From positions 124,001-188,000 of the forward strand of contig CACJQI010000001.1 of assembly GCA_902595535.1 (NCBI GenBank): a stretch of 64,000 nt of DNA, given 5' to 3'. Positions 1 to 64,000 of the stretch are shown here, in pieces. This stretch comes from an uncultured Pelagibacteraceae bacterium. GTDB taxonomy: Bacteria > Pseudomonadota > Alphaproteobacteria > Pelagibacterales > Pelagibacteraceae. Below the pieces are notes generated by a model. That model was given only the letters and a program-made list of their open reading frames with translations. It was not told where the DNA came from and did not search any database. The translations under genes were made by a program, and so were the position numbers. Numbering within the stretch: the stretch's first letter is position 1; each line of letters starts with the position of its first letter.

Positions 1-130
1 TTCAGTACTAATCGAAAGTCATCAAAAAGCAATGGAGCTTGGGACTAAAGTAACTTTAAAAGAAATCAGTAAATCTGTCCTTAAAGTTATAATGATGGCA
101 AAACTAGAACAGATCTTAAATTTAGATTGA
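1..130 (+). CDS. STAS-domain protein (anti-sigma factor antagonist type), C-terminal fragment
   Basis: The window opens inside this gene. The readable frame starts at base 2 and gives 42 residues ending in LEQILNLD before TGA at 128-130. The fragment (IESHQKAMELGTKVTLKEIS...) resembles the C-terminal helix and strand of STAS domains of the SpoIIAA/RsbV type. These are small switch proteins that bind HATPase partners when unphosphorylated. The stop codon overlaps the ATG of the downstream HATPase gene by one base (TGATG), the usual coupling of an RsbV/RsbW-like pair. The phosphorylatable serine region lies outside the window, so the family call rests on the tail and the neighbour. Confidence 0.6.
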   Translation, partial: SVLIESHQKAMELGTKVTLKEISKSVLKVIMMAKLEQILNLD

Positions 131-540
131 TGAATATTAAAGATCAAAAAGAGTTCCCTGTGGACTCAGCTCAACTTAAAGAAGTAAGGAATTTTGCAAG
201 AGGTCTTTTTGATCAAGTTCCAGAATTTGAAGATAATAGAGAGGAACTAGTTTTAGCATTAGCAGAGGCTGCTCAAAATATTGTCAAACATGCCTATAGT
301 GGTCAACCAAGTGGTGATACAATGAGAGTTGAGATTGAGTATCAAGATAAAGTTTTAAAAATGGAATTATTTGATAAAGGTAAACCTGTTATCCCCGAAA
401 ACATCAAGCCAAGAAAGTTAACAGATATTAAAGCTGGTGGATTAGGTACTTTCTTTATTGGTCAGATAATGGATGAAGTTGTTTTTAAAACTAATAAAGA
501 TGACTGGGTTAATCACTTAATCTTAACTAAAAGATTTTAA
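130..540 (+). CDS. HATPase (RsbW/SpoIIAB-like serine kinase or anti-sigma factor)
   Basis: This 136-residue protein is a lone GHKL-type ATPase domain of the size usual for RsbW-like partner-switching kinases. Residues about 35-55 (LVLALAEAAQNIVKHAY) form the N box that holds the Mg-ATP Asn. The later KAGGLGTFFIGQIMDEV segment is the glycine-rich ATP lid. There is no membrane segment or sensor domain. The ATG at 130 overlaps the stop of the STAS gene, so the two are translationally coupled; a TTG at 127 is a poorer alternative start. The family phosphorylates a STAS antagonist and holds a target protein. Two SpoIIE-type phosphatases at 16839-18842 and 19780-21069 are possible antagonists. The true target is not visible. 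Confidence 0.78.
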   Translation: MNIKDQKEFPVDSAQLKEVRNFARGLFDQVPEFEDNREELVLALAEAAQNIVKHAYSGQPSGDTMRVEIEYQDKVLKMELFDKGKPVIPENIKPRKLTDIKAGGLGTFFIGQIMDEVVFKTNKDDWVNHLILTKRF

Positions 541-1778
541 CTTCCAATAATAGAACCAACGTTAAAGATTGGTGAATACATCGCAATCATCAATCCACCA
601 ATCATAGTTCCCATAAATACAATCATGATTGGCTCAATCAAGCTCGACATATTGTCAACTGCAGTATCGAATTCCTCTTCATAGTAAGCTGATACTGAAT
701 TAAACATTTCATCCAAATTTCCAGTTTGTTCACCAACAGAAATTAGCTGACTAAATGTTGCAGGAAAAACTGGTTCTTTTAAAAATAATTTTGTTAAAGT
801 GTCTCCTGAGAAAACTCCTTTTTTTACATTTTCTAATGCTTGTGTAACTACATCATTATTACTTACTGATTTTGCAATCTCAATACTCTCTAATAAATTT
901 ACTCCTGCAGCACTTAGATTTCCCATAATAAGAGAAACTCTTGCAATCAATGATTTTAAAATCATATCACCAAATACTGGCATCTTTAAAACTTGTTTAT
1001 GCCACTTGTATCTTATTGTTGGAATCTTTGTTGTAGTGTATTTAAAAATAATAAATATAGTTAAACTAACAAGTCCTAACGTAAGCCCACCTGTACCTCT
1101 CATAAAATTACTAGCAGTCATAATAACAGCGGTTGGTGTAGGAAGAGCAACACCCATTCCTTCATACATTTTTGCAAACACAGGAACAACTTTGATTAAC
1201 ATGAAAACCATCACTGTTATTGCTACTGAAAACATAACTACTGGATAAGTAAGTGCACTTTTGATCTTCTTTTTTACTTTTTCTCTTTTTTCAAGAGATT
1301 CAACTAATTTTAATAAGAAAGTATCTAGTTTACCGCTGGCTTCTCCAGCCTTGATTAAGTTTATATAAACACTATCAAATATCTTCGGATATCTTTCAAA
1401 ACATTTAGACAGAGTAATACCACCTTCAAGGTTTTTTCTAACATCTTCAATGATTTCTTTCATTGTTGGGTGTTCAATTTGATCCCTTAACATCCCAAGT
1501 ACATTCAAAATGGGAAGTCCAGCCTTAACCATAGTTGCAAATTGTTTTGAAAAAATCATTACATCTTCTGGTTTGACTGCTTTTTTACCAAAAGAAAAAC
1601 CTCCACCTTTTTTCTTTTCTTTTTCCGCTTTTTTCTTTTTAATTTTTGTAAGATTAGTAATGATTACTTTTTGTTCTTTAAGTTTAAATGATGCCTCTTC
1701 CTGATTAAGAGCCTCTATTTCACCTTCAATATATTTTCCTGCTGATATGCCTTTGTATGAAAATGTTTCTGCTGACAT
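537..1778 (-). CDS. pilC: Type IV pilus inner-membrane platform protein PilC (GspF family)
   Basis: The protein has 413 residues, the normal PilC/GspF length. Two cytoplasmic GspF domains are visible, at about residues 70-190 and 270-395. Each is followed by hydrophobic segments (near 172-195, 225-245 and the C-terminal 385-405). The typical sequence IFSKQFATMVKAGLPILNVL opens the first domain, and a second copy (LIARVSLIMGNLSAAGVNLLES) opens the repeat. PilC anchors the assembly ATPase PilB and the retraction ATPase PilT at the inner membrane. It is the last gene of the pilMNOPQBC-like minus-strand operon, 7 bases after pilB. A lysine-rich linker lies at about residues 45-65. Its stop shares bases with the convergent HATPase gene. 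Confidence 0.93.
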   Translation of the reverse strand: MSAETFSYKGISAGKYIEGEIEALNQEEASFKLKEQKVIITNLTKIKKKKAEKEKKKGGGFSFGKKAVKPEDVMIFSKQFATMVKAGLPILNVLGMLRDQIEHPTMKEIIEDVRKNLEGGITLSKCFERYPKIFDSVYINLIKAGEASGKLDTFLLKLVESLEKREKVKKKIKSALTYPVVMFSVAITVMVFMLIKVVPVFAKMYEGMGVALPTPTAVIMTASNFMRGTGGLTLGLVSLTIFIIFKYTTTKIPTIRYKWHKQVLKMPVFGDMILKSLIARVSLIMGNLSAAGVNLLESIEIAKSVSNNDVVTQALENVKKGVFSGDTLTKLFLKEPVFPATFSQLISVGEQTGNLDEMFNSVSAYYEEEFDTAVDNMSSLIEPIMIVFMGTMIGGLMIAMYSPIFNVGSIIGS

Positions 1779-1785
1779 TTTTTAT

Positions 1786-3534
1786 TTACTCCGAACTTAA
1801 TACCCGGTCAAATTCTCTAAAATTTAAATCACCTGTCAAAATTAATTCTCGACCCATGTCTTGCATTGTTCTAAATCCCTCTTTCATTGCAATTTCTTTA
1901 AGTTCAGGCGTTGTTGCTTTTCTTAAAATTGCTTCTTTAATAGGTTTAGAAACACTTAAAATTTCATAAATACCCATTCGACCTTTATAACCTGAGTCTT
2001 TACATTGAGAACAACCTTCTCCCTTTTGAACTTTAGCTCTTGAAGCTTGCTCTACTGAGAAACCAAAATCAGCAAGTGCTTTAGGAGTAATATCTTCATC
2101 AGGTACTCTACAGTTTGGACAAGTTTTTCTAGCAAGTCTCTGAGCAAGAATTAAACTTACTGCGGCACTAATTAGATAGTCTGGTGTTCCCATGTTTTGT
2201 AATCTAGTAATTGAACTTGGAGCATCATTGGTGTGAAGCGTACTAAATACTAAGTGACCAGTAAGTGCAGCCTTCAATCCTATATCAACGGTTTCTTTAT
2301 CCCTCATCTCTCCAACCAGAATAATTTCGGGGTCTTGTCTTAAGAAAGATCGAAGAGCTCTTTGGAAATCGTAACCAATATCATCTTTAATTTGAACTTG
2401 TCCTACTCCATCCAATTCATACTCAACAGGATCTTCAGCAGTTAAAATGTTTAAGTGTGGTTTAGATACCTCTTTTAAAATACTATAAAGTGTAGTTGTT
2501 TTACCAGAACCTGTTGGACCAGTAACTAAAACTAATCCTTGTGTTCCATGAATTGCTTTTCTTAAATTTTTTAAATCTTGTTCTTCAAAGTTTAATTGTT
2601 CTAAACTAATATCGCCAGCATCTTTATTAAGAACCCTCATTACGATTCTTTCATTAGTAGCTGTAGGTAATATTGATAAACGAAGGTCGACAACTTTTCC
2701 ATCTATCTTAAATGGAATTGCTCCGTCTTGTGGTAAACGTCTTTCAGCAATATCCAATTTGCCCATAATTTTAAATCTTGTTACAACTGCGCCATAGTTT
2801 GAATGTAAAAATTTTGCAAAGTGTTCTTGCTCTCTTAATATACCATCCAATCTATATCTAACCCTTGAACTAAATCGGTATGGTTCAATATGAATATCAG
2901 ATACTCCCGATTTAATTGCTTCTGCAACAACTGCTGTACTAAATTTGATTACATCTGACTCATTTTCAATTGCTTCAATATCCTCTTCTGGTTTTTCATC
3001 TAAAAGCTCAGCGCTTTCATCTACATCATAATCAAATGTTTTAGTTTTTTCTTGATTTGCTTGTTGAATTGATTGCATGGTAGTTTCACCTTCTGCAGAT
3101 AATCTGTCAATATGAGCTGAAATATCTGATAATTTTGCTGCATGTAGTTCAATATCTTTTTTTGTGATCGTTTTTAAGTTTCTCATTAAACTTAATTTTG
3201 AACTATCTGGAATTGCAATATGTAAAACGTTACCCTCAATTTTAAAAGGTGCAATAAAATTCATATTTATATAATTTGACGGTAAAACAGATTTTACCTC
3301 CTCTGAAATTTCAGAATTTGATAAATCAGCTATGTCTAATGATTGCTCTTTAACTAATAAATCTAAAATTTTATCTTCATCAGTTAAGTTTAATTCAAAT
3401 ACAGCATCAATTTGAGATTTATCACCATCAGATGATTTTTTTTTAATATCAATTAAATCTTTACCAGAAATTACATCTTGATCAATTAAGATGTTTATTA
3501 AATTAATTTCCGACTCTCTGCTAATCTTGATCAA
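1786..3534 (-). CDS. pilB: Type IV pilus assembly ATPase PilB (GspE family)
   Basis: A protein of 582 residues. An N-terminal GspE/MshE-type domain spans about 10-150, followed by an acidic linker and the hexameric secretion ATPase at about 190-575. Walker A is GPTGSGKT at 339-346, and the Walker B/Glu-box region DPEIILVGEMRD is near 401-412. Two CxxC pairs (CPNC near 472 and CSQC further on) form the zinc-binding tetracysteine site typical of PilB/GspE and absent from PilT. The enzyme powers pilus extension at the cytoplasmic face with PilC. Its start overlaps the secretin stop by four bases (ATGA), so translation is coupled within the operon. Confidence 0.95.
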   Translation of the reverse strand: MIKISRESEINLINILIDQDVISGKDLIDIKKKSSDGDKSQIDAVFELNLTDEDKILDLLVKEQSLDIADLSNSEISEEVKSVLPSNYINMNFIAPFKIEGNVLHIAIPDSSKLSLMRNLKTITKKDIELHAAKLSDISAHIDRLSAEGETTMQSIQQANQEKTKTFDYDVDESAELLDEKPEEDIEAIENESDVIKFSTAVVAEAIKSGVSDIHIEPYRFSSRVRYRLDGILREQEHFAKFLHSNYGAVVTRFKIMGKLDIAERRLPQDGAIPFKIDGKVVDLRLSILPTATNERIVMRVLNKDAGDISLEQLNFEEQDLKNLRKAIHGTQGLVLVTGPTGSGKTTTLYSILKEVSKPHLNILTAEDPVEYELDGVGQVQIKDDIGYDFQRALRSFLRQDPEIILVGEMRDKETVDIGLKAALTGHLVFSTLHTNDAPSSITRLQNMGTPDYLISAAVSLILAQRLARKTCPNCRVPDEDITPKALADFGFSVEQASRAKVQKGEGCSQCKDSGYKGRMGIYEILSVSKPIKEAILRKATTPELKEIAMKEGFRTMQDMGRELILTGDLNFREFDRVLSSE

Positions 3535-5081
3535 TCTAATACCCTTGGTGCTATAAATATTAATAACTCCTCAAGCTTATCTTCTTTCTTTTTATATTTT
3601 AAAAGATTTCCAATTACAGGAACATTTCCTAAGCCTCCCGGAACTTGCTCTTTAGCTTTTGATATATTATTAGATTTTATTCCACCGATTACAACTATGT
3701 CTCCATCTGCAACTAAAAGTTTTGTAACTATTTCCATTTTTGTAATTGGAGGTTCGTCTTGTGAAGTATCGGCATCATCATTATTTACCTGTATATCTAA
3801 TAAAACGTTTCCATCTCCAATAATACTTGGTGTAACTTGAAGTTTTAAAGCAGCTTCTTTAAATGAAGTTGAAGTTGTACCTTCTGATGTTGTTTCATAA
3901 GGAATTTCCTTACCTTGTGTAACTGAGGCAGGCTGATTATTTATAGTAAAGACTTTTGGATTTGAAATTGTCTCTACCATGCCCATTTTCTCTAAAGCTG
4001 TAATTTCAGCTTTTAAAACTGCAGAGCCAGTTTTCTTTAATATTCCAATACCACTAGTAGCACCTGTTGCTGCAAAATTTGTAATTTGATCTTTTGCGAC
4101 TTGGGCAAGAGCAGCGGAAGTATCATCAAGCGTTCCAGCTGAACTTGTTGAACCAACTATACCACCTATTTGTTCATCATTTCTCTTATAATAACCACCT
4201 AGTCTTGTACCTAATTGTTTTTCAAATTCTGATGTAGCTTTTACAACAAAAGCTTCAATTAAAACTTGCTCTGTTTTTATATCAATTTCATTTAATACTT
4301 TATCAACTGTATCAAGATCTCTTTCTTTGCCTCTAACAATAATTGATCTGGTTGCTGTTTCTTCTGTAATTTTTATTGGAGAATATGAATTTTCACCTGT
4401 GCTTTTAAATAACTCTTCAATTGTAGATTTTGCTAAAGCTGGTGAGATATAATAAAGTCTAAATATTTCTGAGATAATTGGTTCAACACTATCTTCAAGT
4501 TCTACTTTATTTTTAACAGCTTGAGCTCTCTCTGATTTATAAGTTTCTTGTGACGTTAATGTTTCAGGTGAATGAACTCTTATTAAATTACTACTTACAT
4601 CTATATCTGATGCATAATTTTTCATATCTAATAAAGCTTGAAATGCTTTATCCCAAGGAACGTCTACTAACTCTGCAGAAATTGCGCCGGCAACTTCGTC
4701 TCCAACTAAAACGTTAATTTCACCAATTTTTCCCATCAATTTCATAGTCTCCTTATAATCAAGATTTTTAAATTTTAAGGTTACTCTTTGTTTCAAAGAT
4801 TTATATTCATCAGGAATTAACAAGTAATTTCTTGTAGTTTCTGAAGTAATCTTTTTTCTTTTTCTTTGAACTTTTTTATTCCCAGGTACTGGTTTAGGAC
4901 CCATCTCTAAAGTCTTGGCGATCTCAGATTTACCAATTGCTTTCATATCTTGTTTGATTAAAGGTGTGTTGTGTTTAAAAGGTTGATTATATTTTTTTGC
5001 AAATTGAGTGTTAGCACAACCACTTAGAACAAATCCTAAGATCATGACAATCGACAAATTAAAGAGTTTTCTAATATTCAT
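3531..5081 (-). CDS. pilQ: Type IV pilus outer-membrane secretin (PilQ/MshL-like lipoprotein)
   Basis: A protein of 516 residues beginning with a lipoprotein signal (hydrophobic stretch then LSGCA, Cys about residue 22). A secretin/TonB short N-terminal domain lies at about 95-165, an N1-type domain near 200-270, and the C-terminal secretin core from about 270 to the end. The core ends in the classical PGGLGNVPVIGNLLKYKKK...ELLIFIAPRVL signature. It forms the outer-membrane channel for the pilus fibre. It is shorter than many PilQ proteins and no AMIN domain is recognisable, so it is closer in build to MshL. The symbol pilQ follows from its place after pilM-N, pilO and pilP. Its start overlaps pilP by 11 bases. 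Confidence 0.88.
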   Translation of the reverse strand: MNIRKLFNLSIVMILGFVLSGCANTQFAKKYNQPFKHNTPLIKQDMKAIGKSEIAKTLEMGPKPVPGNKKVQRKRKKITSETTRNYLLIPDEYKSLKQRVTLKFKNLDYKETMKLMGKIGEINVLVGDEVAGAISAELVDVPWDKAFQALLDMKNYASDIDVSSNLIRVHSPETLTSQETYKSERAQAVKNKVELEDSVEPIISEIFRLYYISPALAKSTIEELFKSTGENSYSPIKITEETATRSIIVRGKERDLDTVDKVLNEIDIKTEQVLIEAFVVKATSEFEKQLGTRLGGYYKRNDEQIGGIVGSTSSAGTLDDTSAALAQVAKDQITNFAATGATSGIGILKKTGSAVLKAEITALEKMGMVETISNPKVFTINNQPASVTQGKEIPYETTSEGTTSTSFKEAALKLQVTPSIIGDGNVLLDIQVNNDDADTSQDEPPITKMEIVTKLLVADGDIVVIGGIKSNNISKAKEQVPGGLGNVPVIGNLLKYKKKEDKLEELLIFIAPRVLD

Positions 5082-5541
5082 CTGACTCTCTTATCTGATT
5101 ATTAAAATCAATAATAATAAAAGACTTATCTTCTTTTTCAAAGATAGCTTCTGTTAATCTTAAATCTATAAATTTTATTTTTCCTAAATATTGATTAAGA
5201 TTTAAAGTAATAACATCTCCTGATGTATTTGTTAAACTTATATAGCTTTGATCTTTACCTGAAATTAAACCTGATAATTTAAAATTATACAAACTCATTT
5301 CATCTCTCTCTTCACCAGTTTCTGGATTTACTGATGAACTGCCCATGCCTTCATTACCAGCAAATGGATCATTTAAAGGAACTTCATCCTCATCTACTTG
5401 GCTTTTTTTACTCTCAATTTCTTTTGTAATCTCTTTTGCTTTTTCTACTAATTCAGTATTAGTGCTATGATTATCTGCAAATACAATTACAGATGATAGT
5501 AACAGTATGGTTAAGATTAAAATTTTCTTAAAAGAATTCAT
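5071..5541 (-). CDS. pilP: PilP-like periplasmic pilus alignment protein
   Basis: A protein of 156 residues with an N-terminal hydrophobic segment (about 7-22, ending VIVFADN) that reads as a Sec signal peptide or anchor. A charged, probably disordered linker at about 25-75 carries a DPFAG motif. The C-terminal domain (about 80-150) has a beta-rich pattern (LSGLISGKDQSYISL...GDVITLNLNQYLGKIKFIDL) like the homology domain of PilP/GspC that contacts the secretin. Overall similarity is weak. The call rests mostly on size, build and its position between pilO and the secretin, with start and stop overlapping both neighbours. No lipobox cysteine is seen, unlike classical PilP. Confidence 0.65.
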   Translation of the reverse strand: MNSFKKILILTILLLSSVIVFADNHSTNTELVEKAKEITKEIESKKSQVDEDEVPLNDPFAGNEGMGSSSVNPETGEERDEMSLYNFKLSGLISGKDQSYISLTNTSGDVITLNLNQYLGKIKFIDLRLTEAIFEKEDKSFIIIDFNNQIRESDEY

Positions 5542-6166
5542 CAGGTATTCCTACTATTGTTAATTCTCCTTGTGCAATTATCGCTCCAGTTGTATCATTT
5601 TGTACAACACTTATAGTCTCTTTGTCAAAGTTTAACATTTTATTAGATTTAGCTATAGATCTCTTAAACTTAATATATCCAAGAAAATTCCCTTTAATCT
5701 CATATTCAACTGGAATTTTATAATATGAAATATCTGTTTTGTTCAATAACTCCTCCGCTTGTTGAGCTACTCCACTTTTTAAAACTGGTTTAGGTTTTTT
5801 CTTTTGAATTTTAGAAATAGTAAGGCCATTTACGCCAGCATATCTGCTTAAACTCTGGTACAATCCTTCAACTTCTTCTTTAGAGTGAAATAACGTAGAA
5901 CTTTTTTTAAACTCAGGCTCAAGTTTTTTTAGTCTCTTTTTATTTAGAATAATTTCATTTTCAAATTGAACAATTTCATTTTGCTTTAAAACTTTTTCAT
6001 CATATAGAGCTTTTTTGTTTTTAACGATTGGATTTAAAATAGCGTAATAGCCAATTAAAAAAATTATAATTGCCGCAAAACCAATTCCAAATTTAATTAA
6101 TGTTTTTTTATCAATTTCTTTAAGCTTTTCTTTTAAATCACCAACATTAATATTTTTTAAATCCAT
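5528..6166 (-). CDS. pilO: PilO-like inner-membrane pilus alignment protein
   Basis: A protein of 212 residues from the chosen ATG at 6166, which overlaps the pilM-N stop by one base (TAATG). An upstream in-frame ATG at 6187 would lie inside pilM-N and is less likely. The build is that of PilO: a short cytoplasmic N-terminus, one membrane segment at about residues 25-45 (LIKFGIGFAAIIIFLIGYYAIL), a coiled coil near 50-95, then a ferredoxin-like periplasmic domain. PilO pairs with PilN to link the cytoplasmic PilM ring to PilP and the secretin. Sequence identity in this family is low, so position and topology carry the assignment. Confidence 0.8.
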   Translation of the reverse strand: MDLKNINVGDLKEKLKEIDKKTLIKFGIGFAAIIIFLIGYYAILNPIVKNKKALYDEKVLKQNEIVQFENEIILNKKRLKKLEPEFKKSSTLFHSKEEVEGLYQSLSRYAGVNGLTISKIQKKKPKPVLKSGVAQQAEELLNKTDISYYKIPVEYEIKGNFLGYIKFKRSIAKSNKMLNFDKETISVVQNDTTGAIIAQGELTIVGIPDEFF

Positions 6167-7881
6167 TATGCATTCTCCAATATACAAGCTACAACAAACC
6201 CTTTCATTGTGGGAGCATTTTGCGATTGTCCATCAGGAAGTGTCATTGTTGCTAATGATGCTTGCTTAATTAATTTTTTATTATTTAAATTACTTATTAA
6301 TTTTAAGATATCTTGGTCACTAAAAGCTGAGCCTTTTATGACGATTTGACTTGAGCCATTGTACTCAACTGACTCAAACCTAACTCTTTTTGGTACTGCA
6401 GATGCAATTTGAGCTAAAACTCTAAAACTCGCAGTTTTGTTTGACTTAATTGATTTGCTAATCTTAAGTGACTTTAATATTTTACCTACATCTTTTTCTA
6501 GTTTATTTTTTTCAAGTGTTCTGAGTTCATGTGTTTGAACGATTTCATCATAATCAACTAATTTTCCATTTAATTCTTTGATTTGCCAAAATGACAATCC
6601 AAACAATAATACATAGATTAATGAAACAACTCCAATCACACCTTTGAATGCAAAATTTGAAAACACTTTTGCTTTCTTTTGAGCCATCATGCTATCCCTA
6701 TTGGGCAATAGATTAATATTTTTTACTGCTGTCACAAATTTGTAATAACCAAAAACATCCAATTTTCTAAATGCTAAACCAATCACCGTGGAAAAGTATG
6801 ATCTATTTTGATAATTAACACTTTCCTCTAATTGTGCAGGAACTTTAATTTCTTTAATAGGATCTAATAAATCAAAACCAGTATTAGCTAAACTTTTTCT
6901 AAAAGTTTCAAGATAAGTATCAACATTAATTAAGTTTGAGACAACTTTTAAATTTCTAATTCTTTTTTCATACTTTGTTTCAAAATCTTGTATCGCTTGT
7001 TTAACTTGGGTTACATATCTTCTAACCAGAGCATCCATGTCTTCTTGGTTGTCGGAATTTAAAAGTGTGTTTCTATCTTGGCCTCGTATAAATATATCGG
7101 TAATGATCGGATTATTTTCATATAAAATCATTACATAATTTTCATCCAATCCAAATTCTAGAACTGCAGTAAGATTACTCTCTTCAATAGATCCGCCAAG
7201 CTGATTGATTTGGTCAACAGCAGATTTGAGTGCAAAACATTTTACATCAATAATAACTGCATTAAGTCCTCCTTTTTTGATAATTGATGTGTAGCTATTA
7301 ATATCTGATAGTTTTGAAGCAACAAATAAGATATCCATAGTATTTGCAGTAGAGTCTCTATTTATAACTTGATGAAAAACAGAATAGTCATTTAGATTGT
7401 CAGTTAGTTGAACTAAATTTTCCCATAGAGAATCTGTATCAATTGCCTTATTCAATTCTTCATCACTCATTAATGGTGCTGTTACTACTCTGATAATTGC
7501 GCTTGTAACTGGGATTGCAATTGCAGCATTTGATGTTTGTATTTTAGATTTTTGTAAAGCAATTTGTAATTGTTCCCCGTACTTGTCCGGATCATCTAAT
7601 ACACTTGAATTTGAGTCTGAATCTTGAATTTTATGGGTAAAAAATTTTTCTAAAACCCACTTATTTGATTTGTCAGTCGATAATTGAGCTAACCTAATTT
7701 CAGTAGGAGTTAACTCTACTCCAACTATTTCTTCTCCTTGAACTGCAGATTTTCCTAACCTGTTTTTAAAAAATTTACTAAAAAATCCCTCTTTCTTTTT
7801 TGTATCTTGAACTTGTGGGACGGGTTTTCCCTCATCACCTTTCGGTTTTTTTTTAAAAAGATTAGCAAAAGGATTTTTCAT
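6166..7881 (-). CDS. PilM-PilN fusion, inner-membrane alignment complex
   Basis: One 571-residue frame covers two proteins that are usually separate. Residues about 48-375 are the actin-like PilM fold (GVELTPTEIRLAQL start, later LTAVLEFGLDENYVMIL as a nucleotide-binding strand). Residues 389-395 are INLLPNR, the motif that normally forms the free N-terminus of PilN and docks into PilM. A membrane segment at about 414-433, a coiled coil and a PilN periplasmic domain (SFRVLAQIASAVPKRVRFESV) follow. The first 47 residues are lysine-rich and unlike PilM. It heads the minus-strand operon, directly upstream of pilO. No stop or frameshift separates the halves. Function in the PilMNOP complex is known for the families; the fusion is seen directly. 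Confidence 0.87.
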   Translation of the reverse strand: MKNPFANLFKKKPKGDEGKPVPQVQDTKKKEGFFSKFFKNRLGKSAVQGEEIVGVELTPTEIRLAQLSTDKSNKWVLEKFFTHKIQDSDSNSSVLDDPDKYGEQLQIALQKSKIQTSNAAIAIPVTSAIIRVVTAPLMSDEELNKAIDTDSLWENLVQLTDNLNDYSVFHQVINRDSTANTMDILFVASKLSDINSYTSIIKKGGLNAVIIDVKCFALKSAVDQINQLGGSIEESNLTAVLEFGLDENYVMILYENNPIITDIFIRGQDRNTLLNSDNQEDMDALVRRYVTQVKQAIQDFETKYEKRIRNLKVVSNLINVDTYLETFRKSLANTGFDLLDPIKEIKVPAQLEESVNYQNRSYFSTVIGLAFRKLDVFGYYKFVTAVKNINLLPNRDSMMAQKKAKVFSNFAFKGVIGVVSLIYVLLFGLSFWQIKELNGKLVDYDEIVQTHELRTLEKNKLEKDVGKILKSLKISKSIKSNKTASFRVLAQIASAVPKRVRFESVEYNGSSQIVIKGSAFSDQDILKLISNLNNKKLIKQASLATMTLPDGQSQNAPTMKGFVVACILENA

Positions 7882-8032
7882 ATAAACATTATTAATTTAA
7901 ACAATCATTATAATATAATATTAATTAATCAACTAATACTCGAATTTAATATCTTTGTGTTTATTATGGGGTAAATTATTATTTTAAGAGTTAATTATTT
8001 AAAAAATGTAGTACTAAAGTTAAAAAAATAAA
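7882..8032. promoter_or_regulatory. Divergent intergenic region between pilM-N and pilT
   Basis: This 151-base AT-rich stretch separates two divergent pilus units, so it must carry promoters for both the pilMNOPQBC operon and the pilT-prepilin-pilY1 set. Several TATAAT-like strings occur (for example TATAATATAAT near 7909-7919), but the composition makes any single box unreliable. No strong hairpin or clear operator was seen. Confidence 0.45.
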
Positions 8033-9049
8033 ATGTTTGAAAAATTAGAAGAGCTAGCAAAAAATAATAAGAAAATTTCAGATTTTCATATTAGATCTGG
8101 ATCTCCTTTAGCATACAGACAAACAGGTGAAATTGTAAAAGTAGCTGACACTAATGTTACGGCTCAAGATTTAAAAGATTTGATATCGATGAACTGTAAT
8201 GAAACTGAGACAGCAAGATTTAATGAAACTCACGAACTAGACTCAGCTGTAATGTTAAGTGGCTTAAGATTTAGAGCAAATTTTTATAAAACAATAAATG
8301 GACCTGCTGCAGTTCTTAGAAGAGTTGAAAGTAAAATTCCAGACATGGATCAATTTAATTTACCACAGGCATTATATGATATCGTAGATTTTCATAAAGG
8401 TTTAGTTTTAGTAACTGGGCCAACTGGCTCAGGAAAATCTACAACTCTTGCAGCAATTGTAAATGAAATTAATAAAACTAGAACTTCAAATATTATAACT
8501 GTTGAAGATCCAGTTGAGTTTATTCATAAAGACAATCAAAGTATTGTCTCACACAGAGAAGTTGGAAAACAAACTCAATCTTTTTCAGCAGCTTTAAAAG
8601 CAGCATTAAGAGAAGACCCAGATGTTATCTTAGTTGGAGAGATGAGAGATCTTGAAACAATCAGTTTAGCTTTAACGGCGGCTGAAACAGGACACTTAGT
8701 TTTTGGAACTTTGCACACAAGTGGTGCACCAAGTACCATCAATAGAATTATTGATGTATTTCCTCCCGAACAACAGGAACAAATCCGTGCACAAATTTCA
8801 ACATCATTAAAAATGGTAGTTACTCAAAGATTACTTAAAACTAGAGATGGTCAAGGTAGAGTTGGTGCATTTGAAATCATGAAATGTACTCCACCAATTC
8901 AAAACTTAATTAGAGAAGCAAAAATTCATCAAATTCCAAGTATCATGCAAACAGCAGTGAGAGATGGAATGATTACAATGGAAAAATCTCTGGAGGAATT
9001 GGTTAAATCAGGTAAAATAGATCCAGGTGCAGCAAAATCAGGACATTAA
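8033..9049 (+). CDS. pilT: Twitching motility / pilus retraction ATPase PilT
   Basis: The protein has 338 residues, the usual PilT length, and lacks the zinc tetracysteine of PilB. Walker A GPTGSGKS is at 129-136 and the Walker B region DPDVILVGEMRD is near 195-206. The ASP/His boxes (TVEDPVEFIH, GTLHTSGA) and a C-terminal LIREAKIHQIPS segment, the variant of the retraction motif in PilT proteins, are present. The enzyme depolymerises pili, driving twitching and DNA uptake. It heads the plus-strand pilus unit, divergent from pilM-N. The next gene starts inside its last 23 bases. Confidence 0.95.
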   Translation: MFEKLEELAKNNKKISDFHIRSGSPLAYRQTGEIVKVADTNVTAQDLKDLISMNCNETETARFNETHELDSAVMLSGLRFRANFYKTINGPAAVLRRVESKIPDMDQFNLPQALYDIVDFHKGLVLVTGPTGSGKSTTLAAIVNEINKTRTSNIITVEDPVEFIHKDNQSIVSHREVGKQTQSFSAALKAALREDPDVILVGEMRDLETISLALTAAETGHLVFGTLHTSGAPSTINRIIDVFPPEQQEQIRAQISTSLKMVVTQRLLKTRDGQGRVGAFEIMKCTPPIQNLIREAKIHQIPSIMQTAVRDGMITMEKSLEELVKSGKIDPGAAKSGH

Positions 9050-9743
9050 AGGTTTTACTCTTTTAGAATTATTGGTTGTAATCACACTTGTTGCAATCAT
9101 CTCTGCAGTAGCATATCCAAATTTTTCTTCATGGAAAAAAGAAAGAGAAGTAAGATCAGCAACAGAAAAAATTGCTGGTATGATTTCAAATGTTGCAACT
9201 CAAACACAAAGAGGAAATTTTTCTTACTCTCAATTTTGGGTATTACCCGTACCAAATCAAAGTACAGTTTTTTTTACTAAAGGAATGAAAAAAAATAATT
9301 TTACATCACTAATTAACTCTGGAGCGACACCAACTTGTAGAAGAGTTCAAAGTGGTCACTGGGATAGTTTAAATGATAAATCAATAAATATCATGGGAAC
9401 TACATTTAGAGATTATTATGAAGTTTACGATCCAGAGTCTGGTATTGATAACATTGAAGTTGCAACACACTTAAGTTTAGATTCTGCTATTTGTTTTGGA
9501 ACAAATGGAAGTTACTATAAAGCTGTTAATGGTTTATCAAAAGGAAGTAATACTAATATTAATATAGAGGGCGCACCAACTGCTAATTACATAATTATCT
9601 GCACTCTAGATAATGCTAAAGCATTTGGCCAAAAATGCCCAAGAAAATTAGGACTTGAAAGACCTGCCTATTTGGTGAAATGGTCAAGATTTGGTAACGT
9701 TACCAAATATAAATGGAGTGGAAGTGATTGGAATAGACAGTAA
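9027..9743 (+). CDS. Minor prepilin, GspH/FimT-like
   Basis: A protein of 238 residues starting at GTG (9027), inside the end of pilT. A short leader (MQQNQDIKG) is followed by FTLLELLVVITLVAIISAVAYPNF, a canonical type III signal. Cleavage is expected after Gly9, Glu falls at mature position 5, and a hydrophobic N-terminal helix follows. The globular part contains cysteines (TCRR, AICFG, IICTL, QKCPRK) that could form disulfides. Length and leader match FimT/FimU/GspH pseudopilins, which prime pilus assembly together with PilV, PilW and PilX. It is processed by the peptidase at 18839-19603. Confidence 0.85.
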   Translation: MQQNQDIKGFTLLELLVVITLVAIISAVAYPNFSSWKKEREVRSATEKIAGMISNVATQTQRGNFSYSQFWVLPVPNQSTVFFTKGMKKNNFTSLINSGATPTCRRVQSGHWDSLNDKSINIMGTTFRDYYEVYDPESGIDNIEVATHLSLDSAICFGTNGSYYKAVNGLSKGSNTNINIEGAPTANYIIICTLDNAKAFGQKCPRKLGLERPAYLVKWSRFGNVTKYKWSGSDWNRQ

Positions 9744-10335
9744 AAAAATAAAGCAAAAAGGAATTACTCTTATAGAAGCTTTAATTTCAACAGCAATTGT
9801 AGGCATAGGATTTATAGCTGTATTTCAAATGGTTAACTATTCAGTTACTTCAATAGATGTGTCTGGTGAGAGGACAAAAACAAATTATTTATCCTCAATG
9901 ATTGCTGAAGATTTAATCGGAGATCGCTTTACTCAAATTAAAGTTGGTGGCACTGATAAAAAGATTTACGAGTATTTGGCAGATAAAACTAAGCAAAATA
10001 AATTTGCTTGGAAAAGAACCCCTTCATTAAATTCAAATAAAAAATGTAAGCAAGAAACAGGGACCCCTTACAAAACTACTGATGTTACTATTACTAATAA
10101 AGAACACAAATGGAATCATAGATTTTCAAAAAGAATTAAATGTCGAGGGGTTAAAGATATTAAAGAGTTAAAAGTTTATGAAAGCTGCAGAAATAATGTC
10201 AAAGTTGATGGAAAAACTAGAGTTAATTGTCATTATAGAAATCAATTCCTATGGAATAAACATTACTTTGGCCGTATGGAAGTAAAATTAAATAACGGTA
10301 ACAAGAGTAAAATTTTATATTTCCGAATAAAATAA
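9724..10335 (+). CDS. pilV: Minor prepilin, PilV-like
   Basis: A protein of 204 residues from GTG at 9724. This start was chosen because GGAG at 9715-9718 sits 5 bases upstream as a ribosome-binding site; TTG at 9691 or GTG at 9718 are in-frame alternatives. The leader IDSKKIKQKG precedes ITLIEALISTAIVGIGFIAVFQM, with Glu at mature position 5. The C-terminal part is basic, with four cysteines. PilV_N-type leaders (TLIEALI/VA) and the position between GspH- and PilW-like genes support the name. It overlaps the previous gene by 20 bases and the next by one. Confidence 0.8.
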   Translation: MIGIDSKKIKQKGITLIEALISTAIVGIGFIAVFQMVNYSVTSIDVSGERTKTNYLSSMIAEDLIGDRFTQIKVGGTDKKIYEYLADKTKQNKFAWKRTPSLNSNKKCKQETGTPYKTTDVTITNKEHKWNHRFSKRIKCRGVKDIKELKVYESCRNNVKVDGKTRVNCHYRNQFLWNKHYFGRMEVKLNNGNKSKILYFRIK

Positions 10336-11129
10336 TGAAAAAGAAAAATTCATCAATAGCTGGTGTAACTTTAGTAGAAATATTAATTGGTATTGTCATA
10401 TCAATGATCATGATGGCAGCAATGTTCACTTCATATCAGGCAGTTAACAATAGTTATTCACAAGTAATAGACCGAGCAAAGATAAGTCAAACTGGTCGAA
10501 ATATTTTAGGCATGATTGTTAAAGACATTAGATTAGCAGGGTTTAAATATTTTGATGATATCAGTAAGACGCCAACAAATTATGTTCCGATTTATATCAC
10601 TAAAGCCTCTGGAACTGGATGCGATAAACTAGATATTATGTACTCTGATCGAAGAGTAAAACCTGGATCCTCTCCTAAAACATATGAGTACACTACTTAT
10701 AAAATTACTTATGAATGCAAAGCATCTAACATTGTTGATAAAAAAACAAAATTAAAAATTAATGCATTTGCAATTTATAAATCAAAAAGTAAATGGAATG
10801 GAAGTAATTGGGTAGCTCCTGCAACTTCTACTGATGATTTAATTTATAAAGATGAAATGATTGTTGATCACGTTCAAGATTTCATTCTGCTTCCAATTGA
10901 TGAAAAGGGAAAGATAATTGATCCAGCGCCAACTACTTTAACCGGTAGTAATAAAATTAAAGTAGTTGATATAATGATGTCGGTTAGATCACAAAGTCCA
11001 TTTTATAAAAAAGATAAATCATTTGAAAGTTTATCTTTAGGAAAAAAAAGTTCCAAACAATTTAATGATAAATTTTTGAGAGAACAAATTATTGTTTCTG
11101 CTCATACAAGAAATATGGGGTTACAATGA
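10335..11129 (+). CDS. pilW: Minor prepilin, PilW-like
   Basis: A protein of 264 residues. The leader MKKKNSSIAG is followed by VTLVEILIGIVISMIMMAAMF, with Gly before the cleavage site and Glu at mature position 5. The segment after the helix, RAKISQTGRNILGMIVKDIRLAGFKYF, closely matches the PilW pattern (repeated S/A..GR..L..DIR.AGF). The ATG overlaps the previous stop (TAATG) and its own stop overlaps pilX (ATGA), so these prepilins form one translationally coupled unit. PilW belongs to the minor-pilin priming complex. Confidence 0.85.
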   Translation: MKKKNSSIAGVTLVEILIGIVISMIMMAAMFTSYQAVNNSYSQVIDRAKISQTGRNILGMIVKDIRLAGFKYFDDISKTPTNYVPIYITKASGTGCDKLDIMYSDRRVKPGSSPKTYEYTTYKITYECKASNIVDKKTKLKINAFAIYKSKSKWNGSNWVAPATSTDDLIYKDEMIVDHVQDFILLPIDEKGKIIDPAPTTLTGSNKIKVVDIMMSVRSQSPFYKKDKSFESLSLGKKSSKQFNDKFLREQIIVSAHTRNMGLQ

Positions 11130-11872
11130 TTAAAAACCAAAAAGGTTTTGCAATGGTTTTGTCATTGGTGCTTTTATTAGCAATGTCATTAATGGGTGGT
11201 GCTTTAATATTAATTGCATCAGGCGACCACCAAGGGAATAATGACAGTGACCAATACCAACAAACTTTTTATGCTGCTGAAATGGGGCTTTTGGATGGTG
11301 AACAATATATTTTAAATCAAAAAAATGGGCCTTGGGATACATCTACTAATGCAAGAAATTTAGCAAAAAGTAATTTGCCAGAAAAAAATACTACTAAGTT
11401 TACTGGAGCTATGTACGCAAAAAATTACTCCAAAAAAGGTAAATTTGATTACAGATTAACTAGCACTAAAAAAAGATCAAAAAAATTTTTAGATACATCT
11501 GATACTTGTTTTAAAAGTTTTAAAGATATCGACAAAGATGATTTTTACGTAATTAAAGACGACAAAAATTTAAATGTTGCTCGAAGCATGAATGTAGGTG
11601 TACTTCTGGAAAACTCTTTTGCATCAGGAGGCACTGCTCAAGAAAAATTAGAAGCAACCAGGATGAAAAAGTTTTATTATGAATACTTCATTGAAAGAAT
11701 TGGAGCTGCTAACGTGCAACTAGTTGGATCCAGTATTAAATCAACTGCAACCGATGCCTCTAAAAACGGTTTAGCTTATCGGGTTTATTCCTGCGGTATT
11801 TATGGTGAAGACGGTGATAAAAACAAAATGATTGTTTCTTTAGAAAGTGTGGTGGTTGTTCCTAAAAACTAG
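11126..11872 (+). CDS. pilX: Minor prepilin, PilX-like
   Basis: A protein of 248 residues. The leader MIKNQKG is followed by FAMVLSLVLLLAMSLMGGALILIASGDHQGNNDSDQ and then FYAAEMGLLDGEQYIL, the A-A-E-x-G-L-L-xGE signature of PilX_N proteins. Mature position 5 is Leu rather than Glu, as in PilX-type minor pilins (GspK-like tip subunits). Four cysteines occur in the globular domain. It is coupled by ATGA to pilW. A 75-base gap with no visible hairpin follows before the next gene. Confidence 0.8.
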   Translation: MIKNQKGFAMVLSLVLLLAMSLMGGALILIASGDHQGNNDSDQYQQTFYAAEMGLLDGEQYILNQKNGPWDTSTNARNLAKSNLPEKNTTKFTGAMYAKNYSKKGKFDYRLTSTKKRSKKFLDTSDTCFKSFKDIDKDDFYVIKDDKNLNVARSMNVGVLLENSFASGGTAQEKLEATRMKKFYYEYFIERIGAANVQLVGSSIKSTATDASKNGLAYRVYSCGIYGEDGDKNKMIVSLESVVVVPKN

Positions 11873-11947
11873 AGCTTTATGAGACCTATAATGAGTATTA
11901 AACTAATAGACCAATAATCAAAAAATTATTATGATAATTAAAATAAA

Positions 11948-12481
11948 ATGAAAAAAATTATACTTATTTTATTCATCTCTTTAATTAGCATTTCTGCAAA
12001 TGCAGCTTGTAAATTTGATTTAGATTTTGGAGATGATGCTTCAAAAGTTTCAGATAAATACGGACCACCATTGAAAGAAATGTTCGAGGAACTTTCATTT
12101 ATTCCAGTTGCAGCTGATGATGTGTGTCCCAATCAAAATTTAAAAGATATTGCAATTGAATATCGTTTCTTAAATGAAAAATTAGCAGCAATTAATTTAA
12201 TTGTTTTAAATGATGAAAAAAATTCAGCTTCAGAAAAATTAACTTTAATGAAATATGCGAAAAGAGTTTATGGAGATTTTGATACCGGTCAAAACCCAAA
12301 AGCTTATGTTGGTTTTGAAGTGTTTGAGAAAAATAATTATTATGTAGTTTATCAAAAATTAGTTGAAGATAAAATGATCAATGAGCAACTTTATATTTCA
12401 ACCGATGAATATGATCAATTGCTTGGTGAAGTTTATAACAAAGCTGAAGAAGAAATGGATACAGGACCTAAGGAAAATTAA
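11948..12481 (+). CDS. Secreted protein of unknown function in the pilus locus
   Basis: A protein of 177 residues with a clear Sec signal peptide (MKKIILILFISLISISANA, predicted cleavage before ACKF). The mature protein is acidic, has two cysteines (near residues 21 and 61) and no recognisable domain. It contains FGDDASKVSDKYGPP and YISTDEYDQLLGEVYNKAEEE, the latter probably helical. It lies between pilX and pilY1, and its last base overlaps the first base of the pilY1 ATG (TTAATG). The context suggests a periplasmic accessory to PilY1 or pilus assembly. That role is inference only; I do not recognise the family. Confidence 0.75.
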   Translation: MKKIILILFISLISISANAACKFDLDFGDDASKVSDKYGPPLKEMFEELSFIPVAADDVCPNQNLKDIAIEYRFLNEKLAAINLIVLNDEKNSASEKLTLMKYAKRVYGDFDTGQNPKAYVGFEVFEKNNYYVVYQKLVEDKMINEQLYISTDEYDQLLGEVYNKAEEEMDTGPKEN

Positions 12482-15400
12482 TGAAATTAAAATTTATAAT
12501 ATCTACTTTAGTTTTATTTTTTAGTTTCGTTTCAACAAATGTAAGTTCAAAAATTTTACCTCCTGGAACAGGAACACAAGCAGACGTTCCCTCAAACCTT
12601 TTAATATTGTTAGATAAATCTGGAAGTATGGGTTGGAGAATGAGAAATGCTCAAAGTCTTAATTACATGCACGTATCTGCAACCGATAGCTCAGGAAATA
12701 TTTATGTAGCACAATATTCTAATTTTGGTGTTAAAAAATATAACTACTCTGATATGTCAAATGATACTTCATGGGGATATAATGGTGGGGTTGCTGGAAG
12801 AAGTGGACCTTGTAGAACTTATTATCCTTATGGAATTAAAATTCATGACGGTATTATCTACGTAGGTAGTTACTCTGATCGAAGAATTAGAAAAATTAGA
12901 GTTTCTGATGGATCTTGCTTAGGCAGCATTACCCCAGGTTCTAATTGGGCTTATGTAAGATCAATAGATATTCATAATGGACATTTGTATGCTTCAACCA
13001 ATTCTGGTTTGTTTACACAAAACTTAAGCAATGGTGCTAGTAAAATCTGCCCTAACACTAGTAGAAATGAATGGAGATATTCTATGACATTAACAGGCAG
13101 TGGTAGCTATTTGTATAGTCATCATGGCTATAGAATGTACAGAGGAACTCTGACAAGTTCTGGTTCAAACCTTTGTCCAACGAGTGTAAAAAAATATAAT
13201 GACTATACTATGTCATATGGCTACGGTATGACGGCCCACCCTACCAATCCAAATGAATTATATTTTATGTCGAGAGGACGAAACTCAATATATAAAATAA
13301 CTGTAAATTCTAATGGTACAGGTCATACTATTAATTGGCAAAAAGGAAGGTACGGATACAATAGACAATCAACTGCAACCCAAAATTACTTTTATTACCC
13401 ATGGGGTATTCATTATGATGATGATAATGATCGATTAATTGTATCAGGATATAGCGCAAAAAAAATTCAAGTATTTGATAGTGACGGTGTCTTTATTAAA
13501 GATAAAGGTGGTGCCGCTGCTGTGACAAGGATGGCTGCAGCACACGCTGCTATTAAAGCAATTGTAACTGATTCTAATTTAACATCAGGGGTTAATTTTG
13601 GCTTTGGATATTGGTCAAGTAGATGGAGTGCTCGAAATTGGCCACCTGGATTTAGTTCTTGGTCAGGAAATATCACAACTGGTTCTGCTAGACCTTGTGA
13701 TACTCAAAACTGCTTAAAAGTGAGGGTTCATAAAGATGGTGCTGCCCAAATTAATAAAATAATTTCATCAGTAAATGCCCGTGGAGGAACGGATGCTTAT
13801 ACTTTTATGAAAATTGCTAGTGATTATTATAATCACGGAAGTTTAAGTCCAATTGATAGTAAATCTCCATGTCAAAAAAGTTATGTGATAGTGATTGGTG
13901 ATGGAGATTGGTATAATCACAATAGTGCTGAAAACTTAGCAAAAAATTTATTAAAGAAAAAAATTCCAACCTTTGCAGTTGCATTTGGAACAGGGATTAG
14001 TTCAAGTGGGTTAAGGAACTTTAATAGGTTAGCAGCAGCAGGTGGAACTACCAAAGCGATCATTGCTCCAACTGCGGCAGCTTTAAAAACTCAATTACAA
14101 GCAGCAATCTCACAAATCATTGCATCTAAACTTTCATTTACTGCACCGGCAATTACTGCAACATTAAATGAAGATGGCTCTTTATATCAAGCTCAATTTG
14201 ATTATGCACAAAATAAAGAGTGGAATGGAACTATTAAAAGAACCAAGATTGATAAAAATGGAAAACTATATCCAAAAGATAAAGATAACTGGAGTGCAGT
14301 AGATAAATTACCGAAATCAGGTAATAGAAAAATTTGGAGTGCAATTCCAAATACTGATTACACAACAAATTATAACAACTGGACTACGAGTAATGCTACT
14401 GCAATAGATGATTTAGTAACCTTGATGGGATTTGATGTTCAAGATTACCATAGAAAAACTAATAACTCTGATGGATCAACAAACAATAAACGTTGTGCTA
14501 ATGCATCAGGAGTTGCTGATGGAACTGATGATGATCTTAAAGGTTTGATTAATTTTATTCGAGGAACTGATTACTTTGACTATGATGCTGATTGTAATTT
14601 AACTGAAGATAGACCAAACCCAATGGGAGATGTTTATCATTCTCAACTAGTAACTGTTGGACCTCCTACTGCTGAAACTGCATTTACAAGTGAGAACCAA
14701 GAAAGTTATTGGAGAGCTACCAAAGGTTACGATAAGTGGGCAGAAACACAAAGAAGTAGAAAAACAATGATTTATGTTGGCTCTAACAGTGGAGTATTAC
14801 ACGCATTGAATGCAGATACTGGTATTGAAGAATGGGGATTTATTCCTCCATTTGTTGCCTCAAGATTAACAAGAGTAATGAATACAAACTTAAACCAAGT
14901 AAGCCCAGCTGCTAAAGGTGGAAGTAATGCAATTTACGGTGTAGATGGTTCCCCTGTTCAACATGATATTTGGTTCAAAAGTCCTCATGATACTTCAGAG
15001 GCATGGCATACTACATTATTTATACCTTATGGAAGAGGTGGAAGTGGATTTACGGTGTTAGATGTAACAGATCCTGTAAAACCATTACACTTAGTCTCTA
15101 TTTATAACGATCTAGTAAATAATAAAGTATATCGAATGACCCATGATCAACAAATTGAAATGTATGATTATATTGGTAGATCATATCCTTTATCTGAATT
15201 ACTGGAGGCAAAACGTGCAGGTGATAACTACGCTCCTGACAAAGGTAGTGAAGTTGCCTCAAAACAAGTTTGTAATGATGGCGGAACTTCATATTGCTAT
15301 AAGAGTAAGAAATGGACTTTAGAAGTTCAAAACTTAACTAAGAAAGACATAACCGTCATGGAAGATGGTAAAGATATAACTGGCTCTATTACAATCACTT

Positions 15401-16635
15401 ACGATTCTGCAAAAAATACTGTGATTAACTTTAATAAAGAAATGCAGTTTGATGCAGATGAGACTACTGGTAATAAACAAAATTCTCCAATAGGTATAAC
15501 TATAAAATCAGGAGCAGTTGGTACTGGTGTATTAACTGATCCAGAGTGGGATTATAGTTCTTTAGGTGAAACATGGTCAGATCCTAGAATATTTAGACTA
15601 CCAAACAAGGGTGCAGGTGATAATAACCGTGCAGATGATATTAACGTAGCTGTTATGGGTGGAGGATTTGGAACTCAATTCTCAGGAGCTGGAAGTAACG
15701 TCATGATTATCAATATGCAAGACACTGATAATTATGGAAAATTGGAAAAAATAATTCAAATTGAAGATACTGCCGCAAGTGATATTGATAATTCCGTTCC
15801 ATCATCATTAACAGTAATTACTCCAGATAAAGCAAAAGGTGCTAACTTTGCAGGCTCTTTAGTTTACGCAGGAGATCTTGAAGGTAAAATTACAAAAATT
15901 AATTTAACAAATATGTCAGCAGATCCTTTAGGGGTGCCAATTAAATTATATGATCACACTACTTTATTTAAAGCAGGTGCTACTAAAACAAATGGAAGAT
16001 ATATGTATCACGCTGTAGATGCAGCAATTGGTCAATCAACCAGTGACTTATGGTTATATGCAGGAACCGGTGATGCACAAAGATTAAATGATAGAACAAC
16101 TGGAACACAAAACATGATGATTGGAATTAGAGATATTGATTATCCAAATTATAGATCTATTGCAACGCCAGCAAAAGCTGCAGATATTACTAAATGTCAA
16201 AACACTACTAACGATACAGCTGGTAAACCATGTAGAGTTCAAGATAAAGATCTGGGTTGGTATGTAACATTAAAAGATTTTGCAAAAGTCAGTGCACAAC
16301 CAAAAGTTAATAATGGTTATGTTTATTTCCCAGTTTACAGACCATCTAAATCGGTTAACAAATGTGATCTTGGAGATGCATTTATCTGTGCGGTTGATGA
16401 TGAATGTGGAACCCATGATAGTTTCATAGGCCTTGAAAAATCTCGTTCAGAACAATCTGGATCTAAATGTAGATTTGTTGGTAAAGGGGTGTTGTCAGAA
16501 ATTGTACTATTTGCAGGTAAAATCTTTGCAAATATCTCTGGTAAATCTTTAGGAGCAGTTACTGACCTTGTAACTCTAGATGCAGCAACAGGTGAGTCAA
16601 GCACTTACAGAAAATCTTGGCGAGAGAATAATTAA
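12481..16635 (+). CDS. pilY1: PilY1-like pilus tip/adhesin protein with split von Willebrand A domain
   Basis: A protein of 1384 residues with an N-terminal signal peptide (about 1-23). The vWA MIDAS motif DKSGSM is at 45-50. The rest of the vWA domain resumes only near residue 345 (AAAVTRMAAAHAAIKAIV), with the MIDAS Thr in RGGTD near 434-438 and VIVIGDGDW near 469-477. Between them, about 60-342 is a propeller-like insertion with repeated GxxYVAxYSNFGVKKY / GIIYVGSYSDRRIRKI / LIVSGYSAKKIQVF units. The C-terminal half has the PilY1 hallmark IYVGSNSGVLHALNADTG near 763-780, with FIRGTDYFDYDAD and GDVYHSQ just before it. The family controls pilus retraction, calcium response and adhesion. It is the last gene of the plus-strand pilus unit. 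Confidence 0.9.
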   Translation: MKLKFIISTLVLFFSFVSTNVSSKILPPGTGTQADVPSNLLILLDKSGSMGWRMRNAQSLNYMHVSATDSSGNIYVAQYSNFGVKKYNYSDMSNDTSWGYNGGVAGRSGPCRTYYPYGIKIHDGIIYVGSYSDRRIRKIRVSDGSCLGSITPGSNWAYVRSIDIHNGHLYASTNSGLFTQNLSNGASKICPNTSRNEWRYSMTLTGSGSYLYSHHGYRMYRGTLTSSGSNLCPTSVKKYNDYTMSYGYGMTAHPTNPNELYFMSRGRNSIYKITVNSNGTGHTINWQKGRYGYNRQSTATQNYFYYPWGIHYDDDNDRLIVSGYSAKKIQVFDSDGVFIKDKGGAAAVTRMAAAHAAIKAIVTDSNLTSGVNFGFGYWSSRWSARNWPPGFSSWSGNITTGSARPCDTQNCLKVRVHKDGAAQINKIISSVNARGGTDAYTFMKIASDYYNHGSLSPIDSKSPCQKSYVIVIGDGDWYNHNSAENLAKNLLKKKIPTFAVAFGTGISSSGLRNFNRLAAAGGTTKAIIAPTAAALKTQLQAAISQIIASKLSFTAPAITATLNEDGSLYQAQFDYAQNKEWNGTIKRTKIDKNGKLYPKDKDNWSAVDKLPKSGNRKIWSAIPNTDYTTNYNNWTTSNATAIDDLVTLMGFDVQDYHRKTNNSDGSTNNKRCANASGVADGTDDDLKGLINFIRGTDYFDYDADCNLTEDRPNPMGDVYHSQLVTVGPPTAETAFTSENQESYWRATKGYDKWAETQRSRKTMIYVGSNSGVLHALNADTGIEEWGFIPPFVASRLTRVMNTNLNQVSPAAKGGSNAIYGVDGSPVQHDIWFKSPHDTSEAWHTTLFIPYGRGGSGFTVLDVTDPVKPLHLVSIYNDLVNNKVYRMTHDQQIEMYDYIGRSYPLSELLEAKRAGDNYAPDKGSEVASKQVCNDGGTSYCYKSKKWTLEVQNLTKKDITVMEDGKDITGSITITYDSAKNTVINFNKEMQFDADETTGNKQNSPIGITIKSGAVGTGVLTDPEWDYSSLGETWSDPRIFRLPNKGAGDNNRADDINVAVMGGGFGTQFSGAGSNVMIINMQDTDNYGKLEKIIQIEDTAASDIDNSVPSSLTVITPDKAKGANFAGSLVYAGDLEGKITKINLTNMSADPLGVPIKLYDHTTLFKAGATKTNGRYMYHAVDAAIGQSTSDLWLYAGTGDAQRLNDRTTGTQNMMIGIRDIDYPNYRSIATPAKAADITKCQNTTNDTAGKPCRVQDKDLGWYVTLKDFAKVSAQPKVNNGYVYFPVYRPSKSVNKCDLGDAFICAVDDECGTHDSFIGLEKSRSEQSGSKCRFVGKGVLSEIVLFAGKIFANISGKSLGAVTDLVTLDAATGESSTYRKSWRENN

Positions 16636-16832
16636 AATATTTTAAAGTAGAAATAAAACACCCACAAAAACATTGTGGCCATTGTCACAAAAATCAAAGC
16701 AAGACCAACTAAACTATCTTGATCAACTTTTTTTCTCCATTTTTTTGGAAAGAAATTTAAAGAATAAGCATAAACAATAATAAATATATTTAGAGCTGAA
16801 AATATTATACTCAGAAATAATAATTTAGTCAT
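16632..16832 (-). CDS. Small two-helix membrane protein, unknown function
   Basis: A protein of 66 residues with two hydrophobic helices (about 3-25 and 42-62) separated by a basic loop (FFPKKWRKKVDQDS). No family is recognised. The ATG at 16832 lies 6 bases after the stop of the CHASE2-phosphatase gene, so it looks like the third gene of a minus-strand unit with the prepilin peptidase and the phosphatase. Its stop shares the TTAA at 16632-16635 with the convergent pilY1 stop. Topology and operon placement make a real gene likely. Confidence 0.6.
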   Translation of the reverse strand: MTKLLFLSIIFSALNIFIIVYAYSLNFFPKKWRKKVDQDSLVGLALIFVTMATMFLWVFYFYFKIF

Positions 16833-16838
16833 TTATAA

Positions 16839-18842
16839 TTAAAGTTTAATTCCAAGAGCAGTAATATCATCTCTAAGTTTAAAACCTTTTTCAGTTAAAA
16901 TTTTTGTTGCATGACTTATAATTGTTTCAGGAGAAGTAGTATTTAATTTTTTTATTTCACTTTCAAGACCAGCTACTTCGAGTTCTTTTCCTTCATCAAC
17001 ATACCCTTCTGTCACTCCATCGGTGTAGATTAAAATAGTTTTATCTGAGATATCCATTGTAGTAGTTTTAAAAAAACTCTCATCTTTAACAGGCATCAAT
17101 CCCATTGGAGGTAGAGTTGATTTTACATATTCGAAATTAAAGTTTGGATCTAACACCATCATCGGTTCGTGACCCATATTAATAAACTCCATCTCTTTTT
17201 TTTCTAAATTTATTTTCCCTAAAATAACTGTTATAAACATTGCTTGATAAGAAGCATCTTTAACTTGATTGTTCATATACAAAGCTGTTTTTGCAACAGA
17301 CGACTCCATTTTTGCAAGGGATCTGAATACGGCTGCAGCATTTGCCATTAATATTCCAGCTTTAACACCTTTCCCTGTTACGTCTCCAAGTATAAAATAA
17401 ATCTCATTATCACTGACTTGATAATAATCATAATAATCTCCTGATACATCTTTTGCAGGTGTGTTTTGTGCAAATATATATTTCTCAATTTTTTTATTAT
17501 TTGGGAATAATTTCTTTTGAACCTCTCCAGCTATCTCTCGCTCTTTTTTCAAAATCGATTGCTTTTTGTCATTTTCAATAGCAATAGAATTTTCTTCTAA
17601 ATATCTAAAATATAATGAAGTCATAAATGCTAATGTTCCAGCAATACTTGAAAATAAAAAATCTAAATAAAAATTAAATTGATAAATAATTATACTGGAT
17701 AAATTAATTACAAAAATTGAACCTACAAAAAAAATAATACTAAATTTTGGCTTAATTATCATTGGGATAAAAATTAAGAAAATTAATAATAATAAAAAGA
17801 TAATATTTTCTGCTGATTGAGTATAAATATTTCTAATGATGCTCTCATTCTTTAAAATATTATCAATAATGTGAGCATGAATTTCAACTCCAGGAACATA
17901 ATTTCCATTGGAGATTTTAACAATATCAAAAAGTGCTTGAGCAGAAGAACCTATAAGAATTATATTATTTTCAATTCTTTTTTGGTCAAAATCATTATTT
18001 ATTACATCAACAGCAGAGACATAATTATCTTTAGAAAATTTCTTAAACTTAACGTTAATTACTGCATTTTGATCGCTCGGAATTGTATTTTTTCTAGTCT
18101 TAATTAATTCAATTCCATTTTTATTGCTTTTAACTAACAAGTTTTTTTGACCCGTCGCCACTCTAACCGTTTCAAGTGCTAGAGAAGGCCATATTCTGTT
18201 ATCTATATTGTAGAGAACAGGGACATTTCGAATTACACCATCGATACTAGGTATTAATGAAATTGAACCGATACCAGTTGCAGCTCTGCTTATTTCTTCA
18301 AGAGAAATTATTTTATTTTTAAATTTATATATAAAATTTTTTGGGTTTTCTCCTTTAGCTATTATTCTAGCTTTAGGTTTAGAGTCATTTTTAACAAAAT
18401 TATCATTAGGTTCTCCCAATATAGGTAAAATTATTTTTGAATTTTTTATACTTTCTACAAAGATTTTATTCGTGTCTGATACTTCTACATCTATTAATTT
18501 ATTGCTCTCTTTTTGAAGTTGTAATAATAAATCTTTTGGATTTTGCTTATCATCTTCACTAAATACTATATCAAATGCAATAGCTTTAGGATTGTGTTGA
18601 TTTAAGTTTTTTAAAATTTTTGAATATACGTCTCTTCGCCAAGGAAATTGGCCAACCTTAGCTATACTTTTTTCATCAATATCAACAATAGTAATGTTTT
18701 TTACTTCACCTCTATTAAATATTTTTTGATAAAAATCATAATTAATAAATGAAATTTTTTGAATAATAGGAGGATTAATAAATTTTATTATTATCAAAAA
18801 TAAAAAAACACCAGCTAAATAAATATATTTTTTATCAATCAT
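16839..18842 (-). CDS. CHASE2-domain sensor with SpoIIE-type PP2C phosphatase
   Basis: A protein of 667 residues. A membrane helix at about 7-24 leads into an extracytoplasmic CHASE2 domain (about 28-335; VDIDEKSIAKVGQFPWRRDVYSKIL and AIAFDIVFSE are typical). Three further membrane helices lie at about 346-362, 368-388 and 391-411. After a short helix, a cytoplasmic SpoIIE/RsbU phosphatase spans about 435-667. Metal-binding motifs are SGDYYD (467-472), GDVTGKG (486-492), YTDGVTEG and the final RDDITALGIKL. The family dephosphorylates STAS antagonists. It overlaps the prepilin peptidase stop by four bases, tying this sensor to pilus biogenesis. The substrate may be the STAS protein at the window start (inference). 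Confidence 0.88.
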   Translation of the reverse strand: MIDKKYIYLAGVFLFLIIIKFINPPIIQKISFINYDFYQKIFNRGEVKNITIVDIDEKSIAKVGQFPWRRDVYSKILKNLNQHNPKAIAFDIVFSEDDKQNPKDLLLQLQKESNKLIDVEVSDTNKIFVESIKNSKIILPILGEPNDNFVKNDSKPKARIIAKGENPKNFIYKFKNKIISLEEISRAATGIGSISLIPSIDGVIRNVPVLYNIDNRIWPSLALETVRVATGQKNLLVKSNKNGIELIKTRKNTIPSDQNAVINVKFKKFSKDNYVSAVDVINNDFDQKRIENNIILIGSSAQALFDIVKISNGNYVPGVEIHAHIIDNILKNESIIRNIYTQSAENIIFLLLLIFLIFIPMIIKPKFSIIFFVGSIFVINLSSIIIYQFNFYLDFLFSSIAGTLAFMTSLYFRYLEENSIAIENDKKQSILKKEREIAGEVQKKLFPNNKKIEKYIFAQNTPAKDVSGDYYDYYQVSDNEIYFILGDVTGKGVKAGILMANAAAVFRSLAKMESSVAKTALYMNNQVKDASYQAMFITVILGKINLEKKEMEFINMGHEPMMVLDPNFNFEYVKSTLPPMGLMPVKDESFFKTTTMDISDKTILIYTDGVTEGYVDEGKELEVAGLESEIKKLNTTSPETIISHATKILTEKGFKLRDDITALGIKL

Positions 18843-19603
18843 CCAAATAATAAATTTTTATATTGTTCTATAAAGATTATATACAAAATGCATCCTATAA
18901 TAATAAAAGGGCCAAATGGAATTTCTGATGAAAACTTTTTACTTTTATTTATTAAACTGGGCAAAACAGTAATCAATGCTACGATTGAAGAGCTAAATAT
19001 TACAAATGGTATCGCAATCCAGCCAAACCAAAAACCTATTGCAGATAATAATTTAGCATCTCCTAATCCCATTCCCTCTTTGTTTCTTAAAACTTTATAT
19101 ATAAAGATAATTGCCCAAATAATTCCATATCCAAATACTCCACCAATTAGAGAGTTGATATAATTTGGAAATAATTCATTTAAATTTGGATCAAAAGATT
19201 TTACAAAACCCAAAATCATTAAAGGAAAAGTAAGGCCATTTGGAATTATATAATATTTTAAATCAATAAAAAAAATTATAATAAATGTTAAGGCTAAGAT
19301 TATAAACAACAGCGTTGTAATCGTTATTCCATAAAAAAAGTAAGCTGCAACAAAAGAAAAAACACTTAAAAGTTCAACAAGTAGATATTGTATTGATATT
19401 TGCTTTTTACATTTCCTGCATTTTCCTTGAATAAACAAATAAGAAAGAATTGGTATATTATCATACCAAGAAATTTGTATTTTACATTTAGGACAGTATG
19501 ATCTACCAGAAACTACCCCCTTTTCCTGAGGAAGTCTATAAATACAAACATTAGCAAAACTTCCCCAAAGTCCTCCCATTACAATGATGAAAATAAAATC
19601 CAC
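18839..19603 (-). CDS. pilD: Prepilin peptidase / N-methyltransferase (A24 family)
   Basis: A protein of 254 residues with about eight membrane helices. The N-terminal methyltransferase-associated zinc site has paired cysteines (YCPKC and GKCRKCKK). The two catalytic aspartates are visible in IDLKYYIIPNG and in the family signature GMGLGDAKLL. The enzyme cleaves the leader of the prepilins encoded at 9027-11872 and methylates the new N-terminal residue. It is transcribed away from the GAF-phosphatase gene and is coupled by ATGA overlap to the CHASE2-phosphatase downstream. Confidence 0.93.
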   Translation of the reverse strand: MDFIFIIVMGGLWGSFANVCIYRLPQEKGVVSGRSYCPKCKIQISWYDNIPILSYLFIQGKCRKCKKQISIQYLLVELLSVFSFVAAYFFYGITITTLLFIILALTFIIIFFIDLKYYIIPNGLTFPLMILGFVKSFDPNLNELFPNYINSLIGGVFGYGIIWAIIFIYKVLRNKEGMGLGDAKLLSAIGFWFGWIAIPFVIFSSSIVALITVLPSLINKSKKFSSEIPFGPFIIIGCILYIIFIEQYKNLLFG

Positions 19604-19779
19604 TGAAGAAATAATATAAATTATATTTTAAATTGGCCCGCTATTTCAATGAAACCGTTAAATAACATTTGCACCACAACTACTGCATCATGTAAATGAA
19701 GGTACAAATTTGGCGTATATAATATGATTTCCATATTTGATAAATTTATCAAAAACAGGTTAAAATACTAGCTAATAAA
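19604..19779. promoter_or_regulatory. Divergent intergenic region with a 16-bp perfect palindrome
   Basis: A 176-base gap separates the divergent prepilin peptidase and GAF-phosphatase genes, long for this genome. It contains the perfect palindrome TTGATAAATTTATCAA at 19737-19752, 27 bases before the phosphatase ATG. It is followed by GGTTAAAATACT, which could serve as a -10 region. The palindrome could be an operator or part of a promoter; AT-richness makes chance possible. No RNA gene was recognised here. Confidence 0.4.
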
Positions 19780-21069
19780 ATGCTCTTTTTTAAAACAAAA
19801 AAACCCATTCTTAATGAAACAAGAAATGAAGCTCAAGATAACGTTGACTTACAAATTATAAATAAGATGAATCAAGAGTTTGCAATTTCTCTTGATTTAA
19901 AAGAAACTTTAAATACAGCTCTTAAAATAATTATTACAAGATTAAATGCACAAGCTGCAAATGTTTTTTTAATAAATAATAAAACAAAAAAATTTGAATG
20001 TATTGCATCTCTTAATCAAGAACACTTAGATGAATATCAGCTTGATTTAAAGGATGGTGTCATGGGTAGAGCAGTTGACCAAAGAAAATGTATCCGTGTT
20101 GGAAATGTAAGAAAAGATGTTAGAGAAATAGCTGAATTTTATTTTGATTTAGATAATAAAACAAATTTTACAACTTATTCAGTTCTATGTTCACCACTAA
20201 TAGCTGCCAATGATTGTATCGGTGTTATTCATTGTTTAAATAAAAAAACAGATGAAAAATTATTTATCGAAGATGATCGAAAACTTTTAGAATTACTATC
20301 CACTCCTGCAGCACTTGCTATTCGAAATGCAAAAATGGCTCAGGAAATGGTTGAACAAAATAAAATACAAAAAGAAGTTGAAATTGTTGGTGAAATCCAA
20401 AAATCTCTTTTATCTTCAAACAAAAAAGAACCTTTTCCGTTAGCAGGGATTAATATTCCTGCAAAAGTTGTGTCAGGAGATTTTTATAATTTTAATGACC
20501 TAGGTGAGGGAAAATATGGATTTGGTGTAGCTGATGTATCTGGTAAAGGAATAAAGTCCTCGTTGTTAATGTCAAAAGCTTCAAGTTTATATAGCTGCTT
20601 AAGTAAAACAAATTTTTCACCAGGCAATTTGCTCACTCAATTAAATAATGAAATATGTGAAACAATTTCAAGAGGTATGTTTGTAACTATGCTAATTGGT
20701 ATTTATGATAGTAATTCGAATGAACTGTTGTTATCTAATGCTGGTCATGAACCACCAATTATCATGAATGAAGATAATAATTTTTCAAATTTTGAAGAAG
20801 CTGGACCTCCTCTAGGAATTATAGAAAAAACAGAATACAAAGAATATAAGATAAGTTTTAAAAAAAGCTCAATGTATATTTTTACCGATGGTATCACTGA
20901 GATAAAAAATCCTGAAGGAAATGAATTAGGATCAAAAGGATTTCAAAACTATATTACTAAATTTAGAGACAAACCAAATAATGAAAGATTGAAATTAATT
21001 ATTGATAATGTTTTAGGTTCTAAATATATCCAGAAAGATGATTTAACAATCGTTGTCCTAGACTCTTAA
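19780..21069 (+). CDS. GAF-domain SpoIIE-type PP2C phosphatase
   Basis: A cytoplasmic protein of 429 residues without membrane segments. An N-terminal GAF domain spans about 35-190 (LKETLNTALKIIITRLNAQAANVFLINNK, then DGVMGRAV and GVIHCLNKK). A short helical linker leads to the SpoIIE phosphatase at about 205-429. Metal-site motifs are VSGDFYNF, GVADVSGKGIKSSLLMS, FTDGITEIKNPEG and QKDDLTIVVL. This is the RsbU-like architecture that turns on partner switching when a small ligand or stress is sensed. It is divergent from the prepilin peptidase unit and convergent with the dadA-like gene. Ligand unknown. Confidence 0.88.
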   Translation: MLFFKTKKPILNETRNEAQDNVDLQIINKMNQEFAISLDLKETLNTALKIIITRLNAQAANVFLINNKTKKFECIASLNQEHLDEYQLDLKDGVMGRAVDQRKCIRVGNVRKDVREIAEFYFDLDNKTNFTTYSVLCSPLIAANDCIGVIHCLNKKTDEKLFIEDDRKLLELLSTPAALAIRNAKMAQEMVEQNKIQKEVEIVGEIQKSLLSSNKKEPFPLAGINIPAKVVSGDFYNFNDLGEGKYGFGVADVSGKGIKSSLLMSKASSLYSCLSKTNFSPGNLLTQLNNEICETISRGMFVTMLIGIYDSNSNELLLSNAGHEPPIIMNEDNNFSNFEEAGPPLGIIEKTEYKEYKISFKKSSMYIFTDGITEIKNPEGNELGSKGFQNYITKFRDKPNNERLKLIIDNVLGSKYIQKDDLTIVVLDS

Positions 21070-21073
21070 TAGT

Positions 21074-22315
21074 TTAAGAGAATCTTAACGAACTATAAGG
21101 CTTAAGATCTAAATTCGTATTTTCATTTGCTATCATTCCAGAGACGATTTTTCCAGAGATAGGTCCCAAAGTCCAACCAAGATGATGATGTCCAAAGCAA
21201 TAAAAAATATTTTTATAGTTTTTTGAAGGTCCCATTACTGGTAGAAAGTCTGGTAATGATGGTCTAAAACCTAGCCACTCATCTTCATGGTCTGGTAGAT
21301 CACCTAACATATACTTAGCATTATCAATCAAATTTTTTATTCTAGATTTTGATAATGGATTTTCTAAACCACCAAATTCAACTGTACCAACAACTCTTAA
21401 ACCTTGTTCCATAGGTGTAATTCCAAATCCACGGTTAGAAAATATAACTGGTCTTTGTAATAAATGATCACAATTTTTAAAATGAACATGGTAACCTCTT
21501 TCAGTATCAAGAGGTATATTTTCACCAATGTTATCTGTTAGTTTTTTTGAAAAAGCACCACAAGCAATTACGGCTTTATCAAAAATAAAACTTTGATTTT
21601 CAGTTTTAAATACAGGTTTTTCTTCATCAAAATTTATTTCTTGAATATTTACTTTGTTAAATTTTCCTCCTTTTTTTATAAATAGATCAAAAAGTTTTAA
21701 AAGAATTTTTTTAGGATTTCTTGCATGTTTTGCATAAGGATAATAAACACCACCATGATAGATAGGTTTTATATGTGGTTCTAAATCATGAATTTCAGAT
21801 TTATTTACTAGCTGTTGTTTTACTCCTAATTCATCTCTAACTTTAATCTCCAACTCTCTGCTTTTTAAATCTTTATCATTCCAGATATAAAGAATACCTC
21901 TGTTTTCAACTAAACCATCTAATTCAATCTCATCAAATAACTCATCATAAGCTGGTAGTGCTAAATCTAAAATCTGATGCATATTTTTTGCTGTATGCAT
22001 CATATTTTTTTGTGTTGAATTCATAATAAATTTAAAAAACCATGGAATCATTTTTGGTACATAATTCCATTTTAAAGCAAGAGGACCAGTTGAGCTTAAA
22101 AGCATCGCAGGTACATCAGCTAAAACATCGGGTCTATTTAGTGGAACAGAGGCATAAGGTGAAAAATGACCTGCATTTCCATAAGATGCAGCTTGGGCTC
22201 CAGGATTATCCCGATCAAATATTGTTACGTTAAATCCTTTTTTTTGTAAATACAAAGCATTTGATATACCCTGAATTCCAGCACCAATTATTCCTACTTT
22301 GATATTTTTGTCCAC
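21074..22315 (-). CDS. dadA: D-amino acid dehydrogenase-like FAD oxidoreductase
   Basis: A protein of 413 residues from a GTG start at 22315. The N-terminal Rossmann motif GIIGAGIQGISNALYLQKKGFNVTIFDR binds FAD. The DAO fold continues with RGYHVHF and LGFRPSLPDFLPVMG, and ends with FYCFGHHHLGWTLGPISGKIV, the pattern of DadA small subunits. These enzymes deaminate D-amino acids and pass electrons to the respiratory chain. Substrate choice within this family cannot be read from sequence. The gene is isolated, with 58 bases before rodA on the same strand, and converges on the GAF-phosphatase gene. Confidence 0.8.
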   Translation of the reverse strand: MDKNIKVGIIGAGIQGISNALYLQKKGFNVTIFDRDNPGAQAASYGNAGHFSPYASVPLNRPDVLADVPAMLLSSTGPLALKWNYVPKMIPWFFKFIMNSTQKNMMHTAKNMHQILDLALPAYDELFDEIELDGLVENRGILYIWNDKDLKSRELEIKVRDELGVKQQLVNKSEIHDLEPHIKPIYHGGVYYPYAKHARNPKKILLKLFDLFIKKGGKFNKVNIQEINFDEEKPVFKTENQSFIFDKAVIACGAFSKKLTDNIGENIPLDTERGYHVHFKNCDHLLQRPVIFSNRGFGITPMEQGLRVVGTVEFGGLENPLSKSRIKNLIDNAKYMLGDLPDHEDEWLGFRPSLPDFLPVMGPSKNYKNIFYCFGHHHLGWTLGPISGKIVSGMIANENTNLDLKPYSSLRFS

Positions 22316-22373
22316 AAATGATCTTATAATTAAATATCAAAGATTTAATAGTGACATTTTTTACTCAGTTAAA

Positions 22374-23498
22374 TTAGGCAATTACTTGCTTGCTATGAAT
22401 TTTTGCACTGAGAACAATACCAAAACCAATCATAGTTGCTAACATAGAAGAGCCGCCATACGACATAATTGGTAACGGAGATCCAACGATAGGTAATAAA
22501 CCTAATACCATAGATAAGTTAACTGTAATATAAATAAATATTGCAAACGCAAAACCAAAACAAAATAATTTTGCAAAGCTACTTCGGGTAAGTATACCTA
22601 TCCTAATTATTCTCATAATTATAATTGAATATAATAATAAAAGTCCAATTGAACCAATAAAGCCAAATTCTTCTGAGAATAAAGTAAAAATAAAATCAGT
22701 GTGTTTTTCAGGAAGAAAATCTAAGTAGCTTTGAGTACCTTGCAAGTAACCTTTGCCTGAAAAACCTCCAGATCCAATAGCAATTTTTGATTGGATTATT
22801 TGATAACCTGCTCCCAAGGGATCTCTATCAGGGTCTAAAAAGGTTAAAATTCTCAATTTTTGATATGGCTGAAGGTACGAAATAATAAAAGGTAATGAAA
22901 TTAAAAAAGTTATTAATGACACAAAAAAATATTTTATCTTAACTCCCCCAAGCCATAATATAATTAAACCACTACAAGCAATTAATACCGAAGTACCTAA
23001 ATCTGGTTGTGATAAAACTAAAATAATTGGGATTATTATTATAGTAAGGGCAAATGAAATACTGACAAATGTATTTACTTTTTCAATATTTATTCGATGA
23101 TAATATTTAGCTAAACAAAGAATCACTGCTATTTTCATAAGCTCTGATGGTTGTAGTACTAAAAAGTATAAATTTATCCATCTTTGAGATCCAGATACCC
23201 TAATGCCATAAAAAGATACCCAAATTAATAATAAGATTGTAGCAATATATAAAAAATATGAACTTACATGCCAAAGTTTTATATTAAAAAAAGAAATCAC
23301 CAACATCAAAATGAAAAATACAGATAATTTAATTAAATGACTTTTGGTATGAAAAAGTAATTCACCTCCATCAGTAGAATACATAACAAATAAACTAACT
23401 ATTGATAAAATAAGAATACAAAAAATTAAAATATAATCTAAATTTTTCACTTTTTGAAAAAAATTTTGATCTGAATTTAATCGAGTGTGTTGAAACAT
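22374..23498 (-). CDS. rodA: Rod-shape peptidoglycan glycosyltransferase RodA (SEDS family)
   Basis: A polytopic protein of 374 residues with about ten membrane helices. SEDS signatures are present: YGIRVSGSQRWINL, QPSELMKIAVIL, LSQPDLGTSVL, FLPEKHTDFIFTLFSEEFGF and SPLPIMSYGGSSML. RodA polymerises lipid II for lateral wall growth together with PBP2. Its ATG abuts the mrdA stop with no gap (23498/23499). It is last in the mreBCD-mrdA-rodA order, the standard elongasome operon. Confidence 0.94.
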   Translation of the reverse strand: MFQHTRLNSDQNFFQKVKNLDYILIFCILILSIVSLFVMYSTDGGELLFHTKSHLIKLSVFFILMLVISFFNIKLWHVSSYFLYIATILLLIWVSFYGIRVSGSQRWINLYFLVLQPSELMKIAVILCLAKYYHRINIEKVNTFVSISFALTIIIIPIILVLSQPDLGTSVLIACSGLIILWLGGVKIKYFFVSLITFLISLPFIISYLQPYQKLRILTFLDPDRDPLGAGYQIIQSKIAIGSGGFSGKGYLQGTQSYLDFLPEKHTDFIFTLFSEEFGFIGSIGLLLLYSIIIMRIIRIGILTRSSFAKLFCFGFAFAIFIYITVNLSMVLGLLPIVGSPLPIMSYGGSSMLATMIGFGIVLSAKIHSKQVIA

Positions 23499-25403
23499 TT
23501 AAATATCAAACTCTTTGTAGTCTGGAAGTTGTTTTCTATACTGATGTCGATCAACTATTAATTTAAATAATTTAGTGGCCATAGGAGCTGCAGCTGAACT
23601 GCCTGAGCCACCATGTTCTACAATAATACTTAGAGAATATCTTGGATTTTTATAAGGACCAAATGCAACATATAATGCATGATCTCTTTCTTCATAAGGA
23701 ATTTCGATAGTTTTTAAATCAAGTTCTCGCTCTCTTTTGCTAATTCGTTTGACTTGTGCTGTACCTGTTTTACCAGCAAATTGATACTTAGGATCATCTA
23801 TTCTTGATTTATATGAAGTTCCATATAATTCATTGGTAGAACTAAACATTGCTTCTTGAATAATTTTAATATTTTTTGGATCATCATATAGTGGAATATT
23901 AAATTCATTTGAACTAGTGGTTTGCATAGCTTTTTTTACTTGTTCTGATGTTAGCTGATTATCATCAGTCAAAATTTTAGGTTTAATTTTATAACCACCA
24001 TTTGCTATTTGCGCTGTCATCAAACAAAGCTGTATAGGTGTCGTTTGAGTGTACCCTTGACCAATACCTGTAATTAGAGTTTCACCCAATACCCAGCCTT
24101 TACCAAGTTTATTTATTTTCCATTTAGTGTCAGGAAATTGGCCTTCTTTTTCATTTTCAAAATATTCACCTAAAACTTTTTTTCCTAAACCAAATTTTTC
24201 TGCAGTAATTTTTAACTTATCGACACCAAGCTTCCTTGCAATTTCATAAAAATAAGTATCACAAGATTGTTTCATTGCATTATTTAAACTCATCCATCCA
24301 TGTCCTTTTTCTTTCCAGCAATGAAAAGTTTGGCCATGGAGCTCCATTTTTCCTTTACATTGAACTTTAAAATTTGTGTTCATTATTTCATTTTCTAAAG
24401 CTGACAAAGCAACTATGGGCTTTATTGTTGATCCAGGTGAGTAAAGTCCTGAAAGTGTCTTATTTATCAAGGGTTTAAGTGGATTATTTCTAATTAGTTG
24501 CCATTCATCTTGACTGATACCGAATAAAAATGAATTTGGATTATACGAAGGTGATGAATACATCGCAATTACTTCACCTGAGTAAATATCCATGACGCTT
24601 ATAGAGCCAGCCTTACCATTCATCAACTCAGCACATAATTTTTGAACTTCAGTATCAAGTGTAATTCGGATTTTTGATCCTTGTTTGCCTTTTTGATATT
24701 CAAGTTGATTTATTCGTTTACCGTAAGCATTAACTTCATATCTTTGAATATCATTTACACCAATTAAATCATTTTCTAGTGTTTTTTCTAGTCCTAGCTT
24801 ACCAATTTTTATTCCAGGAACAAATTTTTCTTTGATTACAGCATTTTCTAAAATATCTTCTTCGTTTGGTTGGCTAACATAACCTAATACATGTGTGTAG
24901 ATATCATTAAAAGGATAGTCTCTAGAAATTGTCATCACTGGTTTTACACCAACCAATTCATATAAATAATTATTTATTTTTGAGAATTGATCCCAACTTA
25001 AATTTTCAGAAACAATTAAACTTTCCCAAGGTTTCAATTGTTTTTTTTTCTTTTTAATTTTTTCAACTCTCTTATTACTTAAATTTAGAATTACTTTTAA
25101 TCTTGAAATCAAATAATTAAAATTTTCAACTTGTTCTGGAATGACGTGCAATTGGTATACTTTTAAATTACCAGCAATAATGTTACCAAAATAATCAACT
25201 ATATTTCCTCTTGTCGGAGGTAACTTCCATTCTCTTATTCTGTTTTTGTCTGATAAAGTTAAATATTTTTTATTATCATTAATCTGAAGTGAAAATAATC
25301 TTGAAACTAATCCTCCAAAGATAATCAGTTTCGCTGCAACAATAATAAACATTCTTCGATTTATGATATCTGATTTTCTTATACCAAGATTTTTTTTAAT
25401 CAT
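23499..25403 (-). CDS. mrdA: Penicillin-binding protein 2 (elongasome transpeptidase)
   Basis: A protein of 634 residues from ATG at 25403; an in-frame TTG at 25430 is a less likely start. One N-terminal membrane helix is followed by the PBP dimerisation domain (PPTRGNIVDYFG...). The transpeptidase carries STIK (active serine near residue 325), the SCD triad (NAMKQSCDTYFYE) and KTGTAQ. PBP2 cross-links wall made by RodA, and its gene sits between mreD (8-base overlap) and rodA. The lysine-rich insert near 115-125 (EKIKKKKKQLKP) is typical composition for this genome. Confidence 0.94.
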   Translation of the reverse strand: MIKKNLGIRKSDIINRRMFIIVAAKLIIFGGLVSRLFSLQINDNKKYLTLSDKNRIREWKLPPTRGNIVDYFGNIIAGNLKVYQLHVIPEQVENFNYLISRLKVILNLSNKRVEKIKKKKKQLKPWESLIVSENLSWDQFSKINNYLYELVGVKPVMTISRDYPFNDIYTHVLGYVSQPNEEDILENAVIKEKFVPGIKIGKLGLEKTLENDLIGVNDIQRYEVNAYGKRINQLEYQKGKQGSKIRITLDTEVQKLCAELMNGKAGSISVMDIYSGEVIAMYSSPSYNPNSFLFGISQDEWQLIRNNPLKPLINKTLSGLYSPGSTIKPIVALSALENEIMNTNFKVQCKGKMELHGQTFHCWKEKGHGWMSLNNAMKQSCDTYFYEIARKLGVDKLKITAEKFGLGKKVLGEYFENEKEGQFPDTKWKINKLGKGWVLGETLITGIGQGYTQTTPIQLCLMTAQIANGGYKIKPKILTDDNQLTSEQVKKAMQTTSSNEFNIPLYDDPKNIKIIQEAMFSSTNELYGTSYKSRIDDPKYQFAGKTGTAQVKRISKRERELDLKTIEIPYEERDHALYVAFGPYKNPRYSLSIIVEHGGSGSSAAAPMATKLFKLIVDRHQYRKQLPDYKEFDI

Positions 25404-25914
25404 TTTTTTGAAATTTAATTCTATTTTCAATACTGTTAAATATAAATAAAAATAAAGGGTAAAGAATAAATGTAAATCCCGAGTTTATAAAATATTTCAT
25501 ATAATTTACCTCTATAGAAAATATTAAGTCTAAACTCATTACTTGAATAGAATTAATTAGTAAAATAGTGACCAATAAAGATAACCAATCATTAATGAAA
25601 TTTGGAGTGAGAGTAATATTTCTCAAGTAAGCTGTCACTGCACAAATGAGTAAATAACAAAAACTGCTTATCCCTATAGGAATTCCAATGACTACATCAT
25701 TAATTAATCCTGCAATAAATATAGATCCATAACTCAAGTAATATGGGTTTTTCAAAGTCCAGTAAAATATTAATACATAAGCAAAATTGAACGAAAAATA
25801 TTCAATTGCCAAATAATTAAAGTCAATTTCATTTAAAACAGATAAAAATAATATTAATGTTGGAAAATAAAACATTAAAGATTTGAAAAAAGTATTTTTA
25901 TTTAATGAGGACAT
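25396..25914 (-). CDS. mreD: Rod-shape determining protein MreD
   Basis: A protein of 172 residues with five or six hydrophobic helices and little soluble sequence, matching MreD in size and topology (YYLSYGSIFIAGLINDVVIGIPIGISSF is the best-conserved part). It helps hold the MreB-MreC-RodA-PBP2 complex in the inner membrane. It overlaps mreC by one base (25914) and mrdA by 8. The assignment depends strongly on the conserved gene order. Confidence 0.87.
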   Translation of the reverse strand: MSSLNKNTFFKSLMFYFPTLILFLSVLNEIDFNYLAIEYFSFNFAYVLIFYWTLKNPYYLSYGSIFIAGLINDVVIGIPIGISSFCYLLICAVTAYLRNITLTPNFINDWLSLLVTILLINSIQVMSLDLIFSIEVNYMKYFINSGFTFILYPLFLFIFNSIENRIKFQKND

Positions 25915-26771
25915 TAATTTTCACTCTCCATTTCATAAGAAACTATTTTTACATAGTCTAATTGTCTGAAATCTGAAAAAAAATTAATTTCATTTTTATT
26001 ATTTTCTTTAGAGTTATTTATTTTACCAACAGGTAATCCTGATTTGAATAAACCTCCATAGCCAGATGTATAAACAACTAACTCTTTATTGCTCAATTCT
26101 TGATTATATTCTTCTTTTGTAAATTCAATAACACCATAATTCTTTCCGGTTCCTGATAGAACTGCATGAATACCAGCTGGTTCCAATAAAACTGGAATTT
26201 TACTATTTAAGTCTGAAAGGAGTAATGCTCTTGAATTTGTATAATTTACCTCAATTATTTTACCAACTAAATAAATATCATCCACGATAGCCATGCCTAA
26301 CTTTACATTATTTTTGGATCCTTTATTTACAACAATTGATTTTAAATAAGGACTATCTTTATCAACTAAGACTTTTGCATAAATGTCCTGGGACTGAACA
26401 CTTTCATTAATTAATTCCCTAAGTCTATTATTTTCTAAAACTAAAAAATCATTATTTAACTTTTCTTTCTTCAGTTCATTTAAAGTAGTTTCATTTCTTT
26501 TGTAATTATCATAAAGGTTTAAATGATCTTTCAATTGAAGATCCAATTTTTTTATGTAGTTCTCGGGAATAGATACAATAAATGAAGATCGATAAATAAC
26601 TTCATTAATTCCTATCTTTACATATTGAATAGGTTTGAAATTTAAACTTCCTAATATAATTATTATAAGAGATAAAAATATTAATGTTAATAATGAAAAC
26701 TTTTGTTGATAGCTTTTTTTTAAAAAAGCAGATCTAATTGCAATTACGAAATCATCTCTGCTCGAAACCAT
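25914..26771 (-). CDS. mreC: Rod-shape determining protein MreC
   Basis: A protein of 285 residues with one membrane helix at about 23-43, a coiled coil near 75-120 (LKEKLN...LENNRLRELINES) and the MreC beta domain after about 125 (AKVLVDKDSPYLKSIVVNKGSKNNVKLGMAIVDDIYLVGKI is diagnostic). The periplasmic part scaffolds PBP2. The start lies 5 bases after the mreB stop. Normal length. Confidence 0.93.
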   Translation of the reverse strand: MVSSRDDFVIAIRSAFLKKSYQQKFSLLTLIFLSLIIIILGSLNFKPIQYVKIGINEVIYRSSFIVSIPENYIKKLDLQLKDHLNLYDNYKRNETTLNELKKEKLNNDFLVLENNRLRELINESVQSQDIYAKVLVDKDSPYLKSIVVNKGSKNNVKLGMAIVDDIYLVGKIIEVNYTNSRALLLSDLNSKIPVLLEPAGIHAVLSGTGKNYGVIEFTKEEYNQELSNKELVVYTSGYGGLFKSGLPVGKINNSKENNKNEINFFSDFRQLDYVKIVSYEMESEN

Positions 26772-26776
26772 TAATC

Positions 26777-29388
<2,612 letters not shown>

Positions 29389-29488
29389 TGCTTAATTTTT
29401 TGAAAATCTATAATACAATCTATAAGAGAGAATGCAAAATAATTAGTAAAATTAGGATTAAAAATTGCAGATTCTGGTTACCTAAAAT

Positions 29489-31171
29489 TTAATTGTAAAT
29501 AGACTCTATTTTAGGCATTAAGCGTAGAAGTTCTTTGGTGTAATCATGTTGTGGATTCAAAAACAAGTCTTCTGTGCCTGTAACTTCACATAATTTGCCA
29601 TCTTTTAAAACTCCTATTCTATCACACATTTGTCTTACAACAGGTAAGTCATGACTTATGAATAGAATTGTTAAATTTAATTGTTCTTGAAGATCCTTAA
29701 GTAAATTTAAAATCTGAGCTTGAATGCTTACATCTAAAGCAGATGTTGGTTCATCACATACTAAAAGTCTTGGTTGAGTTGCAAGGGCTCTTGCAATTGA
29801 TATTCTTTGTCTTTGTCCACCAGAAAATTCATGTGGATATCGATCAGCAGATTTTTGTGAAAGCTCAACGGACTCTAATAAATCAAAAATATAATTATTT
29901 AAATCGCCACTTGATATTGAAGCATTATGAAGTTTAATTGGTTCTGAAATTATTTCTTTAACTTTTAATCTTCCGTTTAAAGAAGAGTAAGGATCTTGAA
30001 AAATCATTTGTATCTGTTTTCTAAATTTCATCATTTCAGATTTTTCTTTTATTTTTGTTATACAAATATTATCGAAAAATATATCTCCTGAAGAAGGTTT
30101 GAATAAATTTACTATCATTTTTGCAATTGTTGATTTTCCACTTCCACTTTCGCCAACTAAACCAAATGACTCTCCTTCTTTAATTTCAAATGAGACATTA
30201 TCAACAGCCATTACTGAATTTTTTGAGCTTTCAGTAAAAAAATTGTCATCAAAACTTTTACTTAGATTTTTTATTTGAACCAAATCCTGTTCTACAATTT
30301 CTTTTTTATTCCATCTGTTTAAAATTTTTATATTATTTTTCTGATTGTTTTTATTTTCTTTTTCAATAATTACAAATCTAGAAATTTTTTTATTAGTAGG
30401 TGGAACTGAACTTACTAAGCTTTTTGTGTATGTTTCTTTTGGTTTAGTTAGTATTTCTTTTGTTAAACCGATTTCAACTAAATTACCACTTTTCATTACA
30501 GCAACTCTATCAGCTGTCTCTGCAATTACTCCCATATCATGAGTGATTAAAATTACAGCTAAATTTCTCTCTTTTGTAAGTTTTTTTATTAAATCAAGTA
30601 TTTGAGATTGAATTGAAACATCTAAAGCAGTAGTTGGTTCGTCTGCAATTAGCAGTTCAGGTTCACAACATAATGCCAGTGAAATTACAACTCTCTGTCT
30701 CATACCTCCTGAGAACTGATGTGGATAGTTATTAAATCTTTTCTCTGCGTCTTTAATTCCAACTTCTTTTAAAAGACCAATTGATTTAATTTTTGCTTCT
30801 TCTTTTGTAAGATCCAAATGTGTTTGTATGGTCTCTATTAATTGTTCACCAATTGTAAGTATTGGGTTAAGAGAGGTTTGAGGATCTTGAAATATAAGCC
30901 CAACTTTTTTACCTCTATATTTAATGATATTTGATGGATCTTTATGAATATCCAAATCACCTAACATTACTGAGCCACTTGATAATTTGCCAGGAGCATC
31001 TATTAGATTAATAATTGCGTTTCCAACTGTACTTTTTCCAGAGCCAGACTCGCCAACTAAACCTAATATTTCCCCTTTATTTACTTCAATATTTACTCCT
31101 TTAGCAGCATAAACTGTTTCTTTTCTCATGGGATAATCAACACTGAGATTTTTGATCTTTAAAAAACTCAT
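29489..31171 (-). CDS. Peptide-type ABC transporter, fused double ATPase (DppD-DppF)
   Basis: A protein of 560 residues from ATG at 31171, which overlaps the upstream permease stop (ATGA); an ATG at 31207 would give 12 extra residues. Two complete ABC domains lie in tandem. Domain 1 has GLVGESGSGKSTVGN, FSGGMRQRV and LLIADEPTTALDV. Domain 2 has GLVGESGSGKSTIAK, FSGGQRQRISIARAL and LLVCDEPTSALDV. Each is followed by the oligopeptide-transporter C-terminal extension (VPPTNKKISRF; LLRLMPKIES). It energises import by the permease pair just upstream. Fusion of DppD and DppF types is known in this family. Confidence 0.92.
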   Translation of the reverse strand: MSFLKIKNLSVDYPMRKETVYAAKGVNIEVNKGEILGLVGESGSGKSTVGNAIINLIDAPGKLSSGSVMLGDLDIHKDPSNIIKYRGKKVGLIFQDPQTSLNPILTIGEQLIETIQTHLDLTKEEAKIKSIGLLKEVGIKDAEKRFNNYPHQFSGGMRQRVVISLALCCEPELLIADEPTTALDVSIQSQILDLIKKLTKERNLAVILITHDMGVIAETADRVAVMKSGNLVEIGLTKEILTKPKETYTKSLVSSVPPTNKKISRFVIIEKENKNNQKNNIKILNRWNKKEIVEQDLVQIKNLSKSFDDNFFTESSKNSVMAVDNVSFEIKEGESFGLVGESGSGKSTIAKMIVNLFKPSSGDIFFDNICITKIKEKSEMMKFRKQIQMIFQDPYSSLNGRLKVKEIISEPIKLHNASISSGDLNNYIFDLLESVELSQKSADRYPHEFSGGQRQRISIARALATQPRLLVCDEPTSALDVSIQAQILNLLKDLQEQLNLTILFISHDLPVVRQMCDRIGVLKDGKLCEVTGTEDLFLNPQHDYTKELLRLMPKIESIYN

Positions 31172-32103
31172 TTTTTTAACCTTGGGTTTAAAGTGTCCCT
31201 CATCCAATCTCCCAAGAGGTTAATTGAAAAGGCTAAAATTACTAAAAAGATTGCTGGAAAAAAAGTAATCCACCACTCACCAGAGAATAAGAAATCATTA
31301 CCTAGTCTAATCAATGTTCCTAAAGATGGAGTAGTAGGAGGAACACCTACACCTAAAAAACTTAAAGTTGACTCAGCTATGATTGCTAAAGCAAGACCAA
31401 TAGTTCCAATGACTAATACTGGTCTTAAAATATTTGGCAAGATATGCTTGAACATAATAATTAAGTTTGAAACACCAATTATTGTTGAAGCTGAAACATA
31501 ATCTTTGTTTTTTTCAACTAAGGTTGCTGCTCTAGATACTCTTGCAAACTGAGGCCACTCTGAAATTCCTATTGCAAATATCAAAACATAAATTGCCATT
31601 TCATCATGCATTTCTCTTGAAATTAATCCTCTTGCAATTCCATCAACTAGCAGTGCCATTAATATACTTGGCACAGTAAGTTGAACATCTGTTAATCTCA
31701 TAACAATCATTTCATATTTACCACCAAAATAACCAGCGGTTAATCCTAATCCAACTCCAAGTATTAAACTAAAGATAATTGCAGAAAAACCAACGATCAA
31801 TGAAATTCTAGAACCATAAAGAATTGTTGATAGCATATCTCTACCTTGACCATCAGTTCCTAAAATAAATTTAGCAAGACCATCCTCTGTCCATGATGGT
31901 GGTGTAAAAGCTTCCATTAACGATAATGATGAAGGATCAAATGGATTATATGGAGTGATCAATTCTACAAAAAAAGAACAAAAGAAAATTATAAATAAAA
32001 TAACTGATGATACAATTGCAGTCGGAGACTTCATAAAACTATGATAGATATCGCTATCTTTAATTCTATCCCAAGTACTAATATTTCTATCCACTTGAAA
32101 CAT
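31168..32103 (-). CDS. Peptide-type ABC transporter permease (DppC/OppC family)
   Basis: A protein of 311 residues. The N-terminal cytoplasmic segment and first helix (about 30-50) carry the OppC_N pattern, followed by GTDGQGRDMLSTILYGSRISL, a hallmark of DppC/OppC permeases. The EAA loop for ATPase contact is ARVSRAATLVEKNKDYVSASTIIGVSN. About six membrane helices. It overlaps the DppB-like gene by 17 bases and the ATPase by four, so the transporter is one operon. Confidence 0.92.
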   Translation of the reverse strand: MFQVDRNISTWDRIKDSDIYHSFMKSPTAIVSSVILFIIFFCSFFVELITPYNPFDPSSLSLMEAFTPPSWTEDGLAKFILGTDGQGRDMLSTILYGSRISLIVGFSAIIFSLILGVGLGLTAGYFGGKYEMIVMRLTDVQLTVPSILMALLVDGIARGLISREMHDEMAIYVLIFAIGISEWPQFARVSRAATLVEKNKDYVSASTIIGVSNLIIMFKHILPNILRPVLVIGTIGLALAIIAESTLSFLGVGVPPTTPSLGTLIRLGNDFLFSGEWWITFFPAIFLVILAFSINLLGDWMRDTLNPRLKK

Positions 32104-33070
32104 CTCCTTTAACTCTAATTCTAGGGTCTATAAAATAATATAAAATATCTACGATAAAATTTATCATTACAAAAACAAAAGCAATGAAAATTAAATAAGC
32201 TGACATAATCGGTATATCAACAAACTGAACAGCTTGAATAAACAAAAAACCCATACCTGGCCACTGAAAGACTGTTTCAGTAATTATTGAAAATGCAATC
32301 AATGTTCCAATGTTAATTCCTGCAATGGTAATAACTGGAATTAATCCATTTTTTAACGCATGTTTATATTTGATACTATTTTCACTAATTCCTCTTGCTC
32401 GTGCAAACTTAATATAATCTGTTTGTAAAATTTCCATCATTTCCGCTCTTACAAGTCTAATGATGTAAGTCATTTGAAAAAGGCTTAATGTTACAGAAGG
32501 TAGTATAATTGCTTTTAATCCTGAGATTGTTAAAAACCCTGTCGTCCAAAATCCAAAGTCAACTACTTCTCCTCTACCAAAAGATGGTAAAATTCCTAAT
32601 ATGACTGCAAATAAATAAATAAACAGAATACCGATTACAAATGTTGGTAGCGAAACTCCGAGCAATGAGACTGCTAAAATAATATCACTTAAAAAACCTT
32701 TCCTATTTATTCCCGTATACACTCCTAATAATGTTCCAGTAATTAGAGCAATTAAAGCTGATATTACAACAAGCTCAATTGTTGCTGGTAAACGCTCAGT
32801 TATTAATTCAGAAACAGGTCTTCTTAATTGATAAGAAATTCCAAATTCTCCCTTAGAGGCATTAACAACAAATCTTGAAAATTGGACATGAATAGGATCC
32901 ATTAATCCTAATGTTTCTCTTAATTCAGCTCTTTCTTCATCTGAGGTTTCTTCTCCAACCATATTGTTGATTGGATCCCCTACAAAATTAAATAGAGAGA
33001 ATGATACAAAGGCAACAACTAACATTACCAAAACAGACTGAAACAATCGTTTAAAGAAATATTTTATCAA
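32087..33070 (-). CDS. Peptide-type ABC transporter permease (DppB/OppB family)
   Basis: A protein of 327 residues beginning MIKYFFKRLFQSVLVMLVVAFVSFSLFNFVGDP, the standard DppB/OppB N-terminus. The EAA loop reads VRAEMMEILQTDYIKFARARGISENSIKYKHALKNG. Six membrane helices. It partners the DppC-like protein to form the channel. It follows the binding-protein gene after a 65-base spacer that contains a strong palindrome at 33096-33125. The protein ends with FIDPRIRVKGDVSSG. Confidence 0.92.
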   Translation of the reverse strand: MIKYFFKRLFQSVLVMLVVAFVSFSLFNFVGDPINNMVGEETSDEERAELRETLGLMDPIHVQFSRFVVNASKGEFGISYQLRRPVSELITERLPATIELVVISALIALITGTLLGVYTGINRKGFLSDIILAVSLLGVSLPTFVIGILFIYLFAVILGILPSFGRGEVVDFGFWTTGFLTISGLKAIILPSVTLSLFQMTYIIRLVRAEMMEILQTDYIKFARARGISENSIKYKHALKNGLIPVITIAGINIGTLIAFSIITETVFQWPGMGFLFIQAVQFVDIPIMSAYLIFIAFVFVMINFIVDILYYFIDPRIRVKGDVSSG

Positions 33071-33095
33071 TTGAAGAAGGTGTTATTATTTAGAT

Positions 33096-33125
33096 ACTAG
33101 CCCTTTATAATTATAAAGGGCTAGT
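33096..33125 (-). terminator. Perfect 30-base inverted repeat between binding-protein and permease genes
   Basis: Two 15-base arms (ACTAGCCCTTTATAA and its exact complement) abut without a loop, giving up to 15 pairs, or about 13 with a 4-base loop. It lies in the only sizeable gap of the transporter operon, 11 bases after the binding-protein stop region. There is no long T run on the transcribed strand, so it is more likely a partial terminator or an RNA-stabilising hairpin than a full stop. Such elements allow more binding protein than permease to be made. Confidence 0.7.
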
Positions 33126-33135
33126 AAAATATTAT

Positions 33136-34698
33136 TTAGTTAAAGCTAGCAGCCTTAAATAACGGTTCGTTATTTGGTCTGATAGGTACGTTAACATTAC
33201 TTTTTGCAGCCCATGAAATTACCTGGTGGTGAAGAGGAAGATAAGAAATATCATCTTTCACAATTTTCCAAGCATTTGCTATTGCAGCATTCCTTTTATC
33301 TAAATCAACTTCCCCTTCCATAATTCTTATAGCAGCGTCTACTTCAGAGTTACTAAAGTTAACTTTGTTCCAGCTAGCACCAGATTCATATAAATAATGA
33401 AAAACATAGTGACTATCTAGAGTAGGAACACCCCAACCAAGCATATAGAAATCACCTTGATTATCTTTTAGCTCTTTAAAGTGTTTGCTTTTTGTTTGTG
33501 CAAATAGATTTACGTTAACACCGATTTTACCCAACATACCAACAACAGCTGTACAAATCGCTTCATCATTTACATATCTGTCGTTTGGACATCTAAGCTC
33601 AACATCAAATCCATTAGGATAACCTGCATCAGTTAATAATTGTTTTGCTGCATTAACATCGTAAGGTAATCTTTTATCAAGATCTTTAGTGTAACCATTT
33701 ACACCAGGAAAAGTAATAATTCCCGCTGGTTCACTTAAACCTCTCATAACTTTTTTCTTGATCGCTTCAATATCAATTGCTTGATAAAGAGCTTGTCTTA
33801 CCTCTTTTTTCTTAAACGGATTGTCACCTGTATTTCCAGTTCTTAACTGATCAGCGGCTTGATCCATTCCTAAGAAAATTGTACGCATTTGAGCTGTACT
33901 TTCAACTTTGTGTGAAGAAGAAGATCCAATTCGAGCTAAATCCTGAACTGGAGCATCTGTTACTAAATCAATTTCACCAGATAATAATGCTGCAACCCTA
34001 GTTGCTGCATTTTTAATAGGTAACAATTGAATTTGAGTTACTTTTTTATCTTTCATCTCACCCCACCAGTGTTTATTTCTTTTAAACACTGTTTTAGTAT
34101 TAGGTTCTCTTAAAGTAATTTTAAAAGGACCTGTTCCTAGAGCATTCGTTGCTGAAAAAGTTTCTTGTCCAGCATCCCAATTTTGTGGAGACATTGCAAA
34201 ATTCTTTTCAGACCATGCTTTCGACATTATAAAAATGTTAGATAATTGGTTTAAAAGAATTGGATTTGGCTTACTTGTAGTAATTTTAACTGAATAATCG
34301 CCAACAGCTTCAACTCCTGAAATTGTGCTTATATATTCTTTAAAATCAGATGTTCTTTGTTTTGCCCTTAAAACACTAAATACAACATCAGCTGATGTCA
34401 TTTTAGAACCATCAGAAAACTTAACATCTTCTCTTAATGTAAAGATCCAAGTATTTGGATCGGTCGCTTTCCAACTTTTTGCTAACGCGGGACCAATTTT
34501 CATATCTACCGCTCTTTCAACTAAAGCTTCGTATACTTGTCTAGACACTTGAGTTGTCGGACCTTCATTTTGTGCGTGTGGATCTAGTGTAAGACTGTCT
34601 CCTTGCATTGACCATTTTATAGTTTTGGCCATTGCTGAAGAAAATCCAAATACTAGAACTACAGATAATAGAACTCTTATTAAACTTTTAATGTTCAT
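33136..34698 (-). CDS. Extracellular solute-binding protein, family 5 (peptide type)
   Basis: A protein of 520 residues with a Sec signal peptide (cleavage expected after AMA, residue about 24). The mature start KTIKWSMQGDSLTLDPHAQNEGPTTQVSRQVYEALVER is typical of DppA/OppA-like proteins, as is the TWIFTLREDVKFSDGSKMTSADVVFS segment. No lipobox is seen, so it is probably free in the periplasm. It delivers substrate to the permeases encoded downstream. The ligand (peptides, glutathione or other) cannot be deduced. A strong ribosome-binding site, AGGGG, precedes the ATG. Confidence 0.92.
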   Translation of the reverse strand: MNIKSLIRVLLSVVLVFGFSSAMAKTIKWSMQGDSLTLDPHAQNEGPTTQVSRQVYEALVERAVDMKIGPALAKSWKATDPNTWIFTLREDVKFSDGSKMTSADVVFSVLRAKQRTSDFKEYISTISGVEAVGDYSVKITTSKPNPILLNQLSNIFIMSKAWSEKNFAMSPQNWDAGQETFSATNALGTGPFKITLREPNTKTVFKRNKHWWGEMKDKKVTQIQLLPIKNAATRVAALLSGEIDLVTDAPVQDLARIGSSSSHKVESTAQMRTIFLGMDQAADQLRTGNTGDNPFKKKEVRQALYQAIDIEAIKKKVMRGLSEPAGIITFPGVNGYTKDLDKRLPYDVNAAKQLLTDAGYPNGFDVELRCPNDRYVNDEAICTAVVGMLGKIGVNVNLFAQTKSKHFKELKDNQGDFYMLGWGVPTLDSHYVFHYLYESGASWNKVNFSNSEVDAAIRIMEGEVDLDKRNAAIANAWKIVKDDISYLPLHHQVISWAAKSNVNVPIRPNNEPLFKAASFN

Positions 34699-34779
34699 TA
34701 TTCCCCTTTTTTTTAAATTTATTTAAAAAAGTATAAGTGAAATAACTAAATTATTACAGATAAATTTTTCAATAAAAAA

Positions 34780-35820
<1,041 letters not shown>

Positions 35821-36369
35821 TTAATTGAATATTTGAGCACCTCTTGTCATAGCCACAGCCCCAGTTCTAGAAGTACTTACAAGTCCTAAAGGCTTTAATT
35901 TTTTGTTCATAATATCTATCTCTCTTCTAAGTGCAGTAATCTGAATAACTGCTGATGATTTTGTTTCATCTAGTATTACGGGATTAAATTTTTTACAAGC
36001 ATTTAAACATTTCTCAATTTTACTTTTTTTACCAACAACTTTAAATAACGCCATTTCCTTAAATATTACATTCTTATCTTCTCTTTTAAACTCAGCAACC
36101 TTATGAACTGGAACTAATTTAGTTAATTGTAGTCTAATTTGCTCAATTACTTGTGGAGTTCCAGTGGTTACAATTGTTATTCTTGAAATATTTTTTATCG
36201 CATCAACCTCAGCCACTGCTAAAGATTCTATATTGTAACCTCTTCCTGAAAATAGACCAACAACTCTTGCTAAAACACCAGCTTCATTATCTACCCAAAC
36301 AACAAAGATATATGTATCTGATTTTTGTTTTTTTGTAGGGACACTATAAGCTGATTTTGATTTTGGCAT
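35821..36369 (-). CDS. ilvN: Acetolactate synthase regulatory (small) subunit
   Basis: A protein of 182 residues. An ACT domain at about 20-95 (FVVWVDNEAGVLARVVGLFSGRGYNIESLAVAEV) is followed by the C-terminal ACT-like half (VVGKKSKIEKCLNACKKFNPVILDETKSSAVIQITA...). This domain binds valine for feedback control and activates the catalytic subunit. It starts 4 bases after the ilvB stop. Length and order match the alphaproteobacterial ilvH/ilvN. Confidence 0.94.
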   Translation of the reverse strand: MPKSKSAYSVPTKKQKSDTYIFVVWVDNEAGVLARVVGLFSGRGYNIESLAVAEVDAIKNISRITIVTTGTPQVIEQIRLQLTKLVPVHKVAEFKREDKNVIFKEMALFKVVGKKSKIEKCLNACKKFNPVILDETKSSAVIQITALRREIDIMNKKLKPLGLVSTSRTGAVAMTRGAQIFN

Positions 36370-36373
36370 TAAA

Positions 36374-38140
36374 TTAAACTAAGGCTTTGCCTTTTCCTTT
36401 GATTTTATTTTCTTCTTGATCATTTGGACCTAAGATCATTTGATTATGTGGTTTACCTGATGGGATCATTGGGAAACAATTCTCATTTGGATCAACATGA
36501 CAATCAAAAATTACTGGACCATCATAATCAATCATTTCCTGAATTTTTTCATCTAGATCTAAAGGATTAACTACTTTAATACCTTTGCATCCATAAGCTT
36601 CTGCCATTTTCATAAAATCAGGCAAAGCCTCTGAATAACTCTCTGAATAATTTTTTTCATGTAAAAGCTCCTGCCACTGCCTTACCATTCCCATATACTG
36701 ATTATTTAGAATAAAAATCTTTATGGGTAAATTATACTGAATAGCGGTAGACATTTCTTGCATAGTCATCAAAACTGATGCCTCTCCAGCAATATCAACT
36801 ACTAATTTTTCTGGATGAGCGATTTGAACACCAACAGCAGCTGGCAATCCGTATCCCATTGTGCCCAACCCTCCAGATGTCATCCATCTATTCGGTTTAT
36901 TAAACTTATAGTGTTGAGCAGCCCACATTTGATGTTGACCAACTTCTGTAGTTACATAAGTATCTTTATTTTTAGTTAATTCGTAAAGTCTTTGAACAGC
37001 ATGTTGTGGTTTAATAGTTTCGTCACTATTAATAAAATTCAGAGAGTCTTTTCTTCTCCATTTTTCTATCTGTTCCCACCATTTTGCAATATTTGATTTA
37101 TTTGATTTACCATTGCCATTTTTACTTTTTACTATTGTTTTATTTATTCTATTTAAAACACTTGAAACATCTCCAACAATAGCAAGATCGACTTTGATAA
37201 TTTTATTAATAGATGAAGGATCTATATCAATATGAACTTTTTTAGATTTTGGTGAAAACTCATCAATTTTTCCTGTGATACGATCATCAAATCTTGCTCC
37301 AATATTTATTAATAGATCACAATCATGCATGGCATTGTTTGCTTCGTAAGTACCGTGCATTCCAAGCATTCCTAAAAATTGATTATCATCCCCAGGAAAA
37401 GCTCCAAGACCTTGCAGAGTAGAAGTTATTGGAAACCCAGTTAAACTAGCTAATTCTCTTAGAGCTTCACTTGCCTTTGGACCTGAATTTATAACTCCTC
37501 CACCAGAATATATTACTGGCTTCTTAGTTTTACTAAATAATTTTATTAATTCATCGATATCGTTTTGAGAAAATTTATTTTGGAGTTTACCGTTTATTTT
37601 TTTTTCTATTTTTGGTTTTTTGTATTTTGTTTTTGCAAACTGAATATCTTTTGGAATATCAACTAATACTGGTCCTGGTCTACCAGTAGTAGCGACTTTA
37701 AATGCTTCATGCATAACATTAGATAGATCATTGATATCTTTAACTAACCAATTATGCTTAGTGCATGGTCTTGTAATTCCAGTGGTATCACATTCTTGAA
37801 ACGCATCAGTTCCAATTAAATGAGTTGGTACCTGACCTGAAATACAAACAAGTGGAACAGAGTCCATGTATGCATCTGTCAATGCAGTTACAACATTTGT
37901 TGCACCAGGGCCCGATGTTACAAGAACAACGCCTGGTTTGCCTGATGATCTTGCATAACCTTCTGCTGCATGGCCTGCACCTTGCTCATGTCTAACTAAA
38001 ATATGTTTGATTGAAGAATGATTTTTTAATTCATCATAAATTGGCAAAACTGCGCCACCAGGATATCCAAAAATATGTTCAACCTTCTGATCTTCAAGGC
38101 ACTTAAAAACAATCTCTGCTCCTGTATATAATTTTGGCAT
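36374..38140 (-). CDS. ilvB: Acetolactate synthase catalytic (large) subunit
   Basis: A protein of 588 residues with the three ThDP-enzyme domains. The catalytic glutamate lies in VRHEQGAGHAAEGYARSSG. The FAD/central domain covers about 195-335. The ThDP-Mg motif is in VVDIAGEASVLMTMQEMSTAIQY...NNQYMGMVRQWQ. The usual motif begins GDG or GDA with a metal-binding Asp; here it reads GEA (codon complement 36782-36784). It makes acetolactate and acetohydroxybutyrate for branched-chain amino acids. First gene of ilvBNC, 49 bases downstream of miaA on the same strand. Confidence 0.95.
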   Translation of the reverse strand: MPKLYTGAEIVFKCLEDQKVEHIFGYPGGAVLPIYDELKNHSSIKHILVRHEQGAGHAAEGYARSSGKPGVVLVTSGPGATNVVTALTDAYMDSVPLVCISGQVPTHLIGTDAFQECDTTGITRPCTKHNWLVKDINDLSNVMHEAFKVATTGRPGPVLVDIPKDIQFAKTKYKKPKIEKKINGKLQNKFSQNDIDELIKLFSKTKKPVIYSGGGVINSGPKASEALRELASLTGFPITSTLQGLGAFPGDDNQFLGMLGMHGTYEANNAMHDCDLLINIGARFDDRITGKIDEFSPKSKKVHIDIDPSSINKIIKVDLAIVGDVSSVLNRINKTIVKSKNGNGKSNKSNIAKWWEQIEKWRRKDSLNFINSDETIKPQHAVQRLYELTKNKDTYVTTEVGQHQMWAAQHYKFNKPNRWMTSGGLGTMGYGLPAAVGVQIAHPEKLVVDIAGEASVLMTMQEMSTAIQYNLPIKIFILNNQYMGMVRQWQELLHEKNYSESYSEALPDFMKMAEAYGCKGIKVVNPLDLDEKIQEMIDYDGPVIFDCHVDPNENCFPMIPSGKPHNQMILGPNDQEENKIKGKGKALV

Positions 38141-38188
38141 TATGCAATCTAGCTGAAGTTGTACTGATTGGTCAAGTTTTAGAATGAA

Positions 38189-39100
38189 TTATTTAAATTT
38201 TTTTAAAAACTTATTTAAGTCTTCTGGCATTAATTTTAACCAACTTTGCATGTTACCTCTGGCCCAGGTACTTTGTCTTTTAGCGTATTGTCTGGTTTTT
38301 ATTGATATTTTTTCGCTTATTTCACTTAATTTTTTTTTATTTATTAAAAATTCTTTTATTTCAGCTATGCCTATAGCTTTATTGACGCTCTTATCTTTTT
38401 TTACATTTAGTTTAATAAATCTTTTTACTTCAGGTATTGCACCACTTTTAAGCATTTCATTTGTTCTATTAGCAATCCTCTTAATTAAATCTTGTCGAGG
38501 ATAATCAATATAAATTTTGTAAAACTCTTCATCCTTGAAATTAGATTTAGTGCCTTCAAACCATTCCTGAAGAGATTTTTTTGTAAACAACTTTACCTCA
38601 TAAGCTCTTATCGATCTTTGAGCGTCAGTTGGGTTGATATTTTTTACATAACTTGGATCTAGTTTTAAAAGCTTCTCGTGAAATTTCTTTTGACCTAATT
38701 TTTTATGTAATTTTCTTATTTTATTTCTAAATTTAATTGGAATATTTGGTATCTTAACCAAACCATCAGTCAACGATTTAAAATATAATCCTGTTCCACC
38801 AACTAAAATAGGAACTTTTTTTCTTTTTTTTATCTCATTAATTTTTTTTGTTACAAGTTTTAACCAATCGCCTGTTGAAAAATTTTTTTTCACATCATGA
38901 AAACCGTAAAGATGATGTTTTATTTTTTGATAATTTTTAGGATTTGGTCTTGCAGATAAAACTTTGAGCTGTTTATAAACTTGAATGCTATCCGCATTTA
39001 TAATTTCACCTTTAATTTTTTTTGCAATTTTTATAGCGAAATGGGATTTACCTGAAGCTGTTGGTCCTGAAATTAGAATAATCTTGGATTTTAAATCCAT
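38189..39100 (-). CDS. miaA: tRNA dimethylallyltransferase
   Basis: A protein of 303 residues. P-loop ISGPTASGKSHFAIKIAKK is near residue 8, followed by INADSIQVYKQLKVLSARP, GGTGLYFKSLTDG and the tRNA-contact segment NPTDAQRSIRAYEV. The C-terminus has KTRQYAKRQSTWARG. It adds a dimethylallyl group to A37 of tRNAs reading UNN codons, using DMAPP. It lies 2 bases after the HtrA gene stop. The protein is very lysine-rich, as usual here. Confidence 0.95.
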   Translation of the reverse strand: MDLKSKIILISGPTASGKSHFAIKIAKKIKGEIINADSIQVYKQLKVLSARPNPKNYQKIKHHLYGFHDVKKNFSTGDWLKLVTKKINEIKKRKKVPILVGGTGLYFKSLTDGLVKIPNIPIKFRNKIRKLHKKLGQKKFHEKLLKLDPSYVKNINPTDAQRSIRAYEVKLFTKKSLQEWFEGTKSNFKDEEFYKIYIDYPRQDLIKRIANRTNEMLKSGAIPEVKRFIKLNVKKDKSVNKAIGIAEIKEFLINKKKLSEISEKISIKTRQYAKRQSTWARGNMQSWLKLMPEDLNKFLKKFK

Positions 39101-39102
39101 TA

Positions 39103-40521
39103 TTATTTTAGCTTAACTCCAAGATATCTTCGTTGATTTTGATTATTATATGTTGCTAGTAAAATTGTATTTTGATTTGAACTTATGACTTTTTGAACAA
39201 CTTTCCTCAAATCATTAATTGATCTAATCTTTTTCTTTTGTGCTTCAGTAATGATATGATTAACCGCTAATGTAGTGTTTTTTAGGGGACTGTCATCATC
39301 GATTTTTGTTACTACTACTCCTTTAATTTGATTGGGTAGTTTTCTAGTTTTAATATCTTCACTAGTTAATAGTCTTACAGTTATTTTTAAATTTTCTATT
39401 TCTGAAGTTTGTTTTTCAATTGGTTTTTTTTTCTTTTCGCTTACTTTAAAATCATCGGATGTTTCTAGTCTTCCTAACAAGACATTTTTTGTTAATTCTC
39501 TTTGATTTCTCCAAATTTTAACATTAACATTTTTACCAACTTTTGTTTTTGCAACAATTGCTGGTAATTCTTTCATTTGATTTATTCTAACTCCATTAAA
39601 TTCTAAAATTATATCTCCTGCTTTTATTCCTGCTTTTTCAGATGGGCTATTTTCTGCAACACTTGCAACTAATGCACCTCTAGGTTCATCTAATTTTTCA
39701 ACCTCAGCTATTTCCGCTGTCACATCTTGAATTCTAACTCCAAGCCATCCTCTTTTTGTTTCTCCAAATTCTATTAATTGATCAATTACTATCTTTGCGC
39801 TATTTGCTGGAATTGAAAAACCAATTCCGATTGAACCATTTCTACCAAGTATTGCAGTGTTAATTCCTATCACATCACCTTTCATGTCAAATAATGGGCC
39901 ACCTGAATTTCCAGAATTAATTGAAGCATCTGTTTGAATGTAATCCTCATATCTAGATAATCCAATTGATCTATTTCTAGCTGAAATAATTCCTGAAGTA
40001 ACCGTTCCACCCAATCCAAATGGGTTTCCAATAGCAATAACCCAATCACCTATTCTTGCTTTGTCTGAGTTCCCAAATGCAACGGGAGTAAATTTATCTT
40101 CTGTTTCTAATTGTAAGACTGCAATATCTGACAATGGATCAGCACCCACAACTTTCGCTTTATATTCTTCGTCACCATTTACTCTAACAATAATATCCTC
40201 TGCATCTTGAATTACATGATTATTTGTTACAACTATGCCCTTTGCATCAATTATAAAACCTGAACCAAGTGCTGATGATTTTCTTTCTTGAGGAGTTCCA
40301 AACTCTTTAAACATGTCTTCAAAAGGAGATCCTGGAGGAAATTGAAATGGAAATGGGTTAGTATTCGTTACAACAGTTTGAGTAGTTGAAATGTTTACAA
40401 CTGATGGCATTAATCTCTCAGCTAGATCAGCAAAAGATGCTGGTACAGATTTTGAATTTGATAATGTTGAAACACTAAAAGTAAAAAATACTGTTAAGAG
40501 TAAAAATTGAATTTTTTTCAT
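39103..40521 (-). CDS. degP: Periplasmic serine protease, DegP/HtrA (Do) family
   Basis: A protein of 472 residues with a signal peptide. The trypsin-like domain has catalytic His102 (VVTNNHVI), Asp132 (DPLSDIAVL) and Ser206 (INSGNSGGPL). Two PDZ domains follow (about 245-345 and 375-470). It degrades or refolds misfolded envelope proteins. It belongs to the unit hflK-hflC-DUF2065-degP-miaA, a common alphaproteobacterial arrangement for membrane quality control. One base separates it from the DUF2065 gene. Confidence 0.94.
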   Translation of the reverse strand: MKKIQFLLLTVFFTFSVSTLSNSKSVPASFADLAERLMPSVVNISTTQTVVTNTNPFPFQFPPGSPFEDMFKEFGTPQERKSSALGSGFIIDAKGIVVTNNHVIQDAEDIIVRVNGDEEYKAKVVGADPLSDIAVLQLETEDKFTPVAFGNSDKARIGDWVIAIGNPFGLGGTVTSGIISARNRSIGLSRYEDYIQTDASINSGNSGGPLFDMKGDVIGINTAILGRNGSIGIGFSIPANSAKIVIDQLIEFGETKRGWLGVRIQDVTAEIAEVEKLDEPRGALVASVAENSPSEKAGIKAGDIILEFNGVRINQMKELPAIVAKTKVGKNVNVKIWRNQRELTKNVLLGRLETSDDFKVSEKKKKPIEKQTSEIENLKITVRLLTSEDIKTRKLPNQIKGVVVTKIDDDSPLKNTTLAVNHIITEAQKKKIRSINDLRKVVQKVISSNQNTILLATYNNQNQRRYLGVKLK

Positions 40522-40522
40522 A

Positions 40523-40708
40523 CTAACTTTTGATATAATAAATAATTATAAAACCTATAATTGCAAATATTAGTCCACCAGATCTTAATTGACTATCACT
40601 TACAAGTTCTAATCTTTTTAACATATTTCTCATTTTTGATGGAAATATGGCATATAAAATTCCCTCAATAAAAAGAAACAGACCAAATGCAATGATCAAT
40701 TCTTTCAT
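40523..40708 (-). CDS. DUF2065 family small membrane protein
   Basis: A protein of 61 residues with helices at about 3-22 and 43-60. The segment EGILYAIFPSKMRNMLKRLELVSDSQLRSGGLIFAIIGFIIIYYI matches the DUF2065 (YjeT-like) pattern. Function is unknown. It is regularly found beside hflC, as here (9 bases downstream of hflC and one base upstream of degP). Confidence 0.85.
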   Translation of the reverse strand: MKELIIAFGLFLFIEGILYAIFPSKMRNMLKRLELVSDSQLRSGGLIFAIIGFIIIYYIKS

Positions 40709-40717
40709 AAAGATAGC

Positions 40718-41587
40718 TTATTCTGATTTAGGTTTTATATTTCCAAAAAATTTAAAAAATTCACTATCTGGAGATAAAATTAAAGATGTATCTCCACCAA
40801 TTAACGCAGTTTCGTATGCTTGCATTGCCCTATAGAAGGCAAAAAACTCAGGATCTCTTCCAAAAGCTTCAGCAAAAATTTTATTTCTTTCACCATCACC
40901 TTCACCTTTCATAATCTCAGATTTCTTTTGCGCATCAGCCAAAATTACAGTTACTTCTTTGTCAGCAGTTGATGTAATAGTTACCGCCATCTCAGCTCCT
41001 CTTGCTCTAAATTCTTTAGCTTCTCTTTCCCTCTCAGTCTGCATTCTTCTATAAATTGCATCACTGTTTGCTTGGGGAAGATCTGCTCTTTTAATCCTTA
41101 CATCTACAATTTCAATTCCAAAATTTTTAGCCTCAGTATTTACTCCTTCTTGAATAAGGGTCATTTGTTTAGTTCTATCTTTAGATAAAAGAGTTTGTAG
41201 CTCTTGCTGACCAAGAACATTTCTAATTCTTGAGTTTATAATTGTTGATAATCTTGATCTTGCAACCCTTTCATTTCCAACTGAAATATAGAATTTTAAA
41301 GGATCAACAATTTTAAATCTTGCAAATGCATCTACAATTAATCTTTTTTGATCAGATGCAATAACCTCTTCAGGAGGTGTATCTAAATTTAAAATTCTTT
41401 TATCTAAATAAACTACGTTTTGAATAAATGGAATTTTAAAATTTAATCCTGGTTCTATTATAATTCTTTTAGGATCACCAAACTGAAGGACGATTGCTTG
41501 ATTTACTTCTTTAATGATAAAGACTGAAAAGAAAACAAGAGCCCCTAAGACAGCAACTATTGGAAGTAATATTTTTTGTACTTTCAT
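40718..41587 (-). CDS. hflC: FtsH modulator HflC
   Basis: A protein of 289 residues with one N-terminal membrane helix (about 8-26), then a band 7/SPFH domain (NQAIVLQFGDPKRIIIEPGLNFKIPFIQNVVYLDKRILNLD) and a long coiled coil rich in Arg/Glu/Ala (RRMQTEREREAKEFRARGAEMA). With HflK it forms the cage that encloses FtsH in the inner membrane. Its ATG directly follows the hflK stop. Confidence 0.94.
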   Translation of the reverse strand: MKVQKILLPIVAVLGALVFFSVFIIKEVNQAIVLQFGDPKRIIIEPGLNFKIPFIQNVVYLDKRILNLDTPPEEVIASDQKRLIVDAFARFKIVDPLKFYISVGNERVARSRLSTIINSRIRNVLGQQELQTLLSKDRTKQMTLIQEGVNTEAKNFGIEIVDVRIKRADLPQANSDAIYRRMQTEREREAKEFRARGAEMAVTITSTADKEVTVILADAQKKSEIMKGEGDGERNKIFAEAFGRDPEFFAFYRAMQAYETALIGGDTSLILSPDSEFFKFFGNIKPKSE

Positions 41588-42691
41588 TTAATTTGTCGCT
41601 TTCTTTTTATTCAATTCAGGTAATGGAAGATAAGGAACTACACCTGATCCAGCATTTTTCTCTATAATCACTTTTTCAATATCAGCTAATACTTTTTCCA
41701 TAGTCTCTAAATACATTCTTTCTTGAGTGACTTCTTTAGCTTTTGCATACTCATCATAAATTGAAATAAATCTACTAGCTTCACCTTCTGCTTTAGCAAC
41801 CACTTGTTTTTTATAGGCTTGAGCCGCTTGTAAAATTTTTTGCGCTTCCCCTCTAGCTCTTGGAATTACATCATTTGCATATGCTTCAGCTTCGTTTTTA
41901 GATCTTTCCATGTCAGCTCTTGCAGCTTGTACATCTCTAAATGCATCAATAACTTGATCTGGTGGATCGGCTTTTTGAGTTTGTACTTGTGTTACTTGAA
42001 TACCACTTTGATATTCATCTAAGATTGATTGAATAATTTCTTGAGTTTCTAATTCTATTTTTGCTCTTCCTTCTGTTAAAATAGGTTGAATATCACTTTT
42101 AGCAATTACTTCCCTCATTGCTGTTTCTGCCGCAGCTTTAACCGTTCCCTCAGGATCTTGAATTTCAAATAAAAATTTACCTGCATCTTTTATTACCCAA
42201 AATACTGAAAAGTCGATGTTAACAATATTTTCATCACCAGTTAACATTAAACTTTCTTGTGGTACATCTGCAACTCCTCCTCCAGTTGAAAAACCACTCT
42301 CTCTTTCAGATCTAAAACCTATATCCATTCGATTAACTTTTGTAACTTTAGGAGTTTCAACAGTTTCTACTGGAAAAGGTATATGATAGTTAAGTCCAGG
42401 TTGAGTTGTTTTGACAAATTTTCCAAATCTTAAAACTACACCCTGTTCATCTGGTAACACTCTATATAATCCACTTGCAAGCCATACAAAAAGTAAAATA
42501 AGCAATATTAATCCGATTGGTTTTCCACCTGATTTACTTCCTCCAGGTAAAAATTTATTAATTTTATTTTGAATATCTCTAATAATTGCATCTATGTCTG
42601 GTGGTTTTGGTCCTCTACCTGAACCATTTCCTCCTCCACCTGGGGGTGATCCCCACGGACTTCCACCTCTTCCTTTGAAATCATCAGACAT
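41588..42691 (-). CDS. hflK: FtsH modulator HflK
   Basis: A protein of 367 residues from ATG at 42691 (MSDDFKGRGGSPWGSPPGGGG), the usual glycine-rich start of HflK. The open frame continues to 42922, but that extension runs opposite the mrp gene and is not HflK-like. One membrane helix at about 58-76 is followed by an SPFH domain (LPDEQGVVLRFGKFVKTTQPGLNYHIPFPVE) and a coiled coil. It partners HflC in control of FtsH. Divergent from mrp. Confidence 0.94.
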   Translation of the reverse strand: MSDDFKGRGGSPWGSPPGGGGNGSGRGPKPPDIDAIIRDIQNKINKFLPGGSKSGGKPIGLILLILLFVWLASGLYRVLPDEQGVVLRFGKFVKTTQPGLNYHIPFPVETVETPKVTKVNRMDIGFRSERESGFSTGGGVADVPQESLMLTGDENIVNIDFSVFWVIKDAGKFLFEIQDPEGTVKAAAETAMREVIAKSDIQPILTEGRAKIELETQEIIQSILDEYQSGIQVTQVQTQKADPPDQVIDAFRDVQAARADMERSKNEAEAYANDVIPRARGEAQKILQAAQAYKKQVVAKAEGEASRFISIYDEYAKAKEVTQERMYLETMEKVLADIEKVIIEKNAGSGVVPYLPLPELNKKKATN

Positions 42692-42740
42692 GCCAAAGTA
42701 TATAGTGTCTTTATTGCAAAAAACAAGTAATGATAAAAAT
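42692..42740. promoter_or_regulatory. Short divergent promoter region hflK / mrp
   Basis: Only 49 bases separate the hflK and mrp start codons, so promoters for both directions must lie here or inside the coding ends. No individual box is convincing by eye. The mrp ATG at 42741 lacks a Shine-Dalgarno sequence. Confidence 0.35.
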
Positions 42741-43565
42741 ATGACTGATAAAAAGCCAGAACTAAGTGACGCAATGAAAAGGAAGCTAGAGCCTAAGAAA
42801 TTTACGAAAAATCCAATACTAGGAACCAAATTTACGATCGCAATTTCTAGTGCAAAAGGAGGAGTGGGTAAATCTACATTTGCAACGAATCTTGCGCTAG
42901 CTTTAAAACAAGTTGGATGCAAAGTTGGATTATTGGATGCTGATATCTATGGTCCCTCAATTCCAAAAATGTTTGATATAAATGAAAAACCAAAAAGTGA
43001 TGGTCAAAAACTTGATCCAATTACAAAATATGAAATTCAATGCATGTCAATTGGATTTTTAGCTGACCAACAAACTCCCATGATATGGCGTGGTCCAATG
43101 GTAACAAGTGCAATTAAAACATTTACTCAAAAAGTTAACTGGAAAGATTTAGATTTTATAATCGTTGATATGCCCCCAGGAACGGGTGACACTCAGTTAA
43201 CTTTTTCGCAAGAAATTAAAATGGATGGGGCAATAATAGTCTCAACTCCTCAAGAAGTAGCTTTATTGGATGTGAAAAGAGGAATTAAAATGTTTGATAA
43301 GCTTGGAGTTAAAATTTTAGGGTTAGTTGATAACATGAGTTATTTTACTGGAGACGATGGCAAGAAATATAAAATTTTTGGTGAAGGTGGGGTTAGAAAA
43401 ACTGCAGAGGAATTTGAAAAAGAATTTTTAGGAGAAATTCCTATTAATCCTGAAGTTGGGAAAAATGGAGATGAAGGTAAACCTATTGTCGAAGCTAATC
43501 CTGAACATGAGATTTCAAAAATTTATTTAAATTTTGCAAATAAAATTAAATCAACTTATCTTTAA
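42741..43565 (+). CDS. mrp: Mrp/NBP35-family iron-sulfur cluster carrier ATPase
   Basis: A protein of 274 residues from ATG at 42741; longer in-frame starts run into the hflK coding region. The deviant Walker A is [20 protein letters not shown], followed by [36 protein letters not shown] and [14 protein letters not shown] membrane-independent P-loop NTPase of the ApbC/Mrp type, thought to load or transfer Fe-S clusters. The CxxC pair found in many Mrp proteins is replaced by [17 protein letters not shown], so cluster binding is uncertain. The last 20 bases overlap the convergent thyX. Confidence 0.92.
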
Positions 43566-44493
43566 GGTCAAAAGCAGTCATTAATTCGTTCCACTCTCTT
43601 TTAGAAAGTCCTGAACTATCAACATCAACATTTTCACCTTTAATAAGTTTTTGAATTATTGCTTTTCCTTTTGCAGAAACTTCTGTTCCACCTACTCTAT
43701 AATCCATAAATGCATCATAGGTGATTGGAACCCATTTTTTAACAGTATCTAACATTATATCTGCATAAACTCTTATTTCATATTGCGCATGACTATCGGC
43801 TCTTAGTCTCAGAAAGTTCATTAAATTTAATAAATCAGTTTTCCAGTACCACTGTGTATAAGTATTTAAAGTTAAGTTCATTCTAGCAAGTTCTCTTGCT
43901 AACCCTTTTTTATCTTCATCAATTGTTGAACCATCAAATCTTTCATTCAACATGGTTTCGTAATTATCATATGTTCTTTCAGCATCGTTTTTTAAAAGCT
44001 CTAAAACCTCTTTTGCTTGTTCGCCTTCTAAAACATCTCCTCTACCTTGACGGTTACTTGTGGATTGAGCTGCTAAATTATCAGCAGATGGTAAATAAAA
44101 TTCTTTATCTAAAATTGAATATCTCGCAGAATACTCATTTACATTTGCAGTTCTGTGTCTAATCCATTGACGTGCAATAAATATTGGTAGTTTAATATGA
44201 TATTTAATTTCACACATTTCGAATGGTGTACTATGCCAATGTCTCATTAAGTATTTTATTAAACCTTTATCGGTAGACACTTGCTTGGTTCCTTTTCCAT
44301 AAGAAACTCTTGCAGATTGGACAATTGATGTATCGTCTCCCATGTAATCAATTACTCTTACAAATCCATGATCTAAAGCTGGAATTGCTTCATAAAGTAT
44401 GTTTTCAAGCTCAGGAGCAGTAACTCTTTTAGTCTGATTGCTTTGAGACTGTTGATTTTTGATTTCGTCTGCTTGTTCTTTTGTTAATTTCAT
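43546..44493 (-). CDS. thyX: Flavin-dependent thymidylate synthase
   Basis: A protein of 315 residues from ATG at 44493; the open frame extends to 44616 but would enter the tmRNA gene. The ThyX motif appears as [14 protein letters not shown] (112-125). Substrate and FAD contacts such as HWHSTPFEM and [19 protein letters not shown] are present. It methylates dUMP using methylene-THF and reduced FAD without a linked dihydrofolate reductase. It converges on mrp with a 20-base overlap. Confidence 0.95.
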
Positions 44494-44534
44494 GATTGTT
44501 ATTGAATCTATTGTAATTACTTTTATATTAATAA

Positions 44535-44794
44535 TGTTGGTTTTCCAACTACGACGATAAACGAATTTCGTAATAACCATTGCGGACGTGGGGGCAGTAC
44601 CCACCACCTCCACCATTACAACTTATGGGGGTGAACTAGATTCGACGGATGACTAAAGGCTATTCTTTCGTTCGGGATTGTTCCACCGTGACGGGCTAAT
44701 TTATAATTGCTAACGAAAGTTACGCACTTGCTGCCTAATTAACTTTGTTAATTAAGTAGACGGGGTCCGGGGCACCTGGCAACAGAACGCCCCC
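44535..44794 (+). ncRNA. ssrA: tmRNA, circularly permuted two-piece gene (ssrA)
   Basis: The acceptor piece comes first, ending CACCTCC-A-CCA at 44605-44615. An 11-base spacer follows, then the coding piece opens GGGGGTG at 44627-44633. CACCTCC and GGGGGTG pair over 7 positions with one G-U, forming the tRNA-like acceptor stem. The tag frame GCT...GCC at 44709-44735 encodes ANESYALAA, then TAA. A perfect 8-bp hairpin follows (TAATTAAC at 44736-44743 with GTTAATTA at 44747-44754). The 3' end is a GGGGC/GCCCC stem (44769-44773 with 44789-44793) capped by CTG-GCAA-CAG. The 5' boundary is approximate, at the hairpin GTTGG-TTTT-CCAAC. The gene rescues stalled ribosomes. Confidence 0.93.
44769..44794 (+). 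repeat. ssrA-end repeat copy 1 (left type, inside ssrA)
   Basis: This is the resident copy within the tmRNA gene. It has GGGG, then ACCTGG, the core CAACAGAACG (44780-44789) and CCCCC. Copies 2, 3 and 4 share the core in the same orientation. Copies 1 and 3 share the left-type form (GGGG-N-ACCTG before the core, CCCCCTT after it), each followed within about 12 bases by an ATG. Confidence 0.85.
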
Positions 44795-44800
44795 TTTTTT
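44789..44800 (+). terminator. Intrinsic terminator-like end of ssrA
   Basis: The closing GGGGC/GCCCC stem of the coding piece runs straight into six T residues at 44795-44800, the layout of an intrinsic terminator. The hairpin is shared with the tmRNA 3' structure. The downstream gene starts at 44806, so some read-through would transcribe it. Confidence 0.6.
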
Positions 44801-44805
44801 AATTT

Positions 44806-45318
44806 ATGCCATTTACACCATTCCACATAGTAGCAGGAACATCAATCAAATCAGTTTTTCCGAAATACTTTAGTTTTTCAACGTTTGCTTTGACAAATGT
44901 TTTGATTGATTGTGAGGCGCTCTATTACTATTTCACAACTGGTATTCTTGAACATAAATTTTTTCATACAATTTTTGGAGTATCAATTGTTGCAATTGTT
45001 TGTGCAACATTAGGTAAACCTGTTTGTGAGTTTGGTTTAAGAATTTGGAATAAAACTTTAAAGATGGAAAATATTAAATGGTTTAAAACTGAAATAAAAA
45101 TAAATAATTTTTCCTCATGGATTGGTGCGATTACTGGTGCTTTATCGCAGTTAATACTTGATAGTATTATGCACAGAGATATGACACCTTTGTTTCCATT
45201 TAGTAATGAAAATATCTTTCTAAGAATAGTTTCTGTTGATAACCTGCATTATATCTGTCTTGGATTATTTATAATTGGAGTATTTATTTATTTGTTAAAA
45301 AAACTTCTTTTTAAATAA
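44806..45318 (+). CDS. Membrane protein, DUF457/YdjM-like metal-dependent hydrolase family (island gene 1)
   Basis: A protein of 170 residues starting 12 bases after the end of ssrA. MPFTPFHIVAGTSIKSVFP is the typical opening of YdjM/DUF457-type membrane hydrolases. Further His/Asp residues expected for a metal site appear in LEHKFFHTIFG and LILDSIMHRDMTPLFPF. Four hydrophobic helices; it ends FIYLLKKLLFK. The biochemical role is not established; some relatives are SOS-regulated. It is the sole gene between repeat copies 1 and 2 and is probably accessory. Confidence 0.7.
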   Translation: MPFTPFHIVAGTSIKSVFPKYFSFSTFALTNVLIDCEALYYYFTTGILEHKFFHTIFGVSIVAIVCATLGKPVCEFGLRIWNKTLKMENIKWFKTEIKINNFSSWIGAITGALSQLILDSIMHRDMTPLFPFSNENIFLRIVSVDNLHYICLGLFIIGVFIYLLKKLLFK

Positions 45319-45378
45319 CATGTTTTTACAATGAAGTATTTTGATAAAGTGAGCAAATATGCTAATTTCTAATCTAAT

Positions 45379-45398
45379 GCCGGGCAACAGAACGCCCC
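45379..45398 (+). repeat. ssrA-end repeat copy 2 (right type)
   Basis: The sequence is GCCGGGCAACAGAACGCCCC. The core CAACAGAACG (45385-45394) equals that inside ssrA. The preceding bases (TGCCGGG) differ from copy 1 but match copy 4. It lies 60 bases after the stop of island gene 1, in the same orientation as ssrA. Confidence 0.85.
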
Positions 45399-45444
45399 TT
45401 TAAAAGTTAAAATAATCCTTTGAATATTATCGTTAATATATTCT

Positions 45445-45476
45445 GATCGGGATATGATCGGGATATGATCGGGATT
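45445..45476 (+). repeat. Short tandem repeat GATCGGGATAT, three units (left of DUF805 gene)
   Basis: Units start at 45445, 45456 and 45467 with an exact 11-base period; the last ends GATT instead of GATAT. The same unit occurs twice, in the same orientation, at 45930-45950 on the other side of the DUF805 gene. The GC-richer unit stands out from the AT-rich background. Confidence 0.85.
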
Positions 45477-45480
45477 ATAA

Positions 45481-45888
45481 TTATTTTCTTGGTTGAACAC
45501 CAAATCTGTTTTTGCCTTTTTTTCCAGATTGAGAAAACCAGAATGCCCATAGTCCTAGAGTCAAAATATAAATGACATAGCCAGTTCCCAAAAACTCGTC
45601 TGCAATAAAACCAGGTATAAAAATACATTGCATCCACCCTGATTGGTTAATATCGTGCAAACGTCTTGCTGCAACTGCAATAGAAGGGATAAATATTGGT
45701 ATCAATAGAACTAATGTTGCTCCATAAAATGCTTCATCTGATACACCGCTAAACCCTAAAAGAAAACCTGCAACAAAAAAGTATACAAAACAAAATAGAA
45801 TGAAGTACCAAAACTCAGACCTTGATGCTCTTCCATCAAACTTGGCATACTTCCCAAAACATGTTCTTAGCGATTCTGTAAATCCCAT
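45481..45888 (-). CDS. DUF805 family membrane protein (island gene 2)
   Basis: A protein of 135 residues. CFGKYAKFDGRASRSEFWYFILF, the IAVAARRLHDINQSGW segment and the final NRFG are the DUF805 signatures. Four hydrophobic helices. Function unknown; the family is common on accessory DNA and beside phage genes. It is the only gene between repeat copies 2 and 3 and runs opposite to the island genes on either side. It is bracketed by GATCGGGATAT repeats, the left one ending four bases beyond its stop. Confidence 0.85.
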   Translation of the reverse strand: MGFTESLRTCFGKYAKFDGRASRSEFWYFILFCFVYFFVAGFLLGFSGVSDEAFYGATLVLLIPIFIPSIAVAARRLHDINQSGWMQCIFIPGFIADEFLGTGYVIYILTLGLWAFWFSQSGKKGKNRFGVQPRK

Positions 45889-45929
45889 AATTTAACTTAA
45901 CAATCGAATGGGTTTAAGTCAAAAAAATT

Positions 45930-45950
45930 GATCGGGATATGATCGGGATT
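45930..45950 (+). repeat. Short tandem repeat GATCGGGATAT, two units (right of DUF805 gene)
   Basis: Units at 45930 and 45941 repeat the left-hand array (GATCGGGATAT then GATCGGGATT). Same orientation, about 41 bases upstream of the DUF805 start. The pair therefore flanks a segment of about 450 bases as direct repeats. Confidence 0.85.
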
Positions 45951-46007
45951 TTGGTTAAAATTCTCGTTATTCAATTCAAATTATTTGCGAATAATGGTAC
46001 TTTGTTT

Positions 46008-46033
46008 GGGGAACCTGACAACAGAACGCCCCC
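46008..46033 (+). repeat. ssrA-end repeat copy 3 (left type)
   Basis: It reads GGGG-A-ACCTGA, the core CAACAGAACG (46019-46028) and CCCCC. It resembles the resident ssrA end much more than copies 2 and 4 do, keeping both arms of the GGGG/CCCC stem. It is followed by TTAAATT and the ATG of island gene 3 at 46041, mirroring the layout of copy 1 and island gene 1. Confidence 0.85.
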
Positions 46034-46040
46034 TTAAATT

Positions 46041-46253
46041 ATGAGCAAAAAAGAAATTTACGAGTCCGTTGCTAATAGTGGAATTGATTGGGTAGATTGG
46101 ATTTTTGACAATACTGTAGATTTACTAATTTATTTAGGTGATAAAACTGGACTAGGTTATACAGGAATAAATGTACTAATACTAATAGTTGTTTTGTTAA
46201 TAATTTTTATATCTGTTGGTTTAAATATATATTTGTTAAAAAAAACAAAATAG
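46041..46253 (+). CDS. Small single-helix membrane protein, unknown (island gene 3)
   Basis: A protein of 70 residues. The N-terminal soluble part is MSKKEIYESVANSGIDWVDWIFDNTVDLLIYLGDKTGLG. One membrane helix at about 44-63 follows, and the protein ends NIYLLKKTK. It starts 7 bases after repeat copy 3 and stops just before copy 4. No family recognised. The tail YLLKK is also found at the end of island gene 1, perhaps by chance. Codon use looks like its neighbours. Confidence 0.55.
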   Translation: MSKKEIYESVANSGIDWVDWIFDNTVDLLIYLGDKTGLGYTGINVLILIVVLLIIFISVGLNIYLLKKTK

Positions 46254-46256
46254 TTT

Positions 46257-46277
46257 GCCGGGCAACAGAACGTCCCC
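46257..46277 (+). repeat. ssrA-end repeat copy 4 (right type)
   Basis: It reads GCCGGG, the core CAACAGAACG with one change after it (T for C), then CCCC. The upstream TGCCGGG matches copy 2. It ends 8 bases before the ppdK stop codon and forms the distal boundary of the island. The original neighbour of ssrA was therefore probably the 3' end of ppdK. Confidence 0.85.
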
Positions 46278-46284
46278 GATTAAT

Positions 46285-48942
46285 TTATTTTTTTAATTCT
46301 GCCTGTGCTGCTGCTAATCTTGCAATTGGAACTCTATAAGGTGAACAAGAAACATAATTTAATCCAACATTTGAGCAAAATTCAATACTTTTAGGGTCAC
46401 CACCATGTTCACCACAAATTCCTAATTTTAGTTTTTTGTTTTGTTTTTTTCCTTTTTCAACTGCAATCTCAACTAAATCTGCAACACCTTCATCTATTGA
46501 TACAAAGGGGTCAATTGAAAATATTTTATTTTCTATATAATCATTTAGAAATTTTCCACTATCATCTCTACTAATACCAAATGTTGTTTGAGTTAAATCA
46601 TTCGTTCCAAAGCTAAAAAATTCAGCATGTTTAGCAATTTCTTTTGCTTTAATTGCAGCTCTTGGTAATTCAATCATTGTACCAACTATAAATTTAATTT
46701 TTACTTTTTGTCGTTTTTGGACTTCACTAGCTACTTTAATTACTAAATCTTTCATAATCTTGATTTCTGCTTCTGTAGAAACTAAAGGAATCATTATTTC
46801 TGGGAAGGCTGACTTTATTTTTTTCTTTTGTAGTTCTGCTAAAGCTTCAAAAATAGCTCTACACTGCATTTCATATATTTCTGGAAAAGAAATGCCAAGT
46901 CTACATCCTCTATGACCCAGCATAGGATTTTGTTCGTGTAGTTCCTCTATTCTTATTTCAATTTCCTTTACAGGTAAATTTATGACATTTGAAACTTCAT
47001 TAATTTCTTTATTTGTACGAGGTAAAAATTCATGAAGTGGAGGATCAAGTAATCTGACTGTAACTGGGAGTCCGCTCATAATCTTAAATATTTCTATAAA
47101 ATCTTTTTTCTGATGAGGTAAAAGTTTATTAAGTGCTATTGATCTATCTTCTATAGTTTTTGATAAAATCATTTCTCTCACAGATAAAATTCTTTCTTCA
47201 TCAAAAAACATATGTTCTGTTCTACATAAACCAATACCTTCTGCTCCAAAATCTTTAGCCGTTTTTGTATCCTTTGGTGTTTCTGAATTTGTTCTAATAT
47301 TTAATTTTCTGAAACTATCAGCCCATGACATTAATTTTGAAAAATCTCCTGAAATTTCTGGTTTAACTGTAGCAACGCTTCCCTGAATAATTCTACCTGT
47401 TGAACCATCAATGGTGATAATATCGCCTTCTTTTATTTCTATTGATGAAGTTTTAAAGGTTTTATTTTCATAATTGATATCAATTTCACTGGAACCAGAA
47501 ACACATGGCCGTCCCATTCCTCTTGCTACTACCGCTGCATGGCTTGTCATTCCTCCTCTTGCAGTTAAAATCCCTTTAGCTGCATGCATTCCTTGTATAT
47601 CTTCTGGAGAAGTTTCTACTCTTACTAAAATTGTGTCTTGCATAATTGCCGTTAATCTTTCGGCTTCCTCTGAGGTAAAAACTACTTTGCCACTTGCTGC
47701 CCCAGGTGATGCTGGTAATCCATTTGCAATAACATTTATTGAATCTTTTTCATCTAAAGTAGGATGAAGCAAAGTATCCATTGAATTAGGATCAATTCTT
47801 AAAACAGCCTCTTTTTTTGAAATTAATTTCTCTTTTACCATATCAACTGCTATCTTTACTGCTGACTTAGCAGTTCTTTTTCCTGACCTTGTTTGAAGCA
47901 TCCACAATTTTTTATTCTCAACTGTAAATTCGACATCTTGCATATCTTTGTAATGTCTCTCTAATTTTTTTAAAATTTTGTGAAGTTGTTTATACACATC
48001 CGGCATTACTTCTTCCATTGAGAGAGCTTTTACTTTTGCTTTTATTCTTGCCTTTTTGGTTATGTATTGAGGAGTTCTTGTGCCAGCTACTACATCTTCT
48101 CCTTGTGCATTAATTAAATATTCTCCATAGATTTCATTTAAACCATCTGAGGGATTTCTAGTAAACACAACTCCAGTTGCACAGTCTTTTCCCATGTTTC
48201 CAAAAACCATTGATTGAACATTAACCGCAGTTCCCCACTCTGCTGGAATTTGATTTAATTTTCTGTAAACTTTTGCCCTATTGCTTTCCCAAGACAAAAA
48301 TACTGCACTTATTGCACCTAGTAATTGTTCATAAACATTTTGCGGAAAATCTTTTTTAGCTTTGTCTTTAACAGTTCTTTTAAAATCTTTAATTAATCCA
48401 TTCCAATCACTTTCATCAAGGTCAGTATCTAAAAGAACACCTTTAGTAAGTTTATAATTTTCAATTAATTCCTCAAAGTGATAACCCTCAACTCCCATTA
48501 CTACATTGCTATACATTTGAATAAATCTTCTATAGCTATCTTTTGCAAATCTTCCATTTGAAGTTTTTAAAGCTAACGCATTTACAGTTTTATCATTTAA
48601 ACCAAGGTTTAAAATTGTATCCATCATCCCAGGCATTGATACTCTGGCACCAGATCTCACAGATAAAAGTAAGGGGTTTTTTAAATCTCCAAATTTTTTT
48701 CCAACTTCTTTTTCAATTATTTGTAATTCTTTTTTTATTTGATTGATTAGATTTTGATTTAATCTTTTTTTATCTCTATAAAAAATTTCACAAACTTTTG
48801 TTGAAATTGTAAATCCAGGGGGAACTGGAAGACCCATTTTTCCCATTTCAGAAAGGTTTGCTCCTTTACCACCTAAAAAATTTTTAAGATTTTTAATTTT
48901 TTTATTATCTTTAGATTTAAAATTTAAAATAAGTTTTTTCAT
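46285..48942 (-). CDS. ppdK: Pyruvate, phosphate dikinase
   Basis: A protein of 885 residues, the full PPDK length. The N-terminal ATP-grasp part (LGGKGANLSEMGKMGLPVPPGFTI; LLSVRSGARVSMPGMMDTILNLG) is followed by the swivelling phosphohistidine domain, with catalytic His in GGMTSHAAVVARGMGRPCVSG. The PEP/pyruvate TIM barrel follows (EGIGLCRTEHMFF, MLGHRGCRLGI, SFGTNDLTQTTFG, ICGEHGGDP). It interconverts pyruvate and PEP with ATP and phosphate, probably for gluconeogenesis or energy saving. It abuts glyS (one-base overlap at 48942). Confidence 0.96.
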   Translation of the reverse strand: MKKLILNFKSKDNKKIKNLKNFLGGKGANLSEMGKMGLPVPPGFTISTKVCEIFYRDKKRLNQNLINQIKKELQIIEKEVGKKFGDLKNPLLLSVRSGARVSMPGMMDTILNLGLNDKTVNALALKTSNGRFAKDSYRRFIQMYSNVVMGVEGYHFEELIENYKLTKGVLLDTDLDESDWNGLIKDFKRTVKDKAKKDFPQNVYEQLLGAISAVFLSWESNRAKVYRKLNQIPAEWGTAVNVQSMVFGNMGKDCATGVVFTRNPSDGLNEIYGEYLINAQGEDVVAGTRTPQYITKKARIKAKVKALSMEEVMPDVYKQLHKILKKLERHYKDMQDVEFTVENKKLWMLQTRSGKRTAKSAVKIAVDMVKEKLISKKEAVLRIDPNSMDTLLHPTLDEKDSINVIANGLPASPGAASGKVVFTSEEAERLTAIMQDTILVRVETSPEDIQGMHAAKGILTARGGMTSHAAVVARGMGRPCVSGSSEIDINYENKTFKTSSIEIKEGDIITIDGSTGRIIQGSVATVKPEISGDFSKLMSWADSFRKLNIRTNSETPKDTKTAKDFGAEGIGLCRTEHMFFDEERILSVREMILSKTIEDRSIALNKLLPHQKKDFIEIFKIMSGLPVTVRLLDPPLHEFLPRTNKEINEVSNVINLPVKEIEIRIEELHEQNPMLGHRGCRLGISFPEIYEMQCRAIFEALAELQKKKIKSAFPEIMIPLVSTEAEIKIMKDLVIKVASEVQKRQKVKIKFIVGTMIELPRAAIKAKEIAKHAEFFSFGTNDLTQTTFGISRDDSGKFLNDYIENKIFSIDPFVSIDEGVADLVEIAVEKGKKQNKKLKLGICGEHGGDPKSIEFCSNVGLNYVSCSPYRVPIARLAAAQAELKK

Positions 48943-51008
48943 TAGTGGTTATCGATTAGAGAAAAATTAACATAATTATCAAACGTTTTACATAACATTT
49001 GAATTAGTTCCAGTCTGTTTTTTTTAATATTCGTATCCTCTTCGTTTACTATGACATTATCAAAAAAATCGAACACTAATTTTTTGGAGTCAGCTAAATA
49101 GGTTAGAGACTTCTCAAAATTTTCATCTTTATTGATACTATTGAAATACTTATTTAATTCATTTATTTTTTTAAATAAGTTTTTTTCAAAATCTGTTTTA
49201 AAAATACCAGGATCGGTTGAATTTGTTAGCTCAATTTTTTGATTTTTGAGTTCACTTTCAAGTATATTCGCAGCCCTTTTATAGCTTAAAATTAAATCTA
49301 TACCATTTGGTTTTCTAATGATTTTATTCAAACTCGTAGCTTTCCCAAAAATAATGACTATGTGATCTAAATTAAAAGAATTTGCTGACGCTTGAATTAT
49401 ATCATGACGAATTTTTTCTTCTTTCATGAAAAACTTTAATCTTTCCATTAAAAATTCTGACAATTCTTTTTGTAAAAACTTGTTTTCAAATTCAAATCCT
49501 TGATCAGCATATAAGCTTGATGAATAACTGATTAAATCTCGAATTTTAAAATCTTTTTTATTTTGAGCAATTATTCTAATTATACCAAGCGCTAATCTTC
49601 TTAAAGCATAAGGATCTTTTGAACTTGTTGGTTTTTGATTTATTCCAAAAAAACCTACCAGCGTATCTATTTTATCAGCTAATGATAATGCGATACTATA
49701 TGGTTTTTTTGGTATTTTTGATTCTAAACCTATTGGCAAGTATTGTTCGGTTATTGCAAGTGATACATCTTTTTCAAATCCTTGAGCCTCAGCAAAATAA
49801 CCTCCCATAATGCCTTGAAGTTCAGGAAATTCTCCTACAAGCTCAGATATTAAATCAACTTTGCAAACTGAAGCTGATAATTCTACTTTTTCTTTACTTA
49901 TCAATAACTCATCTGATAGCATCCCTCCAAGTTTTCTCATACGTTGTACTTTGTCAAAATATGTACCTAGTCCTTTAAAGTAATTCATAGATTTTAATTT
50001 TGAAACTTTTTTAACTAAATTTTGAGATTTATCTTTAAACCAAAAAAACTCAGCATCGCTTAATCTTGCTTCTACAACTCTTTCATTACCTAATTTAATA
50101 AACCCTTTTTTATCTTGTTTGTTTGTTACAACTAAAAATTCATTTGTAATATTTCCTTTATTATCGAAAGTTGGGAAGTATTTTTGATGATTTTGCATAG
50201 TTATTATTAGAATCTCTTTTGGAATATTTAGAAATTTTCTATCAAATTCACAAAGCAATACATTTGGTTGATCTGTCAAATTTACTACCTCATCAAGTAA
50301 TTTGTTATTTTTTTCAATTCTGATATTTTTTTTTGCTAAAATTTCATTAAATTTTTTTTCAATTAAATTTTTTCTTAACTCTTGATCTACAATAATATTA
50401 AGTTTTTTAAAAAATTTATTGTAATCTTTAAAGTTAGTAAAAATTTTTTTATTTTCTTCAAATTCTTTATCGATAAAAGTTGTGTTTGATGAACGTATAT
50501 GATGAAAATCAAAAATTAGTTTTTTTTTATCAAAACTAGCAAGTATTGACTTTAATGGTCTGCCCCATTTTAAATTATAATCGCTCCATTTCATTGACTT
50601 TTTCCATTGAATCTTTTCTAATGTTTTGGGTATAAATTCTTCTAATAATTCACATGTATTAAATTTTTTTATTTTGGTTTTAAAAAAATAGAATTCTTTC
50701 TTGTCTATTGTTTTTTTATAAAGATCTTTTTTAGAAATATTATTTGATCTTATAAATCCTTCTAATGCTATTTCAGGAGCGTTTATATTAGGTCCTTTAA
50801 TTTCTTCAGATTTTAAAACTACCTGTTTTTTTAAGCCCTCAAACAAAATTATTAATCTATTGGGTGTAGAAAAAGAGGAGCTTTTTTTATAAGAAATTAA
50901 TCTTTCATTGAAAAATTTATTAAAACTGCACAACAAATTTTCTCGTAAATTTTTTTGAAGTGAGGAAGGTATTTCTTCACTAAATAACTCTAAAAAAAAT
51001 TCTGACAT
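48942..51008 (-). CDS. glyS: Glycyl-tRNA synthetase beta subunit
   Basis: A protein of 688 residues starting FFLELFSEEIPSSLQKNLRENL, the typical GlyS opening. LWV-like motifs include VNLTDQPNVLLCEFDRKFLNIPKEILIITMQNHQKYF and the HD-like region with GELPELQ-type sequence (VGEFPELQGIMGGYFAEAQG). The C-terminal anticodon-binding part is near 580-688. It forms the alpha2beta2 bacterial GlyRS with glyQ, which ends one base upstream. Confidence 0.95.
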   Translation of the reverse strand: MSEFFLELFSEEIPSSLQKNLRENLLCSFNKFFNERLISYKKSSSFSTPNRLIILFEGLKKQVVLKSEEIKGPNINAPEIALEGFIRSNNISKKDLYKKTIDKKEFYFFKTKIKKFNTCELLEEFIPKTLEKIQWKKSMKWSDYNLKWGRPLKSILASFDKKKLIFDFHHIRSSNTTFIDKEFEENKKIFTNFKDYNKFFKKLNIIVDQELRKNLIEKKFNEILAKKNIRIEKNNKLLDEVVNLTDQPNVLLCEFDRKFLNIPKEILIITMQNHQKYFPTFDNKGNITNEFLVVTNKQDKKGFIKLGNERVVEARLSDAEFFWFKDKSQNLVKKVSKLKSMNYFKGLGTYFDKVQRMRKLGGMLSDELLISKEKVELSASVCKVDLISELVGEFPELQGIMGGYFAEAQGFEKDVSLAITEQYLPIGLESKIPKKPYSIALSLADKIDTLVGFFGINQKPTSSKDPYALRRLALGIIRIIAQNKKDFKIRDLISYSSSLYADQGFEFENKFLQKELSEFLMERLKFFMKEEKIRHDIIQASANSFNLDHIVIIFGKATSLNKIIRKPNGIDLILSYKRAANILESELKNQKIELTNSTDPGIFKTDFEKNLFKKINELNKYFNSINKDENFEKSLTYLADSKKLVFDFFDNVIVNEEDTNIKKNRLELIQMLCKTFDNYVNFSLIDNH

Positions 51009-51890
51009 TTAACTTTGATTATCTAACCAAATTGCTGCAGCAGCTTTTGTAATATCTCGAATTCTTCCAATATATCCAGCTCTTTGAGCTACACTTATAG
51101 CACCTCTGGCATCTAAAATATTGAATACATGACTAGCCTTCAAGCACTGATCGTATGCGGGCAATGAAATATTTTTTTTAACAAGAGATTTTGCTTCCAT
51201 CTCATGCATATCAAACATTTTAAATAAATTATTGATATTTGCATGCTCAAAATTATATGCTGAAAATTCTTTTTCTGCTTGATGAAAAACATCTTGATAC
51301 TTTACTCCTTCATCATTCCATAATAAATCATATACATTTTTTTGTTGTTGAGTAAACATGCAAATTCTTTCTAATCCATAAGTAATTTCAACTGAAACAG
51401 GTTTACATTCAAAGCCTGCCATCTGTTGAAAATAAGTGAATTGTGTTATTTCCATTCCATCACACCAAACTTCCCAACCTAAACCAGCCGCACCTAAAGT
51501 TGGGCTTTCCCAATCATCTTCAACAAATCTAACATCATGTTCATTATGATCGATACCAATAACTGACAAACTATTAAGGTATAATCTTTTTATATTATCT
51601 GGTGACGGTTTAATTAAAACTTGAAATTGATAATAATGTTGTAATCTATTTGGATTATCTCCATACCTTCCATCCGTTGGCCTTCTTGAAGGTTGAACAT
51701 AAGCTGCTTTCCATGGTTTCGGTCCAAGAGATCTGAGAGTTGTTGCTGGATGAAATGTACCTGCACCTACCTCCATATCATAAGGCTGCAAAACTATACA
51801 TCCTTTTTTACTCCAAAATTTTTGAAGACTTAAAATCGTTTCTTGAAATGTTTGGATTTTTTGTTTTGGTTTTTTTATTTTAGAAACCAT
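51009..51890 (-). CDS. glyQ: Glycyl-tRNA synthetase alpha subunit
   Basis: A protein of 293 residues from ATG at 51890; an ATG at 51914 adds eight residues and increases overlap with the peptidase gene. It contains [47 protein letters not shown] and [28 protein letters not shown], both diagnostic of GlyQ. It holds the class II aminoacylation site for glycine. Start overlaps the S49 peptidase stop by 11 bases. Confidence 0.95.
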
Positions 51891-52686
51891 ATCTTTGCCA
51901 AATTGACCTTTCATCTAGAATGTTAGCTAATTGATCTACTTGATTATTTGATGAAGAAAGTTTTTGACTTAACCAACCTTTTGTTTTTTCAAATTTTTTA
52001 ATTACAACATCGTCTCCAAATTTTTCTTTTAAAACTTCATGTGCGTTACCAATTCCATCTATTAATCCTAAATCTTTTGCCTTGCTACCCGACCAAAACT
52101 CTCCTGAAAAAAGTTCAACTCCTGATTTATTTAGTTTTGAGCCTCTGCTTTTTTCTACAACATCAATAAAATCTTTGTGTAAATCTAGTTGGATTTTTTT
52201 TAGTCTTTCAATATCTTCATTTTTTTCTTCAAGAAATGGGTCTAATGTACTTTTATTTTTTCCCGCGGTATGAACTCTTCTCTCAACACCTATTTTTTTT
52301 ATTAATTCGGTAAAACCAAATGAAGAATAAATTACTCCTATTGATCCAATAATTGAACTTGAATTTGCATAAATTTCATCACCAGCACAAGAAATTAAAT
52401 ATCCTCCAGAAGCAGCTACATCTTCAGCAAACACTATAACTTTTTTTTTATTTTTTTTTGCTTCTTGTTTTATAAAACTATAAATTAAATGTGACTGTAC
52501 AGGAGATCCACCAGGTGAATTTATAGTAATAGCAACAGTGTGAGCTTTTTTAAGAGAAAAAGCCTTTTTTATAAGTTCTTCTTGACCAGCAAAGTCAATC
52601 CCTTGTTTAAATTTTCCAGCATTCCCAATAACTCCATTCAATTTTAGGTGGGCAACTATCTTTTTCTTTTTAAAAAAAGAGAACAT
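51880..52686 (-). CDS. S49 family signal peptide peptidase (SppA/SohB-like)
   Basis: A protein of 268 residues with a single protease domain. The nucleophile is likely Ser93 in [21 protein letters not shown] and the general base Lys145 in [22 protein letters not shown] and [12 protein letters not shown] are also family hallmarks. It has only a weak N-terminal hydrophobic segment, so membrane attachment is unclear. It cleaves signal-peptide remnants in the family. It is first of the unit reading into glyQ-glyS-ppdK. Confidence 0.9.
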
Positions 52687-52799
52687 TTTTATTCCTTATA
52701 GAATTTTTAATTGATTATAAAGTTACTTATAATTGAAGAAAAAGGTGCGTCAATTGATAAGTAATATATAAAACCTAATTATATTAACTTAATAAAATT
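52687..52799. promoter_or_regulatory. Divergent intergenic region, S49 peptidase / polyprenyl synthase
   Basis: A 113-base AT-rich gap between two divergent genes; promoters for both must lie here. TTGATA at 52756-52761 followed about 18 bases later by an ATTATA-type element is a plausible plus-strand promoter, but composition makes this weak. No hairpin stands out. Confidence 0.35.
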
Positions 52800-53813
52800 A
52801 TGGGAACAGTAATACAACTTAAAAATCAAATAAATGACTCTTATTTTCAGCTCAAAGAATCTGTTGAGGATAAACTTGTATTAACTGAGGAAAAAATAAA
52901 ATTAAAACTAAATAGTGATGTGGAGTTAGTCCAAAAAATGACTAACTATCATATCAAAACTGGTGGGAAAAGATTAAGAGCTTTATTAACACTTGGCTCA
53001 GCAAAATTATGTGGATATTCAAAAGGATCTAGAGATGTAAATTTAGCAGCCTGTGTTGAGTTGATACATAGCGCAACCTTGATGCACGATGATGTGATTG
53101 ATGAAGGGATTATTAGAAGAGGTAAAGAAACTTTGAATGAAATTTGGGGTAATCATTCCTCAGTTTTAATTGGTGATTATTTGTTAAGTAGATGTTTTGA
53201 AATGATGGTAGAAGATGGAAATTTAGAAGTCTTAAAATTATTATCCTCTACATCGTCTAAAATTGCTCAAGGAGAAGTTTTGCAGCTTCAACATAAAGGG
53301 GAAGTTGATATGCTTGAAGAAACATATTTAAAAATAATATCAGCAAAAACAGCTGAGTTATTTGCAGCATCAACGAAAGTTGGTGCAATATTATCAGATG
53401 TAGAAAACAAAGAAAAAGATGCTTTAGAATTTTATGGAAGAAATCTTGGACTTACTTTTCAAATTGCTGATGATACACTTGATTATAATTCAGAACTTAA
53501 AATGTTCGGAAAAACAGTTGGTCAAGATTTTTTTGAGGGAAAAATTACTTTACCAATAATTTTACTTTTTCAAAAATTGGATTCAATTGAAAAAGAAAAT
53601 TTGAAGGAAATTTTTAGTAAAGAAATAAGAGATAAAGATGATTTTGAAAAAACAATTTCTTTAATCAAAAAATATAAAATTATTGAAGAATGTTACCAAA
53701 AAGCTCAGCACTATATTAATCTTGCATCAAACGCTTTAACAGTTTTTGAGGAATCAAAAGATAAAAATATTTTTAAAAATCTAACATCTTTTAGTTTAAC
53801 TAGAAATTTTTAG
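52800..53813 (+). CDS. ispB: Long-chain polyprenyl diphosphate synthase (octaprenyl type)
   Basis: A protein of 337 residues. First aspartate-rich motif DDVIDEG (in LIHSATLMHDDVIDEGIIRRG), second QIADDTLDYNS, and the KTGGKRLRALLTL region near residue 45 that binds isopentenyl diphosphate. The small residues before the first motif fit a long-chain product, probably the ubiquinone side chain. It is distinct from the short-chain enzyme at 57468-58340. It converges on pdxH; the stop codons share bases at 53810-53813. Confidence 0.92.
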   Translation: MGTVIQLKNQINDSYFQLKESVEDKLVLTEEKIKLKLNSDVELVQKMTNYHIKTGGKRLRALLTLGSAKLCGYSKGSRDVNLAACVELIHSATLMHDDVIDEGIIRRGKETLNEIWGNHSSVLIGDYLLSRCFEMMVEDGNLEVLKLLSSTSSKIAQGEVLQLQHKGEVDMLEETYLKIISAKTAELFAASTKVGAILSDVENKEKDALEFYGRNLGLTFQIADDTLDYNSELKMFGKTVGQDFFEGKITLPIILLFQKLDSIEKENLKEIFSKEIRDKDDFEKTISLIKKYKIIEECYQKAQHYINLASNALTVFEESKDKNIFKNLTSFSLTRNF

Positions 53814-54436
53814 GGACTCAAAAGTGATTGTGTCCAAATTCCATTACTATCTTTAGAATACTTAAGTCTTTCATGTATTCTGCTGTCACCATCAAGCCAA
53901 AATTCAATTGTTAAAGGTGATAAATTCCAACCAGACCAGTGTGAAGGTCTTGGAACATTATTTTGATCATCAAATTTTTTTTTGTAATCCTCTATTGAAT
54001 TTATTAATTCATCTCTACTACTCAAAACTTTGCTTTGTTTAGATGCCCAAGCTCCTATTCTACTTTCATAGCCCCTAGTATTATAATATTGATCTGCAAC
54101 TTTATCAGATACTAATGATACCGATCCGCTAATTCTTACCTGTCTTAAAAGACTTTTCCAATGAAAACACATAGATGCATTGGGGTTTTCTTTTAACTCA
54201 ATACTTTTTTGACTATTTAAATTAGTAAAAAATACAAATCCATTTTTGTTAAAGTCTTTAAGCAAAACCATTCTTACTGAAGGGAAATTATTCTTATCAG
54301 ATGTTGCTAACGCAACTGCATTTGGATCATTAAGCTCAGTTTTTTTAGCCTCATCCATCCATACTTTGAATAACTGCATTGGATCTTTCAGATCTAAAAA
54401 ACATCTATTTAGCCCAAGTGAGTTTTTTTGATTCAT
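53810..54436 (-). CDS. pdxH: Pyridoxamine 5'-phosphate oxidase
   Basis: A protein of 208 residues. FMN-binding sequence VRMVLLKDFNKNGFVFFTNLNSQKSIELKENP and C-terminal PRPSHWSGWNLSPLTIEFWLDGDSRIHERLKY match PdxH fully. It oxidises PNP/PMP to pyridoxal phosphate, the last step of B6 salvage or synthesis. Divergent from aroC with only 33 bases between the starts. Confidence 0.95.
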   Translation of the reverse strand: MNQKNSLGLNRCFLDLKDPMQLFKVWMDEAKKTELNDPNAVALATSDKNNFPSVRMVLLKDFNKNGFVFFTNLNSQKSIELKENPNASMCFHWKSLLRQVRISGSVSLVSDKVADQYYNTRGYESRIGAWASKQSKVLSSRDELINSIEDYKKKFDDQNNVPRPSHWSGWNLSPLTIEFWLDGDSRIHERLKYSKDSNGIWTQSLLSP

Positions 54437-54469
54437 AATTTAAACAAAATAATCTATATAATATAAATA

Positions 54470-55552
54470 ATGTCATTTAATACATTTGGAAAGCTATTTC
54501 GTTTTACTACTTGGGGAGAGTCTCATGGTCCAGCAATAGGTTGTATCGTAGATGGGTGCCCACCAAATATCTACTTAAAAGAGCAAGATATTCAAAAAGA
54601 ATTAGACAAAAGAAAACCAGGACAATCTAAATTTACAACTCAAAGAAAAGAAGACGATAAAGTTCAGATATTATCTGGTGTCTTCGAGGGAAAAACTACT
54701 GGAGCTCCCATATCTATGATTATTTATAACAAAGATATGAGATCAAAAGATTATGGAAATATTAAGGATAAATTTAGACCAGGACACGCAGATCTTACTT
54801 ATTTCAAAAAATATGGAATAAGAGACTATAGAGGAGGAGGAAGATCTTCTGCTAGAGAAACTGCTTCAAGAGTTGCAGCTGGTGCAATTGCCAAAATAGT
54901 TTTACAAAAAAAATTGGGAAAAAAATTTCAAGTAATTGGCGCTGTCACTCAATTAGGAATATTAGGTTGCGATACTAATGAGTGGAATGATAAAATAATT
55001 ACTAAAAATCCTTTTTTCTGCCCTGATAAATCAATGATAAAAATTTGGGAAAAATATTTGCTAGGTGTTAGAAAATCTGGATCTTCATGTGGGGCAATAA
55101 TAGAAATAAGAGCAAGAGGTATACCTGCTGGACTTGGTGCACCAATTTACTCAAAATTAGATTCTGACATAGCTTCAAGTTTAATGAGTATAAATGCTGT
55201 GAAAGGAGTAAACATTGGCTCTGGAATGAACTCAGCACAATTAAGTGGTGAACAAAATTCAGATGAAATTTCTCAAAAAGGTAAAAGATTAAAATTCAAT
55301 AGCAATAATGCTGGTGGAATTTTAGGAGGTATATCCAGTGGCCAAGAAATTATTGCATCTTTTGCGGTAAAACCCACATCTTCAATTTTGACAACTAGAA
55401 AAACAATTAATAAATTTGGAAAAAATACCACTATTTCAGTTACAGGAAGACATGACCCTTGTGTTGGAATTAGAGCGGTTCCAGTTGGAGAAGCAATGAT
55501 GAATTGTGTTTTATTAGATCACTATCTGATGAACAAAGCACAATGTAGCTAG
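54470..55552 (+). CDS. aroC: Chorismate synthase
   Basis: A protein of 360 residues. Family signatures [66 protein letters not shown] and [18 protein letters not shown] are present. It forms chorismate from EPSP with reduced FMN in the aromatic pathway. It converges on dxs with a two-base gap, leaving no room for a separate terminator. Confidence 0.96.
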
Positions 55553-55554
55553 TG

Positions 55555-57471
55555 CTAATTTTTTACAACCTTTATAGAGTCTTTTGTAAATAAGATATCC
55601 AATATTTTTTTTGAGATTTGTGATGAGTTCAAACCTGCTAATTCATACATATTTTTTGGAGTATCTTGATCAATAAAAGTATCCGGTAATGTCATTGATC
55701 GAAACTTTAATCCTATGTCAAAAACCCCTGTTTCAGCTAATAGGTTTTTAACATGAGAACCAAAACCACCAATTGACCCCTCTTCAATAGTAATTATAAC
55801 TTCATGTTCACGAGCACACTTTAAAATAAGCTCTCGATCCAATGGTTTTGCAAACCTTGCGTCTACAATTGTTGTTGATACACCTTTGCTCTTTAGTTCC
55901 TCAGCTGCCAATTTACATTCTTCAAGTCTTGTTCCCAAACTTAAAATACAAGCTTGGTTACCCTCCTGAATAATTCTTCCTTTGCCTATATCTATTTTTT
56001 CCTCAATCGAAGGCAATTCAAGTCCAATACCACTTCCTCTTGGATATCTAATTGCACAAGGTTTGTCATTTATATCTACTGATGTATTAATCATTTTTAC
56101 TAATTCGGCTTCATCGCTTGCAGCCATTACGATAAAATTTGGTAGTGTTGATAAATAAGTAATATCAAATGAACCTGCATGCGTAGATCCATCTGCTCCT
56201 ACCAATCCTGCTCTATCTATTGCAAATCTTACTGGCAGACTTTGTATAGCCACATCGTGAACGACTTGATCATAGGCTCTTTGTAAAAAAGTAGAGTAAA
56301 TTGCAGCATAAGGCTTATACCCTTCGGTCGCTAAACCTGCAGAGAAAGTTACAGCGTGCTGTTCTGCAATTCCAACATCAAACATTCTTTTTGGAAATTC
56401 TTTTCCAAAAATATCCATTCCAGTACCATTAGGCATCGCAGCTGTTATTCCAACAATTTTACTATCTTTTTGAGCATGTTTTACTAACGTATTAGCAAAT
56501 ACTTTTGTATAAGCTGGAAGATTGCTAATACTTTTTATCTGTTCTCCTGTTTCAACATTAAATTTTGAAACACCATGATAATTATCCGTAGCTTTTTCTG
56601 CATAAGAATATCCTTTACCTTTTTGTGTTTTGATGTGTATCATTATTGGGCCTTCATGTTTTGAGTCTCTTGCATTTTTTAAAATTGGAATTAGATCATT
56701 TAAATCATGACCATCAATTGGACCTGCGTAATAAAAACCTAATGAGCTAAATAAAGTACCGCCAGTAACTGCCGATCTTAAAAAATCCTCTGCTTTAGCA
56801 GCTTTTGTACTAAATCTCTTTGAAAATGCGGATGTAATAAGCTTAAATGTTTCTCGAAGACTAAAATAAATTTTTCCTGTAAATAATTTTGCCAAATAAG
56901 TCCTCATTGCACCCACTGGTTTAGCAATAGACATATCGTTATCATTTAAAATAACAATCATTTTAGTTTTTGATGCTCCTGCATTATTCATAGCCTCATA
57001 CGCCATACCTGCACTAATTGCGCCATCCCCAATTACAGCTATTACATTAGAGGTTTTGTTTGCTAATTTATTTGCTTCTGCAATTCCTAATGCAGAAGAT
57101 ATAGACGTTGAGCTATGTGCTGCACCAAATGGATCATACTCACTTTCTGATCTTTTTGTAAAACCTGATAATCCATCACCTTGTCTTAATGTTTTAATTT
57201 TTTTTTTTCTACCTGTTAAAATTTTATGTGGATAAGATTGATGACCAACATCCCATATTAATTTATCATTTGGAGTATCAAAAACATAATGAAGAGCAAC
57301 TGTCAACTCAACAACACCTAAACCAGCGCCAAGATGTCCTCCAGTTATAGAAACTGCACTGATCATTTCTTTTCTAACTTCATCAGAAACTTTTTGTAAA
57401 TCTTTTTCTGGAATTTTTCTTAAATCAGATGGAAAATTAATATTATCTAAAAATTTATAATTTTGTGTCAT
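55555..57471 (-). CDS. dxs: 1-deoxy-D-xylulose-5-phosphate synthase
   Basis: A protein of 638 residues. The ThDP site is [21 protein letters not shown] with [36 protein letters not shown] near the start, the transketolase middle domain ([20 protein letters not shown]) and the C-terminal domain are complete. It makes DXP from pyruvate and glyceraldehyde 3-phosphate for isoprenoids, thiamine and B6. It overlaps ispA by four bases; xseB-ispA-dxs is a standard order. Confidence 0.96.
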
Positions 57472-58340
57472 CTATCTCTTTTTAAAATATATTCTAATGT
57501 ACCTTTTATATTTTTTGATTTTGAACCATATTTTTTTAAAGTTCTATTAATATCAATGATTATTCTATCACAATATTTTACTGCATTAGTATATCCAATT
57601 AAACTTATAAGTGTCGCTTTTCCTCTTTTTTGATCTTTTCCAGTTTGTTTTCCAGCTCTTTTGGAATTACCATGAAAATCTATCAAATCATCAGCTATTT
57701 GAAATAAAAGACCAATTTTAGAACCTAAATTTTCAAAGAATTTAATTTCTTGATTATTTTTTTTTTTGATTATTGCTGGGGCAGCACAGCAGAAACTAAA
57801 TAATTTTCCAGTTTTTTTAATCTCCATTTCAATAATTTTTTTTTTAGACACTTTTCTTTTTTCGTAACTAAGATCCAAGTATTGACCGCCAGCTATCCCT
57901 AAATGACCAGAACACTCTGATAATTTTTTTATTAGTTCAATTTTGATTTTATTGCTAATCTTTAATTTGGGGCTTGTTAAAATTTCACATGCCATTGTTT
58001 GTAGAGAATTTCCAGCTAATATTGCTGTAGATTCTCCAAATTTAATATGGGTTGATGGTTTTCCTCTTCTAATTTTATCATCATCCATGCATGGTAAATC
58101 ATCATGAATAAGAGTATATGCATGAATACATTCAACCGCTGCTCCAATTGCTATTAATGTTTTGTAATTAATAGACATCATTGAGCCAATATCGATTAAA
58201 ATTTTAGATCTAATCTTTTTTCCCCCGGGAAATAAACCATACTTCATAGCTAGAATTAATTTAGAATTGCTCTGTTTATTAAGAAAATCTTTTAAAAAAA
58301 TGTTTGTGTCTTTTGCAATCTTATTAAATTGATTCTTCAT
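57468..58340 (-). CDS. ispA: Farnesyl/geranyl diphosphate synthase
   Basis: A protein of 290 residues. The first aspartate-rich motif [14 protein letters not shown] is the short-chain bacterial type with the CxM spacer. The second is [23 protein letters not shown]. The substrate-binding [14 protein letters not shown] is near residue 35. It condenses IPP and DMAPP to a C15 (or related) product feeding ispB and bactoprenol synthesis. It sits between xseB and dxs with four-base overlaps on both sides. Confidence 0.94.
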
Positions 58341-58573
58341 TTTTTTTTAATAATTTCTTTAACTTTTTTATTTGTTTTCTCACTTATTGATTTAAAGTTT
58401 TTATTAAATTCTTTTTCAATAATCTTATTTAATTTTAATAGTTTTTGATAGCTTTCAATAGAATTGTCTAGATCTTTTTCATTTTCTAAAGATTCTATTA
58501 TTTGATTTGCTTGATCTGTTAGCTCCTCAATTGAGCTTGAGATATTATCATGTGGCAAATTTTTATCTTTCAT
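58337..58573 (-). CDS. xseB: Exodeoxyribonuclease VII small subunit
   Basis: A protein of 78 residues, mostly helical. SIEELTDQANQIIESLENEKDLDNSIESYQKLLKLNKIIEKEF follows the XseB pattern (usually F-E-x-x-L-x-L-E-x-I-V-x-x-L-E-x-G-x-L-x-L-E). Position before ispA and dxs is the classical context and carries much of the assignment. The C-terminus is lysine-rich. Partner XseA is not in the window. Confidence 0.83.
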   Translation of the reverse strand: MKDKNLPHDNISSSIEELTDQANQIIESLENEKDLDNSIESYQKLLKLNKIIEKEFNKNFKSISEKTNKKVKEIIKKK

Positions 58574-58590
58574 ATAATAATTATTAATAC

Positions 58591-59523
58591 ATGAAAACTA
58601 TTCAATCAAATATCAAAAAAGCAAAAAAATATTTAGATAATGACGATTGCATAGCTATACCAACCGAAACAGTATATGGATTAGCAGGAAATGCATATTC
58701 AAACAAAGCAGTAAAAAAAATATTTAAGCTTAAAAAAAGACCACCTAATAACCCCTTAATTGTTCATTATTACAATATTAATAAACTTAAAAAAGATTGT
58801 AATATTAATGATAATTTTAAAAAGCTTTATAAGAAATTTTCCCCTGGACCAATAACCTATGTACTTAGTCTAAAAAAAAATTGTAAAATTTCTAAATTTG
58901 TAACCAACAATCAAAAAAGTCTTGCTGTCCGATTTCCTAAACATCCTCTATTTATAAAATTGCTTAAAAATTTAGATTATCCACTGGCTGCTCCAAGTGC
59001 AAATATATCAACAAAATTAAGTTCGGTTCAAGCTTCTGATGTTAAGGAGGAATTCGGATCAAAGGTTAAATATGTATTAAACGGAGGTAAATGCAATATA
59101 GGTGTTGAATCAACTATCATTAATCTTACAAATAGACCAACATTGTTAAGGTTTGGAGGTCTTGAATTATCTAAAATAGAAAGAATATTAAAGAAAAAGA
59201 TTTCAATTAATATTAATTCAAAAAAAAAAATTGCACCTGGTCAATTTCCATTACATTACTCTCCTGGAGTGCCATTGAGAGTAAATGTTAAAAAATCTAG
59301 ATCAAATGAGGCCTTTGTTTTGATTAAGAAAAGAAATATTAATTTTAAAAATTATTATTATTTAAGTAAAAAGAAAAATCTTAAAGAGGCTGCTAAAAAT
59401 TTATATTCCATATTAAGAAAAATTAAAAAAGATGGTTATAAAATGATTGCAGTAGAAAAAATTCCAAATATTGGTATCGGCAAAACAATAAATGATAGAT
59501 TATATAGAGCTTCTAAATACTAA
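58591..59523 (+). CDS. tsaC: L-threonylcarbamoyladenylate synthase (Sua5/TsaC)
   Basis: A protein of 310 residues. The YrdC domain (about 5-195) has AIPTETVYGLAGNA, KLKKRPPNNPLIVH, VRFPKHPLF, PLAAPSANIS and GVESTIINL. A linker with APGQFPLHYSPGVPLR leads to the C-terminal Sua5 domain (about 225-310). It makes the threonylcarbamoyl-AMP precursor of t6A37 in tRNA. The Sua5-type length makes it the two-domain form. It directly abuts the ABC ATPase gene (59523/59524), so it may head that unit. Confidence 0.93.
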   Translation: MKTIQSNIKKAKKYLDNDDCIAIPTETVYGLAGNAYSNKAVKKIFKLKKRPPNNPLIVHYYNINKLKKDCNINDNFKKLYKKFSPGPITYVLSLKKNCKISKFVTNNQKSLAVRFPKHPLFIKLLKNLDYPLAAPSANISTKLSSVQASDVKEEFGSKVKYVLNGGKCNIGVESTIINLTNRPTLLRFGGLELSKIERILKKKISININSKKKIAPGQFPLHYSPGVPLRVNVKKSRSNEAFVLIKKRNINFKNYYYLSKKKNLKEAAKNLYSILRKIKKDGYKMIAVEKIPNIGIGKTINDRLYRASKY

Positions 59524-60261
59524 ATGAAAAATTCAATTGAAGTAATTAATCTGTCCAAATCATATAAATTAAAACAAGCTGTAAATAGTATAAATTTTAA
59601 AATAAATGAAAATGAAATTGTTGGTTTACTGGGTCCAAATGGTAGCGGTAAAACTACCACAATTGGAATGATACTTGGTTTATTAAAACCAACTAATGGA
59701 AAAGTATTAATCAATGGAATGAATATTGAAAAAAATAAAATTTCACTACTCCATAAAATGAATTTTATTTCTCCATATATTGAATTACCAAAAAAACTTA
59801 AAGTTAAGCAAAATTTAATTGTTTATGGAAAATTATATAATATCAAAAATTTAAATCAGCAAATTGACTATCTATCTGATAAACTAAGATTAAATCAATT
59901 ACTAGATAAAGTTACAGGAGAACTTTCTTCAGGTCAAAAAAATAGAGTTAGCTTAGCAAAAGCATTAATTAACGATCCTACAATACTTTTACTAGATGAG
60001 CCTACAGCATCTTTAGATCCTGAAACTGGTGATTTTATAAGAACGTTTTTAGAAAATTATAAAAAAGAAAAAAAAATAGCAGTATTGTTAGCTTCACATA
60101 ATATGGATGAAGTTAAAAGACTTTGTAGTTCAGTGTTAATGATGAAAGATGGTGATATTATTGATAGAGGTGCTCCAGATGATTTAATTAAAAAACATGG
60201 AAGAAAAAACCTTGAAGAAGTGTTTTTAGAGCTTGTGAGAAATACAAATGAACTTGACTAG
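59524..60261 (+). CDS. ABC-2 type transporter ATP-binding protein
   Basis: A protein of 245 residues. Walker A GPNGSGKTTT lies near residue 38, the ABC signature reads LSSGQKNRVSLAKAL, Walker B is TILLLDEPTASLDPETG and the H-loop is ASHNMDEVKRL. It resembles exporter ATPases of the NodI/CcmA type. It overlaps the permease gene by 14 bases, so the pair forms a complete ABC-2 exporter. The substrate is unknown; lipid, polysaccharide or drug export are all possible. Confidence 0.9.
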   Translation: MKNSIEVINLSKSYKLKQAVNSINFKINENEIVGLLGPNGSGKTTTIGMILGLLKPTNGKVLINGMNIEKNKISLLHKMNFISPYIELPKKLKVKQNLIVYGKLYNIKNLNQQIDYLSDKLRLNQLLDKVTGELSSGQKNRVSLAKALINDPTILLLDEPTASLDPETGDFIRTFLENYKKEKKIAVLLASHNMDEVKRLCSSVLMMKDGDIIDRGAPDDLIKKHGRKNLEEVFLELVRNTNELD

Positions 60262-61039
60262 AATTTATGGTCTTTTTTTAAGACACTTTTATTTAATCTC
60301 AAGATCGTTTCCTAGAATATTAGATTTAATTTATTGGCCATCTATTCAAATTACTTTATGGGGTTTTATTTCAAATTTTTTTGCAGAGCATAGCACCTAC
60401 TATAACGGTGCAGTTGGTGTGATACTTTCATGTGCTATTCTTTATGACTTTTTATTTAGGACTAGCATAGGTTTTAACATGTTATTTTTAGAGGAAATAT
60501 GGAGTAGAAATTTTACAAATCTTTTTATTGCTCCGATGAAGATTAGTGAAATTATTACATCGTTAGTTATCACGGCATTAATTAGAGCTTTAATAGGTTT
60601 GGTTCCTGCAATATTACTGACTTCTCCTTTATTTGGAATTTCTTTATTGGACTTAGGTCTGCCATTAGCTTTTCTTTTTTTAAGTTTATATATTTTTGGA
60701 ATTACACTTGGATTATTTGTCTCAGCAGGATTGTTAAGATTTGGACCATCATTTGAAAATATTGCATGGTCTACTATGTTCTTATTAGCTCCTTTCGGAT
60801 GTATATATTATCCTGTTGAAACACTACCAGAAATTTTTCAATCAATAGCTTATGCCCTTCCACTAGTTTATATATTTGAGGAAGCTAGAAATATTCTTGT
60901 TAATCAATTAGTGAATTATGAGAACATTGTGCAAGCACTTTGTTTAAATACCTTATATCTAATTGTAGCTATATCATTATTTTATTATTCTTTTGATAAA
61001 GCCAGAGATAAAGGTACACTAATTAATATCGGAGAATAA
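60248..61039 (+). CDS. ABC-2 type transporter permease
   Basis: A protein of 263 residues with six membrane helices. MNLTRIYGLFLRHFYLISRSFPRILDLIYWPSIQITLWGFI opens the ABC-2 fold, and WSTMFLLAPFGCIYYPVETLPEIFQSIAYALPLVYIFEEAR is the conserved C-terminal half. ATG at 60248 falls inside the ATPase gene end. It forms the exporter with the ATPase. A convergent tRNA-Arg gene follows six bases after its stop. Confidence 0.88.
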   Translation: MNLTRIYGLFLRHFYLISRSFPRILDLIYWPSIQITLWGFISNFFAEHSTYYNGAVGVILSCAILYDFLFRTSIGFNMLFLEEIWSRNFTNLFIAPMKISEIITSLVITALIRALIGLVPAILLTSPLFGISLLDLGLPLAFLFLSLYIFGITLGLFVSAGLLRFGPSFENIAWSTMFLLAPFGCIYYPVETLPEIFQSIAYALPLVYIFEEARNILVNQLVNYENIVQALCLNTLYLIVAISLFYYSFDKARDKGTLINIGE

Positions 61040-61044
61040 ATAAT

Positions 61045-61121
61045 TGGTGCGCCTGCTAGGAGTCGAACCCAGAACCTCCTGATCCGAAGTCAGGCGCTCT
61101 ATCCAGTTGAGCTACAAGCGC
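61045..61121 (-). tRNA. tRNA-Arg (anticodon TCG)
   Basis: Reading the minus strand gives a full cloverleaf of 77 bases, including an encoded CCA (61045-61047). The acceptor stem GCGCTTG pairs with CAGGCGC (one G-U). The anticodon stem CCTGA/TCAGG encloses the loop CTTCGGA, so the anticodon is TCG (61085-61087 on the plus strand), reading CGA-type arginine codons. The T stem is CTGGG/CCTAG with loop TTCGACT. It lies between two plus-strand genes and runs opposite to both. Confidence 0.96.
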
Positions 61122-61144
61122 ATATAGTATTAATATTACATTTT

Positions 61145-62122
61145 ATGGAAAAAAACATTAATTTTATTGTTGAAGAAAGTGAGAACAATCTCAGGGTTGA
61201 TGTAATAATAAATAAACGCGAAGAGTTAATTAGTAGAACTAGAATTAAAAACTTAATTCTAAAAAACAAACTAAAGTTAAATAATAAAATTATAAAAAGC
61301 CCCTCAAAAAAAGTTATCACTGGTGATAAATTAAGTCTTAATATTCCAGAACCTGAAGAAGCTTATCTAAAGCCTTATGAATTTCAATTAGATATAATTT
61401 ATGAAGATGAAGATTTATTAGTAATTAATAAACCTGCCGGAATAATTATGCATCCTGGAGCTGGAAATTATGACAAAACAATTGTCAATGCATTAATGAA
61501 TTATGGTAAAGACTCACTTTCAAATATTGGTGACAAACTTAGACCCGGCATAGTTCATAGAATAGATAAAAATACATCTGGATTAGTTGTTGTTGCAAAA
61601 AATAATAAAACACATGAAAGTTTATCTAAGCAATTTAGTGACCATTCTATAACAAGAGTTTATCAACTTTTAATTTGGGGAAAACTTAGACCTTCTTATG
61701 GTAAAATAGATACTTTCATAACTAGAAGCTCAAAAAATAGACAATTGATGGAAGTTAGTCGTTCCAAGGGAAAGCGTGCAATAACAAATTATAAAACTAT
61801 AGAAATCTTTGAAAATAATAAAACACCAACATTAAGTTTAATTGAATGTAAATTAGAAACTGGAAGAACTCATCAAATACGTGTTCACATGACTCATATG
61901 GGAAATAGCATAGTAGGAGATGACAAATATAAAAAAAGATATAAAAAGTTAAAAAATGTTGATACTGGATTAGAAAATTTAATTTCTAAATTGAAAAGAC
62001 AGTTCTTGCATGCAAAAACACTAGGATTTATTCATCCTAAAACAAATGAAGAAATGATTTTTTCCTCAAATTTGCCAAAAGACCTAAATAATTTATTAAA
62101 AATGCTTAAAAATACTGGCTAA
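61145..62122 (+). CDS. rluD: 23S rRNA pseudouridine synthase, RluD/RluC family
   Basis: A protein of 325 residues. An N-terminal S4 domain (about 10-75: RVDVIINKREELISRTRIKNLILKNKLKLNNKII) precedes the RluA-type catalytic domain. The catalytic Asp is in RPGIVHRIDKNTSGLVVVAK (near residue 141), with LVINKPAGIIMHPGAGN and LETGRTHQIRVHMTHMGNSIVGD also conserved. RluD is the best match from size and S4 domain; RluC cannot be excluded. It sits just after the opposite-strand tRNA-Arg and just before rpoH, a common pairing. Confidence 0.9.
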   Translation: MEKNINFIVEESENNLRVDVIINKREELISRTRIKNLILKNKLKLNNKIIKSPSKKVITGDKLSLNIPEPEEAYLKPYEFQLDIIYEDEDLLVINKPAGIIMHPGAGNYDKTIVNALMNYGKDSLSNIGDKLRPGIVHRIDKNTSGLVVVAKNNKTHESLSKQFSDHSITRVYQLLIWGKLRPSYGKIDTFITRSSKNRQLMEVSRSKGKRAITNYKTIEIFENNKTPTLSLIECKLETGRTHQIRVHMTHMGNSIVGDDKYKKRYKKLKNVDTGLENLISKLKRQFLHAKTLGFIHPKTNEEMIFSSNLPKDLNNLLKMLKNTG

Positions 62123-62166
62123 TAAATCATTGAAAAATTATTATACTTAATTAAATAAATACAGCC

Positions 62167-63060
62167 ATGAGCACAACATATAACAATAACCTGCCAGCAC
62201 TTACTAACGAAGGAGGGCTTTCAGCATATTTGGAACAAATTAAAAAATTTCCTATGCTTGCAGCTGAAGAAGAATATATGTTGGCAAAAAATTGGAAAAC
62301 AACTGGAAATGTTAAAGCCGCAGAAAAATTAGTTACAAGCCATTTAAGATTAGTTGCAAAAATTGCAATGGGATACAAAGGATATGGTTTACCTGTAAAT
62401 GAAATGATATCTGAGGGGAATGTTGGTCTTATGCAAGCAGTAAAAAAATTTGAACCAGAAAAAGGTTTTAGACTTGCAACTTATGCAATGTGGTGGATCA
62501 AAGCTTCTATACAAGAATATATTTTAAGATCATGGAGTTTAGTAAAAATTGGGACAACTACAGCACAAAAAAAGTTATTTTTTAATTTAAAAAAAATTAA
62601 AAATCAAATTGCACCTCAAACTGAGGGTGATTTAAGAAGTGAACAAGTAAACGAAATAGCTAATAAACTAGATGTGAGTAAAGAAGAAGTTGTTTCAATG
62701 AATAGAAGACTTTCTGGAAAAGAGTTTTCTTTAAATGCTCAAGTTGGTGAGGATGGAGATGAATGGCAAGATTGGTTGGTAGATAAAGAATTAGACCATG
62801 ATTTAAAATTTGCACATCAAGAAGAAATGGAGCAGAGAAAAGATTTATTAAAAAGTTCGATTAAAGTATTAAATGATAGAGAAAGAGAAATTTTGTACTC
62901 AAGAAGACTTAATGATGATCCTATGACATTAGAGGATTTAAGTAAAAAATACAAAATTAGTAGAGAAAGAGTTCGTCAAATAGAAAATAAAGCATTTGAA
63001 AAATTACAAAAACATATGCTTCTTTTAGCTAAATCTAAAAATCTATTACCAGTTAACTAA
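62167..63060 (+). CDS. rpoH: RNA polymerase sigma-32 factor (heat shock)
   Basis: A protein of 297 residues. Region 2 includes [48 protein letters not shown]. The RpoH box follows directly as [12 protein letters not shown], which separates sigma-32 from sigma-70. Region 4 has [28 protein letters not shown]. It directs heat-shock transcription (degP and hflKC in this window are plausible targets by function only). The stop shares CTAA (63057-63060) with the convergent purA stop. Confidence 0.96.
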
Positions 63061-64000
63061 ATATCAAAAGGATTCTCTACCAATATAGTATCATCTCGTT
63101 CTGGACTAGTAGAAATGCTTGATATTTTTGCGCCAATAAAATCTTCTATGGCATAAATATAATTTTTTGCATTTTCTGGTAATGCGTCCATATTCTTAAT
63201 TCCATTAGTTGAAGTTTTCCATCCTGGAAATGTTTTATAAACAGGTTCTATTTTTAATTGATCCTCAACCGCAGCAGGTAAATAGTCAATTTTTTTTCCA
63301 TCAAGTACGTACTCAACACACATTTTAATTTCATCTAATTCGTCAAGAACATCTAATTTTGTTAGTGCTATTCCATCAATACCAGAAACTTTTATTGTTT
63401 GTCTGACAAGTACTCCATCGAACCAACCACATCTTCTTTTTCTACTAGTAACAGTTCCAAACTCTTTTCCACGTGTTCCCAATAATTCTCCAATATCATC
63501 TATTAATTCCGTAGGAAATGGACCTTCTCCAACTCTTGTTGTATAAGCTTTTGTAATTCCTAAAACATAATTTATTGAGTTTGGGCCGCATCCTGTTCCT
63601 GTTGCAGCACTTGAAGCAACTGTATTTGAAGATGTAACATAAGGATAAGTCCCATGATCTACATCAAGTAAAATTCCTTGAGCTCCTTCAAATAAAATTT
63701 TTTTTTTTAATTTTTTAAATTCATCGATTTTAAGCCATACTGGTTGTGAATATTGTAATATTTGAGGTGCGATTTTAAGTAAATCAGATTTTAATTGCTC
63801 TTTTTCAAAAATTTTTTTTCCTAGACCTTTTCTAATGGCATTATGATGAATTAGCACAGACCCTAGTCTTTGATCTAAATTTTTTTCTGATCTTAAATCC
63901 ATAACTCTAATAGATCTTCTGCCTATTTTATCTTCATAAGCTGGTCCAATTCCTCTTCTAGTAGTTCCAATCTTACCTTTACCAGCAGCATCTTCTCTAA
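63057..64000 (-). CDS. purA: Adenylosuccinate synthetase, 5' part beyond window
   Basis: The reading frame is open to the window end, so only the C-terminal 314 residues are visible. The sequence [33 protein letters not shown] at the cut end matches PurA, as do [22 protein letters not shown] (IMP/GTP site), [20 protein letters not shown] and the [15 protein letters not shown] guanine-binding stretch. It converts IMP and aspartate to adenylosuccinate with GTP. An internal Met at 63902 is not the start. The P-loop at the N-terminus lies outside. Confidence 0.95.

Follow-up and report, generated by a model that had tools for sequence, protein, structure and literature searches.

PilY1 is described as a tip protein of the type IV pilus, where it sits with minor pilins; in the Kingella homologue PilC1 the MIDAS has a part in adhesion, and in P. 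aeruginosa a change to the MIDAS alters how a pilU mutant moves (PMC12607626, PMC12607857). A view of the family as a carrier bearing an effector, with the C-terminal propeller as the carrier, has already been published (PMC8179133). Proteobacterial PilY1 proteins of the P. aeruginosa type combine a C-terminal PF05567 propeller with an N-terminal vWA domain containing a MIDAS, and have a long insert between DxSGSM and helix alpha-1 (126–300 residues in 14 sequences). The SAR11 protein analysed here shares this layout, but the insert of the P. aeruginosa type contains, as far as sequence searches go, neither NHL nor any other propeller signal.

Of the pilus proteins that we found described with a beta-rich domain interrupting a vWA, CpaL of Caulobacter comes closest; unlike SAR11 PilY1 it is pilin-like, and its insert is described as two beta-barrels (residues 204–384), not as a propeller, and lies ~40 residues past the MIDAS (160–164) (PMC12607857). 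Streptococcal RrgA and PilB also resemble SAR11 PilY1 in having a pilus vWA with arms that protrude on either side of its MIDAS, but the arms are described as small, one in PilB being a four-stranded sheet and none a whole propeller, and RrgA belongs to unrelated sortase-assembled pili (PMC8179133). In alpha-I integrins, as in SAR11 PilY1, a vWA-type domain and a beta-propeller are nested in one chain, with the MIDAS as an adhesion site (PMC10659397). The nesting in SAR11 PilY1, a propeller within a vWA domain, is the inverse of theirs, and common descent is not implied. In integrins it is the vWA that is inserted into the propeller, and the propeller and the MIDAS meet. We know of no NHL propeller nested in a vWA domain, and in the literature searched we found neither a paper joining PilY1 and NHL repeats nor a description of the SAR11 insertion. 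NHL may be among the 68 PilC/PilY1 architectures counted in one survey (PMC8179133). SAR11 PilY1 has already been listed by annotation (PMC3686209), and SAR11 pilus genes near an autotransporter adhesin are mentioned elsewhere (PMC12636525).

A SAR11 pilY1 gene in a type IV pilus locus

The window, by which we mean the whole 64,000-nt stretch of DNA that was analysed, belongs to a 1.4-Mb genome that is 96% complete and has one match to the PilY1 protein. All 35 related loci in named genomes come from Pelagibacteraceae or Ca. Pelagibacter, that is, from SAR11. We identify the pilY1-like ORF (Table 1) as SAR11 PilY1 because it matches PF05567 and because minor-pilin-like genes and a type IV pilus machine accompany it, both lying upstream of it in the window. 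The PF05567 match reached 50.3 bits (cut-off 28.1) in a scan of the C-terminal segment and 46.2 bits in the genome search, and was absent from the hit list of the whole-protein scan. It bears out the second propeller that the preliminary description had placed in the C-terminal half, and this propeller presumably extends beyond the match towards the C terminus. Membership of the family would place the protein at the pilus tip, and its hydrophobic N terminus is probably a signal peptide.

An acidic loop adjoins the C-terminal propeller on its N-terminal side and is, by pattern, a candidate calcium loop. Calcium motif 1, Dx(D/N)xDGxxD, had no match in the PilY1 of the window, in which this looser loop, DYDADCNLTED, occupies residues 700–710. 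Motif 1 is described as common but not universal among PilY1/PilC proteins, and so is not defining (PMC13190605).

Among the four minor-pilin-like genes, two exceeded the N_methyl cut-off, a third reached 19.4 of 21.2 bits and the fourth matched PilX_N below the cut-off (17.4 of 25.5 bits). The machine genes encode PilC-like (T2SSF), PilB-like (T2SSE with MshEN), PilQ-like (secretin) and PilT/PilU-like (second T2SSE) proteins, together with a PilO that scored 21.5 of 22 bits.

Table 1 Features of the pilY1 locus, in positions of the window.
Feature	Position	Strand	Description
Type IV pilus machine genes	537..9049	.	Pfam: T2SSF, T2SSE with MshEN, secretin, PilO, PilM+PilN, T2SSE
PilM–PilN ORF	6166..7881	-	571 aa
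Four minor-pilin-like genes	9027..11872	+	Pfam N_methyl / PilX_N matches
ORF immediately 5′ of pilY1	11948..12481	+	177 aa
pilY1-like ORF	12481..16635	+	1384 aa; hydrophobic N terminus, split vWA, linker, C-terminal PilY1 propeller
vWA part 1, strand beta-1 and MIDAS loop	12592..12642	+	residues 38–54; DKSGS at 12613–12627
NHL-type six-bladed propeller insert (predicted)	12643..13509	+	residues 55–343; Pfam NHL, AF2, VIA-align
vWA part 2, alpha-1 to last helix	13510..14148	+	residues 344–556; T437 at 13789–13791, D474 at 13900–13902
Acidic loop DYDADCNLTED	14578..14610	+	residues 700–710; EF-hand-like spacing, pattern only
PF05567 PilY1 beta-propeller match	14623..15072	+	residues 715–864; 50.3 bits, cut-off 28.1
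Probable PP2C-type phosphatase	16839..18842	-	CHASE2-SpoIIE
Probable prepilin peptidase gene	18839..19603		
Probable PP2C-type phosphatase	19780..21069	+	GAF-SpoIIE-looking

A predicted propeller nested in the vWA domain

MIDAS residues were assigned from the known DxSxS...T...D pattern. DKSGS at residues 45–49, T437 (in GGTDA) and D474 (in IGDGD) form a complete set, and D45, S47, S49, T437 and D474 are invariant in 18 aligned sequences. Helix alpha-1, TRMAAAHAAIKAIV (TRMAAAH), begins at T349, which leaves ~290 residues between it and DKSGS, a gap of the size first noted. The accompanying expectation that alpha-1 follows the MIDAS within ~20 residues is right for vWA domains generally but not for PilY1, in which a long insert is often found in this position.

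On the uncut protein, the Pfam VWA models matched only the part after the insert and stayed below both cut-offs, with VWA_2 at 18.4–19.7 bits. When residues 26–54 were joined to 345–560, VWA_2 scored 29.7 bits against a cut-off of 27, its highest-scoring stretch spanning the joint; the VWA model, with the insert omitted, fell just short (23.4 of 23.8 bits), and VWA_2 on residues 343–556 alone had no match listed. The structure predicted for residues 342–610 alone is a weak model (mean pLDDT 63). It matched vWF A3 best (Z 14.9, rmsd 2.6 Å, 165 residues) and integrin I domains as well, its first aligned residue falling at 152–156 of integrin alpha-1 I domains and at 142–143 of CD11b I domains. 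We take DxSxS to occupy positions 151–155 and 140–144 of these domains, respectively. Because the I-domain alignments start within or just after DxSxS, we place the break in the vWA at the end of the metal loop. The flanks of the insert are predicted to form a vWA domain.

The stretch first singled out, 12658–13506, encodes residues 60–342 of the ORF. On the insert alone, Pfam detected one NHL repeat at 21.9 bits (cut-off 20); the score was 20.2 bits on residues 26–610 and 16.9 bits in the whole protein. Sequence matches of the insert in the PDB included NHL domains from Thin, TRIM71 and TRIM2/3. AlphaFold2, supplied with the 18-sequence alignment, predicted for residues 55–343 a total of 23 strands of at least three residues in six groups, with ten-residue pLDDT means of 71–94, mostly above 80; the fourth strand of blade 1 was only partly formed. 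In VIA-align, the best among the matches listed was the NHL domain of TRIM71 (Z 28.2, rmsd 2.1 Å over 243 residues, model positions 31–307 or residues 56–332), and all 50 matches listed had Z of at least 23.4. The insert is thus predicted to share six blades with the NHL propellers of TRIM71, Thin and the PknD sensor (Z 24–28), but differs from them in its weak repeat consensus and in four cysteines (111, 146, 190 and 232) that are invariant in the 18 sequences. A search for NHL/SMP-30 repeats had been suggested at the outset; the Pfam and TRIM71 matches favour NHL, and SMP-30 fits less well.

The predicted propeller starts with the first strand of blade 1 and finishes with the fourth strand of blade 6, so its two ends should be near each other, as is required of a domain inserted into a loop. 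The orientation of the propeller relative to the vWA is not fixed in the AF2 model (pTM 0.58). The initial reading, in which a propeller breaks into the vWA after the MIDAS and before alpha-1, is upheld by the domain searches, by two predicted structures and by the conservation seen across the order, and neither an unrelated fold nor an uninterrupted vWA arose in the predicted model. On the strength of these models, the nested-propeller anatomy of SAR11 PilY1 is near certain.

The insertion point in PilY1 proteins outside the order

PF05567 was found in 48 of 219 genomes of the phylum, one of them the window's own. From the 62 PF05567 places listed outside the window's genome we took 40, together with the locus in genome G881. 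A MIDAS-like motif was recognized by pattern in 25 outgroup ORFs, two of which (L133 and L137) were dropped as spurious-looking, leaving 23. In 14 of these, 126–300 residues separate the MIDAS from a helix motif, NFANWYSYYRxR, that we equate with alpha-1 because of its position before beta-2. Another two (L139 and L147) have a helix directly before beta-2 and 226 and 207 residues, respectively, between MIDAS and beta-2, so that an insert at the MIDAS–alpha-1 point was located in 16 of the 23. This rules out an insertion point unique to SAR11, and because the point is common in outgroup PilY1 proteins we regard it as an old feature of the family. Three further proteins (L117, L125 and L141) have 300–336 residues from the MIDAS to the DG motif, a distance that does not place the excess, and four have a short metal loop of 33–46 residues from the MIDAS aspartate to beta-2. 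Three of these four, L146, L149 and L150, carry a very large insert further along the vWA, as profile gaps indicate; in L146, 729 residues lie between the MIDAS and the DG motif.

The survey of other PilY1 proteins that had been suggested at the outset thus finds the insertion point shared and the 14 scanned inserts without NHL: Pfam gave nothing NHL-like in them at E 0.1. A profile of the SAR11 insert had no match at E 1e-3 in any ORF of the 43 loci L113–L155 (L153 and L154 being fragments); it matched two loci of the order (L157 and L158) and three NHL-protein loci that had been fetched as such. With the N-terminal profile, 22 of 398 phylum genomes matched: apart from the window's own, 20 did so on the propeller half and one, G881, on the vWA half. 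The same profile matched four of 385 class genomes: the window's own, G252 and G430 on the propeller half, and G123, whose contig starts after the insert, so that the propeller region lies outside its sequence. No NHL-in-vWA arrangement outside the order was seen in these phylum and class searches, which are a weak test, and two short peptide patterns confirmed no viral relatives in viral_contigs. Judged from these sequence comparisons, the NHL propeller as the filling of the insertion point appears to be restricted to Pelagibacterales in the sample examined.

Recurrence within Pelagibacterales

The comparison within the order covered 65 complete ORFs representing 54 distinct proteins, the window's own included, as some genes had been fetched twice. 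The distance from the MIDAS aspartate to the beta-2 motif is 320–479 residues in the 56 ORFs in which the pattern located both. This long spacing, set against the 33–46 residues of the four short-loop outgroup proteins, shows that the insertion is neither chance nor an assembly error. Among the remaining nine ORFs, four (three genes) have alpha-1 at residue 350–360, L070 has an insert seen on reading and L157 one detected by profile; the last three are L074, L078 and L079.

NHL matches are clearer in two order-level relatives (36.2 bits in L066 and 24.3 bits in L068). There was no NHL match in the long relative L069, and matches at E 0.01 were obtained in 6 of the 16 members of set A2, from which we conclude that erosion has weakened the repeat signal in many members. 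The alignment suggests that members without an NHL match are propellers too. PF05567 itself is patchily distributed, occurring in 62 of 197 genomes of the order (window's own included) and in 56 of the 149 more complete ones.

One locus, L080 (G037:C2:45000-57500), has two neighbouring pilY1 genes, one with a frame of 1402 aa and the other with one of 1542 aa; the latter combines a DRTFS MIDAS (DxTxS) with the longest insert measured; genome G488 has two PF05567 places too. A long form (L069–L079 and L083; frames of 1616–1684 aa) has larger inserts, with 390–412 residues from MIDAS to beta-2 in the 8 of 12 that were measured, and a MIDAS that is mostly DSSxS.

Divergence of the insert

Mean pairwise identity among the 18 sequences is 45% in the insert, 72% in the rest of the vWA and 75% in the next 49 residues; among four stretches compared, none is less conserved than the insert. 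We estimated dN/dS for four regions by the Nei–Gojobori method with our own script. The insert had the highest value in all ten close pairs, which overlap in sequences; it ranged from 0.13 to 1.41, against 0.02–0.13 for the C-terminal propeller, and exceeded 1 in only one pair. For the window compared with its two nearest, L033 and L050, the insert was the highest region (0.64 and 0.48) and the C-terminal propeller gave 0.09 and 0.07, a difference with p 9e-10 and 2e-9, respectively, in Fisher tests on rounded counts. The contrast between the insert and the rest of the vWA was weaker (p 0.025 and 0.11). In two more distant pairs, in which dS is saturated, the insert tied with the N terminus (L031, 0.22) or was not the highest region (L032, 0.16). 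The raised dN/dS of the insert may reflect relaxed constraint.

Hypervariability of the top face of the propeller was significant only in the window trio (26/80 versus 5/52, p 0.003), with p 0.83, 0.17 and 0.16 in three other clades, and is not claimed. The insert tree and the C-terminal tree disagree (AU p 2.6e-76 and 2.7e-4, 18 sequences). In a control, the insert, the rest of the vWA and three C-terminal thirds each rejected the trees of the other four; recombination is therefore gene-wide with nothing specific to the insert, and exchange of the insert as a cassette was rejected. The divergence of the insert does stand out, its mean distance being 0.101 versus 0.039–0.059.

Proposed role of the nested propeller

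On balance, we favour a role for the nested NHL propeller of SAR11 type IVa PilY1 as a recognition head that chooses what the pilus tip grips, an expectation we base on a conserved metal platform carrying a fast-changing propeller on its metal face. We suggest that the C-terminal propeller would act as the carrier, docking on the minor-pilin complex, and that the vWA would be a conserved metal-binding platform from whose metal-site face the NHL propeller would hang, setting the target of the tip. A ligand would be held either by the propeller on its own or at a site that propeller and MIDAS share, and pilus retraction would load the propeller–vWA joint. The carrier/effector view of PilY1 would thus make the nested propeller the SAR11 effector. 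Domain make-up, insertion point, recurrence in the order and faster protein evolution of the insert are computed results; the recognition role, the shared propeller/MIDAS site and the force response are what we infer. The anatomy is compatible with the idea in the preliminary description that a module for sensing or binding sits next to the metal site, and the raised dN/dS favours it. By analogy with integrins, the ligand site could possibly be a composite of propeller and MIDAS. A bolder version, which we hold to be rather unlikely, is that SAR11 PilY1 is an independently arisen, single-chain integrin-like head that binds its ligand between variable propeller loops and the MIDAS metal with an affinity set by retraction load, the MIDAS–alpha-1 loop being a general socket for different heads (a propeller in SAR11, other folds elsewhere).

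The propeller might instead act mechanically on the MIDAS loop, as a lever or clamp through which load opens, closes or unfolds the vWA; its job would then be to sense force, not to recognize a ligand. In P. aeruginosa, normal force-tied c-di-GMP and biofilm responses are reported to need the vWA region (aa 48–368) and, within it, Cys152 (PMC8806160), and the PilY1 MIDAS is given as residues 55–59 (PMC12607626). If the layout there equals that of L114 and L115, in which the MIDAS lies at ~57 and the alpha-1 motif 207–218 residues later, Cys152 would fall in an insert at the same point. The invariant cysteines of the SAR11 insert also suit such a device, but conservation would be expected of it and the insert is less conserved than the other three stretches, which makes a purely mechanical part doubtful in our view. 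The same lack of conservation weighs against a role in assembly, in which the propeller would touch minor pilins or the secretin and help to prime or gate the pilus: although PilY1 and minor pilins are reported to prime pilus assembly (PMC7541494), such contacts should be conserved, and the carrier role already belongs to the C-terminal propeller (PMC8179133), so we consider this very improbable.

Fast change could also arise if phages or grazers target the tip and the propeller changes to evade them, its own ligand being unimportant. Type IV pili are common phage receptors, and both the high dN/dS of the insert and the gene-wide recombination would accord with escape. Yet members across the order retain the insertion point and, if their NHL signal is still recognizable, the fold as well, which is more than one would expect of a mere decoy, and we judge this explanation unlikely. 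That the nested propeller is absent altogether, through artefact or misreading, we regard as next to impossible, as it is contradicted by the Pfam, AF2, VIA-align, vWA-fold and MIDAS-spacing results.

SAR11 bacteria are among the most abundant marine bacteria and are usually seen as free-living and non-adhering. With the propeller as a recognition head, the rapidly changing, propeller-headed tip protein at the end of this type IV pilus locus suggests that certain SAR11 cells hold on to something specific. A variable module in the loop after the metal site may be a general rule of PilY1, and such a rule would agree with surface sensing in P. aeruginosa having been mapped to that region.

Other genes at the locus

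PilM and PilN are normally encoded by separate genes; in the window a single ORF holds PilM_2 (54–258) and PilN (487–565). The ORF immediately 5′ of pilY1 had no Pfam match listed at E 10; its N terminus probably indicates secretion, and its product is a possible partner in the tip complex. Downstream of pilY1, the probable prepilin peptidase gene lies between the two probable phosphatase genes (Table 1), and this gene and the GAF-SpoIIE-looking phosphatase were both recognized by reading the sequence alone. With the phosphatase pair beside pilY1, an outside signal could be relayed from the pilus locus.
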